Shown here piece after piece: positions 1 through 46,927 of a stretch of DNA of 46,927 nucleotides. The DNA comes from Elusimicrobiaceae bacterium (GTDB lineage: Bacteria > Elusimicrobiota > Elusimicrobia > Elusimicrobiales > Elusimicrobiaceae). The notes beneath the pieces were generated by a model. The model was not told the DNA's origin. It worked only from the letters and a program-made list of their open reading frames with translations, and searched no databases. The stretch is taken from positions 1 to 46,927 of the forward strand of contig JAGCMD010000071.1 of NCBI GenBank assembly GCA_017646765.1. Reading direction: 5' to 3'. The translations under genes and the position numbers were made by a program. Within the stretch, counting starts at the first letter, position 1, and each line of letters starts with the position of its first letter.

Positions 1-19
1 GGGAGTTTCGGTAAATAAT

Positions 20-811
20 TTACACGCGGTGTTTGGAAACGCGTTTGGCACCCGGAATCTTTTTAAGAATCTTTTTTAACCGACTATACCGCGTTCTCCA
101 CCGGCGAAAGAACAACACCCGGCCCACCAACTTGCCGGGACAATGGGCCGCTTGTTCGTAGGCTTCTACAAAAGGTTTTAATTCTTCCGGCTTGTGAAAC
201 GGAGTCATCAAATTAACCGCTTGCCAAAACCCGCTAACCGGGGAAGACCGGAACGAAAAACGGTTAATATCAATGAGCGTGAACACATAGCCGTCATCTT
301 TACGGGTATATAAAATGTTATTTAAAATATAATCCAGGTGCATCAGGCCGCGGGCGTGCAAAGCGGCTGTATATCCGGCAAAAGCTTTGACAAGTGCCGC
401 ATCTTTTTTATCTTGCCCGACGGTACGCGCGTTTTCTATAAATTCACCTACCGAAAAGGACTCGCCTATCCAACCGTTTTTTCGGCATAATACATAGCCG
501 TATTGGATCGGCGTTTGAAACCCGGCATCTATAATTTTTTGCGCATTTTCATAGGTGCGGCGGGCCTTAGGGGTACGCACACCCACGGAATAAAACATCC
601 GGTTAAAAAACGGCGGGATACCGTATTTCTTGACGCAAATAGCAAGCGGACGGCCGTTTTTGTCTTTGGTATGAAGTACTTTAATTTCGTTGCGGCCTTT
701 GTAAATTGTTTCTCCTTCCCGGGCAAAAATCTCCGGCAAGCGCGCCAAAAAACCTTTTGGCAGAGGCGAGACGGCTGACTCTACTATCTTATACGAAATT
801 TCTTTTTTCAT
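20..811 (-). CDS. WaaP/Kdo-kinase-like lipopolysaccharide core kinase
   Basis: A 263-residue cytoplasmic protein with the protein-kinase-like fold used by lipopolysaccharide core kinases (Kdo/WaaP, RIO-like). The catalytic loop is visible as HLDYILNNILY near residues 158-168, with Asp160 as the likely catalytic base and Asn165 as a metal ligand, and LIDINR near 180-185 gives the metal-binding Asp181. The paired lysines in CVKKY (about 59-63) could supply the ATP-binding Lys. The basic C-terminal tail (about residues 233-263) would suit association with the inner membrane. By family it would phosphorylate a sugar of lipid A or core oligosaccharide, but the exact acceptor cannot be read from sequence. 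The start is ATG at 811 with a weak GGGA upstream. It stands alone as the last gene at this edge. Confidence 0.72.
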   Translation of the reverse strand: MKKEISYKIVESAVSPLPKGFLARLPEIFAREGETIYKGRNEIKVLHTKDKNGRPLAICVKKYGIPPFFNRMFYSVGVRTPKARRTYENAQKIIDAGFQTPIQYGYVLCRKNGWIGESFSVGEFIENARTVGQDKKDAALVKAFAGYTAALHARGLMHLDYILNNILYTRKDDGYVFTLIDINRFSFRSSPVSGFWQAVNLMTPFHKPEELKPFVEAYEQAAHCPGKLVGRVLFFRRWRTRYSRLKKILKKIPGAKRVSKHRV

Positions 812-854
812 AGTTAATGTCCCGCAGTCAGTTAAATTATTATGGACAAGAATT

Positions 855-860
855 ATTATA
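855..860 (-). promoter_or_regulatory. -10 box (TATAAT) upstream of the WaaP-like kinase
   Basis: A perfect TATAAT lies on the minus strand 43 bases before the kinase start, which leaves room for a leader of about 37 bases. No recognisable -35 hexamer sits 16-18 bases further upstream, so this is weakly supported. Confidence 0.35.
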
Positions 861-894
861 CAAAATTAAATTTTCGCCGCGCGGGCCGGCCTTG

Positions 895-931
895 CGTGAA
901 AATTCCCCGGAGCAACATCCCCGGGGAATTT
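895..931 (-). terminator. Rho-independent terminator after the Ala/Glu-rich secreted protein
   Basis: A perfect 11-base-pair stem (900-910 against 921-931) with a 10-base loop is followed on the minus strand by TTTT. It lies 64 bases beyond the stop of the 995-1741 gene and before the kinase gene, so it separates the two transcription units. Confidence 0.6.
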
Positions 932-994
932 AATAAAACTACTCTCATTGAAAACAACTTTTTTACTTCTCCAGCACCACTACTTGTACATTTC

Positions 995-1741
995 TTATTC
1001 CACTTCAAACTTCTTCGTCAATTCAGCAGCAGAAGATTCTGCTAGCTCTGCAAAGCGGATAAAGAAATCTCCCTCTTTCTTGGTTAAGCGCCTTATGGCG
1101 TGTTTGTACTCCTCCATTCCCTCTGCAAACTTCTCCAATTTCATGTTCATCACCATGTCCATCGCATTGGCTCTGGCAACTTTTGTTTTGGCAAAATCCG
1201 CCGCGCCATCTGCCAGCTCAAGCTCCACACCTGCCTCCGCACAGGTACTCGCCGCACCCGGACCGGCCTTAATGTTGCGTGCTTTAAACCAGTTGCATAA
1301 CAAGGGAGTTGCACTTCCCTGTTTCATCGGCTCGCCAATCTTAAACATAACCTGTTTTTCGTTAGCCTCATCTTCGGAGACCTTCAAGTCGTCAAAGTCG
1401 AAGTCATCCTCTTTTAAAGCTTGCTTTTCCGCTTCCTTCACCTTATAAGCATAGGTGACTTCCGGAATCGCTTCTTGGTCATTCAAGGCCACAAAGCCCA
1501 TAATTTCTCTTTTATCAAGAAGAGATCCAGCAAACTCCACCTCTTTATAATCCATAACAGGAGCTGCTTTAACCGCTTCCTCAGCAGGAGCTGCTTCCAG
1601 CGCCGCTTCCTCAGCAACCGCCATTTCCTCGGCTGCTACCGCCTTTGCTGCTACCGCCTTTGCCTCTTCCACTTCTTGCGCTTTGGCAGATACCGCTAGC
1701 ACAAACAGGAAAGAGCAGAGTAATAACATTAATTTTTTCAT
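995..1741 (-). CDS. Secreted Ala/Glu-rich protein of unknown function
   Basis: A 248-residue protein that I do not recognise. It begins with a clear signal peptide (MKKLMLLLCSFLFVLAVSAKA, processing probably after AKA). Residues about 22-62 are a low-complexity stretch of Ala, Glu and Val with repeats such as AKAVAAKAVAAEE, likely helical and flexible. The remaining part is acidic (DDFDFDDL) with two cysteines (CNWF and TCAEAG) that could form a disulphide, and a charged C-terminal helix. A good Shine-Dalgarno site (GGGAGGAA) precedes the ATG and a consensus-like promoter lies upstream, so it is a separate, probably well-expressed gene. Periplasmic or surface location is inferred from the signal peptide only. 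Confidence 0.7.
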   Translation of the reverse strand: MKKLMLLLCSFLFVLAVSAKAQEVEEAKAVAAKAVAAEEMAVAEEAALEAAPAEEAVKAAPVMDYKEVEFAGSLLDKREIMGFVALNDQEAIPEVTYAYKVKEAEKQALKEDDFDFDDLKVSEDEANEKQVMFKIGEPMKQGSATPLLCNWFKARNIKAGPGAASTCAEAGVELELADGAADFAKTKVARANAMDMVMNMKLEKFAEGMEEYKHAIRRLTKKEGDFFIRFAELAESSAAELTKKFEVE

Positions 1742-1787
1742 AATAATTCCTCCCTACAAAACGTTATGTCAAAATACTACTATTATA

Positions 1788-1815
1788 AGTATAATGGAAA
1801 ACGGAAAAATTTCAA
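1788..1815 (-). promoter_or_regulatory. Promoter for the Ala/Glu-rich secreted protein
   Basis: On the minus strand TTGAAA (1810-1815) is separated by 16 bases from TATACT (1788-1793). A second TATAAT-like sequence follows directly. The predicted transcript has a leader of about 40 bases and an AGGGAGGAA ribosome site. The -35 box touches the end of the prepilin gene upstream. Confidence 0.6.
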
Positions 1816-1836
1816 GGGGTAATTTGATTATTCCCC
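1816..1836 (-). terminator. Possible weak terminator at the end of the efp-prepilin operon
   Basis: GGGGAAT and ATTaCCCC can pair across a six-base loop with one bulge, followed on the minus strand by TTGAAATTTTT. It overlaps the last codons of the prepilin gene and the -35 box of the next promoter, so it may only partly stop transcription. Confidence 0.3.
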
Positions 1837-2286
1837 TACTTCCAACGTATCCACATACCACTCGCCTTTATCGTCGCGCAAAAATACCATTTGCGAATTA
1901 CCGAGCCAGTTATCGTTAGAAGTGGTGGGGCTGGTACGCGAAGTATCTAACTGCACGCCGCACACTCCCCCCGGGGTGCACGCTACCGTGAAGGCACCCG
2001 CCTTGGAAAAACACTCATCCCCGTTGCAATCGGTACCGATATCAATATCCGACACATTATTCTCTCCGGACAAAAACACAACATCATTGGGCGAACCATT
2101 AGATAACAAATAAGAGCCAATGCTTTTGTTAGCCGTGTTAAGAATAACATCCAACTGTGACAAGCGTGCCTTTTGCGTGGCCCGGCGGTATTGCGGTAAT
2201 GCAATCGCTGCCAAAATACCGATAATCAAAACCACTACCAATAATTCAATCAGGGTAAAACCCTTACGCTGATTTTTTTTCATCAT
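1828..2286 (-). CDS. Type IV prepilin-like protein (N-methylation motif)
   Basis: A 152-residue protein with a short basic leader (MMKKNQRKG) and the class III signal GFTLIELLVVVLIIGILAA, cleaved after Gly with Glu at +5, as in type IVa pilins and type II pseudopilins. The hydrophobic helix covers about residues 10-30 and is followed by ALPQYRRATQKARLSQL, an alpha-1 extension typical of PilE/GspG-like subunits. The C-terminal globular part carries a cysteine pair in CNGDECF and another in CTPGGVC. The class is distinct from the Flp pilins encoded at 30-45 kb. It is the last gene of the operon that starts at 6609, 18 bases after the barrel gene, with TAGGAG as ribosome site. No assembly genes for type IVa pili are nearby, so whether it builds a pilus or serves as a minor subunit is open. 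Confidence 0.85.
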   Translation of the reverse strand: MMKKNQRKGFTLIELLVVVLIIGILAAIALPQYRRATQKARLSQLDVILNTANKSIGSYLLSNGSPNDVVFLSGENNVSDIDIGTDCNGDECFSKAGAFTVACTPGGVCGVQLDTSRTSPTTSNDNWLGNSQMVFLRDDKGEWYVDTLEVGE

Positions 2287-2304
2287 ACACTCCTATTAAA
2301 TTGT

Positions 2305-3078
2305 CTAAAACCGCAACGACAAGGACGCCTCGGCCCCTAACCCATAGTGCGCGTAGTTGGCGGCTAAACTTAAATCTAAATAAGAAGGCAGCTTAAAGTT
2401 GAAACCAACCGTAGCGCGCGGCGTAGAGGCATGCTCGCGCGTAGCACGCAGGTCAGCCGCTTGGGCGCCTACTCCGTTGCCTACATTCACCGTGGTATAA
2501 TCTACCCCTCCGCCAACGTATGGTACAAAATATTTAAACTTCATAGATAACACTAAACTGGCGTTATAATGTGTAGCGGAAAAATCTTGTGCGCTGGCAC
2601 TATGTGCCGCCAAAACGAGCATAGGTTGCAAGGAACCGAGCACTTCGCTGGGGCGCGTAACCCCCCAACGCAGCCCGCCGCCGGCGATCGTAAGTCCGTC
2701 GTAGCTGCTGGCCCGGATAAAGCCGTCCAAACGAAAAGGCATCCCAATATCAGCTTGCAACCACGGGCTAAAAAGCCCCCCGATATCACTGCGGTCGCCC
2801 AAGGCAGTTTGGTTACGCTCATCCGAAGTGGTGCCTTTGGCTTTACTCATTTTAAAAAGCATCCCGGCACGCGGGCCGATTTGAAATCCCCCCCAGCCCA
2901 AAATACGGCCGGTAGTATACGTACCCGAACCAATCAGCCCGCCTAAATCTTGTGTAAAAGCATGGACGTTGTTGGCGGTAACATGCGAACCGAAATCGTC
3001 CCAATGTCCAAAGGCGGCCGCCGGAACGGTTGTAAATATCCCCACGAGTAAGCTTACTGCAATTTGTCTAATTGTCAT
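2305..3078 (-). CDS. Outer-membrane beta-barrel protein (porin-like)
   Basis: A 257-residue protein with an N-terminal signal peptide (cleaved near AAA, about residue 22) and alternating hydrophobic/polar strands rich in Gly, Tyr and Phe. The chain ends in LSLRF, the terminal aromatic expected of a beta-signal recognised by the BAM complex. Features such as FVPYVGGGVDYTTV and AANYAHYGLGAEASLSLRF are typical of small OmpA/OmpW-like barrels. An AGGAG ribosome site lies before ATG 3078. It is 5 bases after the DUF192 gene and so in the same operon. No specific transport function can be assigned. Confidence 0.7.
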   Translation of the reverse strand: MTIRQIAVSLLVGIFTTVPAAAFGHWDDFGSHVTANNVHAFTQDLGGLIGSGTYTTGRILGWGGFQIGPRAGMLFKMSKAKGTTSDERNQTALGDRSDIGGLFSPWLQADIGMPFRLDGFIRASSYDGLTIAGGGLRWGVTRPSEVLGSLQPMLVLAAHSASAQDFSATHYNASLVLSMKFKYFVPYVGGGVDYTTVNVGNGVGAQAADLRATREHASTPRATVGFNFKLPSYLDLSLAANYAHYGLGAEASLSLRF

Positions 3079-3083
3079 GTCTT

Positions 3084-3452
3084 TTATTCTCCTAAAGTAG
3101 TTTGATTAAAATGGTCTGCAAATACTAATTCATCCCCCGGACGTACGCGCCCCTGCAAACTGCCGCCGGGCAGTTCCAGCGTGTAATGTCCTCCACGCAC
3201 AAAGCGTCCCCAACGCCAGGGTTTCATCTGTTCTTTCACATATAACACTTTACCGGATTTATCACAAAAAACGGCATCTATGGTAAAGCGCATAAAACAT
3301 GTGTGAATTTGCGGACAAGGCGCCAACAACATCCCGCACCCCGCCGGCAATTCTTTACGAAACATAAGTCCCTTTAAACGCGCAAAGAAGGAATCTGCCA
3401 CTTCTACCTTTTGGGCAATCACTGCACCTGTGGGGCGAATCATACACTGCAT
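3084..3452 (-). CDS. DUF192 family protein
   Basis: A 122-residue protein matching the DUF192 family. Recognisable family signatures are the FFARLKGLMFR segment (about 22-32), the central CFMRFTIDAVFCD with the M-x-F-x-I-D pattern, and the LELPGGS motif near residues 93-99. Most family members are secreted or membrane-anchored; this one has no signal peptide, so it may be cytoplasmic. The start ATG at 3452 directly follows the stop of the preceding gene (TAATATG), which points to translational coupling; an in-frame ATG three codons later is an alternative. The biochemical role of the family is not established. Confidence 0.75.
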   Translation of the reverse strand: MQCMIRPTGAVIAQKVEVADSFFARLKGLMFRKELPAGCGMLLAPCPQIHTCFMRFTIDAVFCDKSGKVLYVKEQMKPWRWGRFVRGGHYTLELPGGSLQGRVRPGDELVFADHFNQTTLGE

Positions 3453-3453
3453 A

Positions 3454-3900
3454 TTATTTTTCCTCTTGCACGCGTGCTTTGAGCAGGTCCTCTACCTGTT
3501 TCAGCCATATCACATCTTGCACTTTTACAGATGCAGGTGGCACAACACTAAACTGGCCCTTTTTTTCAAATATCAAAAAAGTAAGTTGCCACTTATCGTC
3601 AACCACCACATCCCCAATCCACATTCCGGGACGCATTTTGGCAGCACGCAACTGGCTGACTTGTACGCGGCCGAACACGTCTTTTTGTTCACATATTGCC
3701 GGGCACGTTTTCAAAAAATCAAAGGTATCTTTGTCCAATACGCGCACATTGGCATATTTTTCGCGCGTAATCGGCATAACCAGGTTTCCATCTTCCAAGG
3801 TAATACCATTTACCCAAAACAAAGACCCATACTGCAAATCAAATGCGCGCAGCCCTGCGGCGCAAAACAAGAAGCATAGACAAATAACTGCGCGCTTCAT
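3454..3900 (-). CDS. Small secreted protein of unknown function
   Basis: A 148-residue protein that I do not recognise. The N-terminus is a signal peptide (MKRAVICLCFLFCAAGLRA). The mature part carries two cysteines in CPAICEQ, 3 residues apart, and mixed beta-type sequence with aromatic residues. The C-terminus is charged and probably helical (VEDLLKARVQEEK). It sits between efp and the DUF192 gene with gaps of 5 and 1 bases and is surely co-transcribed with them. Location outside the cytoplasm is inferred from the signal sequence; nothing else supports a function. Confidence 0.6.
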   Translation of the reverse strand: MKRAVICLCFLFCAAGLRAFDLQYGSLFWVNGITLEDGNLVMPITREKYANVRVLDKDTFDFLKTCPAICEQKDVFGRVQVSQLRAAKMRPGMWIGDVVVDDKWQLTFLIFEKKGQFSVVPPASVKVQDVIWLKQVEDLLKARVQEEK

Positions 3901-3905
3901 AAAAA

Positions 3906-4472
3906 TTACGCCGCCACCCGTTCTACGTAGTTCCCGGTACGGGTATCTACAAGCACGGTATCGCCTTCGTTGATAAAGAGCGGTACTTTAATAACAGCGC
4001 CGGTTTCCAACGTGGCTTCTTTGGTCGTATTAGCCACAGTATCGCCTTTGACGCCGGGCACAGTGGAGGCAATTTTAAGCGGTACTTTAATCGGCAACTC
4101 TACGTTAAAAAGTTTGTCGTTGATGTAAATACCGGTCGCGTCCATATTGTCTTTTAAGTACTTGGATAAATCGCCGAGTTTGCTAACGGGTACTTCTATT
4201 TGGTCATACGTTTCCGCGTTCATAAACGTAGCCATATCGCCCGACATATATAAATATGTAAAGGGGCGTTTTTCTACTTCTACTTCTTTAAATTTATCTT
4301 CGGGGCGGTAAGACGTTTCAATAACAGAACCCGTATTGATGTTGCGCAGTTTGACCCGTACTACGGCGCGGGCTTGGCTTTTGCGGTGGTGTTGAAATTC
4401 AATAATTTCCACCAATTGTCCGTTCTCATCTTCAAAGATGAGTCCTTCTCTAAATTCGGTTGTGCTTAACAT
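3906..4472 (-). CDS. efp: Elongation factor P
   Basis: A 188-residue protein of full EF-P length, with the three domains expected: an N-terminal KOW-like domain (about 1-65), an OB domain (about 66-127) and a C-terminal OB domain with the GDTVLVDTRTGNYVERV ending that marks the family. EF-P relieves ribosomes stalled on polyproline stretches by binding between the P and E sites. The tip loop that normally carries the modified Lys (KPGKG in many bacteria) or Arg reads QHHRKSQARA here and is two residues longer than in Escherichia coli or Pseudomonas EF-P, with Lys31 flanked by Arg30. Which residue reaches the peptidyl-transferase centre is therefore unclear. No earP, epmA or ymfI-like modification gene is in the window. 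It follows the M24 genes by 12 bases, as EF-P genes often follow pepP-type genes. Confidence 0.95.
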   Translation of the reverse strand: MLSTTEFREGLIFEDENGQLVEIIEFQHHRKSQARAVVRVKLRNINTGSVIETSYRPEDKFKEVEVEKRPFTYLYMSGDMATFMNAETYDQIEVPVSKLGDLSKYLKDNMDATGIYINDKLFNVELPIKVPLKIASTVPGVKGDTVANTTKEATLETGAVIKVPLFINEGDTVLVDTRTGNYVERVAA

Positions 4473-4484
4473 AACTAACTCCTT

Positions 4485-5549
4485 TTATTTTTGTGTCAAT
4501 TTTTTGGAACCGGTTTTGGTAACAAGGAAACTATCCTCTAAACGGATGCCCCATTTCCCGGCAAAGTAGATACCCGGCTCTACCGTTACCACAGCGTTTT
4601 CCGGAATTTCAGCCGCCGAGCCCGAGCGCAAAATCGGCGCGTCGTGAACGACAAGGCCAATGCCGTGCCCGGTAGTGTGGAAAAACTCCTTACCGTATCC
4701 GGCCGCTTCTATTACGTCTCGGGCGGCTTTATCCACCGCACCAGCTGTTACTCCGGCACGCAAAACACCCATACCGGCCCGGCGGGCTTTATCTACAATG
4801 TTCCAAATCTTTGTGTACTGTGCGGGCACTTTATCGCCGTGCCACCAGCTGCGCGTCATATCTGACGTGTATCCTTCATAAAAACAGCCAAAATCCATCA
4901 GTATAGCTTCGCTCTTTTTAAGCTTACGCGTTTTGGAAGGCGTATGGTGTGCATCCGCCGTATTTTCCCCAAAACATACAATGTTAAAAGGAACGCTGTC
5001 TGCCCCGCGCTTGTGCATGGCAATCGCCATTAAAATGCGAACCTCTTCTTCCGTCATCCCGGTTTTGATTTTAGGTTTTACTTCGGTAAAAGAATCAAAA
5101 GCGATTTTACACGCCTTGCGTAGTTTAGCAACTTCGTCGGCATCTTTGGCTTTTCGCATCTCGCCGACCAGCCCTTCCGCACGGACAAAGCCTGCTTTAG
5201 CCAGCGTTTCACCCGTCTGAAAATCTACTTGGTCGGGGTCAAAGGCTACGCGTTTGAGTTTCATTTTTTTAACTTTTTCGAGAGCCCCCGCTAACATCGT
5301 GCCAAACGGCGCGTCTTCCGTTTTTAGGAACGATTTGGCCGGAACCATTTTGCTGACAATTAATTTTTTCGTTACGCAATAAGCCTTGGCCGGTGTAATC
5401 AAAAACACCGCCTCTCCCGCTGATAAATCAATGCCGGATAAATAGCGCTGTTCAATCGTGCTTACGGTAATATAAGCGTCCAATTTTGCATCTTTTAAAA
5501 CACGGCGGAAAAGATTCATCCGCCTGGCAGACAGATTTTTTATTGCCAT
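4485..5549 (-). CDS. M24 family aminopeptidase (Xaa-Pro dipeptidase type), copy 1
   Basis: A 354-residue cytoplasmic protein with a creatinase-like N-terminal domain (about 1-130) and a pita-bread catalytic domain. All five metal ligands of the M24 family can be seen: Asp219 in MDFG, Asp230 in TSDMTR, His295 in TTGHGIG, Glu324 in VTVEPGIY and Glu338 in GIRLEDS. The family removes N-terminal residues next to proline using two Mn or Co ions. The sequence between the ligands (SWWHG) is unusual but shared with the neighbouring copy. It starts 1 base after the stop of that copy, and efp follows, suggesting a role linked to proline peptide turnover. Confidence 0.88.
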   Translation of the reverse strand: MAIKNLSARRMNLFRRVLKDAKLDAYITVSTIEQRYLSGIDLSAGEAVFLITPAKAYCVTKKLIVSKMVPAKSFLKTEDAPFGTMLAGALEKVKKMKLKRVAFDPDQVDFQTGETLAKAGFVRAEGLVGEMRKAKDADEVAKLRKACKIAFDSFTEVKPKIKTGMTEEEVRILMAIAMHKRGADSVPFNIVCFGENTADAHHTPSKTRKLKKSEAILMDFGCFYEGYTSDMTRSWWHGDKVPAQYTKIWNIVDKARRAGMGVLRAGVTAGAVDKAARDVIEAAGYGKEFFHTTGHGIGLVVHDAPILRSGSAAEIPENAVVTVEPGIYFAGKWGIRLEDSFLVTKTGSKKLTQK

Positions 5550-5550
5550 A

Positions 5551-6609
5551 TTATTTCCTCGTTAAAATGTTTGCCCCGGCTTTACCTACCGCCACAGTGT
5601 CTTCTAACCGGACACCGAATTTACCCGGTAAATAAATACCCGGTTCTACCGTAACTACATTTCCCTCTTGCAACCGGGCTGATGAGTCCGCACTGTTGCA
5701 GGGCTCTTCGTGAATATCAATCCCCACGCCATGCCCTGTACGGTGCGTAAAATAATCGCCGTATCCGGCCGCCGCTATTACGTGGCGGGTTTGGGCATCC
5801 ACGTCGCGCGTGGCAGTACCCACCCGGACCGCTTTGATACCCGTCCGACGGGCTTTATCTACCAAGTCCCAAATCTTTTTATATTCTTCCGGTGCATGGC
5901 TCCCATGCCACCAACAACGCGTAATATCCGAGCAATATCCTTTATAAATACAACCGAAATCCATTAAAACGGCATCTTCTTTTTTCAGTTTACGAGTGCC
6001 TGTCTTGTGATGCGGATTGGCCGCATTTTCCCCAAAAGCTACAATCGTCGTGAAAGAAGGCTCCGTTCCCCCGCAAGAACGCATAAACTGCTCCAACATA
6101 GAGGCAACTTCGCACTCCATCATCCCGGCTTTTAAGCGCGGTTTCACATACTCGTACGCCAAGTAAGCGATACGACACGCCTGACGCATTTTTTTGAGTT
6201 CGGTTACATCTTTTGTTTCACGCAGCCAAGAAATTAAACTGGGGAGTTCCACAAAACCCGCTTGGCACATTTGCCTTCCGGCCAAGTAAGTTTCCTTGGC
6301 CGCATCAAATCCGGCACGAGAAATTTTCTTTTGTTTCACGTAATCCATAGCGGCTTGCAGGCGATTTGTCTCACAACCGAAAACTTCCAAATGCGGGTCA
6401 AAACGGCGCAACTCTTCGGTATATAATTCACGCACAAAACACGTTAGCCCGCGCGGATGAATAACAAACACCGCCTCTTGCGGATAGAAAGGAAAGCCGG
6501 AAACATAAAATTGGTCTATGTGATTGGTAAGCACATACGCACTGACGCGGTGTTTACGCAACAGCCGGCGCACCGCTTCCAAACGTTTCTGTAAAATAGA
6601 TTCTGCCAT
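5551..6609 (-). CDS. M24 family aminopeptidase (Xaa-Pro dipeptidase type), copy 2
   Basis: A 352-residue paralogue of the following gene, the first gene of the operon. The metal ligands are Asp217 (MDFG), Asp228 (CSDITR), His293 (TGHGVG), Glu322 (VEPGIY) and Glu336 (GVRLEDT), so it should be active. The two copies share the CWWHG/SWWHG segment and the same two-domain layout but differ clearly in the N-terminal domain, which shapes substrate access, so different peptide preferences are likely. The gene is read from a promoter in the 6610-6736 divergent region, with a GGA ribosome site about 10 bases before ATG. Confidence 0.88.
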   Translation of the reverse strand: MAESILQKRLEAVRRLLRKHRVSAYVLTNHIDQFYVSGFPFYPQEAVFVIHPRGLTCFVRELYTEELRRFDPHLEVFGCETNRLQAAMDYVKQKKISRAGFDAAKETYLAGRQMCQAGFVELPSLISWLRETKDVTELKKMRQACRIAYLAYEYVKPRLKAGMMECEVASMLEQFMRSCGGTEPSFTTIVAFGENAANPHHKTGTRKLKKEDAVLMDFGCIYKGYCSDITRCWWHGSHAPEEYKKIWDLVDKARRTGIKAVRVGTATRDVDAQTRHVIAAAGYGDYFTHRTGHGVGIDIHEEPCNSADSSARLQEGNVVTVEPGIYLPGKFGVRLEDTVAVGKAGANILTRK

Positions 6610-6642
6610 TTTGTATATCCAATAAAAATACTTCTCTAGTAC

Positions 6643-6672
6643 ATGATATCAATTTTTCCCCCAGTGCGACAA
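6643..6672 (-). promoter_or_regulatory. Promoter of the M24-efp-prepilin operon
   Basis: On the minus strand TTGTCG (6667-6672) is separated by 18 bases from TATCAT (6643-6648), giving a leader of about 33 bases before ATG 6609. Confidence 0.5.
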
Positions 6673-6682
6673 TTAAAATTGT
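6669..6682. promoter_or_regulatory. Palindrome overlapping the -35 box (possible operator)
   Basis: ACAATTAAAATTGT is a perfect 14-base inverted repeat that overlaps the -35 box of the minus-strand operon and lies about 40 bases before the -10 box of the divergent gene. The position suits a repressor of the operon; no regulator is identified. Confidence 0.3.
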
Positions 6683-6722
6683 GTCTTAAAAAAACAAACG
6701 TCAAAGGCGGCGCAGAATTTAC

Positions 6723-6728
6723 TATAAT
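6723..6728 (+). promoter_or_regulatory. -10 box predicting a nearly leaderless transcript
   Basis: TATAAT ends 8 bases before ATG 6737, so transcription should begin at about 6735 and leave almost no leader. No Shine-Dalgarno sequence precedes the ATG. The -35 region (GTCAAA) is weak. Confidence 0.45.
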
Positions 6729-6736
6729 AATGAAGT

Positions 6737-8341
6737 ATGGCATGTAAGCGTTTTGTTCAAATTCTACTGATTGCCGGTTTACTTTTTGCCGCTTCGTTAG
6801 GGCGGGCAGCGCTGTTTGTTTCCAAAGATGACGGATTTACGCTGGACATGCCTTCCGGTTGGAAACAATCCGCCAAATCGCCGACGGGAACCGTGCTTGC
6901 CATAGAAAAAGGCACTTCCACTATTGAGGTTAAAAAAATTGATTGCCCCACCGAAACATGCATTGAAGGCAAAATCACGAACGATTTAACCGAACTGAAA
7001 CGCAAAAAAATGCAAGTTGTCGGCAATTCCTACACCGGAGAAGATATTAAGCGTATTGAATTTTCCACCGGGGAGCCTTTCTTCTACATTAGTTTTTATA
7101 CACCTAAAAATGATTTCGGCGCCGGCTATTTTTTAATTAACGGCCAAGCTTACTCTATTTTGGCGCGGAATTTAACCTATGCGGAAACCGATTTAATTTT
7201 CTCTTTTATTTCTCCGAGAAACCCACAAAAAGTCAGCCCCGAAGAAGAACAAACCTTGGAAATGGACCTGCAAGATCCGCGTGCTTATAACATTGCCGCT
7301 ATGCCCGACGTGGAAGAACAGACTGTTACCGCTCCCGATGAAAATGCCACCGCGTCCAAAAATACTTCTTCCGGCAAATCTACCGCCAAACCGCTAAAAA
7401 ACCGGTTGGCCAAATTTCGCATAAATACCTTTATCTCTCAACGAATGCCGCCTTACATCCGTCAACTGGGCCACGGTTTTGACGCTTTCGTGTTTGTTGG
7501 GCTATTATACATATTGCTACTTTGCGGCATGTTACTTATACGTTTGTGGAAACGGCCGCAGGTAGAAATTCCGGCAGCTAACCCGAATTCTCTGTATCCG
7601 ATTCGCTTTACCCGTTTGTATGGAACTCCTTCACTGATTTTCCGTGCCAAAGACAACCAAGGCAATATCCTCATTTCACTATCCAACCGTTGGGATAGCT
7701 TATTTCTTTTGTCGGGCATTTTACTGGTTGTATTTACCGGATTTTTATTAGCAACGTGCGGAATGATAGAGAAAACGCAACTTTTGACGCTTTCTACGTT
7801 TACATACGACACGATTTACTCTTTCTGTTCGTTACTTATTCCCCTGGGCATTATCATTTTCTTCTGCGGGATGATATGGTCTCAACTGGTGCTTAGAGAA
7901 ATTAGCCTTTTTGACCGTAAGGGGAAAAAAGCCGCCGTCGTATTGCAAAAAGGTTTTGGGCTAACTACCGAAAAGTATGAAATTTATTTTGCCCGCTCCA
8001 AAGAAGTACTCATAGCCGTACGGCGGCGTTTTGTGTTGCGACGTAGATGGCAGCTTCTCAGTTACGACGGCAATTTATTAGCCGAGATTGTTGAGCATGG
8101 CTCTTGGATGCGCAGCGTGCTGCGCAAATTATGCGGGCACTTGTGGGGTTTCCTACGGACCGATTATGATATTTACGGCCAAATGGATAGCACCGGTTCT
8201 ATCCGAAACGATCACGCCGCTTTTAATTGTTTTACCTGCCAGCTTGATAAACCGCAAGCTATCAACGCGCGCGATTTGCTGGTAATGTCGCTTTTAATCA
8301 ACATCCGCGACAGAGATAAATGGTATCCGTGGTTCAACTAG
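6737..8341 (+). CDS. Membrane protein with large extracytoplasmic N-terminal domain, unknown function
   Basis: A 534-residue protein that I do not recognise. It starts with a signal peptide (cleaved near GRAA, about residue 25), then an extracytoplasmic domain of about 135 residues beginning FVSKDDGFTLDMPSGW, which resembles the small lipoprotein-like domains that bind or sense envelope components, with two cysteines (DCPTETC). A disordered Glu/Thr/Ser linker (about 165-220) follows, then three membrane segments (about 249-270, 321-343 and 360-386) and a cytoplasmic basic domain of about 150 residues. The downstream PBP4-type gene starts 3 bases after its stop, so the two are co-transcribed and a role in the cell envelope is likely. 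Confidence 0.6.
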   Translation: MACKRFVQILLIAGLLFAASLGRAALFVSKDDGFTLDMPSGWKQSAKSPTGTVLAIEKGTSTIEVKKIDCPTETCIEGKITNDLTELKRKKMQVVGNSYTGEDIKRIEFSTGEPFFYISFYTPKNDFGAGYFLINGQAYSILARNLTYAETDLIFSFISPRNPQKVSPEEEQTLEMDLQDPRAYNIAAMPDVEEQTVTAPDENATASKNTSSGKSTAKPLKNRLAKFRINTFISQRMPPYIRQLGHGFDAFVFVGLLYILLLCGMLLIRLWKRPQVEIPAANPNSLYPIRFTRLYGTPSLIFRAKDNQGNILISLSNRWDSLFLLSGILLVVFTGFLLATCGMIEKTQLLTLSTFTYDTIYSFCSLLIPLGIIIFFCGMIWSQLVLREISLFDRKGKKAAVVLQKGFGLTTEKYEIYFARSKEVLIAVRRRFVLRRRWQLLSYDGNLLAEIVEHGSWMRSVLRKLCGHLWGFLRTDYDIYGQMDSTGSIRNDHAAFNCFTCQLDKPQAINARDLLVMSLLINIRDRDKWYPWFN

Positions 8342-8344
8342 TTT

Positions 8345-9802
8345 ATGCGTTTTTTCCTGCTGGGATTATTATTACTCCCCTCTTTATTAAACGCCCAACC
8401 GTTGCAAAACTGGGTAGAAGAAAAGATCAAACACCCCGTTCTGCGCGGGGCTGTTTGGGGTGGTATTGCGGTACCGGCCCAACCCGGTCAAGGCCCTTTA
8501 TTTGCTTTGCAAGACAGCACCCGTTTAACGCCTGCCAGCACACTTAAACTTTTAACTACCGCCGCTATCTTAGAAACCTTGGGGCCGCATCACCGCTTTG
8601 AAACCAACCTGTATATGCAAGGGACACCGGATGAAAAAGGAACCTTAAACGGAAACTTGTATTTACAAGGCGGCGGTGATATGACACTGGGATCCACGCG
8701 GGTAGTCGGCGCAGAAACATGGCAAACGGTAGCTAAGCGCTGGGCAAGCAGTGTTAAACAAGCAGGCGTTAGCCAAATTAACGGAGATTTAATTGCCGAT
8801 ATATCTTTGTTTGAAGGACCAACCATTGCGCCTAAAGTAAATTGGGAAAATATGGGCAACTATTTTGCAGCCCCCGCGTCGCCCCTTTGCTTTAATGACA
8901 ACTTGTTTGACATTTATTTTAAACCCGAAACACACGCCAACCGCCCGGTAGAACCAGACCGCACCGAACCTAATTTGCCCGACATACACCTGCAATCTTT
9001 TATTACCACCGACGGGAAATCAAACAAAGACAATGCTTATGTGTACGGCGCGCCCGGGCAATATGATTTAAAAATATTCGGCACTATCCCCACAAGCGCC
9101 AAAGGGTTTCGTATTAAAGCGGCTTTGCCGGATCCGGCCCTTTTTGCCTTGCAAGCTTTCAAGCAAGCCTTAGAAGAACAAGGTGTTCGTGTTACCGGCC
9201 AACTAAAAACTTCTGCGCAAGCCCCCGATTATAACACGCTGCAACGGCTGGATAAATATCTTTCGCCCGAGTTAAAAGATATTATTTTTATTGTCAACAA
9301 ACGCAGTTTTAATTTGTATGCGGATATGCTGCTGCGGCACTTGGCCGTCCATGCGGGGCAAAAAGGAAGCATTGAAAACGGACTGGTTCAGCTGAAACAA
9401 TTTTTACTTACCCGCCGGTTAGCCGGGCTTAACGAAACCGTACTTTACGACGGTAGCGGCCTATCACGTGATAATTTACTTACACCGCGAGTACTGGTAG
9501 CTGTACTCAATTATATGGCGCAAAGCCCGTATTTTGAGTATTATTACAACTCGCTGGCTACCCCCAATGACCGCGGAGACTTGTTGGTATTGCGACGCTA
9601 TCTAAAATCTAAAAAGAAAATAGAAGACGTGCGCATTAAAGGCGGCACAATTGATAACGTCAAAGCCATTGCCGGATATGTCCGCGCGGAAAACGGACAG
9701 CTGATTTCTTTTGTACTGATGGCTAATAATCTGGCCGGGAAAGATGAGGCCCTTTTCCGCATTCACGAAGATATTATTAAAGAATTACTGCAAATTAAAT
9801 AA
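8345..9802 (+). CDS. dacB: D-alanyl-D-alanine carboxypeptidase/endopeptidase, PBP4 (S13) family
   Basis: A 485-residue secreted penicillin-binding protein of the S13 family. The signal peptide ends near residue 17 (LLNA). The SxxK motif is Ser65-Thr-Leu-Lys68 in PASTLKLL, the second motif is Ser321-Phe-Asn323 in KRSFNLYADML, and the large insert domain typical of PBP4 lies between them. The third motif, normally KTG or KSG, reads Lys432-Gly-Gly434 (RIKGGTIDNV), so the usual hydroxyl residue is missing although the flanks match the family (IAGYV). The family trims D-Ala or cleaves 4-3 crosslinks in periplasmic peptidoglycan. Length is normal. The stop is 5 bases before the end of the convergent MATE gene. 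Confidence 0.88.
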   Translation: MRFFLLGLLLLPSLLNAQPLQNWVEEKIKHPVLRGAVWGGIAVPAQPGQGPLFALQDSTRLTPASTLKLLTTAAILETLGPHHRFETNLYMQGTPDEKGTLNGNLYLQGGGDMTLGSTRVVGAETWQTVAKRWASSVKQAGVSQINGDLIADISLFEGPTIAPKVNWENMGNYFAAPASPLCFNDNLFDIYFKPETHANRPVEPDRTEPNLPDIHLQSFITTDGKSNKDNAYVYGAPGQYDLKIFGTIPTSAKGFRIKAALPDPALFALQAFKQALEEQGVRVTGQLKTSAQAPDYNTLQRLDKYLSPELKDIIFIVNKRSFNLYADMLLRHLAVHAGQKGSIENGLVQLKQFLLTRRLAGLNETVLYDGSGLSRDNLLTPRVLVAVLNYMAQSPYFEYYYNSLATPNDRGDLLVLRRYLKSKKKIEDVRIKGGTIDNVKAIAGYVRAENGQLISFVLMANNLAGKDEALFRIHEDIIKELLQIK

Positions 9803-9807
9803 ATCTC

Positions 9808-11178
9808 TCAGGCACCGGTAATTTCTATAGTTTTCCACTTGCCTTGTAAAAAGCGCGCCAGCATCAGTAACGCCGTCAGCCACGCATAAAAGGTCAGCCA
9901 CGCCCATACCCATACCACGGACAATTTCCACACATACACAATTAGCCATGTCCCGGGGATTAAAAGCCCCCACGCGCACGTGAGCATAACTGTCATATAA
10001 AACTTAGTATCCCCTGCTCCGCGCAAGGCTTCACCAAAAATTAAATACGTCGCATCCCCCACTACAAAAAAACTCATCAACCGCATCAAGGGATACGTTT
10101 GGGCGGCAATTTCCGCAGCATTGATGGACGATGGCGGAATAAAAAGTCCCACGAAAAATGGGGTGAAACAAAAGAAAATTATGCCTATACTCACTGCATA
10201 TCCGTAGCCGATTTTGCACGCATTTTTAACTACACATACACTTAAATCAGGCCGTTTAAGCCCCTGATATTTACTGACTAAAATTTGTATACCGATACCG
10301 AGCCCAAGCACCAACATAAATACCACCGGCTGCATGGACATTACCACATTGCTGGCTTCCAGCGAAATGATGTCAATGTGCCCTACCATAAACGTAAAAA
10401 GCGTAAACGACATGATATCCATTAAAAATCCAAATCCGTTCGGCACGCCAAAACGCAAAAGCCGCGAAAAAACCGGCTTATAAAACCCGGCCAGTTGCGT
10501 GATGCGGTAGTCTCTTCGTAAGCGGCGGCCTAAAATAAGCCCGACGTAAATAAGCGTCATAGACAGTGCCCCCAACACGGTAGACCACCCCGCCCCGCTA
10601 ATACCCATTTGCGCAAAACCGAGTTTCCCAAAAATCATCACATACCCAAGCACCATGTTGACCGTGTTACCCACCAAGGCAGCGTACATGGGTATTTTTG
10701 TTTGGCCCCGTCCGCTGAAAAAACTGGACAGCGCGTTATTGATTACTACAAGCCCCGCAAATAAATTTAAGATTGTAAAATATTTTATTTCTAAAGAAGT
10801 TACTTCCGGGCTGTGATTAAAAGCCCGAATGAGTGCATTTCCCACCGGTGTTAAACCTGCCAACACGACCGATGATACGACCGCCAGCAACACCCCCTGC
10901 CACAAGGAAACCGTAACCGACGCCCGTTTTTTCTTCGCATAATACTGCGAAATAAAAACGCTCGTGTAACTGGCCAACCCCATAAACATACTGGCAAATG
11001 TCAGCGCAAGCGCCCCCGCCGGCACACACGCCGCCAATGCCTCGTGCGAGTGCCATGCCAAAAACATACGGTCCGCAAATTGCATCACTACTTGCGCCGC
11101 CATAGTAATAATCAGCGGGTAAGACAAGGTCCACAATTCACCCAGAGAGGCTGGCGCGTGTGTATTGTTTCGTTTCAT
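9808..11178 (-). CDS. MATE family multidrug/Na+ (H+) antiporter
   Basis: An inner-membrane protein of 456 residues with about twelve hydrophobic segments and the MATE layout: LSYPLIITMAAQVVMQFADR at the start, the first-half signature with VPAGALALTFASMFMGLASYTSVF, and a second half beginning after RRLRRDYR with RFGVPNGFGFLMDIM. The family exports drugs or metabolites in exchange for Na+ or H+; the substrate cannot be predicted. ATG 11178 (MKRNNTHAP) is preferred over an ATG at 11229, because the latter would place the terminator of the upstream cold-shock gene inside the reading frame. Confidence 0.88.
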   Translation of the reverse strand: MKRNNTHAPASLGELWTLSYPLIITMAAQVVMQFADRMFLAWHSHEALAACVPAGALALTFASMFMGLASYTSVFISQYYAKKKRASVTVSLWQGVLLAVVSSVVLAGLTPVGNALIRAFNHSPEVTSLEIKYFTILNLFAGLVVINNALSSFFSGRGQTKIPMYAALVGNTVNMVLGYVMIFGKLGFAQMGISGAGWSTVLGALSMTLIYVGLILGRRLRRDYRITQLAGFYKPVFSRLLRFGVPNGFGFLMDIMSFTLFTFMVGHIDIISLEASNVVMSMQPVVFMLVLGLGIGIQILVSKYQGLKRPDLSVCVVKNACKIGYGYAVSIGIIFFCFTPFFVGLFIPPSSINAAEIAAQTYPLMRLMSFFVVGDATYLIFGEALRGAGDTKFYMTVMLTCAWGLLIPGTWLIVYVWKLSVVWVWAWLTFYAWLTALLMLARFLQGKWKTIEITGA

Positions 11179-11187
11179 TTCGTCCAC

Positions 11188-11212
11188 AAAAAAAGAGCCC
11201 CTTGCGGGGCCC
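11188..11212 (-). terminator. Rho-independent terminator of the cold-shock gene
   Basis: On the minus strand GGGCCCC pairs with GGGGCTC around a GCAA tetraloop (one G-T pair), followed by seven T. It is 21 bases downstream of the csp stop and 10 bases before the MATE start, so the MATE gene is probably read at a low level by read-through or from a weak internal promoter. Confidence 0.85.
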
Positions 11213-11232
11213 TTTGAAAAGTCTTTCAAAAC

Positions 11233-11436
11233 TTACAGTTTGACGACTTTAACGGCCTTCGGGCCTTTTTCAGATTCTACGACTTCAAATTCCACTTCTT
11301 GACCTTCGGCCAAGGTTTTGAAACCGTCGCCTTGAATTTCTTGATAGTGTACAAAGAGATCTTTAGAACCATCTTCGGGGGTTACGAAACCGTAACCTTT
11401 TTGATCGTTAAACCACTTCACTTTTCCTTTAGGCAT
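11233..11436 (-). CDS. Cold-shock protein (CspA family)
   Basis: A 67-residue single OB-fold protein with both RNA-binding motifs: KGYGFV (about 13-18, RNP1) and DLFVHY (about 26-31, RNP2, where FVHF is usual). It opens with KGKVKWFND. The family binds single-stranded RNA and DNA and melts structures in mRNA, acting as an RNA chaperone in the cytoplasm; many members are constitutive. The gene has its own promoter, an AAGGAA ribosome site, and a strong terminator, so it is monocistronic. Confidence 0.96.
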
Positions 11437-11498
11437 GTTACTTATACTTCCTTACTTTAGTTAAATTAGGCAACCGGTTACCCGGAGTACCTATAAGT

Positions 11499-11504
11499 AT
11501 TATA
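11499..11504 (-). promoter_or_regulatory. -10 box of the cold-shock gene
   Basis: TATAAT on the minus strand gives a transcript with a leader of about 55 bases before ATG 11436. The leader contains a GC-rich self-complementary stretch (GGTAACC within 11468-11485) that could fold. A -35 box is not obvious (TTGCGT at 19 bases). Confidence 0.45.
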
Positions 11505-11565
11505 CTATAAATTTTTATAAAAAACGCAACTGTTTTTTATCCTTTTTCTTCCTTTGGAAAAAATT

Positions 11566-11571
11566 TATAAT
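11566..11571 (+). promoter_or_regulatory. -10 box predicting a leaderless formiminotransferase mRNA
   Basis: TATAAT ends 6 bases before ATG 11578, so the expected first transcribed base coincides with the A of ATG. There is no Shine-Dalgarno site. The -35 region is a pyrimidine run without a good hexamer. Confidence 0.5.
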
Positions 11572-11577
11572 AAAGAT

Positions 11578-12546
11578 ATGCAAATTATAGAAGCCGTCCC
11601 TAATATTTCCGACGGGAAACACCCGGATATTATCGCCCAAATAGTTACTGCGGCCGCTGACGTACCCGGGGCACGCGTGCTGCATGTGGACAGCAATGCC
11701 GATGCGAACCGCACCGTTATTACCCTGGCCGGAGAGCCGCAAGCGGTGGCCCAAAGTGCCTTTTGTTTAATACGCGCAGCTACCCAACGCATTGATATGC
11801 GCAGCCAACACGGCGCGCATCCGCGGTTAGGAGCCGTAGATGTTTGTCCGCTCGTTCCGATACGCGAAATTTCTTTGGAAGAAACGGCCCAATATGCAGA
11901 CGAACTTGCCCGGCGTGTGGCAAACGATTTGCAAATCCCCGTTTATTTATACGAAGAGAACGCCCGCACGCCGCAACGCAAAAACTTAGCGGTTATACGG
12001 CGGGGGGAATATGAAAGTCTGCCGCACAAACTCGCCACGTTGCCGCCGGACTACGGCCCGCAAACATGGGGCGAACACGTTGCCAAAACGGGAGCCACCG
12101 TTATCGGTGCACGCAAATTTTTAATTGCATTTAATATGTCTTTAGATACGCAGGACGTAGCCACCGCATGTGAAATTGCCGCGCGGTTACGCGAGCGCGG
12201 CGGCGGATTAAAAAGCGTCAAAGCGATTGGGTGGTATATGCCGGCGTACCGTTGCGCGCAAGTGTCGTGCAATTTGACGGACTTTGCACAGACGGGATTG
12301 GCCGAAGTTTTTGAAACGTGTAAAAAATTAGCCGCCGCACACGGCCTGCAAATCACCGCCGGAGAACTCATCGGCCTCGTGCCACAAGCGGCGCTTATTC
12401 AAGCCGGAAAATTTTACGCGCCCAACGAAAAAAATACCGCCGAGCTTATCAACGCAGCGGTAGAAAATTTGCTTTTAAGTAATCTAAAACCTTTTGTGCC
12501 CGGCGAGCGGATTTTGGAGCAGGCACTCGGTTCAACCTACTTATAA
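11578..12546 (+). CDS. ftcD: Glutamate formimidoyltransferase-type protein (FtcD N-terminal domains)
   Basis: A 322-residue cytoplasmic protein matching the formiminotransferase half of FtcD: IEAVPNISDGK at the start (usual ECVPNFSEG), the DANRTVIT segment (usual H/D-x-NRTV), and the catalytic-region signature GAHPRLGAVDVCPLVPI with His and Asp. The family moves a formimino group from N-formimino-glutamate to tetrahydrofolate in histidine breakdown. The cyclodeaminase domain is not fused. No other histidine-degradation gene is nearby, so a related folate role is possible. ATG 11578 is used because the sequence MQIIEAVPNIS aligns with the family start; a TTG 24 bases earlier would add unmatched residues. 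Confidence 0.85.
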   Translation: MQIIEAVPNISDGKHPDIIAQIVTAAADVPGARVLHVDSNADANRTVITLAGEPQAVAQSAFCLIRAATQRIDMRSQHGAHPRLGAVDVCPLVPIREISLEETAQYADELARRVANDLQIPVYLYEENARTPQRKNLAVIRRGEYESLPHKLATLPPDYGPQTWGEHVAKTGATVIGARKFLIAFNMSLDTQDVATACEIAARLRERGGGLKSVKAIGWYMPAYRCAQVSCNLTDFAQTGLAEVFETCKKLAAAHGLQITAGELIGLVPQAALIQAGKFYAPNEKNTAELINAAVENLLLSNLKPFVPGERILEQALGSTYL

Positions 12547-13682
12547 GGCGGCATATATAACTCTTGGAAATACCGGGTTACTTCCGGTTTCAAAAGTAGC
12601 GCGGTAATGTTCGTGTCCGGGTATTTTCGCGTTAATTTATGAAAAAATACCGCCAATTTGCCATAATCTACCGCACTGTTTACATTCGGATATTCTACTT
12701 CCGTCATTAAATCAATTCCCATCACTTCTTTATACAAAATATCTGCCAACATAATATCCCGTATACTGTTGGGAAGTTCCGTCAGCACATATTTTCCTTC
12801 CTCGGCTTCAAGCACTCCCGGGAAAAAATTTTGAACGTGTAACAATTCGTGTAATGCACATAATGCCACCGGAAAATATTTTCCTTTTTCTTCTGAAAAA
12901 ATCGGAGCTAAAATTACTTGTGCATTCCAATCGTTTTGAGGATTATCCAAATCGGAAATATACGTCACGCTCCTAAAATCCTCCATGATAGCATCCGTCA
13001 TAAAAAAAGACATCCATTGTTTGGATACCCCCAACTCCTTCTCACCCAAACTATATAACATTTCCCAAGCAAGCGGCTCTATCTCATCGCGAAATTCCAA
13101 CGGCAACATCTTAAACCGATTTTCATCATATAAAACTTTGGTTAACCACTGATACGCCCAATTTCCTCCAAACTTTTTTTCCAGTTCCCTGAAATCGGCC
13201 GCATACGCACCTAACACAACCGAGTTTTCCGCAAAAGAAGACATACGAATACGCGGTACTTCATTGGGGAAATACTTGAGCAGTTTATATCCGGCCAAGT
13301 AGGCTTTCATCGTGTTTACGTCGTTCACATCGGGTAAACCGTTATCTAATTTTACCGTATCTAATTTTCCACGATAAAATTCACGCTGATTTTGGGGCAA
13401 CTTATCCATTAAATTTTCCATACGCACAAACACATCCCGGGCTTGTTCGGGGGTGGGTTGATAATTTTTACCGACATACCGCTCCGGCCCGCCTGCAGCG
13501 CGTGAAGCCGCCATTTGAGCGGCAATTTCGTGCTCTACTTTTCGGCTGATATTGCGTGCTACGGTATTTTGTGCGGCCCCGTACCGTTGTTTAAGCGGCG
13601 AACTATTAACGGTTTGGGCAACGGCATCCGTCACAACCGTTCCCAACAGCAAAGCGACTAAACCTAAAAATGTTTTTTTCAT
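12537..13682 (-). CDS. Secreted putative zinc metallopeptidase (HELLH motif)
   Basis: A 381-residue protein with a signal peptide (about 1-22, ending AVAQ). Residues 278-282 read HELLH in the hydrophobic context ALCALHELLHVQNFF, which fits the zinc-binding helix of zincin peptidases (two His ligands, catalytic Glu279). Glu302 in LTELPN, 20 residues later, is a possible third ligand of the gluzincin type. I do not recognise a named peptidase family, and the upstream 250 residues show no known domain. Its 3' end overlaps the convergent formiminotransferase gene by 10 bases. The promoter and a 16-base palindrome lie directly upstream. Confidence 0.65.
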   Translation of the reverse strand: MKKTFLGLVALLLGTVVTDAVAQTVNSSPLKQRYGAAQNTVARNISRKVEHEIAAQMAASRAAGGPERYVGKNYQPTPEQARDVFVRMENLMDKLPQNQREFYRGKLDTVKLDNGLPDVNDVNTMKAYLAGYKLLKYFPNEVPRIRMSSFAENSVVLGAYAADFRELEKKFGGNWAYQWLTKVLYDENRFKMLPLEFRDEIEPLAWEMLYSLGEKELGVSKQWMSFFMTDAIMEDFRSVTYISDLDNPQNDWNAQVILAPIFSEEKGKYFPVALCALHELLHVQNFFPGVLEAEEGKYVLTELPNSIRDIMLADILYKEVMGIDLMTEVEYPNVNSAVDYGKLAVFFHKLTRKYPDTNITALLLKPEVTRYFQELYMPPYK

Positions 13683-13688
13683 AACTTC

Positions 13689-13704
13689 TCCTATACTTAT
13701 AGGA
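13689..13704. promoter_or_regulatory. 16-base palindrome at the start of the HELLH protein transcript
   Basis: TCCTATACTTATAGGA has 7-base arms around CT. It covers the predicted transcription start, part of the -10 box and the AGGA of the ribosome site, a position where a repressor or a small RNA hairpin could block expression. Confidence 0.35.
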
Positions 13705-13729
13705 TAGAGGTTTTAGTCGGTACAGACAA
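13701..13729 (-). promoter_or_regulatory. Promoter of the HELLH secreted protein
   Basis: On the minus strand TTGTCT (13724-13729) is separated by 17 bases from TATCCT (13701-13706), giving a leader of about 12 bases with AGGAG before ATG 13682. Confidence 0.45.
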
Positions 13730-13780
13730 GAGTCTTTAGACCTACATAGGCTCTGGGTCTTTGTGAACCGGTAAAGGAAT

Positions 13781-14539
13781 TTACAACAACGTGACAAGCC
13801 GGACGTAATCCTGTGGCGAAAGTTGCTCCGGACGGATGGTAAACGGCCAATGTAAAGAGGTAAGCGCGGCGGAAATTTTTTCTTTGTCATACCCGCTTAG
13901 CACAAGTGCGTTTAATAAAGTTTTACGACGGTGTAAAAAAGCAGCCATTACCACGTCGTGCAACCTTTTCCACGGCACAGCGGGCGGGGTGATTTTTTCA
14001 AAAGCCAGCACGGCACTTTCCACTTTCGGCGGCGGCGCAAAGGCACTGCGCCCCGCTTTACAAATTAAATTCACGCGGGCGCGAAGTTGGCTGAAAATAC
14101 TTAAAGGCCCGTAAAAATCATCCCCCGCTTTAGCGCGTATTTTTTGCGCATGCTCTTTTTGAAACATAAAAACCGCCGTTTGAAAATACGGCCACGCTAA
14201 CACTTTATCTAAAATTTCCGCCGCGTCAATATAGGGCAAATTACTGACAAACTCCGTCGGCACGGCGGGCAAATTAGTCAAATCAAACGTTAAAAAGTTT
14301 TGCTGTATAATCGTTACCCCCGCCTGCCCCGGCAAATGCGCGCGCAAAAAAGAAACCATTTCCTGGTCAATTTCCACGACGGTAAATTTTTTTAACCCGC
14401 GCGCAATTAGCTCCCGGGTCAGCGCGCCTTTTCCGGGGCCGATTTCCACCATATTATCCGCGCGCAATAAGAGGGACGCATCCACAATTTGCGTGATGAT
14501 ATTTTTATCAATTAAAAAATGTTGGCCGTATTTTTGCAT
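13781..14539 (-). CDS. rsmA: 16S rRNA dimethyladenosine transferase RsmA/KsgA
   Basis: A 252-residue methyltransferase that dimethylates two adjacent adenosines near the 3' end of 16S rRNA using S-adenosylmethionine. Family marks are YGQHFLID at the start, the cofactor-binding motif EIGPGKGALT (about 33-42), the acidic VEIDQEM, and the catalytic NLPY at SNLPYIDAAEIL (about 120). The C-terminal helical domain (KTLLNAL, RPEQLSPQDYVRL) is complete. It follows the TPR gene by 2 bases, so the two are translated from one mRNA. Confidence 0.95.
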   Translation of the reverse strand: MQKYGQHFLIDKNIITQIVDASLLLRADNMVEIGPGKGALTRELIARGLKKFTVVEIDQEMVSFLRAHLPGQAGVTIIQQNFLTFDLTNLPAVPTEFVSNLPYIDAAEILDKVLAWPYFQTAVFMFQKEHAQKIRAKAGDDFYGPLSIFSQLRARVNLICKAGRSAFAPPPKVESAVLAFEKITPPAVPWKRLHDVVMAAFLHRRKTLLNALVLSGYDKEKISAALTSLHWPFTIRPEQLSPQDYVRLVTLL

Positions 14540-14541
14540 AG

Positions 14542-16233
14542 TTAATTATCCGTTAAAATTTTCAGATTACGTTTAGCGGTTTTATTTTTGGGGGAAATTT
14601 CCAACGCACGCTTATAATGGTGGCGGGCTTCTTCGTCATTATCGGCCACCACAAAAGAGGTGCCTAACCCCAGCTCGGCCAATACGTCTTGCGGACTTTG
14701 GGTAGCGGCCTGTGTGAAATTTTCCTGTGCGGCGGTGGCATTGCCTTTTGCCAAAGCGGCCAGACCTTTTAGTAACGCACATATGTTGCCGGGCGGGCAC
14801 GAAAATTCTTGCAAATCTTCCTCGGCTTCCTCCACAAATTTGAGCCACGTGCGGCCCATAACCCACAGTCCCATATCATTACCGACCACGCGCGGGTCAT
14901 ACACCGCTTTAGGCGGGGCGGAACGGTTTTGGCTGATAGCACCGCTTGCCCGGTAATCAACGGTGCGCCCTTGGAGTGATAAATTAACCACGTAATCTTG
15001 CGGTACTTGCGAAACGGCTTGGCGGATAGAGGCGGTAAAATCTTCTATTTGTTTGGCACGCTCCTTGCTATCGGCGGCGGGCAAGGTAAAAGCGCGTTTA
15101 AACGTACGGGCCACACCGGTATCTTGCTCTGCGGGAGTGAGCAGGTCCGCCTGGCGCAATTTTTGATATTCGCGCTCAAAAGAATTACGGCTGCGGCCTT
15201 GCGATTGGTTATTTTGCGCAGGCGGCAGATATTCTAAAGATACTTCTATTTGCACCGGCTTGGCGGCGGAAACTTGGGAAACATTATCCGCAAATTTTTC
15301 AATTTGTTTTTCAAAGTCTTGCGGCGTTGTTCCGCTGGCACGATAAGCGGCATTAAGGGCAAGGCCGTCTTGGTTAAATTTAGCAATAGAAAAAGCTTCT
15401 TCCAGTATTTCGCGGGCGGTTTTTTCCTGCCCCATACGCACCAGCAAAAATGCATAACGCAGCCGCGCCACATAATCGCCGGGTTTGGTTTTGACGGCTT
15501 TTTTATAAAATTTAAGAGCCTCTTGCAAGCGTCCGCGCCCTTCGTACAAAGCGGCTAAACTAAGCTGGGCATCTTCGTAAGCGGAAAACAAATGCAACGC
15601 CTTTTTGAAAGATTCTTCGGCCTGCGCGTCGCGCCCGAGCGCTTCGTATAAAGTGCCTAATTGATAATGATACAACGGCTCGCGCGGGGCAAGTTCCGTA
15701 GATCGGCGGAAGTGTTCTAACGCGTCTTCCAATTTATTTTGTACGGCATAGGTGGAACCCAAATTCATGTGCGTATCGGCTTTGTTGGGGTCTAATTTAT
15801 TAGCAGTTAAAAAATATGCTTGTGCGGTAGCAATGTCCCCTTTCCACCCGGCGGCAATGCCCAATAATTGATAGGCCATCGGGTTATTGGGGTCCAGGTG
15901 CAAAGCTTCTTTATATTCGCTGATAGCGTCGTCCACTTTGCCGGCCCAATACAAAGACGCACCCAAAAGCAAATAGCCCATAGGGTCCTTGGCGTTTTTG
16001 ACAACGGCTTTAGCGAAACTGTTAGACGCCTCTTGATACTGTGCGCGGCTCATTTCGCTCATACCGCGGCGCATATCGGAAACGGCCTGGTCTTGCATAA
16101 TTTGGTCCCACACGGTTTGGGAATAATCGGTTTTGATGGTGGGCTTACTAAATGAAAAGGGAAACCGCGCTTGCGCGGCAGTGGCAAGCAGTACCGCGGA
16201 CAGTGTGATAAAAAAAGCGCGTTTTTTATTCAT
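14542..16233 (-). CDS. Secreted TPR-repeat protein
   Basis: A 563-residue protein with a signal peptide (MNKKRAFFITLSAVLLATAAQA) followed by about seven consecutive TPR units (for example AYQLLGIAAGWKGDIATAQA and LYHYQLGTLYEALGRDAQAE), a linker with low similarity to anything I know (about 300-450), and a further pair of TPR units at the C-terminus (LAELGLGTSFVVADNDEEAR, HYKRALEISPKNKTAKRNL). It would act as a protein-binding scaffold in the periplasm. ATG 16233 is chosen over one at 16269 because it begins the signal peptide and matches the predicted transcription start exactly. First gene of a two-gene unit with rsmA. Confidence 0.8.
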   Translation of the reverse strand: MNKKRAFFITLSAVLLATAAQARFPFSFSKPTIKTDYSQTVWDQIMQDQAVSDMRRGMSEMSRAQYQEASNSFAKAVVKNAKDPMGYLLLGASLYWAGKVDDAISEYKEALHLDPNNPMAYQLLGIAAGWKGDIATAQAYFLTANKLDPNKADTHMNLGSTYAVQNKLEDALEHFRRSTELAPREPLYHYQLGTLYEALGRDAQAEESFKKALHLFSAYEDAQLSLAALYEGRGRLQEALKFYKKAVKTKPGDYVARLRYAFLLVRMGQEKTAREILEEAFSIAKFNQDGLALNAAYRASGTTPQDFEKQIEKFADNVSQVSAAKPVQIEVSLEYLPPAQNNQSQGRSRNSFEREYQKLRQADLLTPAEQDTGVARTFKRAFTLPAADSKERAKQIEDFTASIRQAVSQVPQDYVVNLSLQGRTVDYRASGAISQNRSAPPKAVYDPRVVGNDMGLWVMGRTWLKFVEEAEEDLQEFSCPPGNICALLKGLAALAKGNATAAQENFTQAATQSPQDVLAELGLGTSFVVADNDEEARHHYKRALEISPKNKTAKRNLKILTDN

Positions 16234-16239
16234 AGTTAT

Positions 16240-16269
16240 ATGATAGAAAAAAGGCCGCAATATGGGCAA
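16240..16269 (-). promoter_or_regulatory. Promoter of the TPR-rsmA unit, predicted leaderless
   Basis: On the minus strand TTGCCC (16264-16269) is separated by 18 bases from TATCAT (16240-16245). The expected start base is 16233, the A of the start codon, and there is no Shine-Dalgarno site. The sequence closely resembles the promoter of the ORF6N gene at 17037-17066 (both share CATTTGCCC and CCTTTTT before the -10 box). Confidence 0.5.
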
Positions 16270-16324
16270 ATGAGAAAGATGTTATATGGGATGATAAATG
16301 AAATTAGATGTTGTAAAAACTGTT

Positions 16325-16446
16325 GTCATGCCCGAAGGTTTTTATCGGGCATCTCCCGATTTTCTTTCCGTTCGGTTTCCGTCACTTGCGTATGTAAAAG
16401 CGGGAGATACCGCATTATCGCCGTCCGCAGGACCGGTATAACAGTT
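16325..16446. repeat. Dispersed palindromic repeat, copy A
   Basis: Copy A of a repeat found again at 17084-17179. A core of 46 bases (16394-16439) is identical in both copies, and the flanking 40 bases are diverged but alignable. Copy A also holds an inverted repeat ATGCCCGA/TCGGGCAT (16328-16335 and 16345-16352) preceded by GTC, and ATCTCCCG (16351-16358) matching CGGGAGAT (16401-16408). The GTCAT...ATCTC layout is like dispersed intergenic repeats of many genomes. It occupies most of the 16270-16492 gap, where no gene was seen. Confidence 0.75.
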
Positions 16447-16492
16447 ATGTAATACAATGCGTAAAAACGAGATAAAAATAACGGCGGGATAA

Positions 16493-17029
16493 TTATTTAA
16501 AACCGATTTTACCTACTTTATGGGGGCCATCTTGTTCTAACATTTCGTTGATTACTTCTACAATAGAGTTAATTTGCTCTTGCGTATGATTTAACCGCTT
16601 TTTAGTATCTTGAATATGCAGCAGAAGGGCTTGCTTTAAGGTAGCAACGTCTATCTGTTTTGATTTCTCCAAAGCCAATTGACGCACCCGAACAAACACA
16701 CGCATAATTTGGATATTAACCGCCAAAGCAGTAGGACTCTTTAATACGCTGGAGAGCATAGCCACGCCTTGCTCCGTAAATGCGTAAGGTAGCGTTTGGC
16801 GACCGCCTCTTGATTTTGAAGTCACAATTTGTGACTTCAAATTTTCCCATTCGGGTTTAGTCAGGCGAAACATAAAATCTGACGGAAAACGCTTCAAGTT
16901 GCGTTTCACGGCTTGGTTAAGCACTTTGGTTGGGACGCGATACATTTCGGCCAAATCGCTGTCTAACATTACATTTAAGCCACGTACTGTAAAAATTCGT
17001 TTTTCAATAGGAACAATAATATCTTTCAT
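16493..17029 (-). CDS. ORF6N-domain DNA-binding protein
   Basis: A 178-residue protein. The first two thirds match the ORF6N domain found in phage antirepressor-like and free-standing bacterial proteins: KRIFTVRGLNVMLDSDLAEMY, then VLNQAVKRNLKRFPSDFMF, then LPYAFTEQGVAMLSSVL, and the alpha-helical VNIQIMRVFVRVRQL. The C-terminal third is a coiled helix (KRLNHTQEQINSIVEVI). The domain is thought to bind DNA; the target is unknown. These genes are often gained horizontally. Here it is isolated between two copies of the same repeat and has a predicted leaderless promoter. No other phage genes are nearby. Confidence 0.88.
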   Translation of the reverse strand: MKDIIVPIEKRIFTVRGLNVMLDSDLAEMYRVPTKVLNQAVKRNLKRFPSDFMFRLTKPEWENLKSQIVTSKSRGGRQTLPYAFTEQGVAMLSSVLKSPTALAVNIQIMRVFVRVRQLALEKSKQIDVATLKQALLLHIQDTKKRLNHTQEQINSIVEVINEMLEQDGPHKVGKIGFK

Positions 17030-17036
17030 AGGACTT

Positions 17037-17066
17037 AGTATAGCAAAAAGGACAATCTGCGGGCAA
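17037..17066 (-). promoter_or_regulatory. Promoter of the ORF6N gene, predicted leaderless
   Basis: On the minus strand TTGCCC (17061-17066) is separated by 18 bases from TATACT (17037-17042). The expected start is 17030, one base before ATG 17029, and no Shine-Dalgarno site exists. Confidence 0.55.
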
Positions 17067-17083
17067 ATGCGGATAAAAAGTAA

Positions 17084-17179
17084 TCATCCCCGATTTTGTT
17101 TTCGGTTGCGGCCATCCCTTACGTAAGTAAAAGCGGGAGATACCGCATTATCGCCGTCCGCAGGACCGGTATGACAGTT
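17084..17179. repeat. Dispersed palindromic repeat, copy B
   Basis: Second copy in direct orientation with copy A (16325-16446). The 46-base identical core is at 17127-17172. It lies directly upstream of the ORF6N promoter, so the two copies bracket that gene. Confidence 0.75.
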
Positions 17180-17189
17180 TAATAAAGAC

Positions 17190-17216
17190 GAGATGCTGAA
17201 TTAAGTTCAGCATGAC
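17190..17216. repeat. GTCAT-type palindromic unit next to repeat copy B
   Basis: ATGCTGAA (17193-17200) pairs with TTCAGCAT (17206-17213). Read on the minus strand the unit begins GTCATGCTGAA and ends CAGCATCTC, the same GTCAT...ATCTC frame as the palindrome in copy A with a different stem, which suggests a family of dispersed repeats in this genome. Confidence 0.55.
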
Positions 17217-17257
17217 GGCACTTTTGATTGCGATATGATAAATAGGAAAAAGGACAT

Positions 17258-17293
17258 AAAAATCCCCCGAAGATTTCTCTTCGGGGGATTTTT
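17258..17293 (-). terminator. Strong terminator at the end of the large-protein cluster
   Basis: A perfect 16-base-pair stem (17258-17273 against 17278-17293) with a four-base loop and T-rich ends on both strands. It is 5 bases after the stop of the 1342-residue protein and closes the long minus-strand surface region. Confidence 0.92.
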
Positions 17294-17297
17294 GAAT

Positions 17298-20200
17298 CTA
17301 TTGGTTACCTATGTTACTCTGGTTTCCGGGCTGTTTAGAATAGCCGCTACCACTTCCTATTTTCTGCCAAGTTGCGGTAGGTTTCTGACGAGTCCCATAT
17401 GTACACAAGCTCTCAATATACTTCAACACATCTGCTCGTGATATAGTTTTTCCAGAATAGTTACAAGCCTTTTTGGTAGTGAACAGATCCGCATATTCCT
17501 GATACACTTTGTTTCTGTTGGCCGTATCATCCGGGCTATTTAACTTTCCAGTGCTCGCCGGCAACAAGGTGCGACTTAAGCCTTTTAATGGCAAGTCCCT
17601 CCACTCATTGCTATTTCTAATTTGGGCTTCGTATCCTGCACGATCCCCCTTGTCAACGTAGCCACCCCAATACCAAGGTGTGCCACTCTTGAACCGCGGG
17701 TCAGGTTGTTTACGAATACCTCCCGGCAATGTCGTGTTATTGCTCGGATAGAAAGCCATATCATAGTTGATATAAGCCAAGAACGAACCAAACACGTTAT
17801 CGTACACACTCCTTTTACCAGGCGTCCAATTCGGTTCTGCCTGAGGATCTGATGAGTTCGTACCAATCGTTTTCCCTAAGATACAAACCACGTTGGCAGG
17901 AACCATTCCACTGTCCGGATCCATATTGATAACGTCCATCAAGTTGGCCACCGTCAAATCAGAACCTTTGATTTCATCGTAAAGCAACGTGGCTCCCGGG
18001 TGTGCTGCCTCAAACTTATCCTTAGCCCTTTGTACAAAAGCCATCGTTTCGGCATCTGGCTGGTGGACAAGACGTGCCTTATCCTCTGTAATCTTACAAG
18101 TACCCCACTGCGGTCTCGGTTGGGTTTTGTTAAGATTACTTGGTTCCGGCCGATTTTGCAAGTCATAAGGCTCTGTATTCACCGGAATTTTCTTGATATC
18201 TGAATGCAAGAAATATTCCAACTTACTAACGGGGACAACTTTTTCTTCAGGTTCGCATCCGGATCCAATGAAACGGACTTGGAAAATATCATCTTGACAG
18301 AATACCTCCGCTTCGCAATTGTCTTTTATAGGCAACCGCATGGGTTGAAAGTCCTTACAAGAATTTACGTAGATAACTTTTTCTTTAACGATTTCTTTTA
18401 TTTTTTCAACCTCTACGTATTCTTTCTCTTTATCCCCTTGACAATCCGGATCGTTTGTGTTTTTCACAGCATTGGCCTTATCAAAATCAAAAGTACCGTC
18501 GCTTTTCTTCTTGCAGGTTGCGATAAGCGAGCAAGTACCATCTTTGGCCTCATTACCCACAATCGTCGTTTCGCCTTCTTTACACGGATTTGGCTCTAAC
18601 ACCGGCTGAACCACCGCTCCGGACGGGTTCCATTCGCACTCCGCGGTGTCAACCACTTTGCCGCCACGAGAGAGACTCCAAACGACGTTTCCGTATTCAC
18701 CCTTTTCCGCCTTACCCTTCTTTTGGAAGGTATACGTGACACCGTCTGTAGTAGTAGCTTTGCCACTTTGCGGACGGAGCTCCTGCTGCCCGGAAGATTC
18801 CCCTTCCTTGGCAGATGAACCAAAGTTCACGGATTTACCTTGGGAGACACTCGCCCAGTAGTCGCTTGAGACTTTCTCATTCGCCTCGTTTGCAGAGGAT
18901 TTATCCACATCAATCGGCGTATACGTTACGCTAACACTAATACCGTCTTGCGCGCCCGATATGTTCTTCAGGTCTTTGCCTTTGAACCCTTTTTTATAGA
19001 GAACCGTAGCCGTGGCAACGTCGTCTTTCGCATCTTTACACGAAATAGACACTTTCGCGTCAAACGGACAATCCGGCCCGGCAATAACTTTGTCCTCGTC
19101 GCGGTATTTGCGTTTATCCACGTTCACGCGTCCTTTATATTTCTCGGACGTAGCGGTGCCTTTATGCAAGACATACGCATTATAGAAGCGGTTGTACAAC
19201 ATACCCATGAATTCGCCGCCGCGGGCGTTAATGCCGCGGCCTAATTTCTGCTTCATGGATAAAGACGACACAAACATCAAGTCCAATTGGTCAAACGCGT
19301 TACGTGCCACAGCGTCCAGCTCCTGATCGTCCGCAGAAACACCGTTTGCCTTGGCAATTTGTTTCAACTGGTCAATCATAACGCTCTGGAATTGCGCCCA
19401 GATCAATTGGTTGCTCTCCGTTATGTACACAACACAGGCGTGCTGTACATCTTCCGGCGCAATTTCATACATATCCGGGATAATTGGCAATTTTGTATTT
19501 TTATCGTTACGAGCCGAGCCAACGGTGCCCGGGTTAGCATCTTCGGTTATTGGCGTGCCATCTTCCTTATACCCTACCACTTTCCCTTTTCTTGCACCGG
19601 CGGCATCAGTCCGCGAAGTCGTCCGGGAACCTTTTTCGTTCTTCGTATAAGAGGTTTCCCCTTTCGTAAACAGATCGGCTACGTAGTCTTTGTCACCGTT
19701 AAACCGCTCAGGCAACGCGGTCTGGCTTCCGCCGGCATGCTTTTTGCTATTGATACGCGTCGGATCCGTATCATCCTGGCACAGGAGCATTCTGGAGCCT
19801 TTGAGGTTTCCTACACTCTTACCGTCTGCGCCTTTAAACAAGGCTTCCGGCACGTAGTTGCGGGCCACAATATAAACATATGTATGCCATTTTTTGGCCT
19901 GCCCTTTCGGCTCTACGAGGTAGTGCTTGTTAACCAAATTGCGGCATTCGGACTTCTCAATTAAGCCGTCCCCTTGCACTACGCCGCCTAAGCATTTGCG
20001 GCGCTGAGCAATAGGCCCAAGACGCGAGCCAGAGCCGGCACCACCTGGCACATACCCTTTACTACAATCAAGGCCATAGGGTTTCTCGACGAGTTCTTTC
20101 TGTTTCATTTTACTACAGAAACCTTTCAGGCCGCCTTCTTTTTCAATTTCTGATGGTGGGAAATAACTTGCGTCCTTTCCGCAACAGGTTTCTTTCGTGG

Positions 20201-21326
20201 GGCCGCCGCCGGAACCTAAGAAGGTATCCGGGTCTCCGTCGGAGTTACCCGTGACTAAACAGTTGAAAATACCGGCTAACTGGTTTTGCAACAAGTCGGT
20301 AGCCCAGTTCATCCATTTCCAGCCGTAGTTGAACCAAGCTTCCCATTTCATTTGGGAGCGGCGTTTCATCATATCCCACCACCACGGCTCTTTGCCGTTG
20401 TAGGTGAAATTACGCGCCAATTGGCCGGCACCACCGCCGGGCCCGCCGTAATCACCGGAGTTCAAACCGCCAATACGACCGGGTTCCACCGGTTTAAATT
20501 GCGCGTCCATCAACGCTTGCATGGCATTGGCTTTACCCATGGCTTCTTTGGATTCGCGCGCACGTTTGGCGTTTACATCTCCAAAATACGAACGCGTCGG
20601 TTTACCTGCCGCTTGCAACGGTTGCAACGATACCGGTTTGACGCTGTTTCTAACGCCGGGGCCTTTCACTTTGCTGGCGGCCGACTTCATGCTGCCGCCC
20701 CAAGGCGAAATACCATGTCCGCCGGCACCGCGGGCAACACCTTCCCGGCGAAGCGACCCAATCTTCGTCGCTGCGCGCCGGAAAGCCGCCCTTGTTTGCG
20801 GGGCTGCATCTTTGCGGTATTTATAAATGTTTGTATTGTTGACTTCTTCTTCCGTCGCATTACGCGAATAGGAAGACCCGGAGTTGTCTGACAATCCGCT
20901 GCGGTAAATATCCCCCAGCGATTCGTCTTTCTCTTCGTCTTCCCCTTTCTTTCCAAAGCCAACGATTAAATCTAACGAATCACGGCCCGCTAATTGCGCA
21001 ATTTGCCCTTCCGGGTCGCCCGTAAAATCAAAACCGGACCGATCCGGGTTGACCATTGCGTCCTCGTAACCGGGCGTGATCATAGCCGGCTCTTCCCCTA
21101 CCTGTCCACTGTATTTATACAGGAACGGTAATAAAAGAAGCGCCACCAAAGCCGCGATAAAGAACGGCGCATCCCGTTTCGTCCGCTCAAAAAGCGTTTG
21201 ACGGGGTTTGCCGTCGCTCCCGATTTTGGAGGAAATACGATTAGCAAAAGATTTGGTAGAGGTTTGTTTACCACTCTTAATCTTGTCGCTAAAGGTAAAA
21301 CTATCTTTCTTCTTTTCCTCTGACAT
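17298..21326 (-). CDS. Giant membrane-anchored, cysteine-rich protein of unknown function
   Basis: A 1342-residue protein that I do not recognise. The first 50 residues are charged and basic, then one membrane segment (about 54-70, APFFIAALVALLLLPFLY) anchors it; by the positive-inside rule the rest is outside the cytoplasm. Residues about 75-330 are low-complexity, Gly/Ser/Arg-rich, including GGHGISPWGGS. From about 340 onward there are some two dozen cysteines, many in C-rich local blocks (TCCGKD, CSKM, DCSKG), suggesting disulphide-stabilised domains, and a charged hydrophobic repeat (YVEVEKIKEIVKEKVIYV) that may form a stalk. It is the last and largest of five consecutive anchored proteins. 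Transcription starts at 21502-21529 with a long structured leader, and AGGAGG is the ribosome site. Confidence 0.6.
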   Translation of the reverse strand: MSEEKKKDSFTFSDKIKSGKQTSTKSFANRISSKIGSDGKPRQTLFERTKRDAPFFIAALVALLLLPFLYKYSGQVGEEPAMITPGYEDAMVNPDRSGFDFTGDPEGQIAQLAGRDSLDLIVGFGKKGEDEEKDESLGDIYRSGLSDNSGSSYSRNATEEEVNNTNIYKYRKDAAPQTRAAFRRAATKIGSLRREGVARGAGGHGISPWGGSMKSAASKVKGPGVRNSVKPVSLQPLQAAGKPTRSYFGDVNAKRARESKEAMGKANAMQALMDAQFKPVEPGRIGGLNSGDYGGPGGGAGQLARNFTYNGKEPWWWDMMKRRSQMKWEAWFNYGWKWMNWATDLLQNQLAGIFNCLVTGNSDGDPDTFLGSGGGPTKETCCGKDASYFPPSEIEKEGGLKGFCSKMKQKELVEKPYGLDCSKGYVPGGAGSGSRLGPIAQRRKCLGGVVQGDGLIEKSECRNLVNKHYLVEPKGQAKKWHTYVYIVARNYVPEALFKGADGKSVGNLKGSRMLLCQDDTDPTRINSKKHAGGSQTALPERFNGDKDYVADLFTKGETSYTKNEKGSRTTSRTDAAGARKGKVVGYKEDGTPITEDANPGTVGSARNDKNTKLPIIPDMYEIAPEDVQHACVVYITESNQLIWAQFQSVMIDQLKQIAKANGVSADDQELDAVARNAFDQLDLMFVSSLSMKQKLGRGINARGGEFMGMLYNRFYNAYVLHKGTATSEKYKGRVNVDKRKYRDEDKVIAGPDCPFDAKVSISCKDAKDDVATATVLYKKGFKGKDLKNISGAQDGISVSVTYTPIDVDKSSANEANEKVSSDYWASVSQGKSVNFGSSAKEGESSGQQELRPQSGKATTTDGVTYTFQKKGKAEKGEYGNVVWSLSRGGKVVDTAECEWNPSGAVVQPVLEPNPCKEGETTIVGNEAKDGTCSLIATCKKKSDGTFDFDKANAVKNTNDPDCQGDKEKEYVEVEKIKEIVKEKVIYVNSCKDFQPMRLPIKDNCEAEVFCQDDIFQVRFIGSGCEPEEKVVPVSKLEYFLHSDIKKIPVNTEPYDLQNRPEPSNLNKTQPRPQWGTCKITEDKARLVHQPDAETMAFVQRAKDKFEAAHPGATLLYDEIKGSDLTVANLMDVINMDPDSGMVPANVVCILGKTIGTNSSDPQAEPNWTPGKRSVYDNVFGSFLAYINYDMAFYPSNNTTLPGGIRKQPDPRFKSGTPWYWGGYVDKGDRAGYEAQIRNSNEWRDLPLKGLSRTLLPASTGKLNSPDDTANRNKVYQEYADLFTTKKACNYSGKTISRADVLKYIESLCTYGTRQKPTATWQKIGSGSGYSKQPGNQSNIGNQ

Positions 21327-21340
21327 AAGTGCCTCCTGTT

Positions 21341-21478
21341 AAAATAAAAACTTCGTGTTTGGGGTTTCCCCCCGAGGAAATACAAACTTACGTCCGTTTA
21401 TATCTCCCGTGTTACTGCTACGACTTCAATAATAAAAAGTTCGTTGTTCGGAGATGGACCCCCACTCCGTAACAACTT
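21341..21478 (-). promoter_or_regulatory. Structured leader RNA of the giant protein gene (two hairpin plus T-rich units)
   Basis: The transcript from the 21502-21529 promoter has a leader of about 168 bases. On the minus strand it contains two units of the same design: an outer stem, a GC-rich inner stem, then TTTTTATT. Unit 1 (21430-21478) pairs AAGTTGTT with AACgAACTT and CGGAG with CTCCG and is followed by CTTTTTATTATT. Unit 2 (21341-21387) pairs GTTT with AAAC around GGGG/CCCC and is followed by GTTTTTATTTT. They look like weak intrinsic terminators or a repeated regulatory RNA fold. Confidence 0.45.
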
Positions 21479-21501
21479 ACCCTATAACACTTCTTACTAA
21501 T

Positions 21502-21529
21502 AGTATAATAATTTTCCCCAAAATGTCAA
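21502..21529 (-). promoter_or_regulatory. Promoter of the giant protein gene
   Basis: On the minus strand TTGACA (21524-21529) is separated by 16 bases from TATACT (21502-21507). This is one of the two best promoter matches in the window. Confidence 0.8.
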
Positions 21530-21602
21530 GGGGTATTTTTAGGGCAAGTTGTTTAGTGCTTTTTATTTGTTTTCAAGCTCCTTTTTCCGTCGGGGATATG
21601 GG

Positions 21603-23486
21603 CTAATCGCCCGTTACGCCGGTGGGCACCCACACGCTTCCGCCCCAATCTATCCCCGCAAAATATCCGTTATTTAAGCGGCCTTCCTCATCATAAAAAG
21701 TGCTGTCAATATCTCCTTGTAAATCACCGGATTTAAGTTTGATGTTAGGATATTCCGGATCGTAAAATTCGTTGGATGAACTCAAGCTTTTGGCGCTTGC
21801 CACACAAGCGGCTTGCTCTTCGGGCGTTTCTTTAGAGGCGCATTTGGACAAAGCGTCGTCGCAATAGGCATCAAACGTCTGCGAGTAATTAGATAATTTT
21901 TCAGACTTGCACTGGCTATCATCCACTTTAATAGAAATAGAGTTGCACTCCCTTTTTACTTGTTCGTAGGAACGTTTCATTTGCTGGCAGCCGTTGGAAA
22001 TAGACTGTAAATTATTATCAAAAGCACCGTTACGCTCCCCGCATGTTTTAGGGAAAGACGCCGCCAGCCCGTCCACCTGGTTCAAAATCTGCGTGGTATC
22101 GGGGGCCATTTCCGCCCCGTGTTTAATAGCGTCCTTGCATTGTTTATCCAGTTCCAGGTATTTTTTGACGTTTTCCATATCTACCGCCACATCTTCCGAT
22201 TTAATCGCTACCCCGCTGGCACCGGATATAGAAATAATTTCCTTAGGCATATCCGCCCCTTCAAAACCCGCACTGGCCAATGTCTTTTTGAGCGCAGGCT
22301 GCTGGGTGCGTCGGGCCGCGCGGCTGGTTAACCAAATATAATACATATTTCGGCTAACACGGTTATCCCCCAGTTTTTTAGCATCCCCAAAATTAGTTTG
22401 TGTAGCCCCATGCGTATCCAACGCTTTACTGAGGTTATCAAAATTCACCTGCTCGCGCACGCCTCGGCGGAGCATACGGTTAAAAGAATCTTCCCCGGAA
22501 TTCCCCCCCACCGGCTTATTAGTTACTTTTTTGAGCATATTAACCGAGTTAAAAGCATCATTTTTATCCCGTTGCACGGAGGAAGAATCCTCCCCAAAAA
22601 ACACTTCGGCATTTTTAGCATTATTAGCTTGCGTGGCAGCCGCGGCGTCGTTCTTTTTGATACGAACAGCCGGCCGGTCTTTTTCTTTTTCGGAGGCTAA
22701 CGGCCCGGCGTCGTACGAGCCGGTTAAATCGTCCCCTTTCCTATCGCGGCGCGCCAAAGCGGTATTGACCGAGCGGATATTGAGAAGTTTACTTTTGGCT
22801 TGTTCTGCGGAAAAAGCAGCAACCCCGCCCGAGTTAAATACGGAAAACTCATCCCCTTCTGCCGCTAAAGCGCGTTGACGGCGGGAATCATCCTTCCACG
22901 ATAAAAGTGCCTTTAAAAAGCTCATCCGCTCCGCCTCTTCCGGCGAGTAACCCATCGCGTACATCAAATTACGTAAAAACGGAATTTTACCGGCCGGCAC
23001 CAGCGAGCCAACCCCCCATAAACAAAAAATGAGCAACATGAAAACAAACATCCGGTTAGAACGGTACCACGGACGCTTTGCCGGACGCGCGGGCGTATTT
23101 TTCGGCAAATCGCCGGATGACGAAAGGGGAGATTTTTCCAAATGAGCCTTCGTTGAATTATCCGAAACGGTTTTAGCGGGTGACGCAATCACTTTAGCCG
23201 GGAGCGGTTTTTGCGGCATTTTTGCCGGCGAAGCAGCGGCCGGTAACTCTGTCGGTTTTTGCGGGGTAGGTTGCGGGGGCTGAGGCAAAACAAGTTCTTC
23301 TATCTCGTCGGATGCCGCCGGAGCCGGAGCTGCTTGCGGGGCAACGGGCGTAGTAGCGGGTTGTGCAGGCGTTTGCGGAGCAGCGGGCGACGGATTTGCG
23401 CCGGAGGGCTGCTCATCGGGCAAATCGTCTAACCCGGGCATACGCGGCATTTGCGGATCATTCGGCGTTGAAGGTGTGTTTGCCAT
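21603..23486 (-). CDS. Proline-rich, single-pass membrane protein of unknown function
   Basis: A 627-residue protein that I do not recognise. The N-terminal 140 residues are Pro/Ala-rich and disordered (PQTPAQPATTPVAPQ and similar), as in TonB-like proteins but here on the cytoplasmic side by topology, then one membrane segment (about 145-164, MFVFMLLIFCLWGVGSL). The outer part has a disordered middle (to about 350) and a C-terminal region with eight cysteines (KQCKD, KTCGE, NGCQQ, ECNS, QCKS, YCDD, KCAS, ACVA) and a coiled appearance. It starts after the terminator at 23553-23576, with AGGT as the ribosome site. Second gene from the end of the five-gene cluster. Confidence 0.6.
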   Translation of the reverse strand: MANTPSTPNDPQMPRMPGLDDLPDEQPSGANPSPAAPQTPAQPATTPVAPQAAPAPAASDEIEELVLPQPPQPTPQKPTELPAAASPAKMPQKPLPAKVIASPAKTVSDNSTKAHLEKSPLSSSGDLPKNTPARPAKRPWYRSNRMFVFMLLIFCLWGVGSLVPAGKIPFLRNLMYAMGYSPEEAERMSFLKALLSWKDDSRRQRALAAEGDEFSVFNSGGVAAFSAEQAKSKLLNIRSVNTALARRDRKGDDLTGSYDAGPLASEKEKDRPAVRIKKNDAAAATQANNAKNAEVFFGEDSSSVQRDKNDAFNSVNMLKKVTNKPVGGNSGEDSFNRMLRRGVREQVNFDNLSKALDTHGATQTNFGDAKKLGDNRVSRNMYYIWLTSRAARRTQQPALKKTLASAGFEGADMPKEIISISGASGVAIKSEDVAVDMENVKKYLELDKQCKDAIKHGAEMAPDTTQILNQVDGLAASFPKTCGERNGAFDNNLQSISNGCQQMKRSYEQVKRECNSISIKVDDSQCKSEKLSNYSQTFDAYCDDALSKCASKETPEEQAACVASAKSLSSSNEFYDPEYPNIKLKSGDLQGDIDSTFYDEEGRLNNGYFAGIDWGGSVWVPTGVTGD

Positions 23487-23552
23487 ATTATTTACCTGTA
23501 AACAAAATTTAGTCAGGCTGCTCCCCGACTGTCTTATTATTTAAACAAAAGA

Positions 23553-23576
23553 GGGAGAAGGCAAACGCCTTCTCCC
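23553..23576 (-). terminator. Rho-independent terminator inside the five-gene cluster
   Basis: A perfect 10-base-pair stem (GGGAGAAGGC with GCCTTCTCCC) and a four-base loop, followed on the minus strand by TCTTTTGTTT. It lies 15 bases after the stop of the 541-residue protein, so it should reduce transcription into the next gene and set the ratio of the products. Confidence 0.8.
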
Positions 23577-23591
23577 GTGTGTAAAAACAAC

Positions 23592-25217
23592 TTAAGCTCT
23601 GTTACCACCGTTTTTACCGCCTTTACCACCGTTACTTCCACCCTCGCCCTTAACACCCGCTTCTTTGGCAAGCCGCGCGGCTTTCTCCTGAGCATTGGCA
23701 TCTCCCCACTCCGAAGCTTTAACAAGTAAGTTTGCTCCTTCCGCTGCAGACGCCTTGGCAGCTCCTTTAAGGATCTTACCAAACTTCGCCAGGCCCGCTT
23801 GGGCTTTTTGGCTGCCTTTTTCCACCGCTTCTTTAGCAGCTTTAGAGGTTTCCGAAGACTTGCCGGCATTTGCAGTGGCATAAGTTATCCAGCCGCTAGC
23901 AGCCGACACCGCACCGATACCTAACAGCGTAAATGAGAACCAGTTCCACTCTCCGGGTGAGTACCTACCCCAATAAACGCCAACTGCCACCATAAACGCA
24001 GTCCATATTGCACTGATTACACCCGCAAGAGCCAAACATCCCGCCGTACCAATCAATCCGAACACAGGGACCTTCTCTTCGGCCATAGCCGCCGTAATCA
24101 TGCCGCACAGTGCTATAGTAATCGGCAACAACATGGACATTATCTTTTTTAACCAACCCGCATATTTCAACCGGGCTTCGTCTTCGTTGGCAGTATCATC
24201 CAATTTTTTGTTAATCCGTTGGGCACGGGCTTTCATGTCACTGGGAGAAGCAAAGTCAGAAGAAGAGGCAGCCCCCCCTTCCGTTCCCGCATCCGCGGCA
24301 ATACCCATACCGCCCGAAACTTGGTTAGATGCCAAAAACACGTCCGACATTTCGTTAGAAGCGTTAGTAGCAGTGCGTTCGGCAAGCGTAGTGGAATGTT
24401 CGGCTAATTCTTTGAGTTTTTTGCCTTTTAACCCTTGCGTCTCGCTACCGGCACCCACGCGCATCGCCTGATTATTAAATTTAGAAGCTTTACCGCTGGA
24501 CGCCGCGTCTTTTAAAGCGACCATATTGCTGCCACCGTCCATGCGGCCAGAAAGCGTGTGTCTTTCCCCATTAGAGGCTTTGGCGGAAAAACCGCCTACG
24601 CCGCTACGTCCGCCAAACGGGCTCATAGAAACGCCGCCGGACGCTGTAGCCCGGGAAGTTTTAGAGAGACTGTTGACAGCCCCGCCGTTGCTACCGCCGT
24701 AACTGCCGCGGGCAGCGCCTCTGCCGTCTTTTCCGGCGCGGGAACCGCCGCCGTAAGCGCCATCAGCCCCGTAGGAGTCTCCCCCCCCGTAGCCATAGCC
24801 GGAGCCGCCGTTGGCGGGATTAATTTCTTCGGCGCGGTTAGAACTGCTGCCAAAACCTTCAAAGGCTCCCGACATACTGTTGGCTATGGAATTCTCATCC
24901 ACGTCCGAGAACGTCGGCGCGTCATCTGCCGCCATTTTAGATAAATTCGTTTCTACCTGGTTGTAACCGTTACCCAAGTTGGCTATATGCATAGCAGAAA
25001 GCCCTTCTTTGGTTTGGCGCATACCGGCATTGGCAGTCGGAGCGCCCTGTTGGGCAAAAACGTTCGTGCGGATAGCGTTGATTTTTTGAACTTCTTGAGT
25101 CGTCGCCATGCTGCCAACATAATAAAGCGCCACTGCACCCACTCCGATAACGGCCAGTTGCTGGGCACCTAAAGCCAGTTTACCTGACTTGCTTTTTAAG
25201 AGATGAAATATGTTCAT
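23592..25217 (-). CDS. Membrane protein of unknown function, paralogue A of the cluster
   Basis: A 541-residue protein. It begins MNIFHLLKSKSGKLAL, then a first membrane segment (about 14-36). A long extracytoplasmic low-complexity stretch rich in Gly, Ser and Tyr follows (about 130-220, for example GYGYGGGDSYGADGAYGGG). The C-terminal third has three hydrophobic segments (about 358-378, 384-416 and 427-447) and ends in an Ala/Lys/Gly tail. It is homologous to the 25554-27053 product: both have the same N-terminus, an EGFGxxSNxAxE segment and a VFLxxxQxSGGxxIA segment. No known family was recognised. Confidence 0.6.
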   Translation of the reverse strand: MNIFHLLKSKSGKLALGAQQLAVIGVGAVALYYVGSMATTQEVQKINAIRTNVFAQQGAPTANAGMRQTKEGLSAMHIANLGNGYNQVETNLSKMAADDAPTFSDVDENSIANSMSGAFEGFGSSSNRAEEINPANGGSGYGYGGGDSYGADGAYGGGSRAGKDGRGAARGSYGGSNGGAVNSLSKTSRATASGGVSMSPFGGRSGVGGFSAKASNGERHTLSGRMDGGSNMVALKDAASSGKASKFNNQAMRVGAGSETQGLKGKKLKELAEHSTTLAERTATNASNEMSDVFLASNQVSGGMGIAADAGTEGGAASSSDFASPSDMKARAQRINKKLDDTANEDEARLKYAGWLKKIMSMLLPITIALCGMITAAMAEEKVPVFGLIGTAGCLALAGVISAIWTAFMVAVGVYWGRYSPGEWNWFSFTLLGIGAVSAASGWITYATANAGKSSETSKAAKEAVEKGSQKAQAGLAKFGKILKGAAKASAAEGANLLVKASEWGDANAQEKAARLAKEAGVKGEGGSNGGKGGKNGGNRA

Positions 25218-25228
25218 ACATTTCTCCT

Positions 25229-25522
25229 TTATTTTTTAACTCCGTCTATGGCGTTTTGGACGTTATTACGGCTACGTCGTTGCTGCTGTTGCTGCAAAAA
25301 CCGCTGTTGATACGCCGCTTGCCGACGTTCCTGCTCCAGCCGACGTTGCTGCTGCGCTTTTTGCTGAGCCGCTTGTTCCGCTATAAGCCGGGATGTTTTT
25401 TGAGCATGAAGGACTCCCCAGCCGATAACTGCTAACCAGCACACCCCTATGATAATAGCTATCACACGCGGGATGAAATTTTTTTTACTCCAAGGCAAAA
25501 TAATAAATCTTCCAATTTTCAT
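25229..25522 (-). CDS. Small membrane protein with Gln/Arg-rich coiled coil
   Basis: A 97-residue protein with one membrane segment (about 18-37, VIAIIIGVCWLAVIGWGVLH) and a C-terminal half made of Gln, Arg and Ala heptads (LIAEQAAQQKAQQQRRLEQERRQ is the core) that should form a helix or coiled coil. It lies between the two paralogous genes, 11 bases before paralogue A, and is likely a small partner of them. No known family was recognised. Confidence 0.6.
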   Translation of the reverse strand: MKIGRFIILPWSKKNFIPRVIAIIIGVCWLAVIGWGVLHAQKTSRLIAEQAAQQKAQQQRRLEQERRQAAYQQRFLQQQQQRRSRNNVQNAIDGVKK

Positions 25523-25553
25523 ACGTATATTCTCTCTGTAATATCAGACGCAG

Positions 25554-27053
25554 TTAATTCCCTTCTGAATTTTCCTGCGCCGCTTGCTCCGCCTCGTATT
25601 GTTCTTTGGCTTCTTTACTCGCTCTGTCTTTCTCTTCTTCGGCAGCCGCTTTTACTTCACTTTCGTTGATATATATACCTAACCCTGTCAGGATGAGTGG
25701 GAATAACGAACTCACAACTCCGGCCCCAGCAGCTGCCGGTATTAAGGCCGCCAATACGCCTGCTTCCAAAGCCCCAGCCATGGCGGCTCCCCCCGTGGCC
25801 AAACCTTCCCACCCCCATTTGCTTCCGAACTGGGCCGCTTTTGTCGCTAACCCGATATTGGCAGCTGCGGCAGCAGCTTCCAAGATTCCTATAGCAATCC
25901 AAATCCAGGGAACCATTTCAAAACAGGAAAGAATAAGAATAGCACACATAGACACTAAAGAAACTATCATAGCAGCTGTGGCCCATTTCACTACTTTTTC
26001 AGCATCTTCTTCACGTTGTTTGGCCGTATCAACAAAGTCTCCTATGGCTTCTTCAATCTGCTGCGGGATTAAGGACGTATCCGTAGAAGACAAATCAGAC
26101 GAGCCGGAACTTTGCCCGGTGGTTACGTTCTCCCCGGCAATTAAAAGCCCGCCGGAAAGTTGGTCCCCCCCTAAAAATACGTTCGCTTCTTCGTTAGCGG
26201 CCCCGTCATGTTCGGCAATCTTTTTAGATTTGGCGGCCAATAATTCCAACCCTTTGAGACCTATTTTATTATTCTCGGCATCTTGCGAGCGGGCAAACTT
26301 GTTGTTCCCTAACAATCCCCCGACCTGGCCGCTTAAACGGCGGCCTTCGCGCGAAGAACCGTCTTTGCGAAGATTATTCCCGGCGGAGGCAAAATCCCCG
26401 CTGGACATATTGACATCCGCACCGCCGGCTTTTGTAGAACCGCCGCCTAAACTGGCTTTGGCCAGTTCCGCCAGCCCGCCGCTGGCCCGGCTGGCCGCAC
26501 GGCCCCTGCCCGCCGAGGTTTCGGCTACTTGCGAATTAACCGCATCTTTAATGTTGGCAAGATCGGACAGGCCCCCTAAAGCCGCCAAGGGATTATTTTC
26601 AGATTCTTGTTCGTTGGCGGCATTGGACGCGTTACCAAAACCTTCCGTAGCACCAAAGGCGTACGCTTTTTCCGCGTCCTCTTGGGCTTTTTGTTCTTCG
26701 TAGAGGATGCGGTCCGCTTGGTCGCGCGCGGCTTGCCGTTGGTTGATCTTTTGCATACTGCCGCCTGCCAAACGGTAAGAGCCACCTTTACCGTCGGCAC
26801 CGGCACCGTAGTTAATAGGGGTGCCGTAGTTACCGCCGGCATAATTGCCACCATTGGCCCCGGCCACATAAACCACATTGCCGGAGTTAGACGGGTTGTT
26901 GAGGTTAAAGGCGGTTGCATCGTCCGACGGGGCACTTAAATATTGCCACGCGCCGACGGCCGCTACTCCCACCACAGCGGCCAACCCGGCCGCTTGTAAA
27001 CCGGAAAGCGCCATCTTTCCGCTGCGTTCTATTAATTTCTTTAAGATATTCAT
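25554..27053 (-). CDS. Membrane protein of unknown function, paralogue B of the cluster
   Basis: A 499-residue paralogue of the 23592-25217 product. The N-terminus is MNILKKLIERSGKMAL with a membrane segment at about 15-37. A Gly/Asn/Tyr-rich stretch (about 60-95) precedes a helical region. The signatures GATEGFGNASNAANEQE (about 133-149) and VFLGGDQLSGGLLIA (about 292-306) align with GAFEGFGSSSNRAEE and VFLASNQVSGGMGIA in paralogue A. The C-terminal part has hydrophobic segments at about 356-377, 380-402 and 425-462, then a charged tail. The second gene of the unit that starts at 28737, 19 bases after the first. Confidence 0.6.
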   Translation of the reverse strand: MNILKKLIERSGKMALSGLQAAGLAAVVGVAAVGAWQYLSAPSDDATAFNLNNPSNSGNVVYVAGANGGNYAGGNYGTPINYGAGADGKGGSYRLAGGSMQKINQRQAARDQADRILYEEQKAQEDAEKAYAFGATEGFGNASNAANEQESENNPLAALGGLSDLANIKDAVNSQVAETSAGRGRAASRASGGLAELAKASLGGGSTKAGGADVNMSSGDFASAGNNLRKDGSSREGRRLSGQVGGLLGNNKFARSQDAENNKIGLKGLELLAAKSKKIAEHDGAANEEANVFLGGDQLSGGLLIAGENVTTGQSSGSSDLSSTDTSLIPQQIEEAIGDFVDTAKQREEDAEKVVKWATAAMIVSLVSMCAILILSCFEMVPWIWIAIGILEAAAAAANIGLATKAAQFGSKWGWEGLATGGAAMAGALEAGVLAALIPAAAGAGVVSSLFPLILTGLGIYINESEVKAAAEEEKDRASKEAKEQYEAEQAAQENSEGN

Positions 27054-27072
27054 AAGCTATCTCCTTGTTAAC

Positions 27073-28737
27073 TCAGTCAAAAAGTTCGTGATACTTGTTA
27101 TAAGGTATTGTGACATCGCGACCATTCTTATCTTGTACGATGTAATCCGTACCGTCAAAGCGCACGTTACTTGTGTCAAAATCACTAGCGTTAAAATTAC
27201 TGGAATTACTGGTATAACTATAATTATCCATACCATAACTATTGCTATTATAATAGTTCTGATGATTGCTGACTTGACCTACATTGGCGTTAAAATTTTC
27301 CGAATGCATACTGTACCAGTCGTTGGCACTTTTCCAAGCTGTTCTATCGTTTTTTCTAAAGGCTTTGTCAAGCTCTGCCGCGGATAGATTGGAAGAAGCT
27401 TTTGCGGGAGTGTTCGCAACGGTTGAAAAATCCGGCGTGATGGACTTTGAGTTGGCTCCATCGTTAGACATCCCCACATTTAAGCTTTTCGTTACCATTT
27501 CGTCCGTCCGGCTGCCCATGGATGCAATTTCCGAATTGTTCGTGGGCGTCCAATCGGGATTGTATTTTTTTTGTAATAATTCGTTGGCAGATACACCATT
27601 CGCGTTCCGCCAATCTATGCCCGCCGCATCCAAATATTTGGCCTCTGGACTTCCCGCCTCCAGCTTACTCGCATCAGGCACGTTGTTTATTAAATTACTA
27701 ACCGTCGCCTCACCCGCAGCTTTGGCCTCTTGGTTGGCCGCCATTCTGGCTTTTGCGTCCGCCATCATCAGGTCAACGCTTTGGTTGGCAATGTTGGTCA
27801 CCAAGTTTAACCCCAGGTTAATTAAGCCGCTGTAAAGCTGCTTTAAAAGTTGGTCTTTTAAAGTTTCTTTATCTTTATCGTCTTTCTTTTTAGCGTCGTT
27901 AGCCGCGTCGGATATTTTATCGGACAAGTCACTCAAATCGCCCGAAGAAGACGGGGCGTTGGTATCTAAATTCAAGCCGCTGGCTTTGTCCAAATCAATA
28001 CCGTTATCGGTAAACGCGTCTTGGCCGGCAATATCGGCAGCCCACATAGCTTTTTTCGCGTTGGCCAGTTTGCCTTCTTTCAACCCGGCCGCCGCACGGC
28101 TGCCGGACCGTATTTGTTTAAGAGCTTTGCGCGCACTTTTATCTTTGGCTTGCCCCGGCATTGGGACTTCTTTGCCTTTGCTTTGGCTTCTGTACGGAGA
28201 GAAATCCCCCCGCGGAGCACCCCAACTGCCCCCTATACCGCTGCCGCTGGCACGCCCCATACTGGCCGAACCTAGCGAGCCGACTTGCGTAGAAGCACCG
28301 CTCCCCCCGCGGCTGCGCCCGCCATAGCTGCGCCGCCCGGAAGAACCCGAGTAAGAGGAGTTATCGTAAGAACTATACGATTCTTCTTGCACTTCTTCGG
28401 TTTGTTCTTCTTCCGCTGCCGCTTCGGCATCTTCTGCCTGGCGTTCTTCTTTTTCTTCGGCGGAATACAACACCGTGGCCCCGTTGTTTTGCATATCCGG
28501 ATATTTGGAAGCCAACAGATATTGCTCGGCTTCGTCACTTACGAACGGCATTTGCGCCAAATCGTAACCGCGAGCGTTTAAATTATCAAAAGACTCATCA
28601 TCCGCTTGCCCCATAAAAGAAGCCAACGAGATAAGTGCAATCAGACAAACAATCACAATGGCGCCCAATGTATACGCCTGTTTGCGATTCATTTTGTTCA
28701 TCTTCTCAAACACATTTCCAGGTTTTAGCTTGAACAT
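27073..28737 (-). CDS. Single-pass membrane protein with Ser/Gly-rich linker, unknown function
   Basis: A 554-residue protein, first of the five. The basic start (MFKLKPGNVFEKMNKMNRKQ) precedes one membrane segment (about 20-43). The outer part has an acidic Glu-rich helix (about 93-118), a Tyr/Ser/Gly/Arg-rich linker (about 120-175), then helical and Asn/Ser-rich regions, ending in YIVQDKNGRDVTIPYNKYHE. There are no cysteines outside the membrane segment, unlike two of its partners. The segment GSWGAPRGDFSPY followed by a Lys/Ala-rich helix resembles the linker-helix layout at the same place in the giant protein. The ribosome site is AGGGGA. No known family was recognised. Confidence 0.6.
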   Translation of the reverse strand: MFKLKPGNVFEKMNKMNRKQAYTLGAIVIVCLIALISLASFMGQADDESFDNLNARGYDLAQMPFVSDEAEQYLLASKYPDMQNNGATVLYSAEEKEERQAEDAEAAAEEEQTEEVQEESYSSYDNSSYSGSSGRRSYGGRSRGGSGASTQVGSLGSASMGRASGSGIGGSWGAPRGDFSPYRSQSKGKEVPMPGQAKDKSARKALKQIRSGSRAAAGLKEGKLANAKKAMWAADIAGQDAFTDNGIDLDKASGLNLDTNAPSSSGDLSDLSDKISDAANDAKKKDDKDKETLKDQLLKQLYSGLINLGLNLVTNIANQSVDLMMADAKARMAANQEAKAAGEATVSNLINNVPDASKLEAGSPEAKYLDAAGIDWRNANGVSANELLQKKYNPDWTPTNNSEIASMGSRTDEMVTKSLNVGMSNDGANSKSITPDFSTVANTPAKASSNLSAAELDKAFRKNDRTAWKSANDWYSMHSENFNANVGQVSNHQNYYNSNSYGMDNYSYTSNSSNFNASDFDTSNVRFDGTDYIVQDKNGRDVTIPYNKYHELFD

Positions 28738-28749
28738 AAGTATCCCCTA

Positions 28750-28809
28750 TACAGAATAATAAAAATTACTCTTGTTGACCCATCCCCGCGGGAACGCTCA
28801 AACAAAGAG
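28750..28809 (-). promoter_or_regulatory. Structured leader RNA of the five-gene cluster (hairpin plus T-rich unit)
   Basis: In the leader of about 88 bases the minus strand can pair CTCTTtGTTtGA (28798-28809) with TCAACAAGAG (28769-28778) around a GC-rich interior (CCCGCGGG), and the stem is followed by TAATTTTTATTATT. The plan matches the two units in the leader at 21341-21478. Confidence 0.45.
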
Positions 28810-28831
28810 TTACACAGACTACTTCTACCTA

Positions 28832-28860
28832 AGTATAAGTAAAAAACCCGATTTTGTCAA
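28832..28860 (-). promoter_or_regulatory. Promoter of the five-gene cluster
   Basis: On the minus strand TTGACA (28855-28860) is separated by 17 bases from TATACT (28832-28837). It lies downstream of the TadE-like gene and separates the cluster from the Tad genes. Confidence 0.82.
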
Positions 28861-28896
28861 GACCTAATTTGGTGAAAAATCCCCGGCTCCGCCCAC

Positions 28897-29436
28897 CTAT
28901 TCGGGCAAGATGTACGGCATGACACGTTCGTTTTTACCTATGTATTTGATAACTTCTATTTGGCCGCCGGTTTCGCACAAGAAGGCATACCCTTTTAAGC
29001 ATTTGGCATCCCGGTAGCAAACTTGGTCCTTATCGTAATTGCACAAAAAACGTATCCGCGGCGGTTTGGTTTGCGCGGTCAGCGTAACGACCGTCCACGT
29101 ACCGGAGCGGTCAATACTCATTTTTAATTTATTAAGACTCAAAAATTTACGGGCGCCCGGGTTATCAAACCCTAAATAGTTCTCCACTTTTTTTTGGATA
29201 TCCTGCTCCAAAAAACGTTTATCCCAGGTGTCGCGGTAGAACGGCGTTTCGTGCGACTGCAGCTGAAAACGGCGCGCCGCGTAGGTGCCGGCAATCTGCA
29301 TTTTTTGGCTCAGCACCACCAGGCCGAAAATTTTAATAACAAACAAAATGAAAATAACAAAAAATGGAAACAGCAACACTACCTCGGTAGTAGCTTGCCC
29401 GCGACGCGAAGAAAGAAAGCCAAAGCGTTTAATCAT
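28897..29436 (-). CDS. TadE-like pseudopilin, copy 2
   Basis: A 179-residue protein with the TadE-type N-terminus: a short basic leader ending in RRGQATTEVVLLFPFFVIF, where cleavage after Gly and Glu at +5 are expected, then a hydrophobic helix to about residue 40. The outer part has four cysteines (FLCNYD, QVCYRD, KCLKG, LCETGG) and mixed structure. TadE-like subunits are minor pilins processed by the Tad prepilin peptidase and placed at the pilus base or tip. It starts directly after the stop of the TadG-like gene (TAAATG). Confidence 0.78.
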   Translation of the reverse strand: MIKRFGFLSSRRGQATTEVVLLFPFFVIFILFVIKIFGLVVLSQKMQIAGTYAARRFQLQSHETPFYRDTWDKRFLEQDIQKKVENYLGFDNPGARKFLSLNKLKMSIDRSGTWTVVTLTAQTKPPRIRFLCNYDKDQVCYRDAKCLKGYAFLCETGGQIEVIKYIGKNERVMPYILPE

Positions 29437-30594
29437 TTAGGGCTCCAATGTAATACTGTACTTAGGTATCGGGTCCGGCCATATACAGTTGTTCCCGTTG
29501 TGCGGACAAGACAGCACCATCCTGTTGCGTACATAGGGTTTGTATTTCTGTTCCAGGTGAATGTTAAAACGGTTTTGGGGCAACGTAATGCTTTGTTTAA
29601 GCAGCACCCCGCGCGAAAGCATCCTAAGTTTATTGCGCGTTTCCGGCGGCAAATACGCAAACTGAAACATCTTTTTATTCATGAGTTCTTCCATAGAGAA
29701 ATCATGATGATACGATCGCGCGTGGAATTGTTCACCGGGGACGCCCTCCACACCTTCCGTAGCATAAATACGGATGTTTGCTATTCTAAACGGCTTGGTA
29801 GCCCAATTTAAAAACGGAGCAATCTGCGCTGCACTTTGGCGGGCACATTCGTCCCGCTTGCAACCGTCCGGCGAGTTTAAAAAGTAAGCTTCGCGAAAGA
29901 AACGCGCATTTTTGACGGAATCTTTATAGGCATAGTCCTGGCTGTCATAAATATCACCCAAGTAGCCATAGGTCGCTATATAATTTGAAAGGGCTCCCAC
30001 CGTCGGGCTTTCCTTATTAACCAAAGAGAAAAATACCATATCCGTAAGCTGTTTACTCATAATCGGGATAATATCTTTATCGCCCGGCTCTTTAGGGTCT
30101 TCCTTCATCCAGTCGGTACGGTCCCCGCTGGGCTCAACGGAATTTCCGATTCCGTCCACTTCATCACCGGTGTAATACTTAAGCCCCCAACTGGTTGCCT
30201 CCGGCGCCGGACGCGGGCTCAGACCCGTTTCATAATCGGGGCCGATAGCCGGGAAAGCACCTCCCTTATAAAACAAGTCAAAAATAGTAATTTTCTCCCC
30301 GGACGCGTTGCTGGGAACGGGCGTGAGCGGGTAGTCGGCATAATCATACATATTACGATGCGCCAATCCTCCGTTTACATAGGCAACTGCGTTTAAATAG
30401 GTACTGGCAGAAGACATTTGCGCGTAAGCGGAAGCATCTAACGCAAATTGGTGACGCACTTTGTACATGGATACTTTGGCTGTTTCAAACAGCAGATAAA
30501 TTACCAATATAAAAATAGGCGCCAAAAGCACCGCAGGCAGCAAAATTTGTGCCCTGCGCTCTTGCAATTTATGCCTAATCCGTTCCTGTAACAT
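29437..30594 (-). CDS. TadG-like pilus-associated protein
   Basis: A 385-residue protein with an N-terminal basic stretch (MLQERIRHKLQERRAQ) and one hydrophobic helix (about 17-38, ILLPAVLLAPIFILVIYLLF), then FALDASAYAQMSSASTYLNA, which follows the TadG/TadF style of a helix after the membrane segment. The rest is an extracytoplasmic domain with cysteines in CKRDEC and SCPHNGNNC. ATG 30594 is preferred because a longer frame would overlap the pilin gene upstream, and because AGGGCG precedes it. The TadG name is by position and N-terminal form; the outer domain is not recognised. Confidence 0.65.
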   Translation of the reverse strand: MLQERIRHKLQERRAQILLPAVLLAPIFILVIYLLFETAKVSMYKVRHQFALDASAYAQMSSASTYLNAVAYVNGGLAHRNMYDYADYPLTPVPSNASGEKITIFDLFYKGGAFPAIGPDYETGLSPRPAPEATSWGLKYYTGDEVDGIGNSVEPSGDRTDWMKEDPKEPGDKDIIPIMSKQLTDMVFFSLVNKESPTVGALSNYIATYGYLGDIYDSQDYAYKDSVKNARFFREAYFLNSPDGCKRDECARQSAAQIAPFLNWATKPFRIANIRIYATEGVEGVPGEQFHARSYHHDFSMEELMNKKMFQFAYLPPETRNKLRMLSRGVLLKQSITLPQNRFNIHLEQKYKPYVRNRMVLSCPHNGNNCIWPDPIPKYSITLEP

Positions 30595-30599
30595 ACGCC

Positions 30600-30779
30600 C
30601 TAGGTAGTGATTATCATCCCTATAAAAGTGAATAAATAACGCACAATATGCGTGTGAAACGCCGTCAAAAAGGCCGACAAGACCACCAATATCGTAGCTA
30701 ACATCAACACATACTCTATGGTGGCCTGCCCCTTTTTGCAACTAAGCAAACGCGCTTTGTACGTCTTTAATTGCCGCAA
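30600..30779 (-). CDS. Flp-type pilin, third copy, TTG start
   Basis: A 59-residue protein found by translating the gap between the response regulator and the TadG-like gene. It contains the Flp prepilin signature CKKGQATIEYVLML (residues about 14-27), with cleavage after Gly17 and Glu22-Tyr23 at +5/+6, then one hydrophobic helix and a short polar end. The start is TTG at 30779, supported by GAGGAG about 6 bases upstream, 3 bases after the response-regulator stop. The stop TAG (30600-30602) overlaps the ribosome site of the TadG-like gene. It is similar to the pilins at 45255-45476 and 45502-45684 and is most likely a minor pilin. Confidence 0.8.
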   Translation of the reverse strand: MRQLKTYKARLLSCKKGQATIEYVLMLATILVVLSAFLTAFHTHIVRYLFTFIGMIITT

Positions 30780-30782
30780 CGG

Positions 30783-31475
30783 TTACTCCTCGTCGTCGTC
30801 TTCCTCGGGCACGACCGTCCCTTCCGAAGAGATCAAGCCTTTTTCAATGGCTTTTACAACCGCTTCGGTACGGCTGCTGACACCCAATTTGTGGAAGGCG
30901 CTGTTCAAATGATTTTTAATCGTTTTGACACTGCAGTCCAATTCTTTGGCCAGCTCTTTATTGCTCAGCCCTTTACCTAAATAATCCAATACCTTAATTT
31001 CGGTTTTGGTTAAAGTGGATTGTGTGGGCAAACCGCCATCACCCATTTTGCGCAAGCCGTGTAACAGCTTGCCCATAAGTTGTTGGGGAATCATAAGGCC
31101 TTCGCTGGTAAAAGTTTTTATGGAATTTACCAGCTCTGCCGCCGGCAGCATTTTAGATAAATAGCCGTTGGCACCGGCTTGAATAGCGTCCAGCACGTGG
31201 GCTTCATCTTCAAAGCTGGACAGCATCAGCACGTTTACTTCCGGGCAAACCGCGCGAATTTGACGCGTAGCGTTAATGCCGTCTAACTTAGGCAAGCGAA
31301 TATCCATCAGTACCACGTCGGGTTTAAGCTTTTTGGCTTTCGCCACGGCTTCCACTCCGTCAGCGGCTTCTCCGACTACCTCCAACCACTTCTCGCCGGA
31401 TAAAACATCTTTTATCCCTTCGCGAAAAAGCGTTTGGTCATCTGCAATCAGTACGGTTATTTTTTTCTTTGGCAT
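30783..31475 (-). CDS. NarL/FixJ-type response regulator
   Basis: A 230-residue cytoplasmic regulator. The receiver domain (about 5-122) has the acidic pair Asp12-Asp13, the phosphorylation site Asp58 (VVLMDIRLP) and Lys108. The LuxR-type helix-turn-helix (about 153-212) contains LTKTEIKVLDYLGKGLSNKELAKEL and KTIKNHLNSAFHKLGV, the DNA-recognition part. A Glu/Asp-rich tail ends it. It follows a receiver-kinase hybrid and a sensor kinase and precedes pilin genes, so it is the likely output of a three-part relay acting on surface genes. Confidence 0.93.
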   Translation of the reverse strand: MPKKKITVLIADDQTLFREGIKDVLSGEKWLEVVGEAADGVEAVAKAKKLKPDVVLMDIRLPKLDGINATRQIRAVCPEVNVLMLSSFEDEAHVLDAIQAGANGYLSKMLPAAELVNSIKTFTSEGLMIPQQLMGKLLHGLRKMGDGGLPTQSTLTKTEIKVLDYLGKGLSNKELAKELDCSVKTIKNHLNSAFHKLGVSSRTEAVVKAIEKGLISSEGTVVPEEDDDEE

Positions 31476-31499
31476 GTTTAACTCCCTTTCTTTAAAATT

Positions 31500-32621
31500 T
31501 TATGCATTGGCAATCGGTAGCGTGAAATTAAACGACGCCCCCTTTCCCGGCCCTTCACTTTGTGCCCAAATACGTCCGCCGTGGTTGGTAACAATGTCTT
31601 TGGCAATGGAAAGACCCAGCCCCAACCGGCCGACACGATCCTTCGCGCCGACTTGCGTAAAACTGGTAAACAAATGCGGCGCTTGCTCCGGGTCAATTCC
31701 GTCCCCGGAATCCGTTACCGACACTTTAGCATTTTTTCCATCTATTTTGCTAACAACAATTTCTATTGCGCCGCCATCCGGCGTATGCCGCACCGCGTTT
31801 TCCAACAAATTGGATATAACCTGACGGATGCGTTTTTCGTCAGCCACAACCGGCACCGCCCCGCAACTTTCAAAGGTAACTTGAATATTGCGTTTGGCAG
31901 CTTTGGCTTTGAAAATCTCCGCCGTTTTTTTCAAGCTTTCCGTTAGTTCAAAAGGCGTCTTTTCAATGCGCAGTTTCCCTTTTTCAATGGCGGCCCAATC
32001 TACCAAGTCCTTAATCAAATGTTCAATTTGGCTGATGGACTCCTCCATAAACATCATCTTTTTTTGTTGGTCTTCATCCGGATTCATTTTTTTGCGCAAC
32101 ATATCAAAACTCATTTTCAGCGTCATTAGCGAGTTGGACAAGTCGTGCGATACAATGGAAAAGAATTTGGACTTCATATTATTCAGGCGGTCCAAATCTT
32201 CGTTGCGGGTTTTTAATTGGGCCACTAATTCGCGGTTGCTTTCTTCCAAGAAATACTTATCTAACGCGCGGTTAATGGTACGTTTTAAGTAATCAAAATC
32301 TACCGGTTTAATCAAAAAATCGTATACAGATTCCTGCATCGCTTCCATAATAGCGTTGAGCGAAGCATACGCGGTAATCATAATAATTTGCGTTTCTTTA
32401 TTAAACCCGCGTATTTTGCGGATCAGTTCCATCCCGTTTTCATCCGGCAAGTTATAATCCATCAAAATAACGTTAAAAAACTCGCCGGCGCATAAGTCCA
32501 AACATTCTGCCGCCGTGGAGGCTTGGTAGACTTTGTACCCGTCCATTTCCAGCAAGTCTACCAGCGTTTCCCGCAAGTTATTATCGTCGTCTACTACTAA
32601 GATCTTAACCGATTTCTCCAT
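31500..32621 (-). CDS. Receiver-histidine kinase hybrid (soluble)
   Basis: A 373-residue cytoplasmic protein without membrane segments. The N-terminal receiver (about 5-118) has Asp11-Asp13 and the phosphorylation site Asp55 (VILMDYNLPDENG) with Lys105. A linker leads to a kinase with H-box VSHDLSNSL (His159), N-box NLLENAVRHTP (about 271), D-box DSGDGID (about 304) and the G2 box GLGLSIA (about 334-340). It would receive a phosphoryl group from the upstream kinase and then modify its own activity toward the response regulator. It overlaps the sensor kinase gene by 17 bases, indicating coupled translation. Confidence 0.9.
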   Translation of the reverse strand: MEKSVKILVVDDDNNLRETLVDLLEMDGYKVYQASTAAECLDLCAGEFFNVILMDYNLPDENGMELIRKIRGFNKETQIIMITAYASLNAIMEAMQESVYDFLIKPVDFDYLKRTINRALDKYFLEESNRELVAQLKTRNEDLDRLNNMKSKFFSIVSHDLSNSLMTLKMSFDMLRKKMNPDEDQQKKMMFMEESISQIEHLIKDLVDWAAIEKGKLRIEKTPFELTESLKKTAEIFKAKAAKRNIQVTFESCGAVPVVADEKRIRQVISNLLENAVRHTPDGGAIEIVVSKIDGKNAKVSVTDSGDGIDPEQAPHLFTSFTQVGAKDRVGRLGLGLSIAKDIVTNHGGRIWAQSEGPGKGASFNFTLPIANA

Positions 32622-34497
32622 AGCATGTATCTCCCGGGTTATGATAAATTTTTAAGTAAATCTGGAAGCAAGCGCCTTCGCCTTCCTTGCTTTTGATAAA
32701 CATTTTACCTTGGTGGCGCATAATAGCTTTGCCCACTACCGCCAACCCCAGCCCCGTACCGCGGGCTTTCGTAGTAAAAAACGGCGAGAAAATCTTTTGG
32801 CGGATATCCACCGCAATTCCGGGCCCGGTATCGGTAATATAAATGCACACCATACGACGGCCGGAACGGGTCCCCACCGTAAGCGTACCCTGGTTTTGCA
32901 TGGCCTCCACCGCATTGGCTATTATATTGCGAATAGCCTGTTTCATTTCTTCGGTATCTATTTTAACATTTGCGTTAGAGGCTTCCAACCGTTCCACCAG
33001 TTTAATGCCGCTGGGCAAAGGATACGAAGCCAATACATCGTGAACATAGCTGTTAATTTCTACTTTGCTTAAAATCAAATCGCGTGAACGCACATAACCA
33101 AGCACTTCGCCGATAATGCTGTTAGCTTGCTTAATTTCCGATTCAATAATGCTAATCTGTTTTTCCACTTTTACGTCAGGATTTTTAAGCAACATTTTAA
33201 TTAGCCGCGTAGCATTACTGATAACCGCTAGCGGATTGCGGATTTCGTGGCTGATAATGGACGCCATTTGCCCCATAGTGGCCAAACGCTCGTTTTTAAC
33301 CAGTTGGCCCGTCAGCGCCTTGAGTTCACGGGTGCGTTCTTCCACGCGTTGTTCCAAATCTTGGTTGGTAGAAGATAACATCTTTTGCGCCGATAACAAA
33401 TCTTCCCGCCGCGCGTGTAAACTTTCCGACGTTTCAATCAGCACTTCTGCCAAATCACCAATTTCGTTCTTAGGAATATCTATTTCTTCGCGGCGGATAA
33501 TTTCGTCCCCCTCGCGCAAACGCAAAGCCGCTTTACGCAGGCGCTCTAACGGGCGGGTAATCGGAATAATTACCCAATAGCTAACCCCTAAAATAAACAA
33601 CAACATTATTAACGCAATACGCAGCACGCCGCCGTAAGAACGCACGGTGCTTTCCAATACTAACTTAGACGTAATATTGGCCGGCTGCCCCACATATACT
33701 TTCCACCCGGGCAAAATTAAATTGGCCGAAGCTACCAGCCATTTGCGTCCATCGGGCAATTTTACTTCCCCGGTTAAATTTCCGCCCAACTCTTCGTGTA
33801 TAGCCCGTATTTGTTGATTTAACTTATCCGAGATTGTATCTGTCACCCCCCCCGCCGCGCCATTATATGCCACCACTTCCTGTTTAGCGTTCACGATAAA
33901 GGCCTCCATTTCCAGCGGATACGCTTGCAGCAATGCTTGGCCTAAGGGTTGCAGACTCACCTGAACCACCAAAATGCCGGCTACAAATTTATTATTTAAA
34001 CTTTCGTAGACCGGAAACGCCATGGAAGCTAACCACCCTCTCTGAGCAGAAAAAGAAACCGGCCCCCAATAATTCTCCTTGCGGACGATACAACTTTTTA
34101 TCATCTCCGGCAACAGCGTTTGATAATCTGTAGTAGGCGGGTTTCCTGCGGACAAAAGCATCTTCCCTTTTCTGTCCAAAAGAGCCAGGTATGAAATGGA
34201 CGGGTTTTTAGCACGCAAATAAGATAAATCTTCTTGATTTAAAAAGGCATGGCCGCCAAATTCGGTATGCAAATCAATAAAAACAGAGAAAAACTCGGAC
34301 ACATGCGTAATGTAGGTATGCACAATGGCTGACAACCGGCCGGCCACAACTTGTTCTTTTTGAAAAATTTCGTGTTGCAACACACGGCTGTTCACCCGGG
34401 TTAAGTGTAGCCCAATAAAGATGAGCGGCACGAGCGAAATCAAGCTTAGTGCCAAAACTGCATTAAAAAATAACCCGCGGAATTTCTTTTTTACCAT
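32605..34497 (-). CDS. Membrane sensor histidine kinase (Cache-like sensor, HAMP)
   Basis: A 630-residue inner-membrane kinase. Two membrane segments (about 10-31 and 292-312) enclose a periplasmic domain of about 255 residues with a Cache-like build (YLALLDRKGKMLLSAG, VAGILVVQVSL). A HAMP domain follows (about 313-368, ITRPLERLRKAALRL), then a coiled coil (SSTNQDLEQRVEERTREL), the H-box ISHEIRNPL (His417), N-box NIIANAVEAM (about 524), G1 DTGPGIA and G2 TGLGLAV. The ligand is unknown. It starts 29 bases downstream of a strong terminator, and its ribosome site is AGGG. Confidence 0.92.
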   Translation of the reverse strand: MVKKKFRGLFFNAVLALSLISLVPLIFIGLHLTRVNSRVLQHEIFQKEQVVAGRLSAIVHTYITHVSEFFSVFIDLHTEFGGHAFLNQEDLSYLRAKNPSISYLALLDRKGKMLLSAGNPPTTDYQTLLPEMIKSCIVRKENYWGPVSFSAQRGWLASMAFPVYESLNNKFVAGILVVQVSLQPLGQALLQAYPLEMEAFIVNAKQEVVAYNGAAGGVTDTISDKLNQQIRAIHEELGGNLTGEVKLPDGRKWLVASANLILPGWKVYVGQPANITSKLVLESTVRSYGGVLRIALIMLLFILGVSYWVIIPITRPLERLRKAALRLREGDEIIRREEIDIPKNEIGDLAEVLIETSESLHARREDLLSAQKMLSSTNQDLEQRVEERTRELKALTGQLVKNERLATMGQMASIISHEIRNPLAVISNATRLIKMLLKNPDVKVEKQISIIESEIKQANSIIGEVLGYVRSRDLILSKVEINSYVHDVLASYPLPSGIKLVERLEASNANVKIDTEEMKQAIRNIIANAVEAMQNQGTLTVGTRSGRRMVCIYITDTGPGIAVDIRQKIFSPFFTTKARGTGLGLAVVGKAIMRHQGKMFIKSKEGEGACFQIYLKIYHNPGDTCYGEIG

Positions 34498-34526
34498 GTA
34501 TTACCCTGTTGTTGCTACTTCTAGGG

Positions 34527-34564
34527 AAAGCGGGGACCGGAACACGTGTCCGGCCCCCGCTTTT
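34527..34564 (-). terminator. Strong terminator between the Tad genes and the phosphorelay genes
   Basis: AAAGCGGGG pairs with CCCCGCTTT and, after one mismatch, CCGGA with TCCGG, leaving a seven-base loop. T residues follow on the minus strand. It ends the long operon at 34582 and leaves only 29 bases before the kinase start, so the kinase genes rely on read-through or on a promoter overlapping the hairpin. Confidence 0.85.
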
Positions 34565-34581
34565 CCCGGCAAACAAAAAGT

Positions 34582-35526
34582 TTAGCAGCTACCGGACGGG
34601 GCGGCCGGCACACCTGACGGAGCGGACGGATTAAAAAATTCAAAGCCTTTTAAACGGGCGGCTCCATCCAACCCCATTTGCACTTTTCCTTCCCATATAA
34701 CGGACGGAGAAGCACTAATGCCAAATTCTTTAGCATATTTAGCTTCTTCTTTTAGCAACTCAACCCCTTCGGTGTCAAATTTCTTCGTGATTTTTTTAAC
34801 ACTGATACCGGCATCTTCCATGGCTTTATCCCAACGGCTGGACCGATAATCCTTGTTGCGAATCTCTAAGTACTTCCAAAATTTATTCGGGTAGTATTTG
34901 GCAATTAAGAGTTGGCGGATGTTTTCTTCCCACTCGCCGGAACCGTGCAAACTGTTGAAACCTCTTTCGGGCGAATAATCCACAATATAGCGGATGCGGA
35001 CCGTTTTGTCGGCCGGGAAGGTGCCTTCTTTTTTGGCCTTAATAATAAAATCCTCCGCACGCACGCCATAAGGGCATTGAGACATTACAAATAAATCTAA
35101 CACATCCGGCTGCGGCTCTTTATTGTTAAAAACACCTTGGCGGGTTTGATGCGGCAAAATGAGAAATTCATCATTTTCTTGCACATACCCATATTGAATA
35201 GGTTGAGCCATTTTTTCACGGAATGTTTTATTTTTTTTGATTAGATAAAGCGGCAAAAAGCTATAATCTAAGTTAGCCAATTTAGGATTAGCCGCTACGT
35301 CCTTAACGGATACGCGGGTAACTGACGGGGTGGCTTCTAAAAATTCGCTAATGCCCTGGGTCAAGGCCGGGTCTTCTTTTCCGGCTTCATACTCATCTGA
35401 TTCAATGATGATAAACTCAGCCTTCGTTTTGGCTTTGGCTTTGGCCGGAGCTTTTTTGGCCGCCTCAGCCGCCACGACACTTCCGGCTAACAGAAGGGCC
35501 AACATCCCTACAACAATTCTCTTCAT
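34582..35526 (-). CDS. Secreted DsbA-like thioredoxin-fold protein with a single-cysteine CPYG motif
   Basis: A 314-residue protein with a signal peptide (about 1-22) and a Lys/Ala-rich linker. Residues about 142-290 look like a DsbA-type thioredoxin fold: DLFVMSQCPYGVRAED places Cys151 at the active-site position, and SASPSVIWEG near 272-281 gives the cis-proline loop. The second cysteine of the usual CxxC is Gly154, so it may act as a monothiol, isomerase-like or binding protein and not as a two-cysteine oxidase. One other Cys is the final residue of the chain (GSC). It is the last gene of the Tad operon and could serve the cysteine-rich proteins encoded downstream. Confidence 0.7.
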   Translation of the reverse strand: MKRIVVGMLALLLAGSVVAAEAAKKAPAKAKAKTKAEFIIIESDEYEAGKEDPALTQGISEFLEATPSVTRVSVKDVAANPKLANLDYSFLPLYLIKKNKTFREKMAQPIQYGYVQENDEFLILPHQTRQGVFNNKEPQPDVLDLFVMSQCPYGVRAEDFIIKAKKEGTFPADKTVRIRYIVDYSPERGFNSLHGSGEWEENIRQLLIAKYYPNKFWKYLEIRNKDYRSSRWDKAMEDAGISVKKITKKFDTEGVELLKEEAKYAKEFGISASPSVIWEGKVQMGLDGAARLKGFEFFNPSAPSGVPAAPSGSC

Positions 35527-35546
35527 ATCTTATATCTCCTACTTAA

Positions 35547-35816
35547 TTATTTATCTTCCAATTCTACGTGTACGCCGCGAATACCGATACCACGCAACAC
35601 GTTGTAAACAAACAAGAAAGCAACCGTCCCTAATAAGAACAGAAGCGTACCTTGAATGGCCCGCATAACCAAGCTCATAAAATAAGCAATACCGAAGCTG
35701 GCATCCGGGTTAAAGAACTCTATAAACGCGCTGCACAGCATGACCACAAACACCGCGAGCGGGAAAACAGAAAACAACACCGAACCAATATGCACTTTTT
35801 TAATTTCTACTTTCAT
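35547..35816 (-). CDS. Small two-pass membrane protein (DUF3566-like)
   Basis: An 89-residue protein with hydrophobic segments at about 13-32 and 50-74 and the end FLFVYNVLRGIGIRGVHVELED, which resembles the C-terminal part of DUF3566 membrane proteins; the match is tentative. ATG 35816 (MKVEIKK) has a good GGAG ribosome site; a longer frame would begin inside the sensor gene. It lies between the HAMP sensor and the DsbA-like gene. Confidence 0.6.
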   Translation of the reverse strand: MKVEIKKVHIGSVLFSVFPLAVFVVMLCSAFIEFFNPDASFGIAYFMSLVMRAIQGTLLFLLGTVAFLFVYNVLRGIGIRGVHVELEDK

Positions 35817-35832
35817 ACTTTTCTCCTCAAAT

Positions 35833-36942
35833 TTATTTTTCCGGCTCCAACACCAAAACAATGCGGTTCTTACCGGCGTCATCCGGCAACTGCACCGCTT
35901 TCACTACACATTGTACATTTTTATTCACTACAGTACTACGCAATACCTTGGTCGGGTTTTCCATGGCTTCTCCGACCACTTGAATAATCTCCTGCTGGCG
36001 GCTGTCAAAAATATCTAATAGATGCACTTGTTTTTTGCCGGGAAGGTTTACCTCAAAATTGGCATAAAGCAAGTTGTTGTTTTCATCCACCACCATAGCA
36101 CGAGCGCCCTTAGGCACCATGACCGCAAAAATACTTTTCCACCAACGTTTTTCGTTCTCTAAGGACATTACCTCCACATTTTCCAGTCCCTTGCGGTCTT
36201 CTTTTATTTTTTCCAATAGGGAAGTGATAGAACGCCCCACCTCCCCTATTTCGTCAGAACGTTCCGGATATTCCAGCACCAAATGGTTCATAGATACCGC
36301 TTCCACGCTGTCTTTCAAGGCTCCCAACGGGCGGATAATTTTCAACAGTAAAAACAAATATAACACGCCGCCGATAAGCGCTATCATAATCAACGCACCT
36401 ATCGCATAGCGTATCATGGAAGAGTGAATTAATTTTTTGGCATTCTCACGGGAAACCGTTACATTAACCACCCCGGCAACCATATTGTCTTTGGCTAAAA
36501 GCGGGATAGCCATATCGTAGTAGTCCCCCTTACCAAACATAATCGCCCGCGGAAGTTGGTCCCGAATGGCTTGTACCACACTGTTGGTATCAAAACCAAC
36601 CGAGTTATTATAATCGGAATAAGACATCCCCAAAAACTTGGTATTTTCGTGCCAGCGCACGGAACCGTCATAGTTTAAATAAACTAAACTTTTGATACGG
36701 TCATCATTACGCACAAGCCCCTTCATAATCTCGGCTTCGCGGAACGTCGCTTCTCCTTTGGGACGGGAAGCTAACTGTTGCACCAAAGACGAAGCCCGGT
36801 AACGCACCATTTCCACCATTTCATTTTGGAGTTTCTTATCAAAAACAAATTTAAATAAATTGTAATAGAAAAGTCCGCCGATTACCGCCGCGTAGACCGT
36901 CACTAATACAAACCACAAAATCCATTTTGCCGTAAGTTTCAT
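35833..36942 (-). CDS. Membrane sensor with HAMP and PAS-like domains, no kinase
   Basis: A 369-residue inner-membrane protein with two membrane segments (about 7-29 and 179-200) around a periplasmic sensor domain of about 150 residues (SLVYLNYDGSVRWHEN, KGDYYDMAIPLL; Cache-like). A HAMP domain (about 201-255, RPLGALKDSVEAV) and a coiled coil follow, then a PAS-like domain (about 275-365, AMVVDENNNLLYANFEVN). No histidine-kinase, GGDEF or methyl-accepting segment is present. It may act by protein contact on the Tad ATPase or on the phosphorelay kinase downstream, which has a similar sensor. It starts 12 bases after the TPR gene. Confidence 0.8.
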   Translation of the reverse strand: MKLTAKWILWFVLVTVYAAVIGGLFYYNLFKFVFDKKLQNEMVEMVRYRASSLVQQLASRPKGEATFREAEIMKGLVRNDDRIKSLVYLNYDGSVRWHENTKFLGMSYSDYNNSVGFDTNSVVQAIRDQLPRAIMFGKGDYYDMAIPLLAKDNMVAGVVNVTVSRENAKKLIHSSMIRYAIGALIMIALIGGVLYLFLLLKIIRPLGALKDSVEAVSMNHLVLEYPERSDEIGEVGRSITSLLEKIKEDRKGLENVEVMSLENEKRWWKSIFAVMVPKGARAMVVDENNNLLYANFEVNLPGKKQVHLLDIFDSRQQEIIQVVGEAMENPTKVLRSTVVNKNVQCVVKAVQLPDDAGKNRIVLVLEPEK

Positions 36943-36954
36943 CTCGTTCTCCCG

Positions 36955-38319
36955 CTATTTAAGTAGCTCCTCCACCTTGCGCAAGCCCAAATCAGCATCG
37001 GTATTGCCGGGGTCTAACTGTTTGGCCACAATCCACGCTTGACGGGCACGTTCATAATCGTCTTGGTTGAAAGCGTCTAACCCTTCAATATATTTAGCAC
37101 GAGAAGCCGCACTTGCCTCGGAGGACACCCGGTTCATAGCCCCGCTCGGCAACAGCTCCGAAGGGTCTTCCGCTCCGGGAATTACCGACGGTCCGGGTAC
37201 CGGGTTATCTACGGTTACCGTTTCAACCTCTTCCGGTTTTTCCTCCTGCTCTTTTTCTTCCTGTTCTACAGCCGCCTCCGCCGCTTGTTGTGCTTGCACT
37301 AAGCGTTGCTGTTGGATACGCAAATTGTTTTCCTTAGCATTACGCGCCTGTTTAATAAGTCCGTCCATAGTAGCGGTATCCGCTCCCCATTTTTTGGCGT
37401 TGTTCCAGTAGGCAATAGCCTGGTCAAACTTATTAGAGTTGTAAGAACGGTTCCCCGCAGTATAATAACCGGCGGCAATCTCGTTTTTGAGCTGCGACAT
37501 ATATTTCTGCACGCGCGGATCCCCGGGTTGTATTTTGGTAATACGTTCAAAAACCGCATAAGATTCCACATATTGGCCTTTGTTGTAAAAATCCAACGCC
37601 TGCTTCATGTATTCGTCCACTTGCTCTTTGCGCAGTTTGTTTTCCGCGTCGGAAATTTTAGCAATCAGTTTTGGGTCGTCTTTGCGCATCAAAAGGGCAT
37701 TGTACCAAGCGTCTAAGGCTTTTTTATGCTCCCCGTTCTTCTCGGCCACATCTCCGCGGCGGCTATATTCTTTGGCGATATCATGGTCAATTTTATTTTT
37801 CCACGATTGGGCTTTGGCATTGCCGGGCTGCAAAGTCAAAATTTCATTTACTTTATCGTTCGCTTCTACTAAACGGCCGCTGTCATAAAGGCGGGCGGCT
37901 TCTTGGAACTTAGCCTCAATTACCTGCGCTTCCGAAGTTGTTCCGTACGTACCCATATTTTGCGCCTGTTTGGACAACGTTTGGGCCTGTTTGAAATTGG
38001 GATCAATACTTAAAATGGTTTGGGCCATCTCCTGGGCACGTTGATAATCGCCCTGTTTATAAAGCGTATAGGCGTTTTCGTAAACCATGCGCAGCGTATA
38101 GTTTTGGATACGTTGTTTTTCTAATTGGACGGTGGAAAGATATTGTTTGCGTTCTTCCACGTCATTAAGTGTACCCATGGAAATTTTGCCCAAGTCAAGA
38201 AGCATACCGGCCTCTTTACCGTGTTGGCGCACCGGGGTTTCCCGTTGAAATGTACTTGCGGCTGATAAAGCCATCGCCGCCAAGAAAAAAACAAAGCTAA
38301 GTAATATGTATTTTTTCAT
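36955..38319 (-). CDS. Secreted TPR protein of the Tad locus (TadD-like position)
   Basis: A 454-residue protein with a signal peptide (MKKYILLSFVFFLAAMALSA). At least five TPR-like units follow (for example AYTLYKQGDYQRAQEMAQTI and ALDFYNKGQYVESYAVFERI), then a Glu/Gln-rich coiled region (about 325-365), a proline-rich linker and a last TPR unit (YIEGLDAFNQDDYERARQAW). TadD proteins of Tad loci are TPR lipoproteins that help place the secretin; this one has no lipobox, so the equivalence is by position. ATG 38319 is used because AGGAA precedes it and the signal peptide begins there. Confidence 0.75.
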   Translation of the reverse strand: MKKYILLSFVFFLAAMALSAASTFQRETPVRQHGKEAGMLLDLGKISMGTLNDVEERKQYLSTVQLEKQRIQNYTLRMVYENAYTLYKQGDYQRAQEMAQTILSIDPNFKQAQTLSKQAQNMGTYGTTSEAQVIEAKFQEAARLYDSGRLVEANDKVNEILTLQPGNAKAQSWKNKIDHDIAKEYSRRGDVAEKNGEHKKALDAWYNALLMRKDDPKLIAKISDAENKLRKEQVDEYMKQALDFYNKGQYVESYAVFERITKIQPGDPRVQKYMSQLKNEIAAGYYTAGNRSYNSNKFDQAIAYWNNAKKWGADTATMDGLIKQARNAKENNLRIQQQRLVQAQQAAEAAVEQEEKEQEEKPEEVETVTVDNPVPGPSVIPGAEDPSELLPSGAMNRVSSEASAASRAKYIEGLDAFNQDDYERARQAWIVAKQLDPGNTDADLGLRKVEELLK

Positions 38320-38329
38320 ACTGTTCCTT

Positions 38330-39220
38330 TTAAAATCCCATACCGCCATTGACAAGACCCATAATCATTGGCGCTAAAATTAAAATAAAAATCGTCGGGA
38401 AAATGAACATAAAAAGCGGAAACAACATTTTAGTAGAGGCTTGCGCGGCTAACTTTTCCGCCCGGCTTAAACGGCGGGAACGAAGGTCCGTAGAAAAGTT
38501 CCGTAACAAGTCTACCAAACTTGTACCGAGTTCGTCTGACTGAATAATAAGCCCTACGAGCGAGCGGACTTCCTGCACCCCTGTACGGGAAGAAAATCGC
38601 TCCAATGCTTCACGGCGGGAATAACCCAGCTTAATCTCGTTAATGGTCTTTTCAAGTTCTTCTTCCAAAATCGTTTTTTCTTTAGCAATTTTAATAATAC
38701 GTTCAAAAGCGGTTAAATAGTCCAAACCGGACTCAATAATAAGCGCTGCCAAATCTACCGTTGTAGAGAAATTGCCCAAAATTTCCGCCTGGCGTTTTTG
38801 AATTTTACTTTTAAGTAACATATCAGGCAAGTAGAAACAAACCGGCACTAAAAATACCGGCCAAACACTGCCAAACAGCAGCATTATTGCCACCGGGATT
38901 AACAAAGCACACCAAATTTTACTGTACAAAATATCTACCGGTTGCGGGGTATCAGGGCTGCCCAACTGCATATGTATTTCTTCCAAGGTCTCTTCTACAT
39001 GGAAGTTACGCAAACAGAAAAATGCCAACCTGTCTATAAATTTTTCTTCCGGCTGCAAACGGGCAAAACTAGACGTGGATTTAAACCGCTTTACCGCCAC
39101 ATCCACTACGTCCGCTTTCTTTTCCTTAGGCGCCAGCAAGCCAAACACGGTAGCAAATACACAAAATGTACCGATAGCCAGTATTATCTTAAGTCCTACA
39201 ACAAATGCCAAGCTATTCAT
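38330..39220 (-). CDS. tadC: TadC-type inner-membrane platform protein
   Basis: A 296-residue inner-membrane protein with a GspF domain. Membrane segments lie at about 7-29, 102-136 and 266-290, and the cytoplasmic domain (about 137-262) has the pattern FSTTVDLAALIIESGLDYLTAFERI with SRREALERFSSRTGV and SDELGTSLVDLLRNFS that is typical of Tad platform proteins. It pairs with TadB and the ATPase to drive pilin movement. The gene starts 3 bases after TadB. Confidence 0.88.
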   Translation of the reverse strand: MNSLAFVVGLKIILAIGTFCVFATVFGLLAPKEKKADVVDVAVKRFKSTSSFARLQPEEKFIDRLAFFCLRNFHVEETLEEIHMQLGSPDTPQPVDILYSKIWCALLIPVAIMLLFGSVWPVFLVPVCFYLPDMLLKSKIQKRQAEILGNFSTTVDLAALIIESGLDYLTAFERIIKIAKEKTILEEELEKTINEIKLGYSRREALERFSSRTGVQEVRSLVGLIIQSDELGTSLVDLLRNFSTDLRSRRLSRAEKLAAQASTKMLFPLFMFIFPTIFILILAPMIMGLVNGGMGF

Positions 39221-39223
39221 AAA

Positions 39224-40858
39224 TTATACCCGCACCTCGCCCATTTTCTTTAGTACCTTCATACCAATACCAATCCACGTAATACAGAACAAGAACACAA
39301 AAATTCCTACCGGGCTTGTATAAAAGGAAATCATTTGGGACGGGTTGAAAATAAACATAACCAGCATCATGACAAACGGCATGATACTTACCACAATAGA
39401 TTGTATCTTTTGTTGCGCCGTCATAGCCTGTAATTTTTCTTCCAACTTGCTTTCTTCGCGGATGTTTTCTACCAAGCGCGCGAAAATAACCGTTAAGTTA
39501 CCACCGACTTGCCGCTGAATAATAATCGCTTTAACTATGTATGACAACATACGGCTGTCCACGCGCTCGGTCAAGCCGTCCAACGCTTTTTCAAAGGGGG
39601 TACCTAACTGATAGTTTTTAACCACCAACCCAAATTCATCCGCAATAGGCGGAAGCATATCTTTAGAAACCATTTCAAACACCTGCACAATATCCATACC
39701 GGAACGCAATGAGTTGGAAAGCAAAATCAGCGAGTCCATCAGCTGGTTGTTAATTCGGCGGCCGCGGCTTTTTTTAAGCATATCCAACACCGCCATGGGC
39801 ATACGAATACTAATAACCCCCCCGGCAAAAACAACGAGTAAGAATATAAATACGCCCAAGAATCCTCCCGTCATAGCCCCCAGTGCCAGTCCCCCCAGCG
39901 CAAACACGCCGATGGTACCAAAAACAATGTATTTGATATCTATGGTTACAAACTGACGGTTAAAATCTTCGGCCCAGGCCGAACTTTTTTGCTTATATTC
40001 TTCCAAAAACCGTATAATGCCTTCCCGTTTGCTTTCCAACAGCAAAAATACTGCCAGCCCGGCAAGTGCGGCCCCTAACGAAATCATAAATGTGCTGGTA
40101 GCCCGATCGGCCCGGGTCGTACGAAAAGTCTTCGGGTCCGGTACTGTCCCGGGGATAGGGGTTGCCATAAATTGAGAAAACAGATGATTGGCCAACACGA
40201 CTACCGCCATAACAGATTTGCGATATTTATCTTCCCGCTGGGATATAGGACTGGAAAAAGACTCAATGGTGCTTAAAAATTCGCTGTTAATAAGTTCTAA
40301 GGTAGACAACATAGAACGCGCACGTCCGTCCATACTATCCTTCATAATGAGCATTTGTTTACCGCGCAGCAAATCTTTATTTAGGCGGTCAATAGTAGCC
40401 ACCAAGTTATTGCGGTTTCCCACATATCCGCGGGAAAGTTGGTCCAGCACTATCGGAATCTTTGGATCTAGCGATTTGTAAGCACGGTCCAAAAACAGGT
40501 AAACATTGGAAAATGCCTGACGCCACAAATCCACCTCACTATAAGTACCTTCATTAGGCACATAAACTACTTTATTGGTATTCATGCGGGCAAGTTCTTC
40601 GGGAAACCACTCCGGCATAGACACATCACGCGGTTTTTGCCCGTCGCGGGAACACTCTTTGGGAAGCTGGTATTTTTTCTTATCGTTTTCTACGCGCACA
40701 TCAAACATTTCTGCCAAGATAAGCATCTTCTGCATAGAACAATAAATTTTGGTACGGTCCTTTTCAGAAAGACCGCGCGCGTGGCCCTGCGGGATCCAGC
40801 CCAACAGCAGTATCCCGACCAACACAAGTATCCCAAAACCGCGCTTATTTCTTATCAT
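39224..40858 (-). CDS. tadB: TadB-type platform protein with added N-terminal domain
   Basis: A 544-residue protein, about 240 residues longer than usual TadB. The added part begins with a signal-like segment (about 8-27) and a region (28-250) of mixed helices with Cys40 and Cys69, probably extracytoplasmic. The TadB part has membrane segments at about 255-275 and 310-350, the GspF domain (about 370-475: NQLMDSLILLSNSLRSGMDI, then YQLGTPFEKALDGL, then QVGGNLTVIFARLVENIREE), and two more membrane segments (484-505, 514-537). The platform function is as for TadC. It lies between the ATPase and TadC as in many tad operons. Confidence 0.88.
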   Translation of the reverse strand: MIRNKRGFGILVLVGILLLGWIPQGHARGLSEKDRTKIYCSMQKMLILAEMFDVRVENDKKKYQLPKECSRDGQKPRDVSMPEWFPEELARMNTNKVVYVPNEGTYSEVDLWRQAFSNVYLFLDRAYKSLDPKIPIVLDQLSRGYVGNRNNLVATIDRLNKDLLRGKQMLIMKDSMDGRARSMLSTLELINSEFLSTIESFSSPISQREDKYRKSVMAVVVLANHLFSQFMATPIPGTVPDPKTFRTTRADRATSTFMISLGAALAGLAVFLLLESKREGIIRFLEEYKQKSSAWAEDFNRQFVTIDIKYIVFGTIGVFALGGLALGAMTGGFLGVFIFLLVVFAGGVISIRMPMAVLDMLKKSRGRRINNQLMDSLILLSNSLRSGMDIVQVFEMVSKDMLPPIADEFGLVVKNYQLGTPFEKALDGLTERVDSRMLSYIVKAIIIQRQVGGNLTVIFARLVENIREESKLEEKLQAMTAQQKIQSIVVSIMPFVMMLVMFIFNPSQMISFYTSPVGIFVFLFCITWIGIGMKVLKKMGEVRV

Positions 40859-40864
40859 AAAGTT

Positions 40865-43204
40865 TTATGCTTTTGCTCCCTGCGGCGGTGCCGGCGGATT
40901 GGAAGGGGGCGTAGGCGGATTGTTTACCGTTGCTTTTGCCTTTACCAATTCTTGCACCGCATTTAAATCCGGATCTCCGTTTTCATCAAGCGGAACGGCC
41001 CCTTTGGTGAATACTTCTTCGGGCACCGGTTGTCCTTTAGCCGCAAATTCGTCATAGAAAGACGGAATGTTTCCGGTCGGCGCAAACATACCCTGCACTT
41101 TCCCGTTTTCATCTACCCCGGTCTGCACATAACGGAACAAATCGGTAGATTGAATTTGTCCGTCTTTCTGGCCGTGCATTTCGGTGATATAGGTTACTTT
41201 ACGGGAACCGTCCGAAAAACGAGAGAGCTGTACAATCATGTTTACAGCCGAGGAAATCATTTCGCGAATAGCGAAAATCGGCAAATCCGCGCCCGTCTGC
41301 ATACACATAGCCTCCAAACGGGATAATCCGTCGCGCGGGGTGTTGGCGTGAATAGTTGTTAGTGACCCTTCGTGACCGGTATTCATGGCCTGTAACATGT
41401 CCAACGCTTCGCCGCCGCGGCACTCCCCTACCACAATGCGGTCCGGACGCATACGCAAGCAGTTTTTTACTAAATCTTGAATCGTAATAGCACCCTTTCC
41501 TTCCACGTTTGGCGGACGGCTTTCCAGCGACACCCAGTGCGGCTGCTGCAGGCGGAGCTCCGCGGTATCTTCTACGGTAATAATACGTTCGTTATTGGAA
41601 ATATAGCCGGAAATAGCGTTTAAGAAAGTAGTTTTACCGGTACCGGTACCGCCGCAGACAATAATGTTTTTGCGGATGCGGACGCATTTTTCAATAAAAC
41701 CCATACACTCGCGGCTGATTGTACCGAAGCGGTAGTAATCTTCCGGTCCGAACGGTTTGGATGAGAAACGGCGGATAGTAAGCGTCGGTCCCGAAACAGC
41801 GAGCGGCGCGATAATGGCGTTGACACGGGAACCGTCTTTTAAACGCGCGTCCACCAGCGGCACGGATTCGTCAATACGGCGGCCCAGCGGCGCCACGATA
41901 CGTTTAATAACCTGCACCACCTGCTCGTTATTTCTAAATTTATATTTGGTTAAGGTCAACTTACCTTTTTGCTCAATAAAAATCTTATCAAAGGCGTTGA
42001 CCATAATTTCGGTAACGGCCGGGTCGCGCATTAAGACTTCCAGCGGCCCCAACCCTAAAATTTCGTCTAACAATTCGGACGAAAACCGGGTGCGCTGCTC
42101 GCGCGAGAATTGCAAATTGGGTTGCTTTTGCAGGATATCGTCCACAATGGCCGCCACACGCTTGCGGGTCTGCTCGCTAGCCGAGCTTTCATCACTGATA
42201 GCAATGTGCTCAATTTCCAACGTACGAACGACTTCTTTGTGAATTTTTTGTTTCAAATCATCCCAGAACGACAGTTGGGCATCCTCTTCTGCCTCTTCCG
42301 GGTTACCAATGTGATCTACCCCCGCCGAGCCGCCTTTGCCATCGTTAAACAGCACCGGGGACCAAATTTCTTGCGCGGCTTGGGTAAATTCCTCATCAGA
42401 AACCGACACTGCCCAGTCTTTCGGGGCCGGGTCCAAATCGCGTATTTTGGCTAACACAAGCCGCAACCCTTTTACCCATTCAGACTGCGGATTGGCCATA
42501 ATCTCTACTTCGCGGCGGTTAGAGGAGGCCATTACATCGGCGTCCCAAGGCAAAAACACGTCCACTTCGCGCCCTAACTGCGAATAGAATTTTTCCATTT
42601 CTTCATAGGGAATAGAGCCGGGCATATCATATCCGTTGCAGATAGCGCTGACACGCTCTATGGGATAATGCTGCTCTTTATAATCGTTAAAAAGTTGCAC
42701 GGTGGCATTGACGTGGGTACGGGTAGCGTTAGATACCCAAAATATCTTATCGGCGATATCAAACGCGAAAGCCTGCATAGGGAAGCTGGAATCTACATCT
42801 AAAAATATGTCAAAAGTTTGAGATAACCGGGATAAAATCGGAATTAAAATTTTGGGGCTGATAGCCGATACTTGCGCACGCGTATTTCCCAAAGGCAATA
42901 ACCCTACCCCCCATTGGGACATAGAGATTTTACCGCGCAAGAGCCCGCCCACCACCGCAATGGAAGTGTTCCCCAATACTTTAAGCAAATCAGATACGCT
43001 AACTGGTTTTTGAATGTCCAAATAAAAATTATGCTCTTGGCGGGCTAAAGGATCTAACGGCACAATAAGCACCGGCCGTTTTTGAATACCGGCCCAGCCA
43101 AGCGCCAAATTGAGCGCCAAGGTCGTTTTTCCGGCGCCTTCCTTCGGCCCGGCGAAAGCTATTATTTTTGCATCTGCCTGTGGATTTTTTTTCTCTGCTG
43201 CCAT
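40865..43204 (-). CDS. tadA: TadZ/CpaE-TadA/CpaF fusion ATPase
   Basis: A 779-residue cytoplasmic protein made of two parts that are usually separate. Residues about 12-255 are a MinD/ParA-like domain with a P-loop AGPKEGAGKTTLALNLA (about 18-34), resembling TadZ/CpaE, which positions the machine at a pole. The second part (about 310-700) is the secretion ATPase TadA/CpaF, with Walker A GGTGTGKTT (518-526), an acidic box ITVEDTAEL, Walker B in RPDRIVVGECRGGEA (587-600) and the His box GHEGSLTTIHAN (610-621). A Pro-rich tail (760-779) ends the chain. It powers pilin extrusion. The genes before (secretin) and after (tadB) support the role. Confidence 0.92.
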   Translation of the reverse strand: MAAEKKNPQADAKIIAFAGPKEGAGKTTLALNLALGWAGIQKRPVLIVPLDPLARQEHNFYLDIQKPVSVSDLLKVLGNTSIAVVGGLLRGKISMSQWGVGLLPLGNTRAQVSAISPKILIPILSRLSQTFDIFLDVDSSFPMQAFAFDIADKIFWVSNATRTHVNATVQLFNDYKEQHYPIERVSAICNGYDMPGSIPYEEMEKFYSQLGREVDVFLPWDADVMASSNRREVEIMANPQSEWVKGLRLVLAKIRDLDPAPKDWAVSVSDEEFTQAAQEIWSPVLFNDGKGGSAGVDHIGNPEEAEEDAQLSFWDDLKQKIHKEVVRTLEIEHIAISDESSASEQTRKRVAAIVDDILQKQPNLQFSREQRTRFSSELLDEILGLGPLEVLMRDPAVTEIMVNAFDKIFIEQKGKLTLTKYKFRNNEQVVQVIKRIVAPLGRRIDESVPLVDARLKDGSRVNAIIAPLAVSGPTLTIRRFSSKPFGPEDYYRFGTISRECMGFIEKCVRIRKNIIVCGGTGTGKTTFLNAISGYISNNERIITVEDTAELRLQQPHWVSLESRPPNVEGKGAITIQDLVKNCLRMRPDRIVVGECRGGEALDMLQAMNTGHEGSLTTIHANTPRDGLSRLEAMCMQTGADLPIFAIREMISSAVNMIVQLSRFSDGSRKVTYITEMHGQKDGQIQSTDLFRYVQTGVDENGKVQGMFAPTGNIPSFYDEFAAKGQPVPEEVFTKGAVPLDENGDPDLNAVQELVKAKATVNNPPTPPSNPPAPPQGAKA

Positions 43205-43209
43205 ACAAC

Positions 43210-43953
43210 CTACTCTACAATTTCAACGGTAATAAACAGGAAGAGCGAACGTTGTTCTTCCGTTACGTCCTTTGTTTTAAAAAGCAATCCGATAAGCGGC
43301 AAGCGTCCTAAAAACGGCACACGGTCTTCGGAAACGTTGCGGGAGCTGCTTTTAAGCCCGCCGATAACTAATGTCTCGCCGCTGTTGAGTTCCACGTGCG
43401 TTTCCACGGCGCGGTTGGTAAATGAAGGGGCCGTAGCCGTACCAATTACCACCGTACGCGAATAGTCCACCGTAGATACCTCTAGCTGTACCTGTAAATC
43501 AATAAGATTATTGCGCTCGGGGATGATGGTAGGAAGCACGTTAAGCAAAATACCGTAATCTTCCATTTGCGAACCTACCCCTTGGTTATTGACCACCGGT
43601 ATCGGCACTTTACCACCGACAGAAATTTTAGCGCTGTTACCCGAGGAAGTAACAATCTTCGGGTTGGAAAGCACCTGGGCGCGCCCTTCGGTCTCCATTA
43701 AACGAAGACGCGTGGTCACCGCGGTTTTACGTTGGAATTCACCCAAAGACAAAATCCCCGGGATTTCCGCCTCCTCAAAATCAAACAACTGGTTCCAAGC
43801 AAAACCTTTAACACTTTGCATGGTACCGCCAATTTCCACTACATCGGCACTGACAGCTACCAGACTTGTCTTTTTGGCGTGTGCCGGCAGAAAACCCAAC
43901 ACACCCGCAAGTAAAACTGCCAGAGATATTTTAGTAACAAACTTTGTATTCAT
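43210..43953 (-). CDS. Short secretin (CpaC/RcpA-type C-terminal domain)
   Basis: A 247-residue outer-membrane protein with a signal peptide (about 1-26). The secretin domain is complete enough to recognise: RAQVLSNPKIVTSSGNSAKISVGGKVPIPV, then YGILLNVLPTIIPE, then GETLVIGGLKSSSR and the end VPFLGRLPLIGLLFKTKDV. It lacks the N0/N1 and BON-type periplasmic domains that make other CpaC/RcpA proteins about 450-500 residues, leaving only about 55 residues before the secretin domain. It would form the outer-membrane gate; contact with the inner-membrane machine must use another protein. 16 bases after CpaB. Confidence 0.87.
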   Translation of the reverse strand: MNTKFVTKISLAVLLAGVLGFLPAHAKKTSLVAVSADVVEIGGTMQSVKGFAWNQLFDFEEAEIPGILSLGEFQRKTAVTTRLRLMETEGRAQVLSNPKIVTSSGNSAKISVGGKVPIPVVNNQGVGSQMEDYGILLNVLPTIIPERNNLIDLQVQLEVSTVDYSRTVVIGTATAPSFTNRAVETHVELNSGETLVIGGLKSSSRNVSEDRVPFLGRLPLIGLLFKTKDVTEEQRSLFLFITVEIVE

Positions 43954-43969
43954 AATTTATCCTATGCAA

Positions 43970-44722
43970 CTAGTTAAATAATTTTTCAAAGGTGGCAATT
44001 TCCATTAAGTAATTGTTCACGTCGCCGTGAGAGCGCAAAATAACCGAAATTTCCCCTTCCGCTTGCGCCAACGCTAAATATTGCGCATCCCGCGGGGATA
44101 ACGAAAGGGCTAACGTAGAGTTATCCGAATAGGCCGCGGCGTCACTATCTTTTTCCTTCATGGCGCTGGCGGCACGGGCATCCAATCCCTGGCCCAAATC
44201 TGTACCAACCCCCAACACCTTTACATTTTGTAAAAGCGTAACCGCTACTTTTTGGTGCGAACCGTTTTTCATAGTTGCTTCAAAAGTTAAAAGGATATCC
44301 ACGTTGTCATCCGGCTTAATCATACTGGCCGTTGATATGGGCACGCTAATCATATAACCGCGCATCTGCACCGGAATTTTGCTAGATAACCCGGCGTCCG
44401 GAGAAAGCGACGTAACCGCATATTTGGAAATTTGGTTGCCTTTAGGAATTTGGATACGCGCGATGGCGTTTTCAATAGCTTTAAAATCGGCATCTGTTGT
44501 GTACGTAAACGCATCTTTTTGTAAGAAAGCGGCCGGTATCTGTATCGGGCGGATAAAATCGCGTTTAATTACTTCACGCTCTTTAATGTCACGCAGCGTC
44601 ACAAATACAGATTTGAGATTTTTAGAAGCATTGAGTTTCTTCTCAGCGTTGCTAACAATCATGGCATACACAATAGCTGCTAACACGGCAACTACCATCG
44701 GTAAAAAAATTCCTTTCTTCAT
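43970..44722 (-). CDS. cpaB: CpaB/RcpC-type Flp pilus assembly protein
   Basis: A 250-residue protein with an N-terminal membrane anchor (about 7-24) and an SAF domain (about 40-105: VFVTLRDIKEREVIKRDFIR, IQIPKGNQISKYAV) followed by the CpaB core (RGYMISVPISTASMIKPDDNVDILLTF and STLALSLSPRDAQYLALAQAEG). CpaB proteins are periplasmic partners of the secretin. A GGAG ribosome site is present, and the gene follows the TadE-like gene by 37 bases. Confidence 0.9.
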   Translation of the reverse strand: MKKGIFLPMVVAVLAAIVYAMIVSNAEKKLNASKNLKSVFVTLRDIKEREVIKRDFIRPIQIPAAFLQKDAFTYTTDADFKAIENAIARIQIPKGNQISKYAVTSLSPDAGLSSKIPVQMRGYMISVPISTASMIKPDDNVDILLTFEATMKNGSHQKVAVTLLQNVKVLGVGTDLGQGLDARAASAMKEKDSDAAAYSDNSTLALSLSPRDAQYLALAQAEGEISVILRSHGDVNNYLMEIATFEKLFN

Positions 44723-44759
44723 TTTTTCTCCTTAAACAACGTAAATTATACTTTCAAAT

Positions 44760-45251
44760 CTATTTTTTTTCTTCCACACTGGCATACGCTTTTTCTATCG
44801 GCATACGCGTTACAATCTTCAGGCGCCTAATGCCTTCTCGGCGCGGCTCACTGGCCAGTATAAAACTTGTCCCCGGAAAAATCAAATGCACGGGGTAATT
44901 AACTGTTACAATCACATCTTCGTGGCGGTGTTTCTTATACATTGGTTCCACGCCGGTGTTCTCCACCTTTACGCCAACCGTTATACCGCCCGCTTTTGTG
45001 CCAAATACTTTTTGCTTGGCCTGGTTAATCTTTTGTTGAATAACCGATCTGTCCGGCGGTCCGCTGGGCTTTTTAACCGCTACCAGCGAGCCGATACGCG
45101 CAAATTCGTAAGAAGCATGGGTGGCTATCAGCGTGTGATAAGCGATATTGCCGTATTCAAGCACAAAGAAAATCAACAACATAAATACGGGCAAAATCAG
45201 CATCAGCTCGGCAGTAACCTGCCCCCCACGCTTCCTACGAAATTGACGCAT
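44760..45251 (-). CDS. TadE-like pseudopilin, copy 1
   Basis: A 163-residue protein with the TadE N-terminal pattern RGGQVTAELMLILPVFMLLI (about 9-28): a Gly cleavage site, Glu at +5, and a hydrophobic helix continuing to about residue 35. The region after (YHTLIATHASYEFARIGS) is the alpha helix typical of the family. The outer part has no cysteine. It is processed like the Flp pilins. It follows the second Flp pilin by 3 bases. Confidence 0.82.
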   Translation of the reverse strand: MRQFRRKRGGQVTAELMLILPVFMLLIFFVLEYGNIAYHTLIATHASYEFARIGSLVAVKKPSGPPDRSVIQQKINQAKQKVFGTKAGGITVGVKVENTGVEPMYKKHRHEDVIVTVNYPVHLIFPGTSFILASEPRREGIRRLKIVTRMPIEKAYASVEEKK

Positions 45252-45254
45252 AAA

Positions 45255-45476
45255 TTACATTTCGCTCATGCTACCGGTGATTTTGGCCTTTACTTGGTCA
45301 AACAAATCCGGCATGAACTTTTTAATGAGTACGCCCGCCAGTCCGGCCACACCCACTACGACTACGAGCATGAGCACGTATTCAATTGTGTTCTGCCCTT
45401 CTTTTTTCTTTAAGCATTCAAACGCTTTGGCTTGGATGCGGTTCATTTTGTTTTGCAACGCGACGATTGCCTTCAT
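45255..45476 (-). CDS. Flp-type pilin, second copy
   Basis: A 73-residue protein with prepilin signature KKKEGQNTIEYVLMLVVV (about 22-39), cleaved after Gly26 with Glu31-Tyr32 at +5/+6, then one hydrophobic helix and a short polar end. The leader before cleavage is long for a Flp pilin (26 residues). ATG 45476 is preferred over an ATG 39 bases earlier because AGGAGG sits about 6 bases before it. Confidence 0.85.
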   Translation of the reverse strand: MKAIVALQNKMNRIQAKAFECLKKKEGQNTIEYVLMLVVVVGVAGLAGVLIKKFMPDLFDQVKAKITGSMSEM

Positions 45477-45501
45477 AGTCCGTCCTCCTAATTTAATAAA
45501 A

Positions 45502-45684
45502 CTACTTTCCTGCATTATAGTCCTTCAAAATAATTTGCGCACCTTGCTCAAACTGCTGGGGTACCAAGTGCGAATACAACACGTAAAAAGAAACTAACGC
45601 TGAAAACAACCCCGCCGCTACTATAATATATTCCACAGCGGTTTGTCCTTTTTTATTAAGCCACCCCTTTGCTTTTTTCAACAT
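45502..45684 (-). CDS. Flp-type pilin, first copy
   Basis: A 60-residue protein with the signature NKKGQTAVEYIIVAAGLF (about 10-27), cleavage after Gly13 and Glu18-Tyr19, then a hydrophobic helix (to about 35) and an outer end (QQFEQGAQIILKDYNAGK). Size and form are those of a major Flp pilin. It starts 2 bases after the PorV-like stop and lies at the head of the assembly genes. Confidence 0.88.
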   Translation of the reverse strand: MLKKAKGWLNKKGQTAVEYIIVAAGLFSALVSFYVLYSHLVPQQFEQGAQIILKDYNAGK

Positions 45685-45686
45685 AC

Positions 45687-46670
45687 CTAAAATTGTACCG
45701 ACAACGCCAACTGCTGCGACGTGCCAAGTGCACCAAACGGCGTAACCGAGTAATCAATAGAGGCTCCGTAGCCAAACAGTTCCGAGCTATAAATACCGAA
45801 TCCGAAAGACACGCGGGAGGTTTCTTGCAAACCTACTTTTTTTACCCAAGAATCTTCCGTGTTAATACCGGTATTTTCGCGGGTATAATATCCCACGCGC
45901 AAATCAAACCGGGCCACTTGAAGCAAATCTTCCGGCACGTGCACCGCTAAACCAAAGCCGTAGCGCACATTATCATCTTTATATTTCATATACTCGCCGG
46001 AAAAGGTAAAATAGCGCGTATCCAAATCAGCTCCTAAGCGAAGCCCGTTAGGCATTTCTTCTTTATCGCCGATATTGACCATGGCACCGCCTAAGCCCAA
46101 CCAATTAAAGATACGCAGTTTAGCGCCCACATCAAACCCGACGTTATCGTAATGGTTATAGCCCGAGCCGTTATACAAACGTTCGGTGATATACTTGGCC
46201 GTACCGCCGATTTGTAATTTTTGGTTGATAAACCCGCGCGCGATAGAAACACCGCCCACAAAGTTTTGTACCGGCACACCGACTTCCGGCATTAAATGCC
46301 CCCACTCGTCGCGGAAGTCAAAGTTATCCATATCCATATAATTCAAAGACACACCGATAATCGTTTTTCCTAACGGTTGCAAGTAAGAAAGCGTGCGCGC
46401 CTTGTACCCCTGCAAATAGCTCATGTAAGAAAATCCGACCTCACGCGTAGAAGCACTGGCCGCTCCGGCGGGGTTCCAATACAATGCCTGGGGACCTTCG
46501 GCAATAGACACATATGCATTGCCCAACGCAGTGGCCGCCGGCGCACCTGCACCGATTTTCAAAAACGCACCTGCACTTGTACCGGCGTTTTCGTTAATGC
46601 TGGCAACCGCGTTTGCACCGCAGAAACCAACTGCTAAACAAGCTGCTAAAACTTTAATTTTGATATTCAT
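45687..46670 (-). CDS. PorV/UPF0164-like outer-membrane barrel
   Basis: A 327-residue protein with a signal peptide (about 1-24) followed by GTSAGAFLKIGAGAPAATA and LGNAYVSIAEGPQALYWNPA, the N-terminal hallmark of PorV/PorQ and UPF0164 barrels. About a dozen amphipathic strands follow, and the chain ends in LALSVQF, a terminal aromatic for the BAM complex. In Bacteroidetes PorV takes part in type IX secretion, but members in other phyla have no proven role. Here it heads the Tad operon, so it may be an outer-membrane partner of the short secretin. The ribosome site is AGGAA with ATG 46670. Confidence 0.8.
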   Translation of the reverse strand: MNIKIKVLAACLAVGFCGANAVASINENAGTSAGAFLKIGAGAPAATALGNAYVSIAEGPQALYWNPAGAASASTREVGFSYMSYLQGYKARTLSYLQPLGKTIIGVSLNYMDMDNFDFRDEWGHLMPEVGVPVQNFVGGVSIARGFINQKLQIGGTAKYITERLYNGSGYNHYDNVGFDVGAKLRIFNWLGLGGAMVNIGDKEEMPNGLRLGADLDTRYFTFSGEYMKYKDDNVRYGFGLAVHVPEDLLQVARFDLRVGYYTRENTGINTEDSWVKKVGLQETSRVSFGFGIYSSELFGYGASIDYSVTPFGALGTSQQLALSVQF

Positions 46671-46785
46671 AAATGTTCCTACTTACTACTCCTTATTTTA
46701 ATAGTACAAATTTTTGTCAGGTTTGAGCTGACTTATATTTACTGCCCGCTATATCTTGCCTTGCAACCTTGCCGGGTAACAGGCG

Positions 46786-46927
46786 TTACGGGATTAAAAT
46801 CTTGACGACTTTTTGGCAGTGCTCGCGGCCCATCTTCGCTTTAAAATCTACTAGCCCAAAGTATACACCGCGCGCAACCCGCTTGCCGTGTTGGTTCGTC
46901 CGGTCCCACCGGCATCTTAAGGCCGCA
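46786..46927 (-). CDS. C-terminal end of a protein with a FlgD-Ig/sorting-type domain (partial)
   Basis: Reading the minus strand from the window edge gives 46 in-frame residues and a TAA (46786-46788). The end reads WDRTNQHGKRVARGVYFGLV and then KVVKILIP, the pattern of the small beta-sandwich found at the C-terminus of FlgD-like and type IX secretion-type proteins (WDGxNxxGxxVxxGVYFxxL...KMxxV). The rest lies outside the window. It is upstream of the PorV-like gene on the same strand, 115 bases away, and could be co-transcribed. Confidence 0.6.
   Translation of the reverse strand, partial: AALRCRWDRTNQHGKRVARGVYFGLVDFKAKMGREHCQKVVKILIP

What the first reader, a model, noticed from the sequence alone, without database searches (positions are those of the whole stretch)
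17298..28737. Five large membrane-anchored proteins of no recognised family form a candidate undescribed envelope system
Five consecutive genes (554, 499, 97, 541 and 627 residues, then 1342) - six counting the small one - all encode proteins with an N-terminal membrane anchor followed by Gly/Ser-rich or Pro-rich linkers and extracytoplasmic domains. I recognise no known family in any. They lie directly behind a Tad locus with pilins and a phosphorelay, share promoter type and leader design, and end in a strong terminator. The plan (anchor, flexible linker, outer domain) suggests a multi-protein structure built across the envelope.
Basis: partly seen in the sequence, partly recalled or inferred. 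Interest (0 to 1): 0.75.

Follow-up and report, generated by a model that had tools for sequence, protein, structure and literature searches.

The report
Unknown Tad-linked envelope gene cluster
Six neighbouring genes of a gut bacterium encode membrane-anchored proteins unlike any catalogued family, and the same set travels with an adhesion-pilus locus across a large part of the bacterial class Elusimicrobia, so they are probably an undescribed part of that pilus machine.

Summary
None has a Pfam, NCBIfam, PHROG or PDB relative worth the name. They form a conserved cluster in a Ca. Avelusimicrobium-type gut genus (Elusimicrobiaceae): TadG-TadE2-554-499-(97)-541-627-1342 is intact in 31 of the 54 genus loci read; most of the rest are cut by contig ends. 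The largest protein's N-terminal half defines a family found in seven families of the class. In a distant family (f7; TadZ-TadA about 53% identical) the genes still follow TadG-TadE2; in the sister family they have moved away, except one anchored protein that stays behind TadE2. No cluster-bearing genome was shown to lack Tad (three MAGs undecided). Tad-less families of the class lack the cluster.

Best reading: an inner-membrane-anchored periplasmic scaffold and surface extension of an unusual Tad machine whose secretin is only 247 residues with no detectable N-domains. Coupling to Tad is well supported; the mechanism is inference. New variant of a known kind.

The parts
27073..28737 (-). 554-aa protein: short cytoplasmic tail, one transmembrane helix (24-42), conserved 'RGYDLAQMPF..DEAEqYLLASKYPDM' stretch, Gly/Ser linker, shared region, variable C-terminus
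   Evidence: found in 73 of 295 phylum genomes, all of one family
28003..28290 (-). region of 554 (about residues 150-245) shared with 1342: 'TQ(V/I)GxL.SasM..asGsG' followed by a short Ala-rich stretch
   Evidence: hhalign 554 against 1342 families 86%, E 4.9e-6, reversed control 0.15%; shuffle test p=2.6e-18; 554 profile hits 1342-family proteins down to E 4e-7
25554..27053 (-). 499-aa protein: N-terminal membrane segment, long disordered Gly/Ala/Ser loop, C-terminal transmembrane helix bundle
   Evidence: AlphaFold2 model
25683..26072 (-). C-terminal helical, largely transmembrane bundle of the 499-aa protein (residues 328-457), the main confidently modelled domain
   Evidence: 10-residue block means of pLDDT 88-98 over about residues 331-440; no PDB fold match at E<=0.001
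25229..25522 (-). 97-aa protein: one transmembrane helix and a Gln/Arg-rich tail; position varies between or after the two paralogues in relatives
23592..25217 (-). 541-aa protein, tandem paralogue of the 499-aa protein with the same topology
   Evidence: hhalign 100%, E 5.6e-70 over 432 columns; every member of each family hits the other profile
21603..23486 (-). 627-aa protein: Pro-rich N-terminal tail, one transmembrane helix (146-164), C-terminal domain with conserved cysteines (450, 482, 500, 514, 526, 542)
17298..21326 (-). 1342-aa protein: conserved basic cytoplasmic tail, one transmembrane helix (52-70), conserved N-terminal half, beta-rich Cys-containing C-terminal half
20952..21026 (-). 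signature just outside the membrane of the 1342 protein ('GQIAQLAGRDSLDLIVG'; elsewhere in the class 'VITPLxxRDPxSLIxG')
   Evidence: alignment A6 across families: Arg115 invariant, Asp116 and its successor nearly invariant
20517..20774 (-). region of 1342 (about residues 185-270) homologous to the shared region of 554
28832..28860 (-). promoter-like site before 554 (TTGACA-17-TATACT)
   Evidence: 11 of 12 matches
21502..21529 (-). promoter-like site before 1342 (TTGACA-16-TATACT)
   Evidence: 11 of 12 matches
23553..23576 (-). terminator-like hairpin between 541 and 627
   Evidence: 10 pairs, 7 of them G-C
17258..17293 (-). strong terminator-like hairpin after 1342
   Evidence: 16 pairs
28897..29436 (-). 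TadE-like pseudopilin (TadE2), the gene directly before the cluster
   Evidence: Pfam TadE E 0.004, below the curated cut-off; orthologue in the same place in f2 and f7
29437..30741 (-). TadG-like pseudopilin; the ORF's listed start is probably too far upstream
   Evidence: orthologues before TadE2 throughout
34582..35526 (-). exported thioredoxin-like (DsbA/DsbC-type) protein in the Tad locus, possible oxidase/isomerase for the Cys-rich proteins
   Evidence: Pfam DSBA E 0.004, below cut-off; conserved in f1, f2 and G128 loci
38330..40858 (-). TadC and TadB inner-membrane platform
   Evidence: T2SSF in TadC, Pfam E 1.2e-15; TadB by position and by sequence conservation across loci
40865..43204 (-). 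fused TadZ-TadA ATPase
   Evidence: Pfam CbiA at 15-231 and T2SSE at 384-664; matches in all 101 relatives, weak in a few
43210..43953 (-). unusually short secretin (CpaC/RcpA), 247 aa, secretin domain only
   Evidence: Pfam Secretin at 86-247, nothing else at E 0.01; homologues of 246-277 aa in f7 and G128

Best explanation
The six genes encode a lineage-specific envelope module of a Tad (Flp) pilus apparatus. Proposed mechanism: 499, 541 and 97 sit in the inner membrane around the TadB/TadC platform. 554, 627 and 1342 are single-pass proteins whose flexible Gly/Ser-rich stretches cross the periplasm. Together they form a scaffold linking the platform to the outer-membrane secretin, which in this lineage is only about 250 residues and has no detectable N-domains. 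The Cys-rich outer parts of 627 and 1342, probably matured by the thioredoxin-like protein of the locus, form the distal part: a gate collar, a surface base or an adhesive structure. Shown: gene order, conservation, class-wide distribution, synteny with Tad, paralogy of 499/541, shared region of 554 and 1342, short secretin, conserved cysteines. Inferred: location, contacts, scaffold role, disulphides.
For: (1) Synteny: TadG-TadE2-554-(499/541 x2)-627-1342 in 31 loci of the genus; the same order in sister genus g12; in family f7, G220 and G248 carry the Tad locus, then TadG(-TadE2), an FtsH-like protease, a 342/554-like gene, several 499-like genes and the 1342-like gene on one strand. In all 7 f7 genomes where TadZ-TadA and the 1342-like gene share a contig, the latter lies 22-40 kb downstream on the same strand (positions), among them a 3.8-Mb single-contig genome. 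(2) Phylogenetic profile: all 35 cluster-positive genomes of f7, f8, f12-f14 have the TadZ-TadA gene; f3, f4 and f9 lack TadZ-TadA and the cluster. (3) In f2, where the rest of the cluster has moved, one anchored protein stays beside TadE2. (4) Short secretin throughout the loci checked. (5) Conserved cysteines in 627 and 1342 and a thioredoxin-like gene in the locus. (6) Membrane topology of all six.
Against: In f2 and G128 (probably E. minutum) most of the cluster lies away from Tad. Fused TadZ-TadA occurs without it in f5, f10, f11 and other classes, so Tad does not need it. Tad is nearly universal in these families, so co-occurrence alone is weak. No physical contact was tested; models have low overall confidence (pTM 0.40-0.43) and no PDB fold match at E<=0.001. 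The 627-like gene in f7 is assigned by position and Cys-rich character only.
Confidence: 0.5

Rival explanations
1. A self-standing envelope machine (for example a surface organelle or secretion device) of Elusimicrobia that neighbours Tad by shared regulation, not by shared structure.
For: In f2 the collinear set [f2A-like]-342-511-494-508-1290 lies apart from Tad, near dnaX/recR in G065 and dnaX in G061. In G128 it is dispersed. It has promoter-like and terminator-like sites of its own. It contains multi-pass proteins of its own.
Against: Adjacency to TadG/TadE2 in two distantly related families; the single anchored protein left beside TadE2 in f2; no ATPase or other energy source of its own in the window cluster; no genome shown with the cluster and without Tad.
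Confidence: 0.25
2. Tad surface adhesins and minor filament subunits: the proteins are cargo or tip components carried out by the Tad pilus rather than scaffold.
For: They follow the pseudopilins TadG and TadE2; large beta-rich Cys-containing ectodomain in 1342 with Ig-like sandwich regions; fast-evolving C-termini in 554 and 1342.
Against: No TadE/TadF/TadG or Flp-like domain. Membrane segments begin at 52 (1342) and 146 (627), far from a prepilin leader. 499/541 are polytopic. The best-conserved part of 1342 is its cytoplasmic tail and juxtamembrane region, not the distal end.
Confidence: 0.15
3. A generic cell-surface coat or sensory cluster without any machine-like assembly.
For: Low-complexity, partly disordered sequences; histidine kinases and response regulators in the same locus.
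Against: Gene order kept over family-level divergence; strongly conserved juxtamembrane motifs.
Confidence: 0.1

Closest known systems
Tad (tight adherence / Flp pilus) apparatus
   Same: The locus has fused TadZ-TadA, TadB, TadC, secretin, CpaB, TadE-like pseudopilins, an Flp-like pilin and TPR proteins; the cluster is syntenic with it in two families.
   Different: Described Tad loci do not, to my knowledge, contain these five large anchored proteins; the secretin is reduced to its C-terminal domain. Tad in Elusimicrobia has been reported (PMC6668835), without mention of such a module in the passages read.
PilMNOP alignment complex of type IVa pili / GspC-GspL-GspM of type II secretion
   Same: Proposed job: inner-membrane-anchored periplasmic proteins that link platform and secretin.
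   Different: No detectable sequence similarity over any cut-off; far longer disordered linkers; polytopic members. Analogy only.
Giant ORFs and Tad of Omnitrophota (Velamenicoccia), PMC10066038
   Same: Poorly annotated large membrane/surface proteins in genomes with Tad, proposed to serve attachment to other cells.
   Different: Those ORFs exceed 20 kb and are described there as poorly conserved; the proteins here are smaller, conserved and in fixed order. (f2 loci do hold giant ORFs near Tad.)

Membership tests
Tad apparatus (host locus) | TadA-type ATPase with TadB/TadC platform | tested here: met
   T2SSE and CbiA in one protein, T2SSF in TadC; TadB by position and conservation
Tad apparatus (host locus) | outer-membrane secretin RcpA/CpaC | tested here: met
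   Secretin domain at 86-247 of a 247-aa protein; no N-domain match
Tad apparatus (host locus) | Flp pilin and TadE-type pseudopilins | tested here: met
   TadE E 1e-10; TadE2 E 0.004; Flp1_like E 0.0027, below cut-off
Known Tad components (TadE/F/G, TadD, RcpB) as identity of the cluster proteins | Pfam/NCBIfam domain of such a component | tested here: not met
Tad pseudopilins | short leader, processing site, then N-terminal hydrophobic helix | tested here: not met
   1342 and 627 helices begin at 52 and 146; 499/541 are polytopic; 554 was not excluded by helix position alone
PilN/PilO/PilP or GspL/GspM/GspC | sequence domains of these families | tested here: not met
   no match over a cut-off; GspM-type match of the 97-aa protein at E 0.015, 15 bits against a cut-off of 60
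Tad-coupled module | occurs only with Tad | tested here: inconclusive
   no counter-example among determinable genomes; G025, G084, G270 undecided
Tad-coupled module | physical association with the Tad machine | not testable with these tools
   no complex prediction or experiment available

The most novel reading that the evidence does not exclude
An undescribed multi-protein trans-envelope machine of class Elusimicrobia, built from at least four protein families without known relatives (554-like, 499/541-like, 627-like, 1342-like), with its own function, of which Tad is only a partner.
Probability: 0.25. Interest if true: 0.78.

Novelty: new variant of a known kind. Interest (0 to 1): 0.6.

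Why it matters
Elusimicrobia are common in animal guts, groundwater and soils, have almost no cultured members and lack flagella (PMC11257099), so how they attach and meet other cells is open. A set of uncatalogued envelope proteins kept in order beside a Tad locus over family-level divergence gives named, testable parts for that question. A Tad machine with a secretin reduced to its C-terminal domain would show a different way to bridge two membranes.

Tried and rejected
Phage origin of 499: no match in the phage records; only the 97-aa protein has low-scoring Rz-spanin-like PHROG matches, best explained by TM-plus-coil composition. Riboswitch control: no Rfam match in the window. Pilin identity: rejected for 627, 1342, 499 and 541 on helix position and domains. 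NF-kB-like best PDB matches for 1342 (E 1.2e-3, TM about 0.09 of the query): read as generic Ig-like beta-sandwiches, not homology; matches of 499 are generic helical bundles. A module common to all five proteins: my first impression by eye; supported only for 554-1342, suggestive for 499/541 (E 7e-6 over 17 columns, but 0.0013 with wider alignments; shuffle p about 2e-3 to 5e-3), not supported for 627, and weak for the f2 protein f2A (shuffle p 6e-4 with nine sequences, hhalign about 1%). f2A as orthologue of 554: same place and plan, but not shown by profile. The idea that E. minutum-type dispersal means no link to Tad: rejected because of f7 synteny.
Full report
WHERE IT IS. The window is contig C80 of a 1.35-Mb, 95-contig genome. 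Named relatives found with the 554 family are gut Elusimicrobia from ruminants, horse and chicken, among them Candidatus Avelusimicrobium excrementipullorum, family Elusimicrobiaceae in the NCBI taxonomy.

OBSERVATION. The six ORFs exist with the stated lengths. Hydrophobic segments are at 24-42 (554), 15-33 (499), 20-38 (97), 14-32 (541), 146-164 (627) and 52-70 (1342); 499 and 541 have two more hydrophobic stretches in their C-terminal part. The promoter-like sites before 554 and 1342 are near-consensus and share both hexamers; terminator-like hairpins follow 541 and 1342 (consensus matches, not proof). Gaps are 19, 31 and 11 nt within 554-499-97-541, then 105 and 276 nt, so 554-499-97-541 is probably one unit, 1342 another, and 627 uncertain.

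NO KNOWN FAMILY. Pfam and NCBIfam give nothing over a cut-off for any of the six. The f2 counterparts 342, 511, 508 and 1290 have no Pfam match either. PHROGs: only Rz-spanin-like coiled coil for the 97-aa protein. PDB by sequence profile: nothing at E below 0.4. Models: 1342 residues 160-1342 with mean pLDDT 68, pTM 0.43, helices in the first third, beta-rich later; 499 with pLDDT 62, pTM 0.40, a confident helical bundle around residues 331-440. PDB fold searches: nothing at E<=0.001.

WHAT IS RELATED TO WHAT. 499 and 541 are tandem paralogues (hhalign 100%, E 5.6e-70 over 432 columns; all members of each family cross-hit). 554 and 1342 share a collinear stretch from the membrane segment through a 'TQ(V/I)GxL..G' motif: hhalign 86%, E 4.9e-6 over 240 columns, against 0.15% for reversed columns; a profile of this region made from other genera scores the 1342 family above shuffles (p=2.6e-18, sequences not independent); the 554 profile hits 1342 proteins in whole-genome searches (best E 4e-7). 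For 499/541 the same similarity is suggestive; for 627 unsupported.

DISTRIBUTION. Within the genus, 31 of 54 loci read show TadG-TadE2-554-M-M-627-1342 (M = 499/541 type, small protein between or after them); most others are cut by contig ends. G029 has Tad and the cluster far apart on its contig, and in G060 the cluster precedes TadZ-TadA. In sister genera of the family the set is TadG-TadE2-554a-554b-499-small-627-1342 (g12), partly so in g14; in G128 554-499-like and 1342-like genes lie apart from each other and from Tad. In family f2 a collinear set [f2A-like]-342-511-494-508-1290 recurs (G061, G063, G065, G067, G070, G082, G062), away from Tad. The search with the f2 1290-aa protein found relatives in 90 of 196 class genomes, 32 of 61 genera, and a class-wide alignment of the N-terminal part (A6) found 110 of 234 phylum genomes, all in families f1, f2, f7 and f8 of that sample, with f12-f14 added; none in f3-f6 or f9-f11, and none outside the class among the rows listed (104 genomes without a match are not shown by name).

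LINK TO TAD. In f7 genomes G220 and G248 the Tad genes run into TadG(-TadE2), an FtsH-like M41 protease, a 342/554-like gene, several 499-like genes and the 1342-like gene on one strand. In seven f7 genomes (G162, G182, G208, G220, G240, G248, G298) TadZ-TadA and the 1342-like gene share a contig, always same strand, the latter 22-40 kb downstream; in the window the distance is 19.5 kb. f7's TadZ-TadA is about 53% identical to the window's, so this order is either very old or repeatedly regained; the former is simpler. In f2, one anchored protein (f2A) is still next to TadE2, or to TadE2 plus the protease, while the rest has moved. Co-occurrence: a TadZ-TadA match in 101 of 101 relatives, though weak in some; in the rest of the family 21 of 22 strong (which includes one f12 genome); in f7, f8 and f12-f14 35 of 35 cluster-positive genomes, some as fragments. 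G090 and G093, weak, have TadG/TadE2 beside f2A. G025 (72% complete), G084 and G270 remain undecided. Families f3, f4 and f9 have neither; f5, f10, f11 and some other classes have a fused TadZ-TadA without the cluster. The dependency is therefore one-way: cluster implies Tad, not the reverse. Shared ancestry inflates the counts.

HOW IT MOST LIKELY WORKS. Shown: inner-membrane anchoring potential, long flexible stretches, conserved cysteines in 627 and 1342, a conserved basic cytoplasmic tail and a juxtamembrane 'RDPxSLI' signature in the 1342 family, a secretin of 246-277 residues in the loci checked, with only the secretin domain in the window protein, and a thioredoxin-like exported protein in the locus. 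Inferred: since secretin N-domains normally reach down into the periplasm and meet the inner-membrane parts (general knowledge of secretin machines), a machine without them needs other connectors, and anchored proteins with long linkers encoded next to it are the obvious candidates. I put 0.5 on this, 0.25 on a self-standing machine, 0.15 on cargo/adhesin, 0.1 on a non-assembled coat or sensor.

NOVELTY. The protein families are uncatalogued in the libraries searched, and I found no paper describing them (searches; the library lacks most subscription journals, including possibly the E. minutum genome paper). Because the set is tied to Tad, I file it as a new variant of a known kind, not categorically new.

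LIMITS. ORF calls outside the window are mechanical (longest ORFs, greedy overlap removal) and sometimes pick wrong frames in GC-rich genomes. Counts come from samples 'drawn evenly' by the tool. Most genomes are MAGs. 627 orthology in f7 rests on position and Cys-rich character.

Noticed in passing
window 16493-17029, repeats 16379-16446 and 17112-17179: An ORF6N-domain gene sits between 1342 and the TPR gene, flanked by 68-nt direct repeats (93% identical); relatives read have 1342 and the TPR gene next to each other, so it looks like an insertion.
   Followed up: partly
L060:1-12129 and L062:878-19999: Giant ORFs (over 4000 and over 6300 residues, both running off the stretch read) near the Tad locus of sister-family genomes G061 and G070.
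   Followed up: no
L216:1-4806, L220:15534-19901, L233:2-4447: In f7/f8 the cluster is followed by one or two large signal-peptide proteins; the largest carries a Walker-A-like stretch (L233 protein: ResIII-type match E 1e-5), odd for an exported protein.
   Followed up: partly
L061:14745-16547, L237:13264-14973, L235:18381-19901: An FtsH-like AAA/M41 membrane protease directly behind TadE2 (or TadG) in f2 and f7 Tad loci, absent there in the window.
   Followed up: partly
L059:2200-3333, L061:18238-19353: A PDZ plus peptidase S41 protein follows the anchored f2A protein in f2 Tad loci.
   Followed up: no
window 45687-46670: A PorV/UPF0164-like outer-membrane protein heads the Tad locus and is conserved there in f7 and G128, although PorV is known from type IX secretion.
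   Followed up: no
G256:C41:81330, 129295 and 135348: Some f8 genomes carry three or more 1342-like genes, two of them about 6 kb apart, so the module may exist in several versions per cell.
   Followed up: no

What the first reader, a model, noticed from the sequence alone, without database searches (positions are those of the whole stretch)
40865..43204. TadZ/CpaE localisation ATPase fused to the TadA/CpaF secretion ATPase
Two P-loops are present in one chain (about 18-27 and 518-526). The first belongs to a MinD-like domain, the second to the secretion ATPase. In the well-studied tad loci these are separate proteins. Fusion fixes a 1:1 ratio and would give a ring of six MinD-like domains around the hexameric motor.
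Basis: partly seen in the sequence, partly recalled or inferred. Interest (0 to 1): 0.55.

Follow-up and report, generated by a model that had tools for sequence, protein, structure and literature searches.

The report
Pilus motor fused to TadZ
In this bacterium the motor that builds Tad pili carries its partner protein TadZ as a built-in front domain instead of a separate gene, an arrangement repeated in many relatives of its phylum and useful for asking what TadZ really does.

Summary
Window 40865-43204 (-) is one 779-residue frame: a MinD-type TadZ/CpaE domain (about 13-257), a linker (about 258-312) and a complete TadA/CpaF motor (about 313-720), with P-loops at 19-28 and 518-525. It is no assembly error: in a 340-genome survey of Elusimicrobiota, 144 of the 150 matches printed span both halves. 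Trees of both halves put the Elusimicrobiota forms on one side of plasmid outgroups, so one old fusion is likely. No second TadZ was found in the genome. The usual receiver domain of TadZ has no room here. The TadZ P-loop is intact in the window's class with few exceptions, but altered or lost in the other families sampled, while the motor P-loop is kept in all 197 frames checked and the P-loop-less domain is still under purifying selection. So I read the fused domain as a tethered collar of the motor, 1:1 with it, rather than mainly a localisation ATPase. Caution: separate TadZ proteins often lack the P-loop lysine too. A published survey of 292 CpaF orthologues lists three main architectures, none with TadZ. 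Phyla beyond Elusimicrobiota could not be surveyed properly. New variant of a known kind; mechanism inferred.

The parts
40865..43204 (-). TadZ-TadA (CpaE-CpaF) fusion protein, 779 aa
42434..43168 (-). TadZ/MinD-type domain, residues about 13-257
   Evidence: CbiA; profile hits; AF2 model + Foldseek (pLDDT only 62.7)
43121..43150 (-). deviant Walker A of the TadZ domain, GPKEGAGKTT, residues 19-28 (K21, K26)
   Evidence: conservation
42269..42433 (-). linker, residues about 258-312; 279-312 with pLDDT < 50
42056..42268 (-). three-helix bundle of CpaF, residues about 313-383
   Evidence: helices 313-331, 340-359, 368-383; query 310 aligns to CpaF residue 78
41045..42055 (-). CpaF N-terminal domain and ATPase domain, residues about 384-720
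   Evidence: T2SSE; CpaF
41627..41653 (-). Walker A of the motor, GGTGTGKTT, residues 518-526
   Evidence: for relatives
43210..43953 (-). short secretin (RcpA/CpaC position), 247 aa
   Evidence: Pfam Secretin 4.2e-43
43970..44722 (-). RcpC/CpaB
   Evidence: TIGR03177 above cut-off
44760..45251 (-). TadE-like protein
   Evidence: PF07811 above cut-off
45255..45515 (-). Flp-like pilin candidate, 86 aa
   Evidence: weak Flp1_like/DUF4244 matches below cut-off
39224..40858 (-). TadB-type platform protein with a long N-terminal extension
   Evidence: T2SSF at 379-502 of 544
38330..39220 (-). TadC-type platform protein
   Evidence: T2SSF at 157-282 of 296
36955..38355 (-). TPR protein (TadD-like position, inferred)
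35833..36942 (-). HAMP/cache sensor-like protein at the downstream end of the run
   Evidence: matches below cut-off

Best explanation
It is the Tad pilus motor of an Elusimicrobiota bacterium (nearest relatives in Elusimicrobiaceae) in which TadZ (CpaE) and TadA (CpaF) were joined by an old gene fusion. Shown: one chain, TadZ-type domain without room for its receiver domain, linker, complete CpaF motor, conserved tad operon, no second TadZ found in the genome, spread through the phylum. Inferred: each CpaF hexamer carries six tethered TadZ domains that sit as a collar where Caulobacter has its CpaE ring, holding the motor to the inner-membrane platform; the covalent tether replaces the receiver domain that is thought to join separate CpaE dimers. 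In the window's own lineage, where the ATP site is intact, neighbouring TadZ domains probably pair on ATP (three pairs per ring); in the families with a lost site the collar works without nucleotide.
For: Frame and domains. Survey: of the 150 matches printed for 340 genomes, 144 span query residues <=13 to >=703 by my reading of the rows (row count checked), 139 of them without an inner stop; further families. TadZ identity: profile A3 gives seven separate CpaE next to cpaF 128, 113, 113, 91, 80, 74 and 68 bits, against 81 for MinD, 77 for FleN and 54 for this genome's own ParA-like protein; separate tadZ lies directly upstream of tadA (PMC13189830 and PMC4644294, one passage each). One origin: careful motor tree 97/81 and TadZ-domain tree 96/96 put the Elusimicrobiota forms on one side of plasmid outgroups. 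No second TadZ in the own genome. Selection: dN/dS of the TadZ part 0.02-0.06 near the window (5 of 7 pairs measurable) and 0.09-0.22 in the P-loop-less family f21 (11 of the 12 most similar pairs measurable). Ring of CpaE around CpaF in situ: PMC13170226 (passages).
Against: No biochemical or structural evidence of the ring; AF2 models are weak (pLDDT 62.7 and 62.0, pTM 0.70 and 0.42). Separate CpaE proteins also often lack the Walker A lysine (5 of 7 plasmid examples), so loss of the lysine is not a consequence of fusion and does not by itself prove a scaffold role. In Caulobacter 12 CpaE were fitted, not 6. Only Elusimicrobiota were sampled in depth. Motors without the domain also occur in the phylum (L193, L194, L195, L197). 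The quick tree placed one plasmid motor (L202) inside the Elusimicrobiota side.
Confidence: 0.65

Rival explanations
1. One reading: the fused domain is mainly a localisation ATPase that cycles between ATP and ADP states on the membrane and steers the motor to a pole.
For: P-loop, D51 and D136 kept in f1 (4 of 4) and in records ranked Elusimicrobiaceae (23 of 23); TadZ is known as a polar hub (PMC6668835 passage).
Against: Three near relatives have K26R (L006, L009, L014), and the 28 rows of the sister clade scored for the site all lack it while keeping the fusion (its 3 unfused paralogues and 2 rows left unscored as duplicates apart). A domain tethered to a hexamer cannot cycle freely (inference).
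Confidence: 0.2
2. The chain is processed or re-initiated inside the cell, so that TadZ and TadA work as two proteins as elsewhere.
For: Part of the linker has very low model confidence, as disordered stretches do.
Against: No ATG in codons 237-391 and no recurring start site with an obvious ribosome-binding signal by eye; fusion kept across the phylum.
Confidence: 0.08
3. The N-terminal domain is a FleN, MinD or ParA relative picked up independently, not TadZ.
For: Solved structures of MinD and FleN match too; FleN is best with the shallow profile A1, and the lowest separate CpaE (68 bits) scores below MinD with A3.
Against: Four of seven separate CpaE next to cpaF score above every MinD and FleN structure with A3, and the domain sits in the tadZ slot of the operon.
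Confidence: 0.05
4. Assembly error or lost stop joining two genes in this one genome.
For: A few draft genomes show broken frames (G203, G227).
Against: Independent assemblies of many species carry the same uninterrupted fusion.
Confidence: 0.01

Closest known systems
CpaF/TadA of Caulobacter crescentus (PDB 9e24, 8rjf)
   Same: Three-helix bundle, NTD, ATPase domain; E 8.3e-115 over residues 310-719; motor P-loop
   Different: Caulobacter CpaF has a 79-residue disordered N-terminus where this protein has a TadZ domain (PMC12019362, passages and section 10)
CpaF class III with N-terminal FHA domain (PMC12019362; Moraxella bovis plasmid example L201)
   Same: A folded accessory domain at the same end of the motor (FHA 23-88, T2SSE 223-506)
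   Different: FHA is unrelated to TadZ; here the extra domain is the motor's own operon partner
CpaE/TadZ (separate protein)
   Same: MinD-type domain, position directly upstream of the motor, profile match 68-128 bits
   Different: Four separate ones scanned have about 130-235 residues before the MinD domain; Pfam sees a receiver domain there in L202 (above cut-off) and L206 (below it), none in L128 and L203. Here 12 residues precede the domain. Caulobacter modelled with 12 copies per motor (PMC13170226)
3ea0, ParA-family ATPase of Chlorobium tepidum
   Same: Best solved-structure match by the wide profile (4.5e-31) and by fold (TM 0.65)
   Different: Not fused; its function is not stated in the records seen

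Membership tests
TadA/CpaF pilus motor | T2SSE ATPase domain with Walker A | tested here: met
TadA/CpaF pilus motor | closest to CpaF among solved secretion ATPases | tested here: met
   CpaF 8.3e-115 against FlaI 6.4e-41, VirB11-like 1.9e-34
TadA/CpaF pilus motor | above the curated score of NCBIfam TIGR03819 | tested here: not met
   326.7 bits against 373.15. The model is narrow: among 14 control genomes 6 ring, Caulobacter among them, and only 1 passes the cut-off, which one is not stated
TadA/CpaF pilus motor | lies in a tad operon (CpaB, secretin, TadB, TadC, TadE) | tested here: met
   frames of 8 relatives
TadZ/CpaE | MinD/ParA-type domain | tested here: met
TadZ/CpaE | N-terminal receiver (REC) domain | tested here: not met
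   only 12 residues precede the domain; frames of L131 and L139 with longer fronts are Pro-rich and show no Pfam REC. Pfam misses REC in some true CpaE too
TadZ/CpaE | position directly upstream of tadA | tested here: met
   N-terminal half of the same gene; separate genes
TadZ/CpaE | ATP-dependent dimer; polar localisation | not testable with these tools
   needs protein or cells
CpaF architecture classes I-III of PMC12019362 | no, disordered, or FHA N-terminus | tested here: not met
   N-terminus is a TadZ-type domain

The most novel reading that the evidence does not exclude
Across a whole phylum TadZ has been turned from a separate localisation factor into a permanent part of the pilus motor, and in the families sampled outside class Elusimicrobia it has become a nucleotide-free pseudo-ATPase kept by selection; TadZ's essential, conserved job is then structural, a six-fold collar on the motor, and its ATP switch is dispensable.
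Probability: 0.35. Interest if true: 0.65.

Novelty: new variant of a known kind. Interest (0 to 1): 0.5.

Why it matters
How many TadZ copies serve one Tad motor, and whether TadZ acts at the motor or only marks a place in the cell, looks open to me; the one in situ model seen here (Caulobacter, PMC13170226, passages) fits six CpaE dimers into a ring of density. A natural fusion with a fixed ratio is a direct test, and the lineages that lost the TadZ ATP site while keeping the domain separate the structural job from the ATP job. It also adds a TadZ-bearing architecture to the three CpaF classes of PMC12019362.

Tried and rejected
Assembly artefact: rejected by the survey. I first took PDB 3ea0 for TadZ of Eubacterium rectale (my first notebook entry, says so); its title shows a ParA-family ATPase of Chlorobium tepidum, and that claim is withdrawn. 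E. rectale TadZ is, from recall only, 3fkq, which matched weakly (1.2e-5). I first read the lost Walker A lysine as a consequence of fusion (note); separate CpaE proteins lack it too (KGGSGTS, KGGTGTS, KGGMGAS, RGGVGATT, KGGTGSS), so only the loss of the whole GxGK[ST] loop goes beyond the usual. My first motor P-loop pattern missed 4 of 197 frames; three are f6 proteins that read GNSGSGKT or GNSGAGKT, and a wider pattern finds all 197 (one of them, L002, matches only in part and is probably another type of ATPase). The f6 N-termini (L187-L189) could not be aligned credibly with the TadZ domain and are left open.

Trees: in the quick tree the unfused Pontibacillus motor L202, a very long branch, fell inside the P-loop-less clade, against a clean single origin; I dropped L202, L197, L120, L187, L189, L196, two rows whose genomes are represented by a second locus (L117, L118) and two partial rows (L157, L160) for the careful tree. 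Unfused paralogues L193-L195 stay inside the Elusimicrobiota side there. In the TadZ tree L202 was kept and fell outside; the f21 domains were left out of that tree as too divergent.

Not done: phyla other than Elusimicrobiota could not be searched by genome; plasmids (capped at 5000 records) held 2 records covering 80% or more of the query, both with two separate genes. The two papers on TadZ of 2012 are not held.

Full report
What is there. The window's minus strand carries a tad operon: Flp-like pilin candidate, TadE, CpaB, a short secretin, the gene in question, two platform proteins (TadB, TadC), a TPR protein and a sensor-like protein. The gene at 40865-43204 is one uninterrupted frame of 779 codons. 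Its N-terminal part matches the MinD/ParA domain CbiA (2.2e-7, above the curated score; residues 15-231), its C-terminal part the secretion ATPase T2SSE (6.8e-61; residues 384-664). Among solved structures the C-terminal part is CpaF (8.3e-115; next FlaI at 6.4e-41).

Which organism. A search of genome contigs gave 62 loci, in records titled Elusimicrobia, Elusimicrobium, Elusimicrobiales, Elusimicrobiaceae, one Candidatus Avelusimicrobium, or just 'uncultured bacterium'; the nearest is 96% identical over the whole length, and two groundwater genomes 51-56%. That tool finds close relatives only. The window's genome has 1.35 Mb in 95 contigs, 95.71% complete.

Is the fusion real and how common. 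In 340 genomes of the phylum 289 have some match at 1e-10 (this includes other secretion ATPases). The call prints 150 places (counted); in 144 the match runs from query residue 13 or lower to 703 or higher, 5 of these with stop codons counted inside; the other six (G040, G041, G046, G061, G076, G084) are partial. Two further calls on 40 and 73 chosen genomes cover much of the rest, 17 matching genomes being left out. In family f21 and several others the match to the window protein starts mostly near residue 270-345, but most frames are about 630-730 aa long, with roughly 240-320 residues in front of the motor. A profile built from clear fused domains finds this front part in L114, L115, L116, L118 and L119 (4e-25 to 8e-61) and, weakly, in 22 of 31 f21 frames held (best 8e-10, cut-off 0.01); profile-profile comparison of an f21 alignment of 22 rows gives probability 97.8 and E 9.6e-13 over 234 columns. 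The order CpaB - fusion - two platform proteins holds in an f21 locus (L199; Pfam) and, judged by frames only, in an f29 locus (L200).

Not every genome has it. I searched 80 chosen genomes with the TadZ profile A3: 53 hold a match of 91 bits or more. In 51 of them at least one such match lies in a frame of 590 aa or more outside the two exceptions: G203, whose frame of 479 aa is separate from the motor frame, and G186, with two TadZ-like domains in one frame of 1051 aa without motor (L191). G184 has a free copy of 310 aa besides its fusion. All other matches, at most 65.2 bits, are free frames of 207-320 aa, the size of ParA, including the own genome's (52.3 bits); 4 genomes have none. Separate CpaE proteins of plasmids score 68-128 bits with the same profile, so a free TadZ would normally stand out, though a divergent one could hide, and the profile does not see the f21 domains. 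In families f5, f7, f8 and f19 the listed genomes have no match better than 6e-13 or none (31 genomes without a match are not listed there), so they seem to lack this motor. Motors with little in front of them (352-418 aa) exist in f22, f25 and f26 beside a fused one (L194, L195, L193) and in f17 (L197); L120 (f4) has 54 residues before its match, in a frame that begins about 400 bases from the contig end.

Is it TadZ. With profile A3 the seven separate proteins near plasmid cpaF genes score 127.7, 112.9, 112.6, 90.7, 80.4, 74.2 and 67.9 bits; best solved MinD 80.7, FleN 77.0, own ParA-like 54.3, and the best solved structure, the Chlorobium ParA-family protein 3ea0, 111.3. Together with the operon slot this makes TadZ much more likely than FleN or MinD, but scores alone do not separate the lowest three CpaE from MinD. 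There is no room for the receiver domain: the domain begins at residue 13, and the longer open frames of relatives L131 and L139 hold Pro-rich sequence there.

One fusion or many. In the careful motor tree (63 rows) all Elusimicrobiota rows lie on one side of seven plasmid motors (97/81), split into class Elusimicrobia (100/99; 20 rows with intact site, 2 lost, 1 not scored) and the rest (99/96; 28 lost, 3 unfused, 2 not scored). The TadZ-domain tree (39 rows, f21 not included) puts the fused domains, with the free copies of G184 and G186 nested inside, on one side of seven separate CpaE and one ParA (96/96). A single old fusion with later losses and splits is the simplest reading. The result against it is the quick tree's placing of L202.

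The ATP site. Of 139 distinct N-termini aligned (11 short ones set aside), 78 keep GxGK[ST]. Lysine 26 is kept in f1 4 of 4, records ranked Elusimicrobiaceae 23 of 23, unranked records 27 of 31 (three read K26R: L006, L009, L014; one is partial), f15 15 of 19 (two real losses, L133 and L138; two partial or broken frames), f14 2 of 2, f11 4 of 4, f2 1 of 1, f10 1 of 1, f3 1 of 2. It is glutamine in f29 3 of 3, f28 2 of 2, f26 2 of 2, f23 2 of 2 and f16 1 of 1. GxGK[ST] is also gone in f18 0 of 3 (lysine 26 itself kept in 2), f20, f22 and f24 0 of 1 each, f25 0 of 2 and f21 0 of 31, which also lack K21, K26, D51 and D136 throughout; f6 (3) could not be aligned. The motor P-loop GxxxxGK[ST] is present in all 197 frames with a long enough motor match, plasmid ones and duplicates included. 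The P-loop-less f21 domain still evolves under constraint (dN/dS 0.09-0.22 in 11 of the 12 most similar pairs, motor 0.04-0.12; simple codon counting, high dS, pairs not independent).

How it probably works. Cryo-ET of Caulobacter shows ring-shaped density around CpaF, fitted with six CpaE dimers; the authors cite AlphaFold 3 contacts between CpaE and CpaF and think neighbouring dimers touch through their receiver domains (PMC13170226, passages). Here the tether gives six TadZ domains per hexamer without receiver domains. I infer a collar held by covalent links instead of receiver contacts, pairing on ATP where the site is kept. The AF2 models support only the domain order, a low-confidence stretch 279-312 and a MinD-like fold.

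What is in print. PMC12019362 (section 10 read, other passages seen) sorts 292 CpaF orthologues into three main classes by N-terminus: none, disordered, FHA; its text does not contain the word Elusimicrobi (listing), and its supplement could not be read. A Moraxella plasmid motor here is an FHA example. PMC6668835 (passages) reports Tad systems in Elusimicrobia, without the fusion in the passages seen; PMC8809381 (passages) mentions Tad-like loci in Endomicrobium and Elusimicrobium minutum. Searches for a described TadZ-TadA or CpaE-CpaF fusion found none (open-licence papers only, mostly seen as listings).

Noticed in passing
window 39224-40858 (-): TadB has a long N-terminal extension with a signal-peptide-like start before the platform domain (T2SSF only at 379-502 of 544); frames of 502-550 aa follow the fusion in L007, L042, L057, L061, but 280 aa in f21 (L199) and 296 aa in f29 (L200).
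   Followed up: partly
window 43210-43953 (-): The secretin gene is only 247 aa, with the secretin domain at 86-247; frames in that place of 8 relatives are 244-271 aa, and L195 has one of 250 aa. That secretins usually carry N-domains is recalled.
   Followed up: partly
L195:4518-5564 and 10415-12454; L193:4299-6479 and 14394-15608: Two motors in one region: a short unfused TadA (directly after a short secretin in L195) some 5-8 kb from the fused one.
   Followed up: partly
L191 (G186:C7:4000-12000): A frame of 1051 aa with two tandem TadZ-like domains, both with P-loops, and no motor; nested within the fused clade.
   Followed up: partly
L006, L009, L014: Walker A lysine of the TadZ domain is arginine (KEGAGRTT) in three relatives about 88% identical to the window protein.
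   Followed up: no
L206:676-2439: In Sinorhizobium meliloti pSymA the open frame of CpaE also holds a TadE-like domain (5.2e-10 at 447-488 of 588), possibly another tad gene fusion.
   Followed up: no
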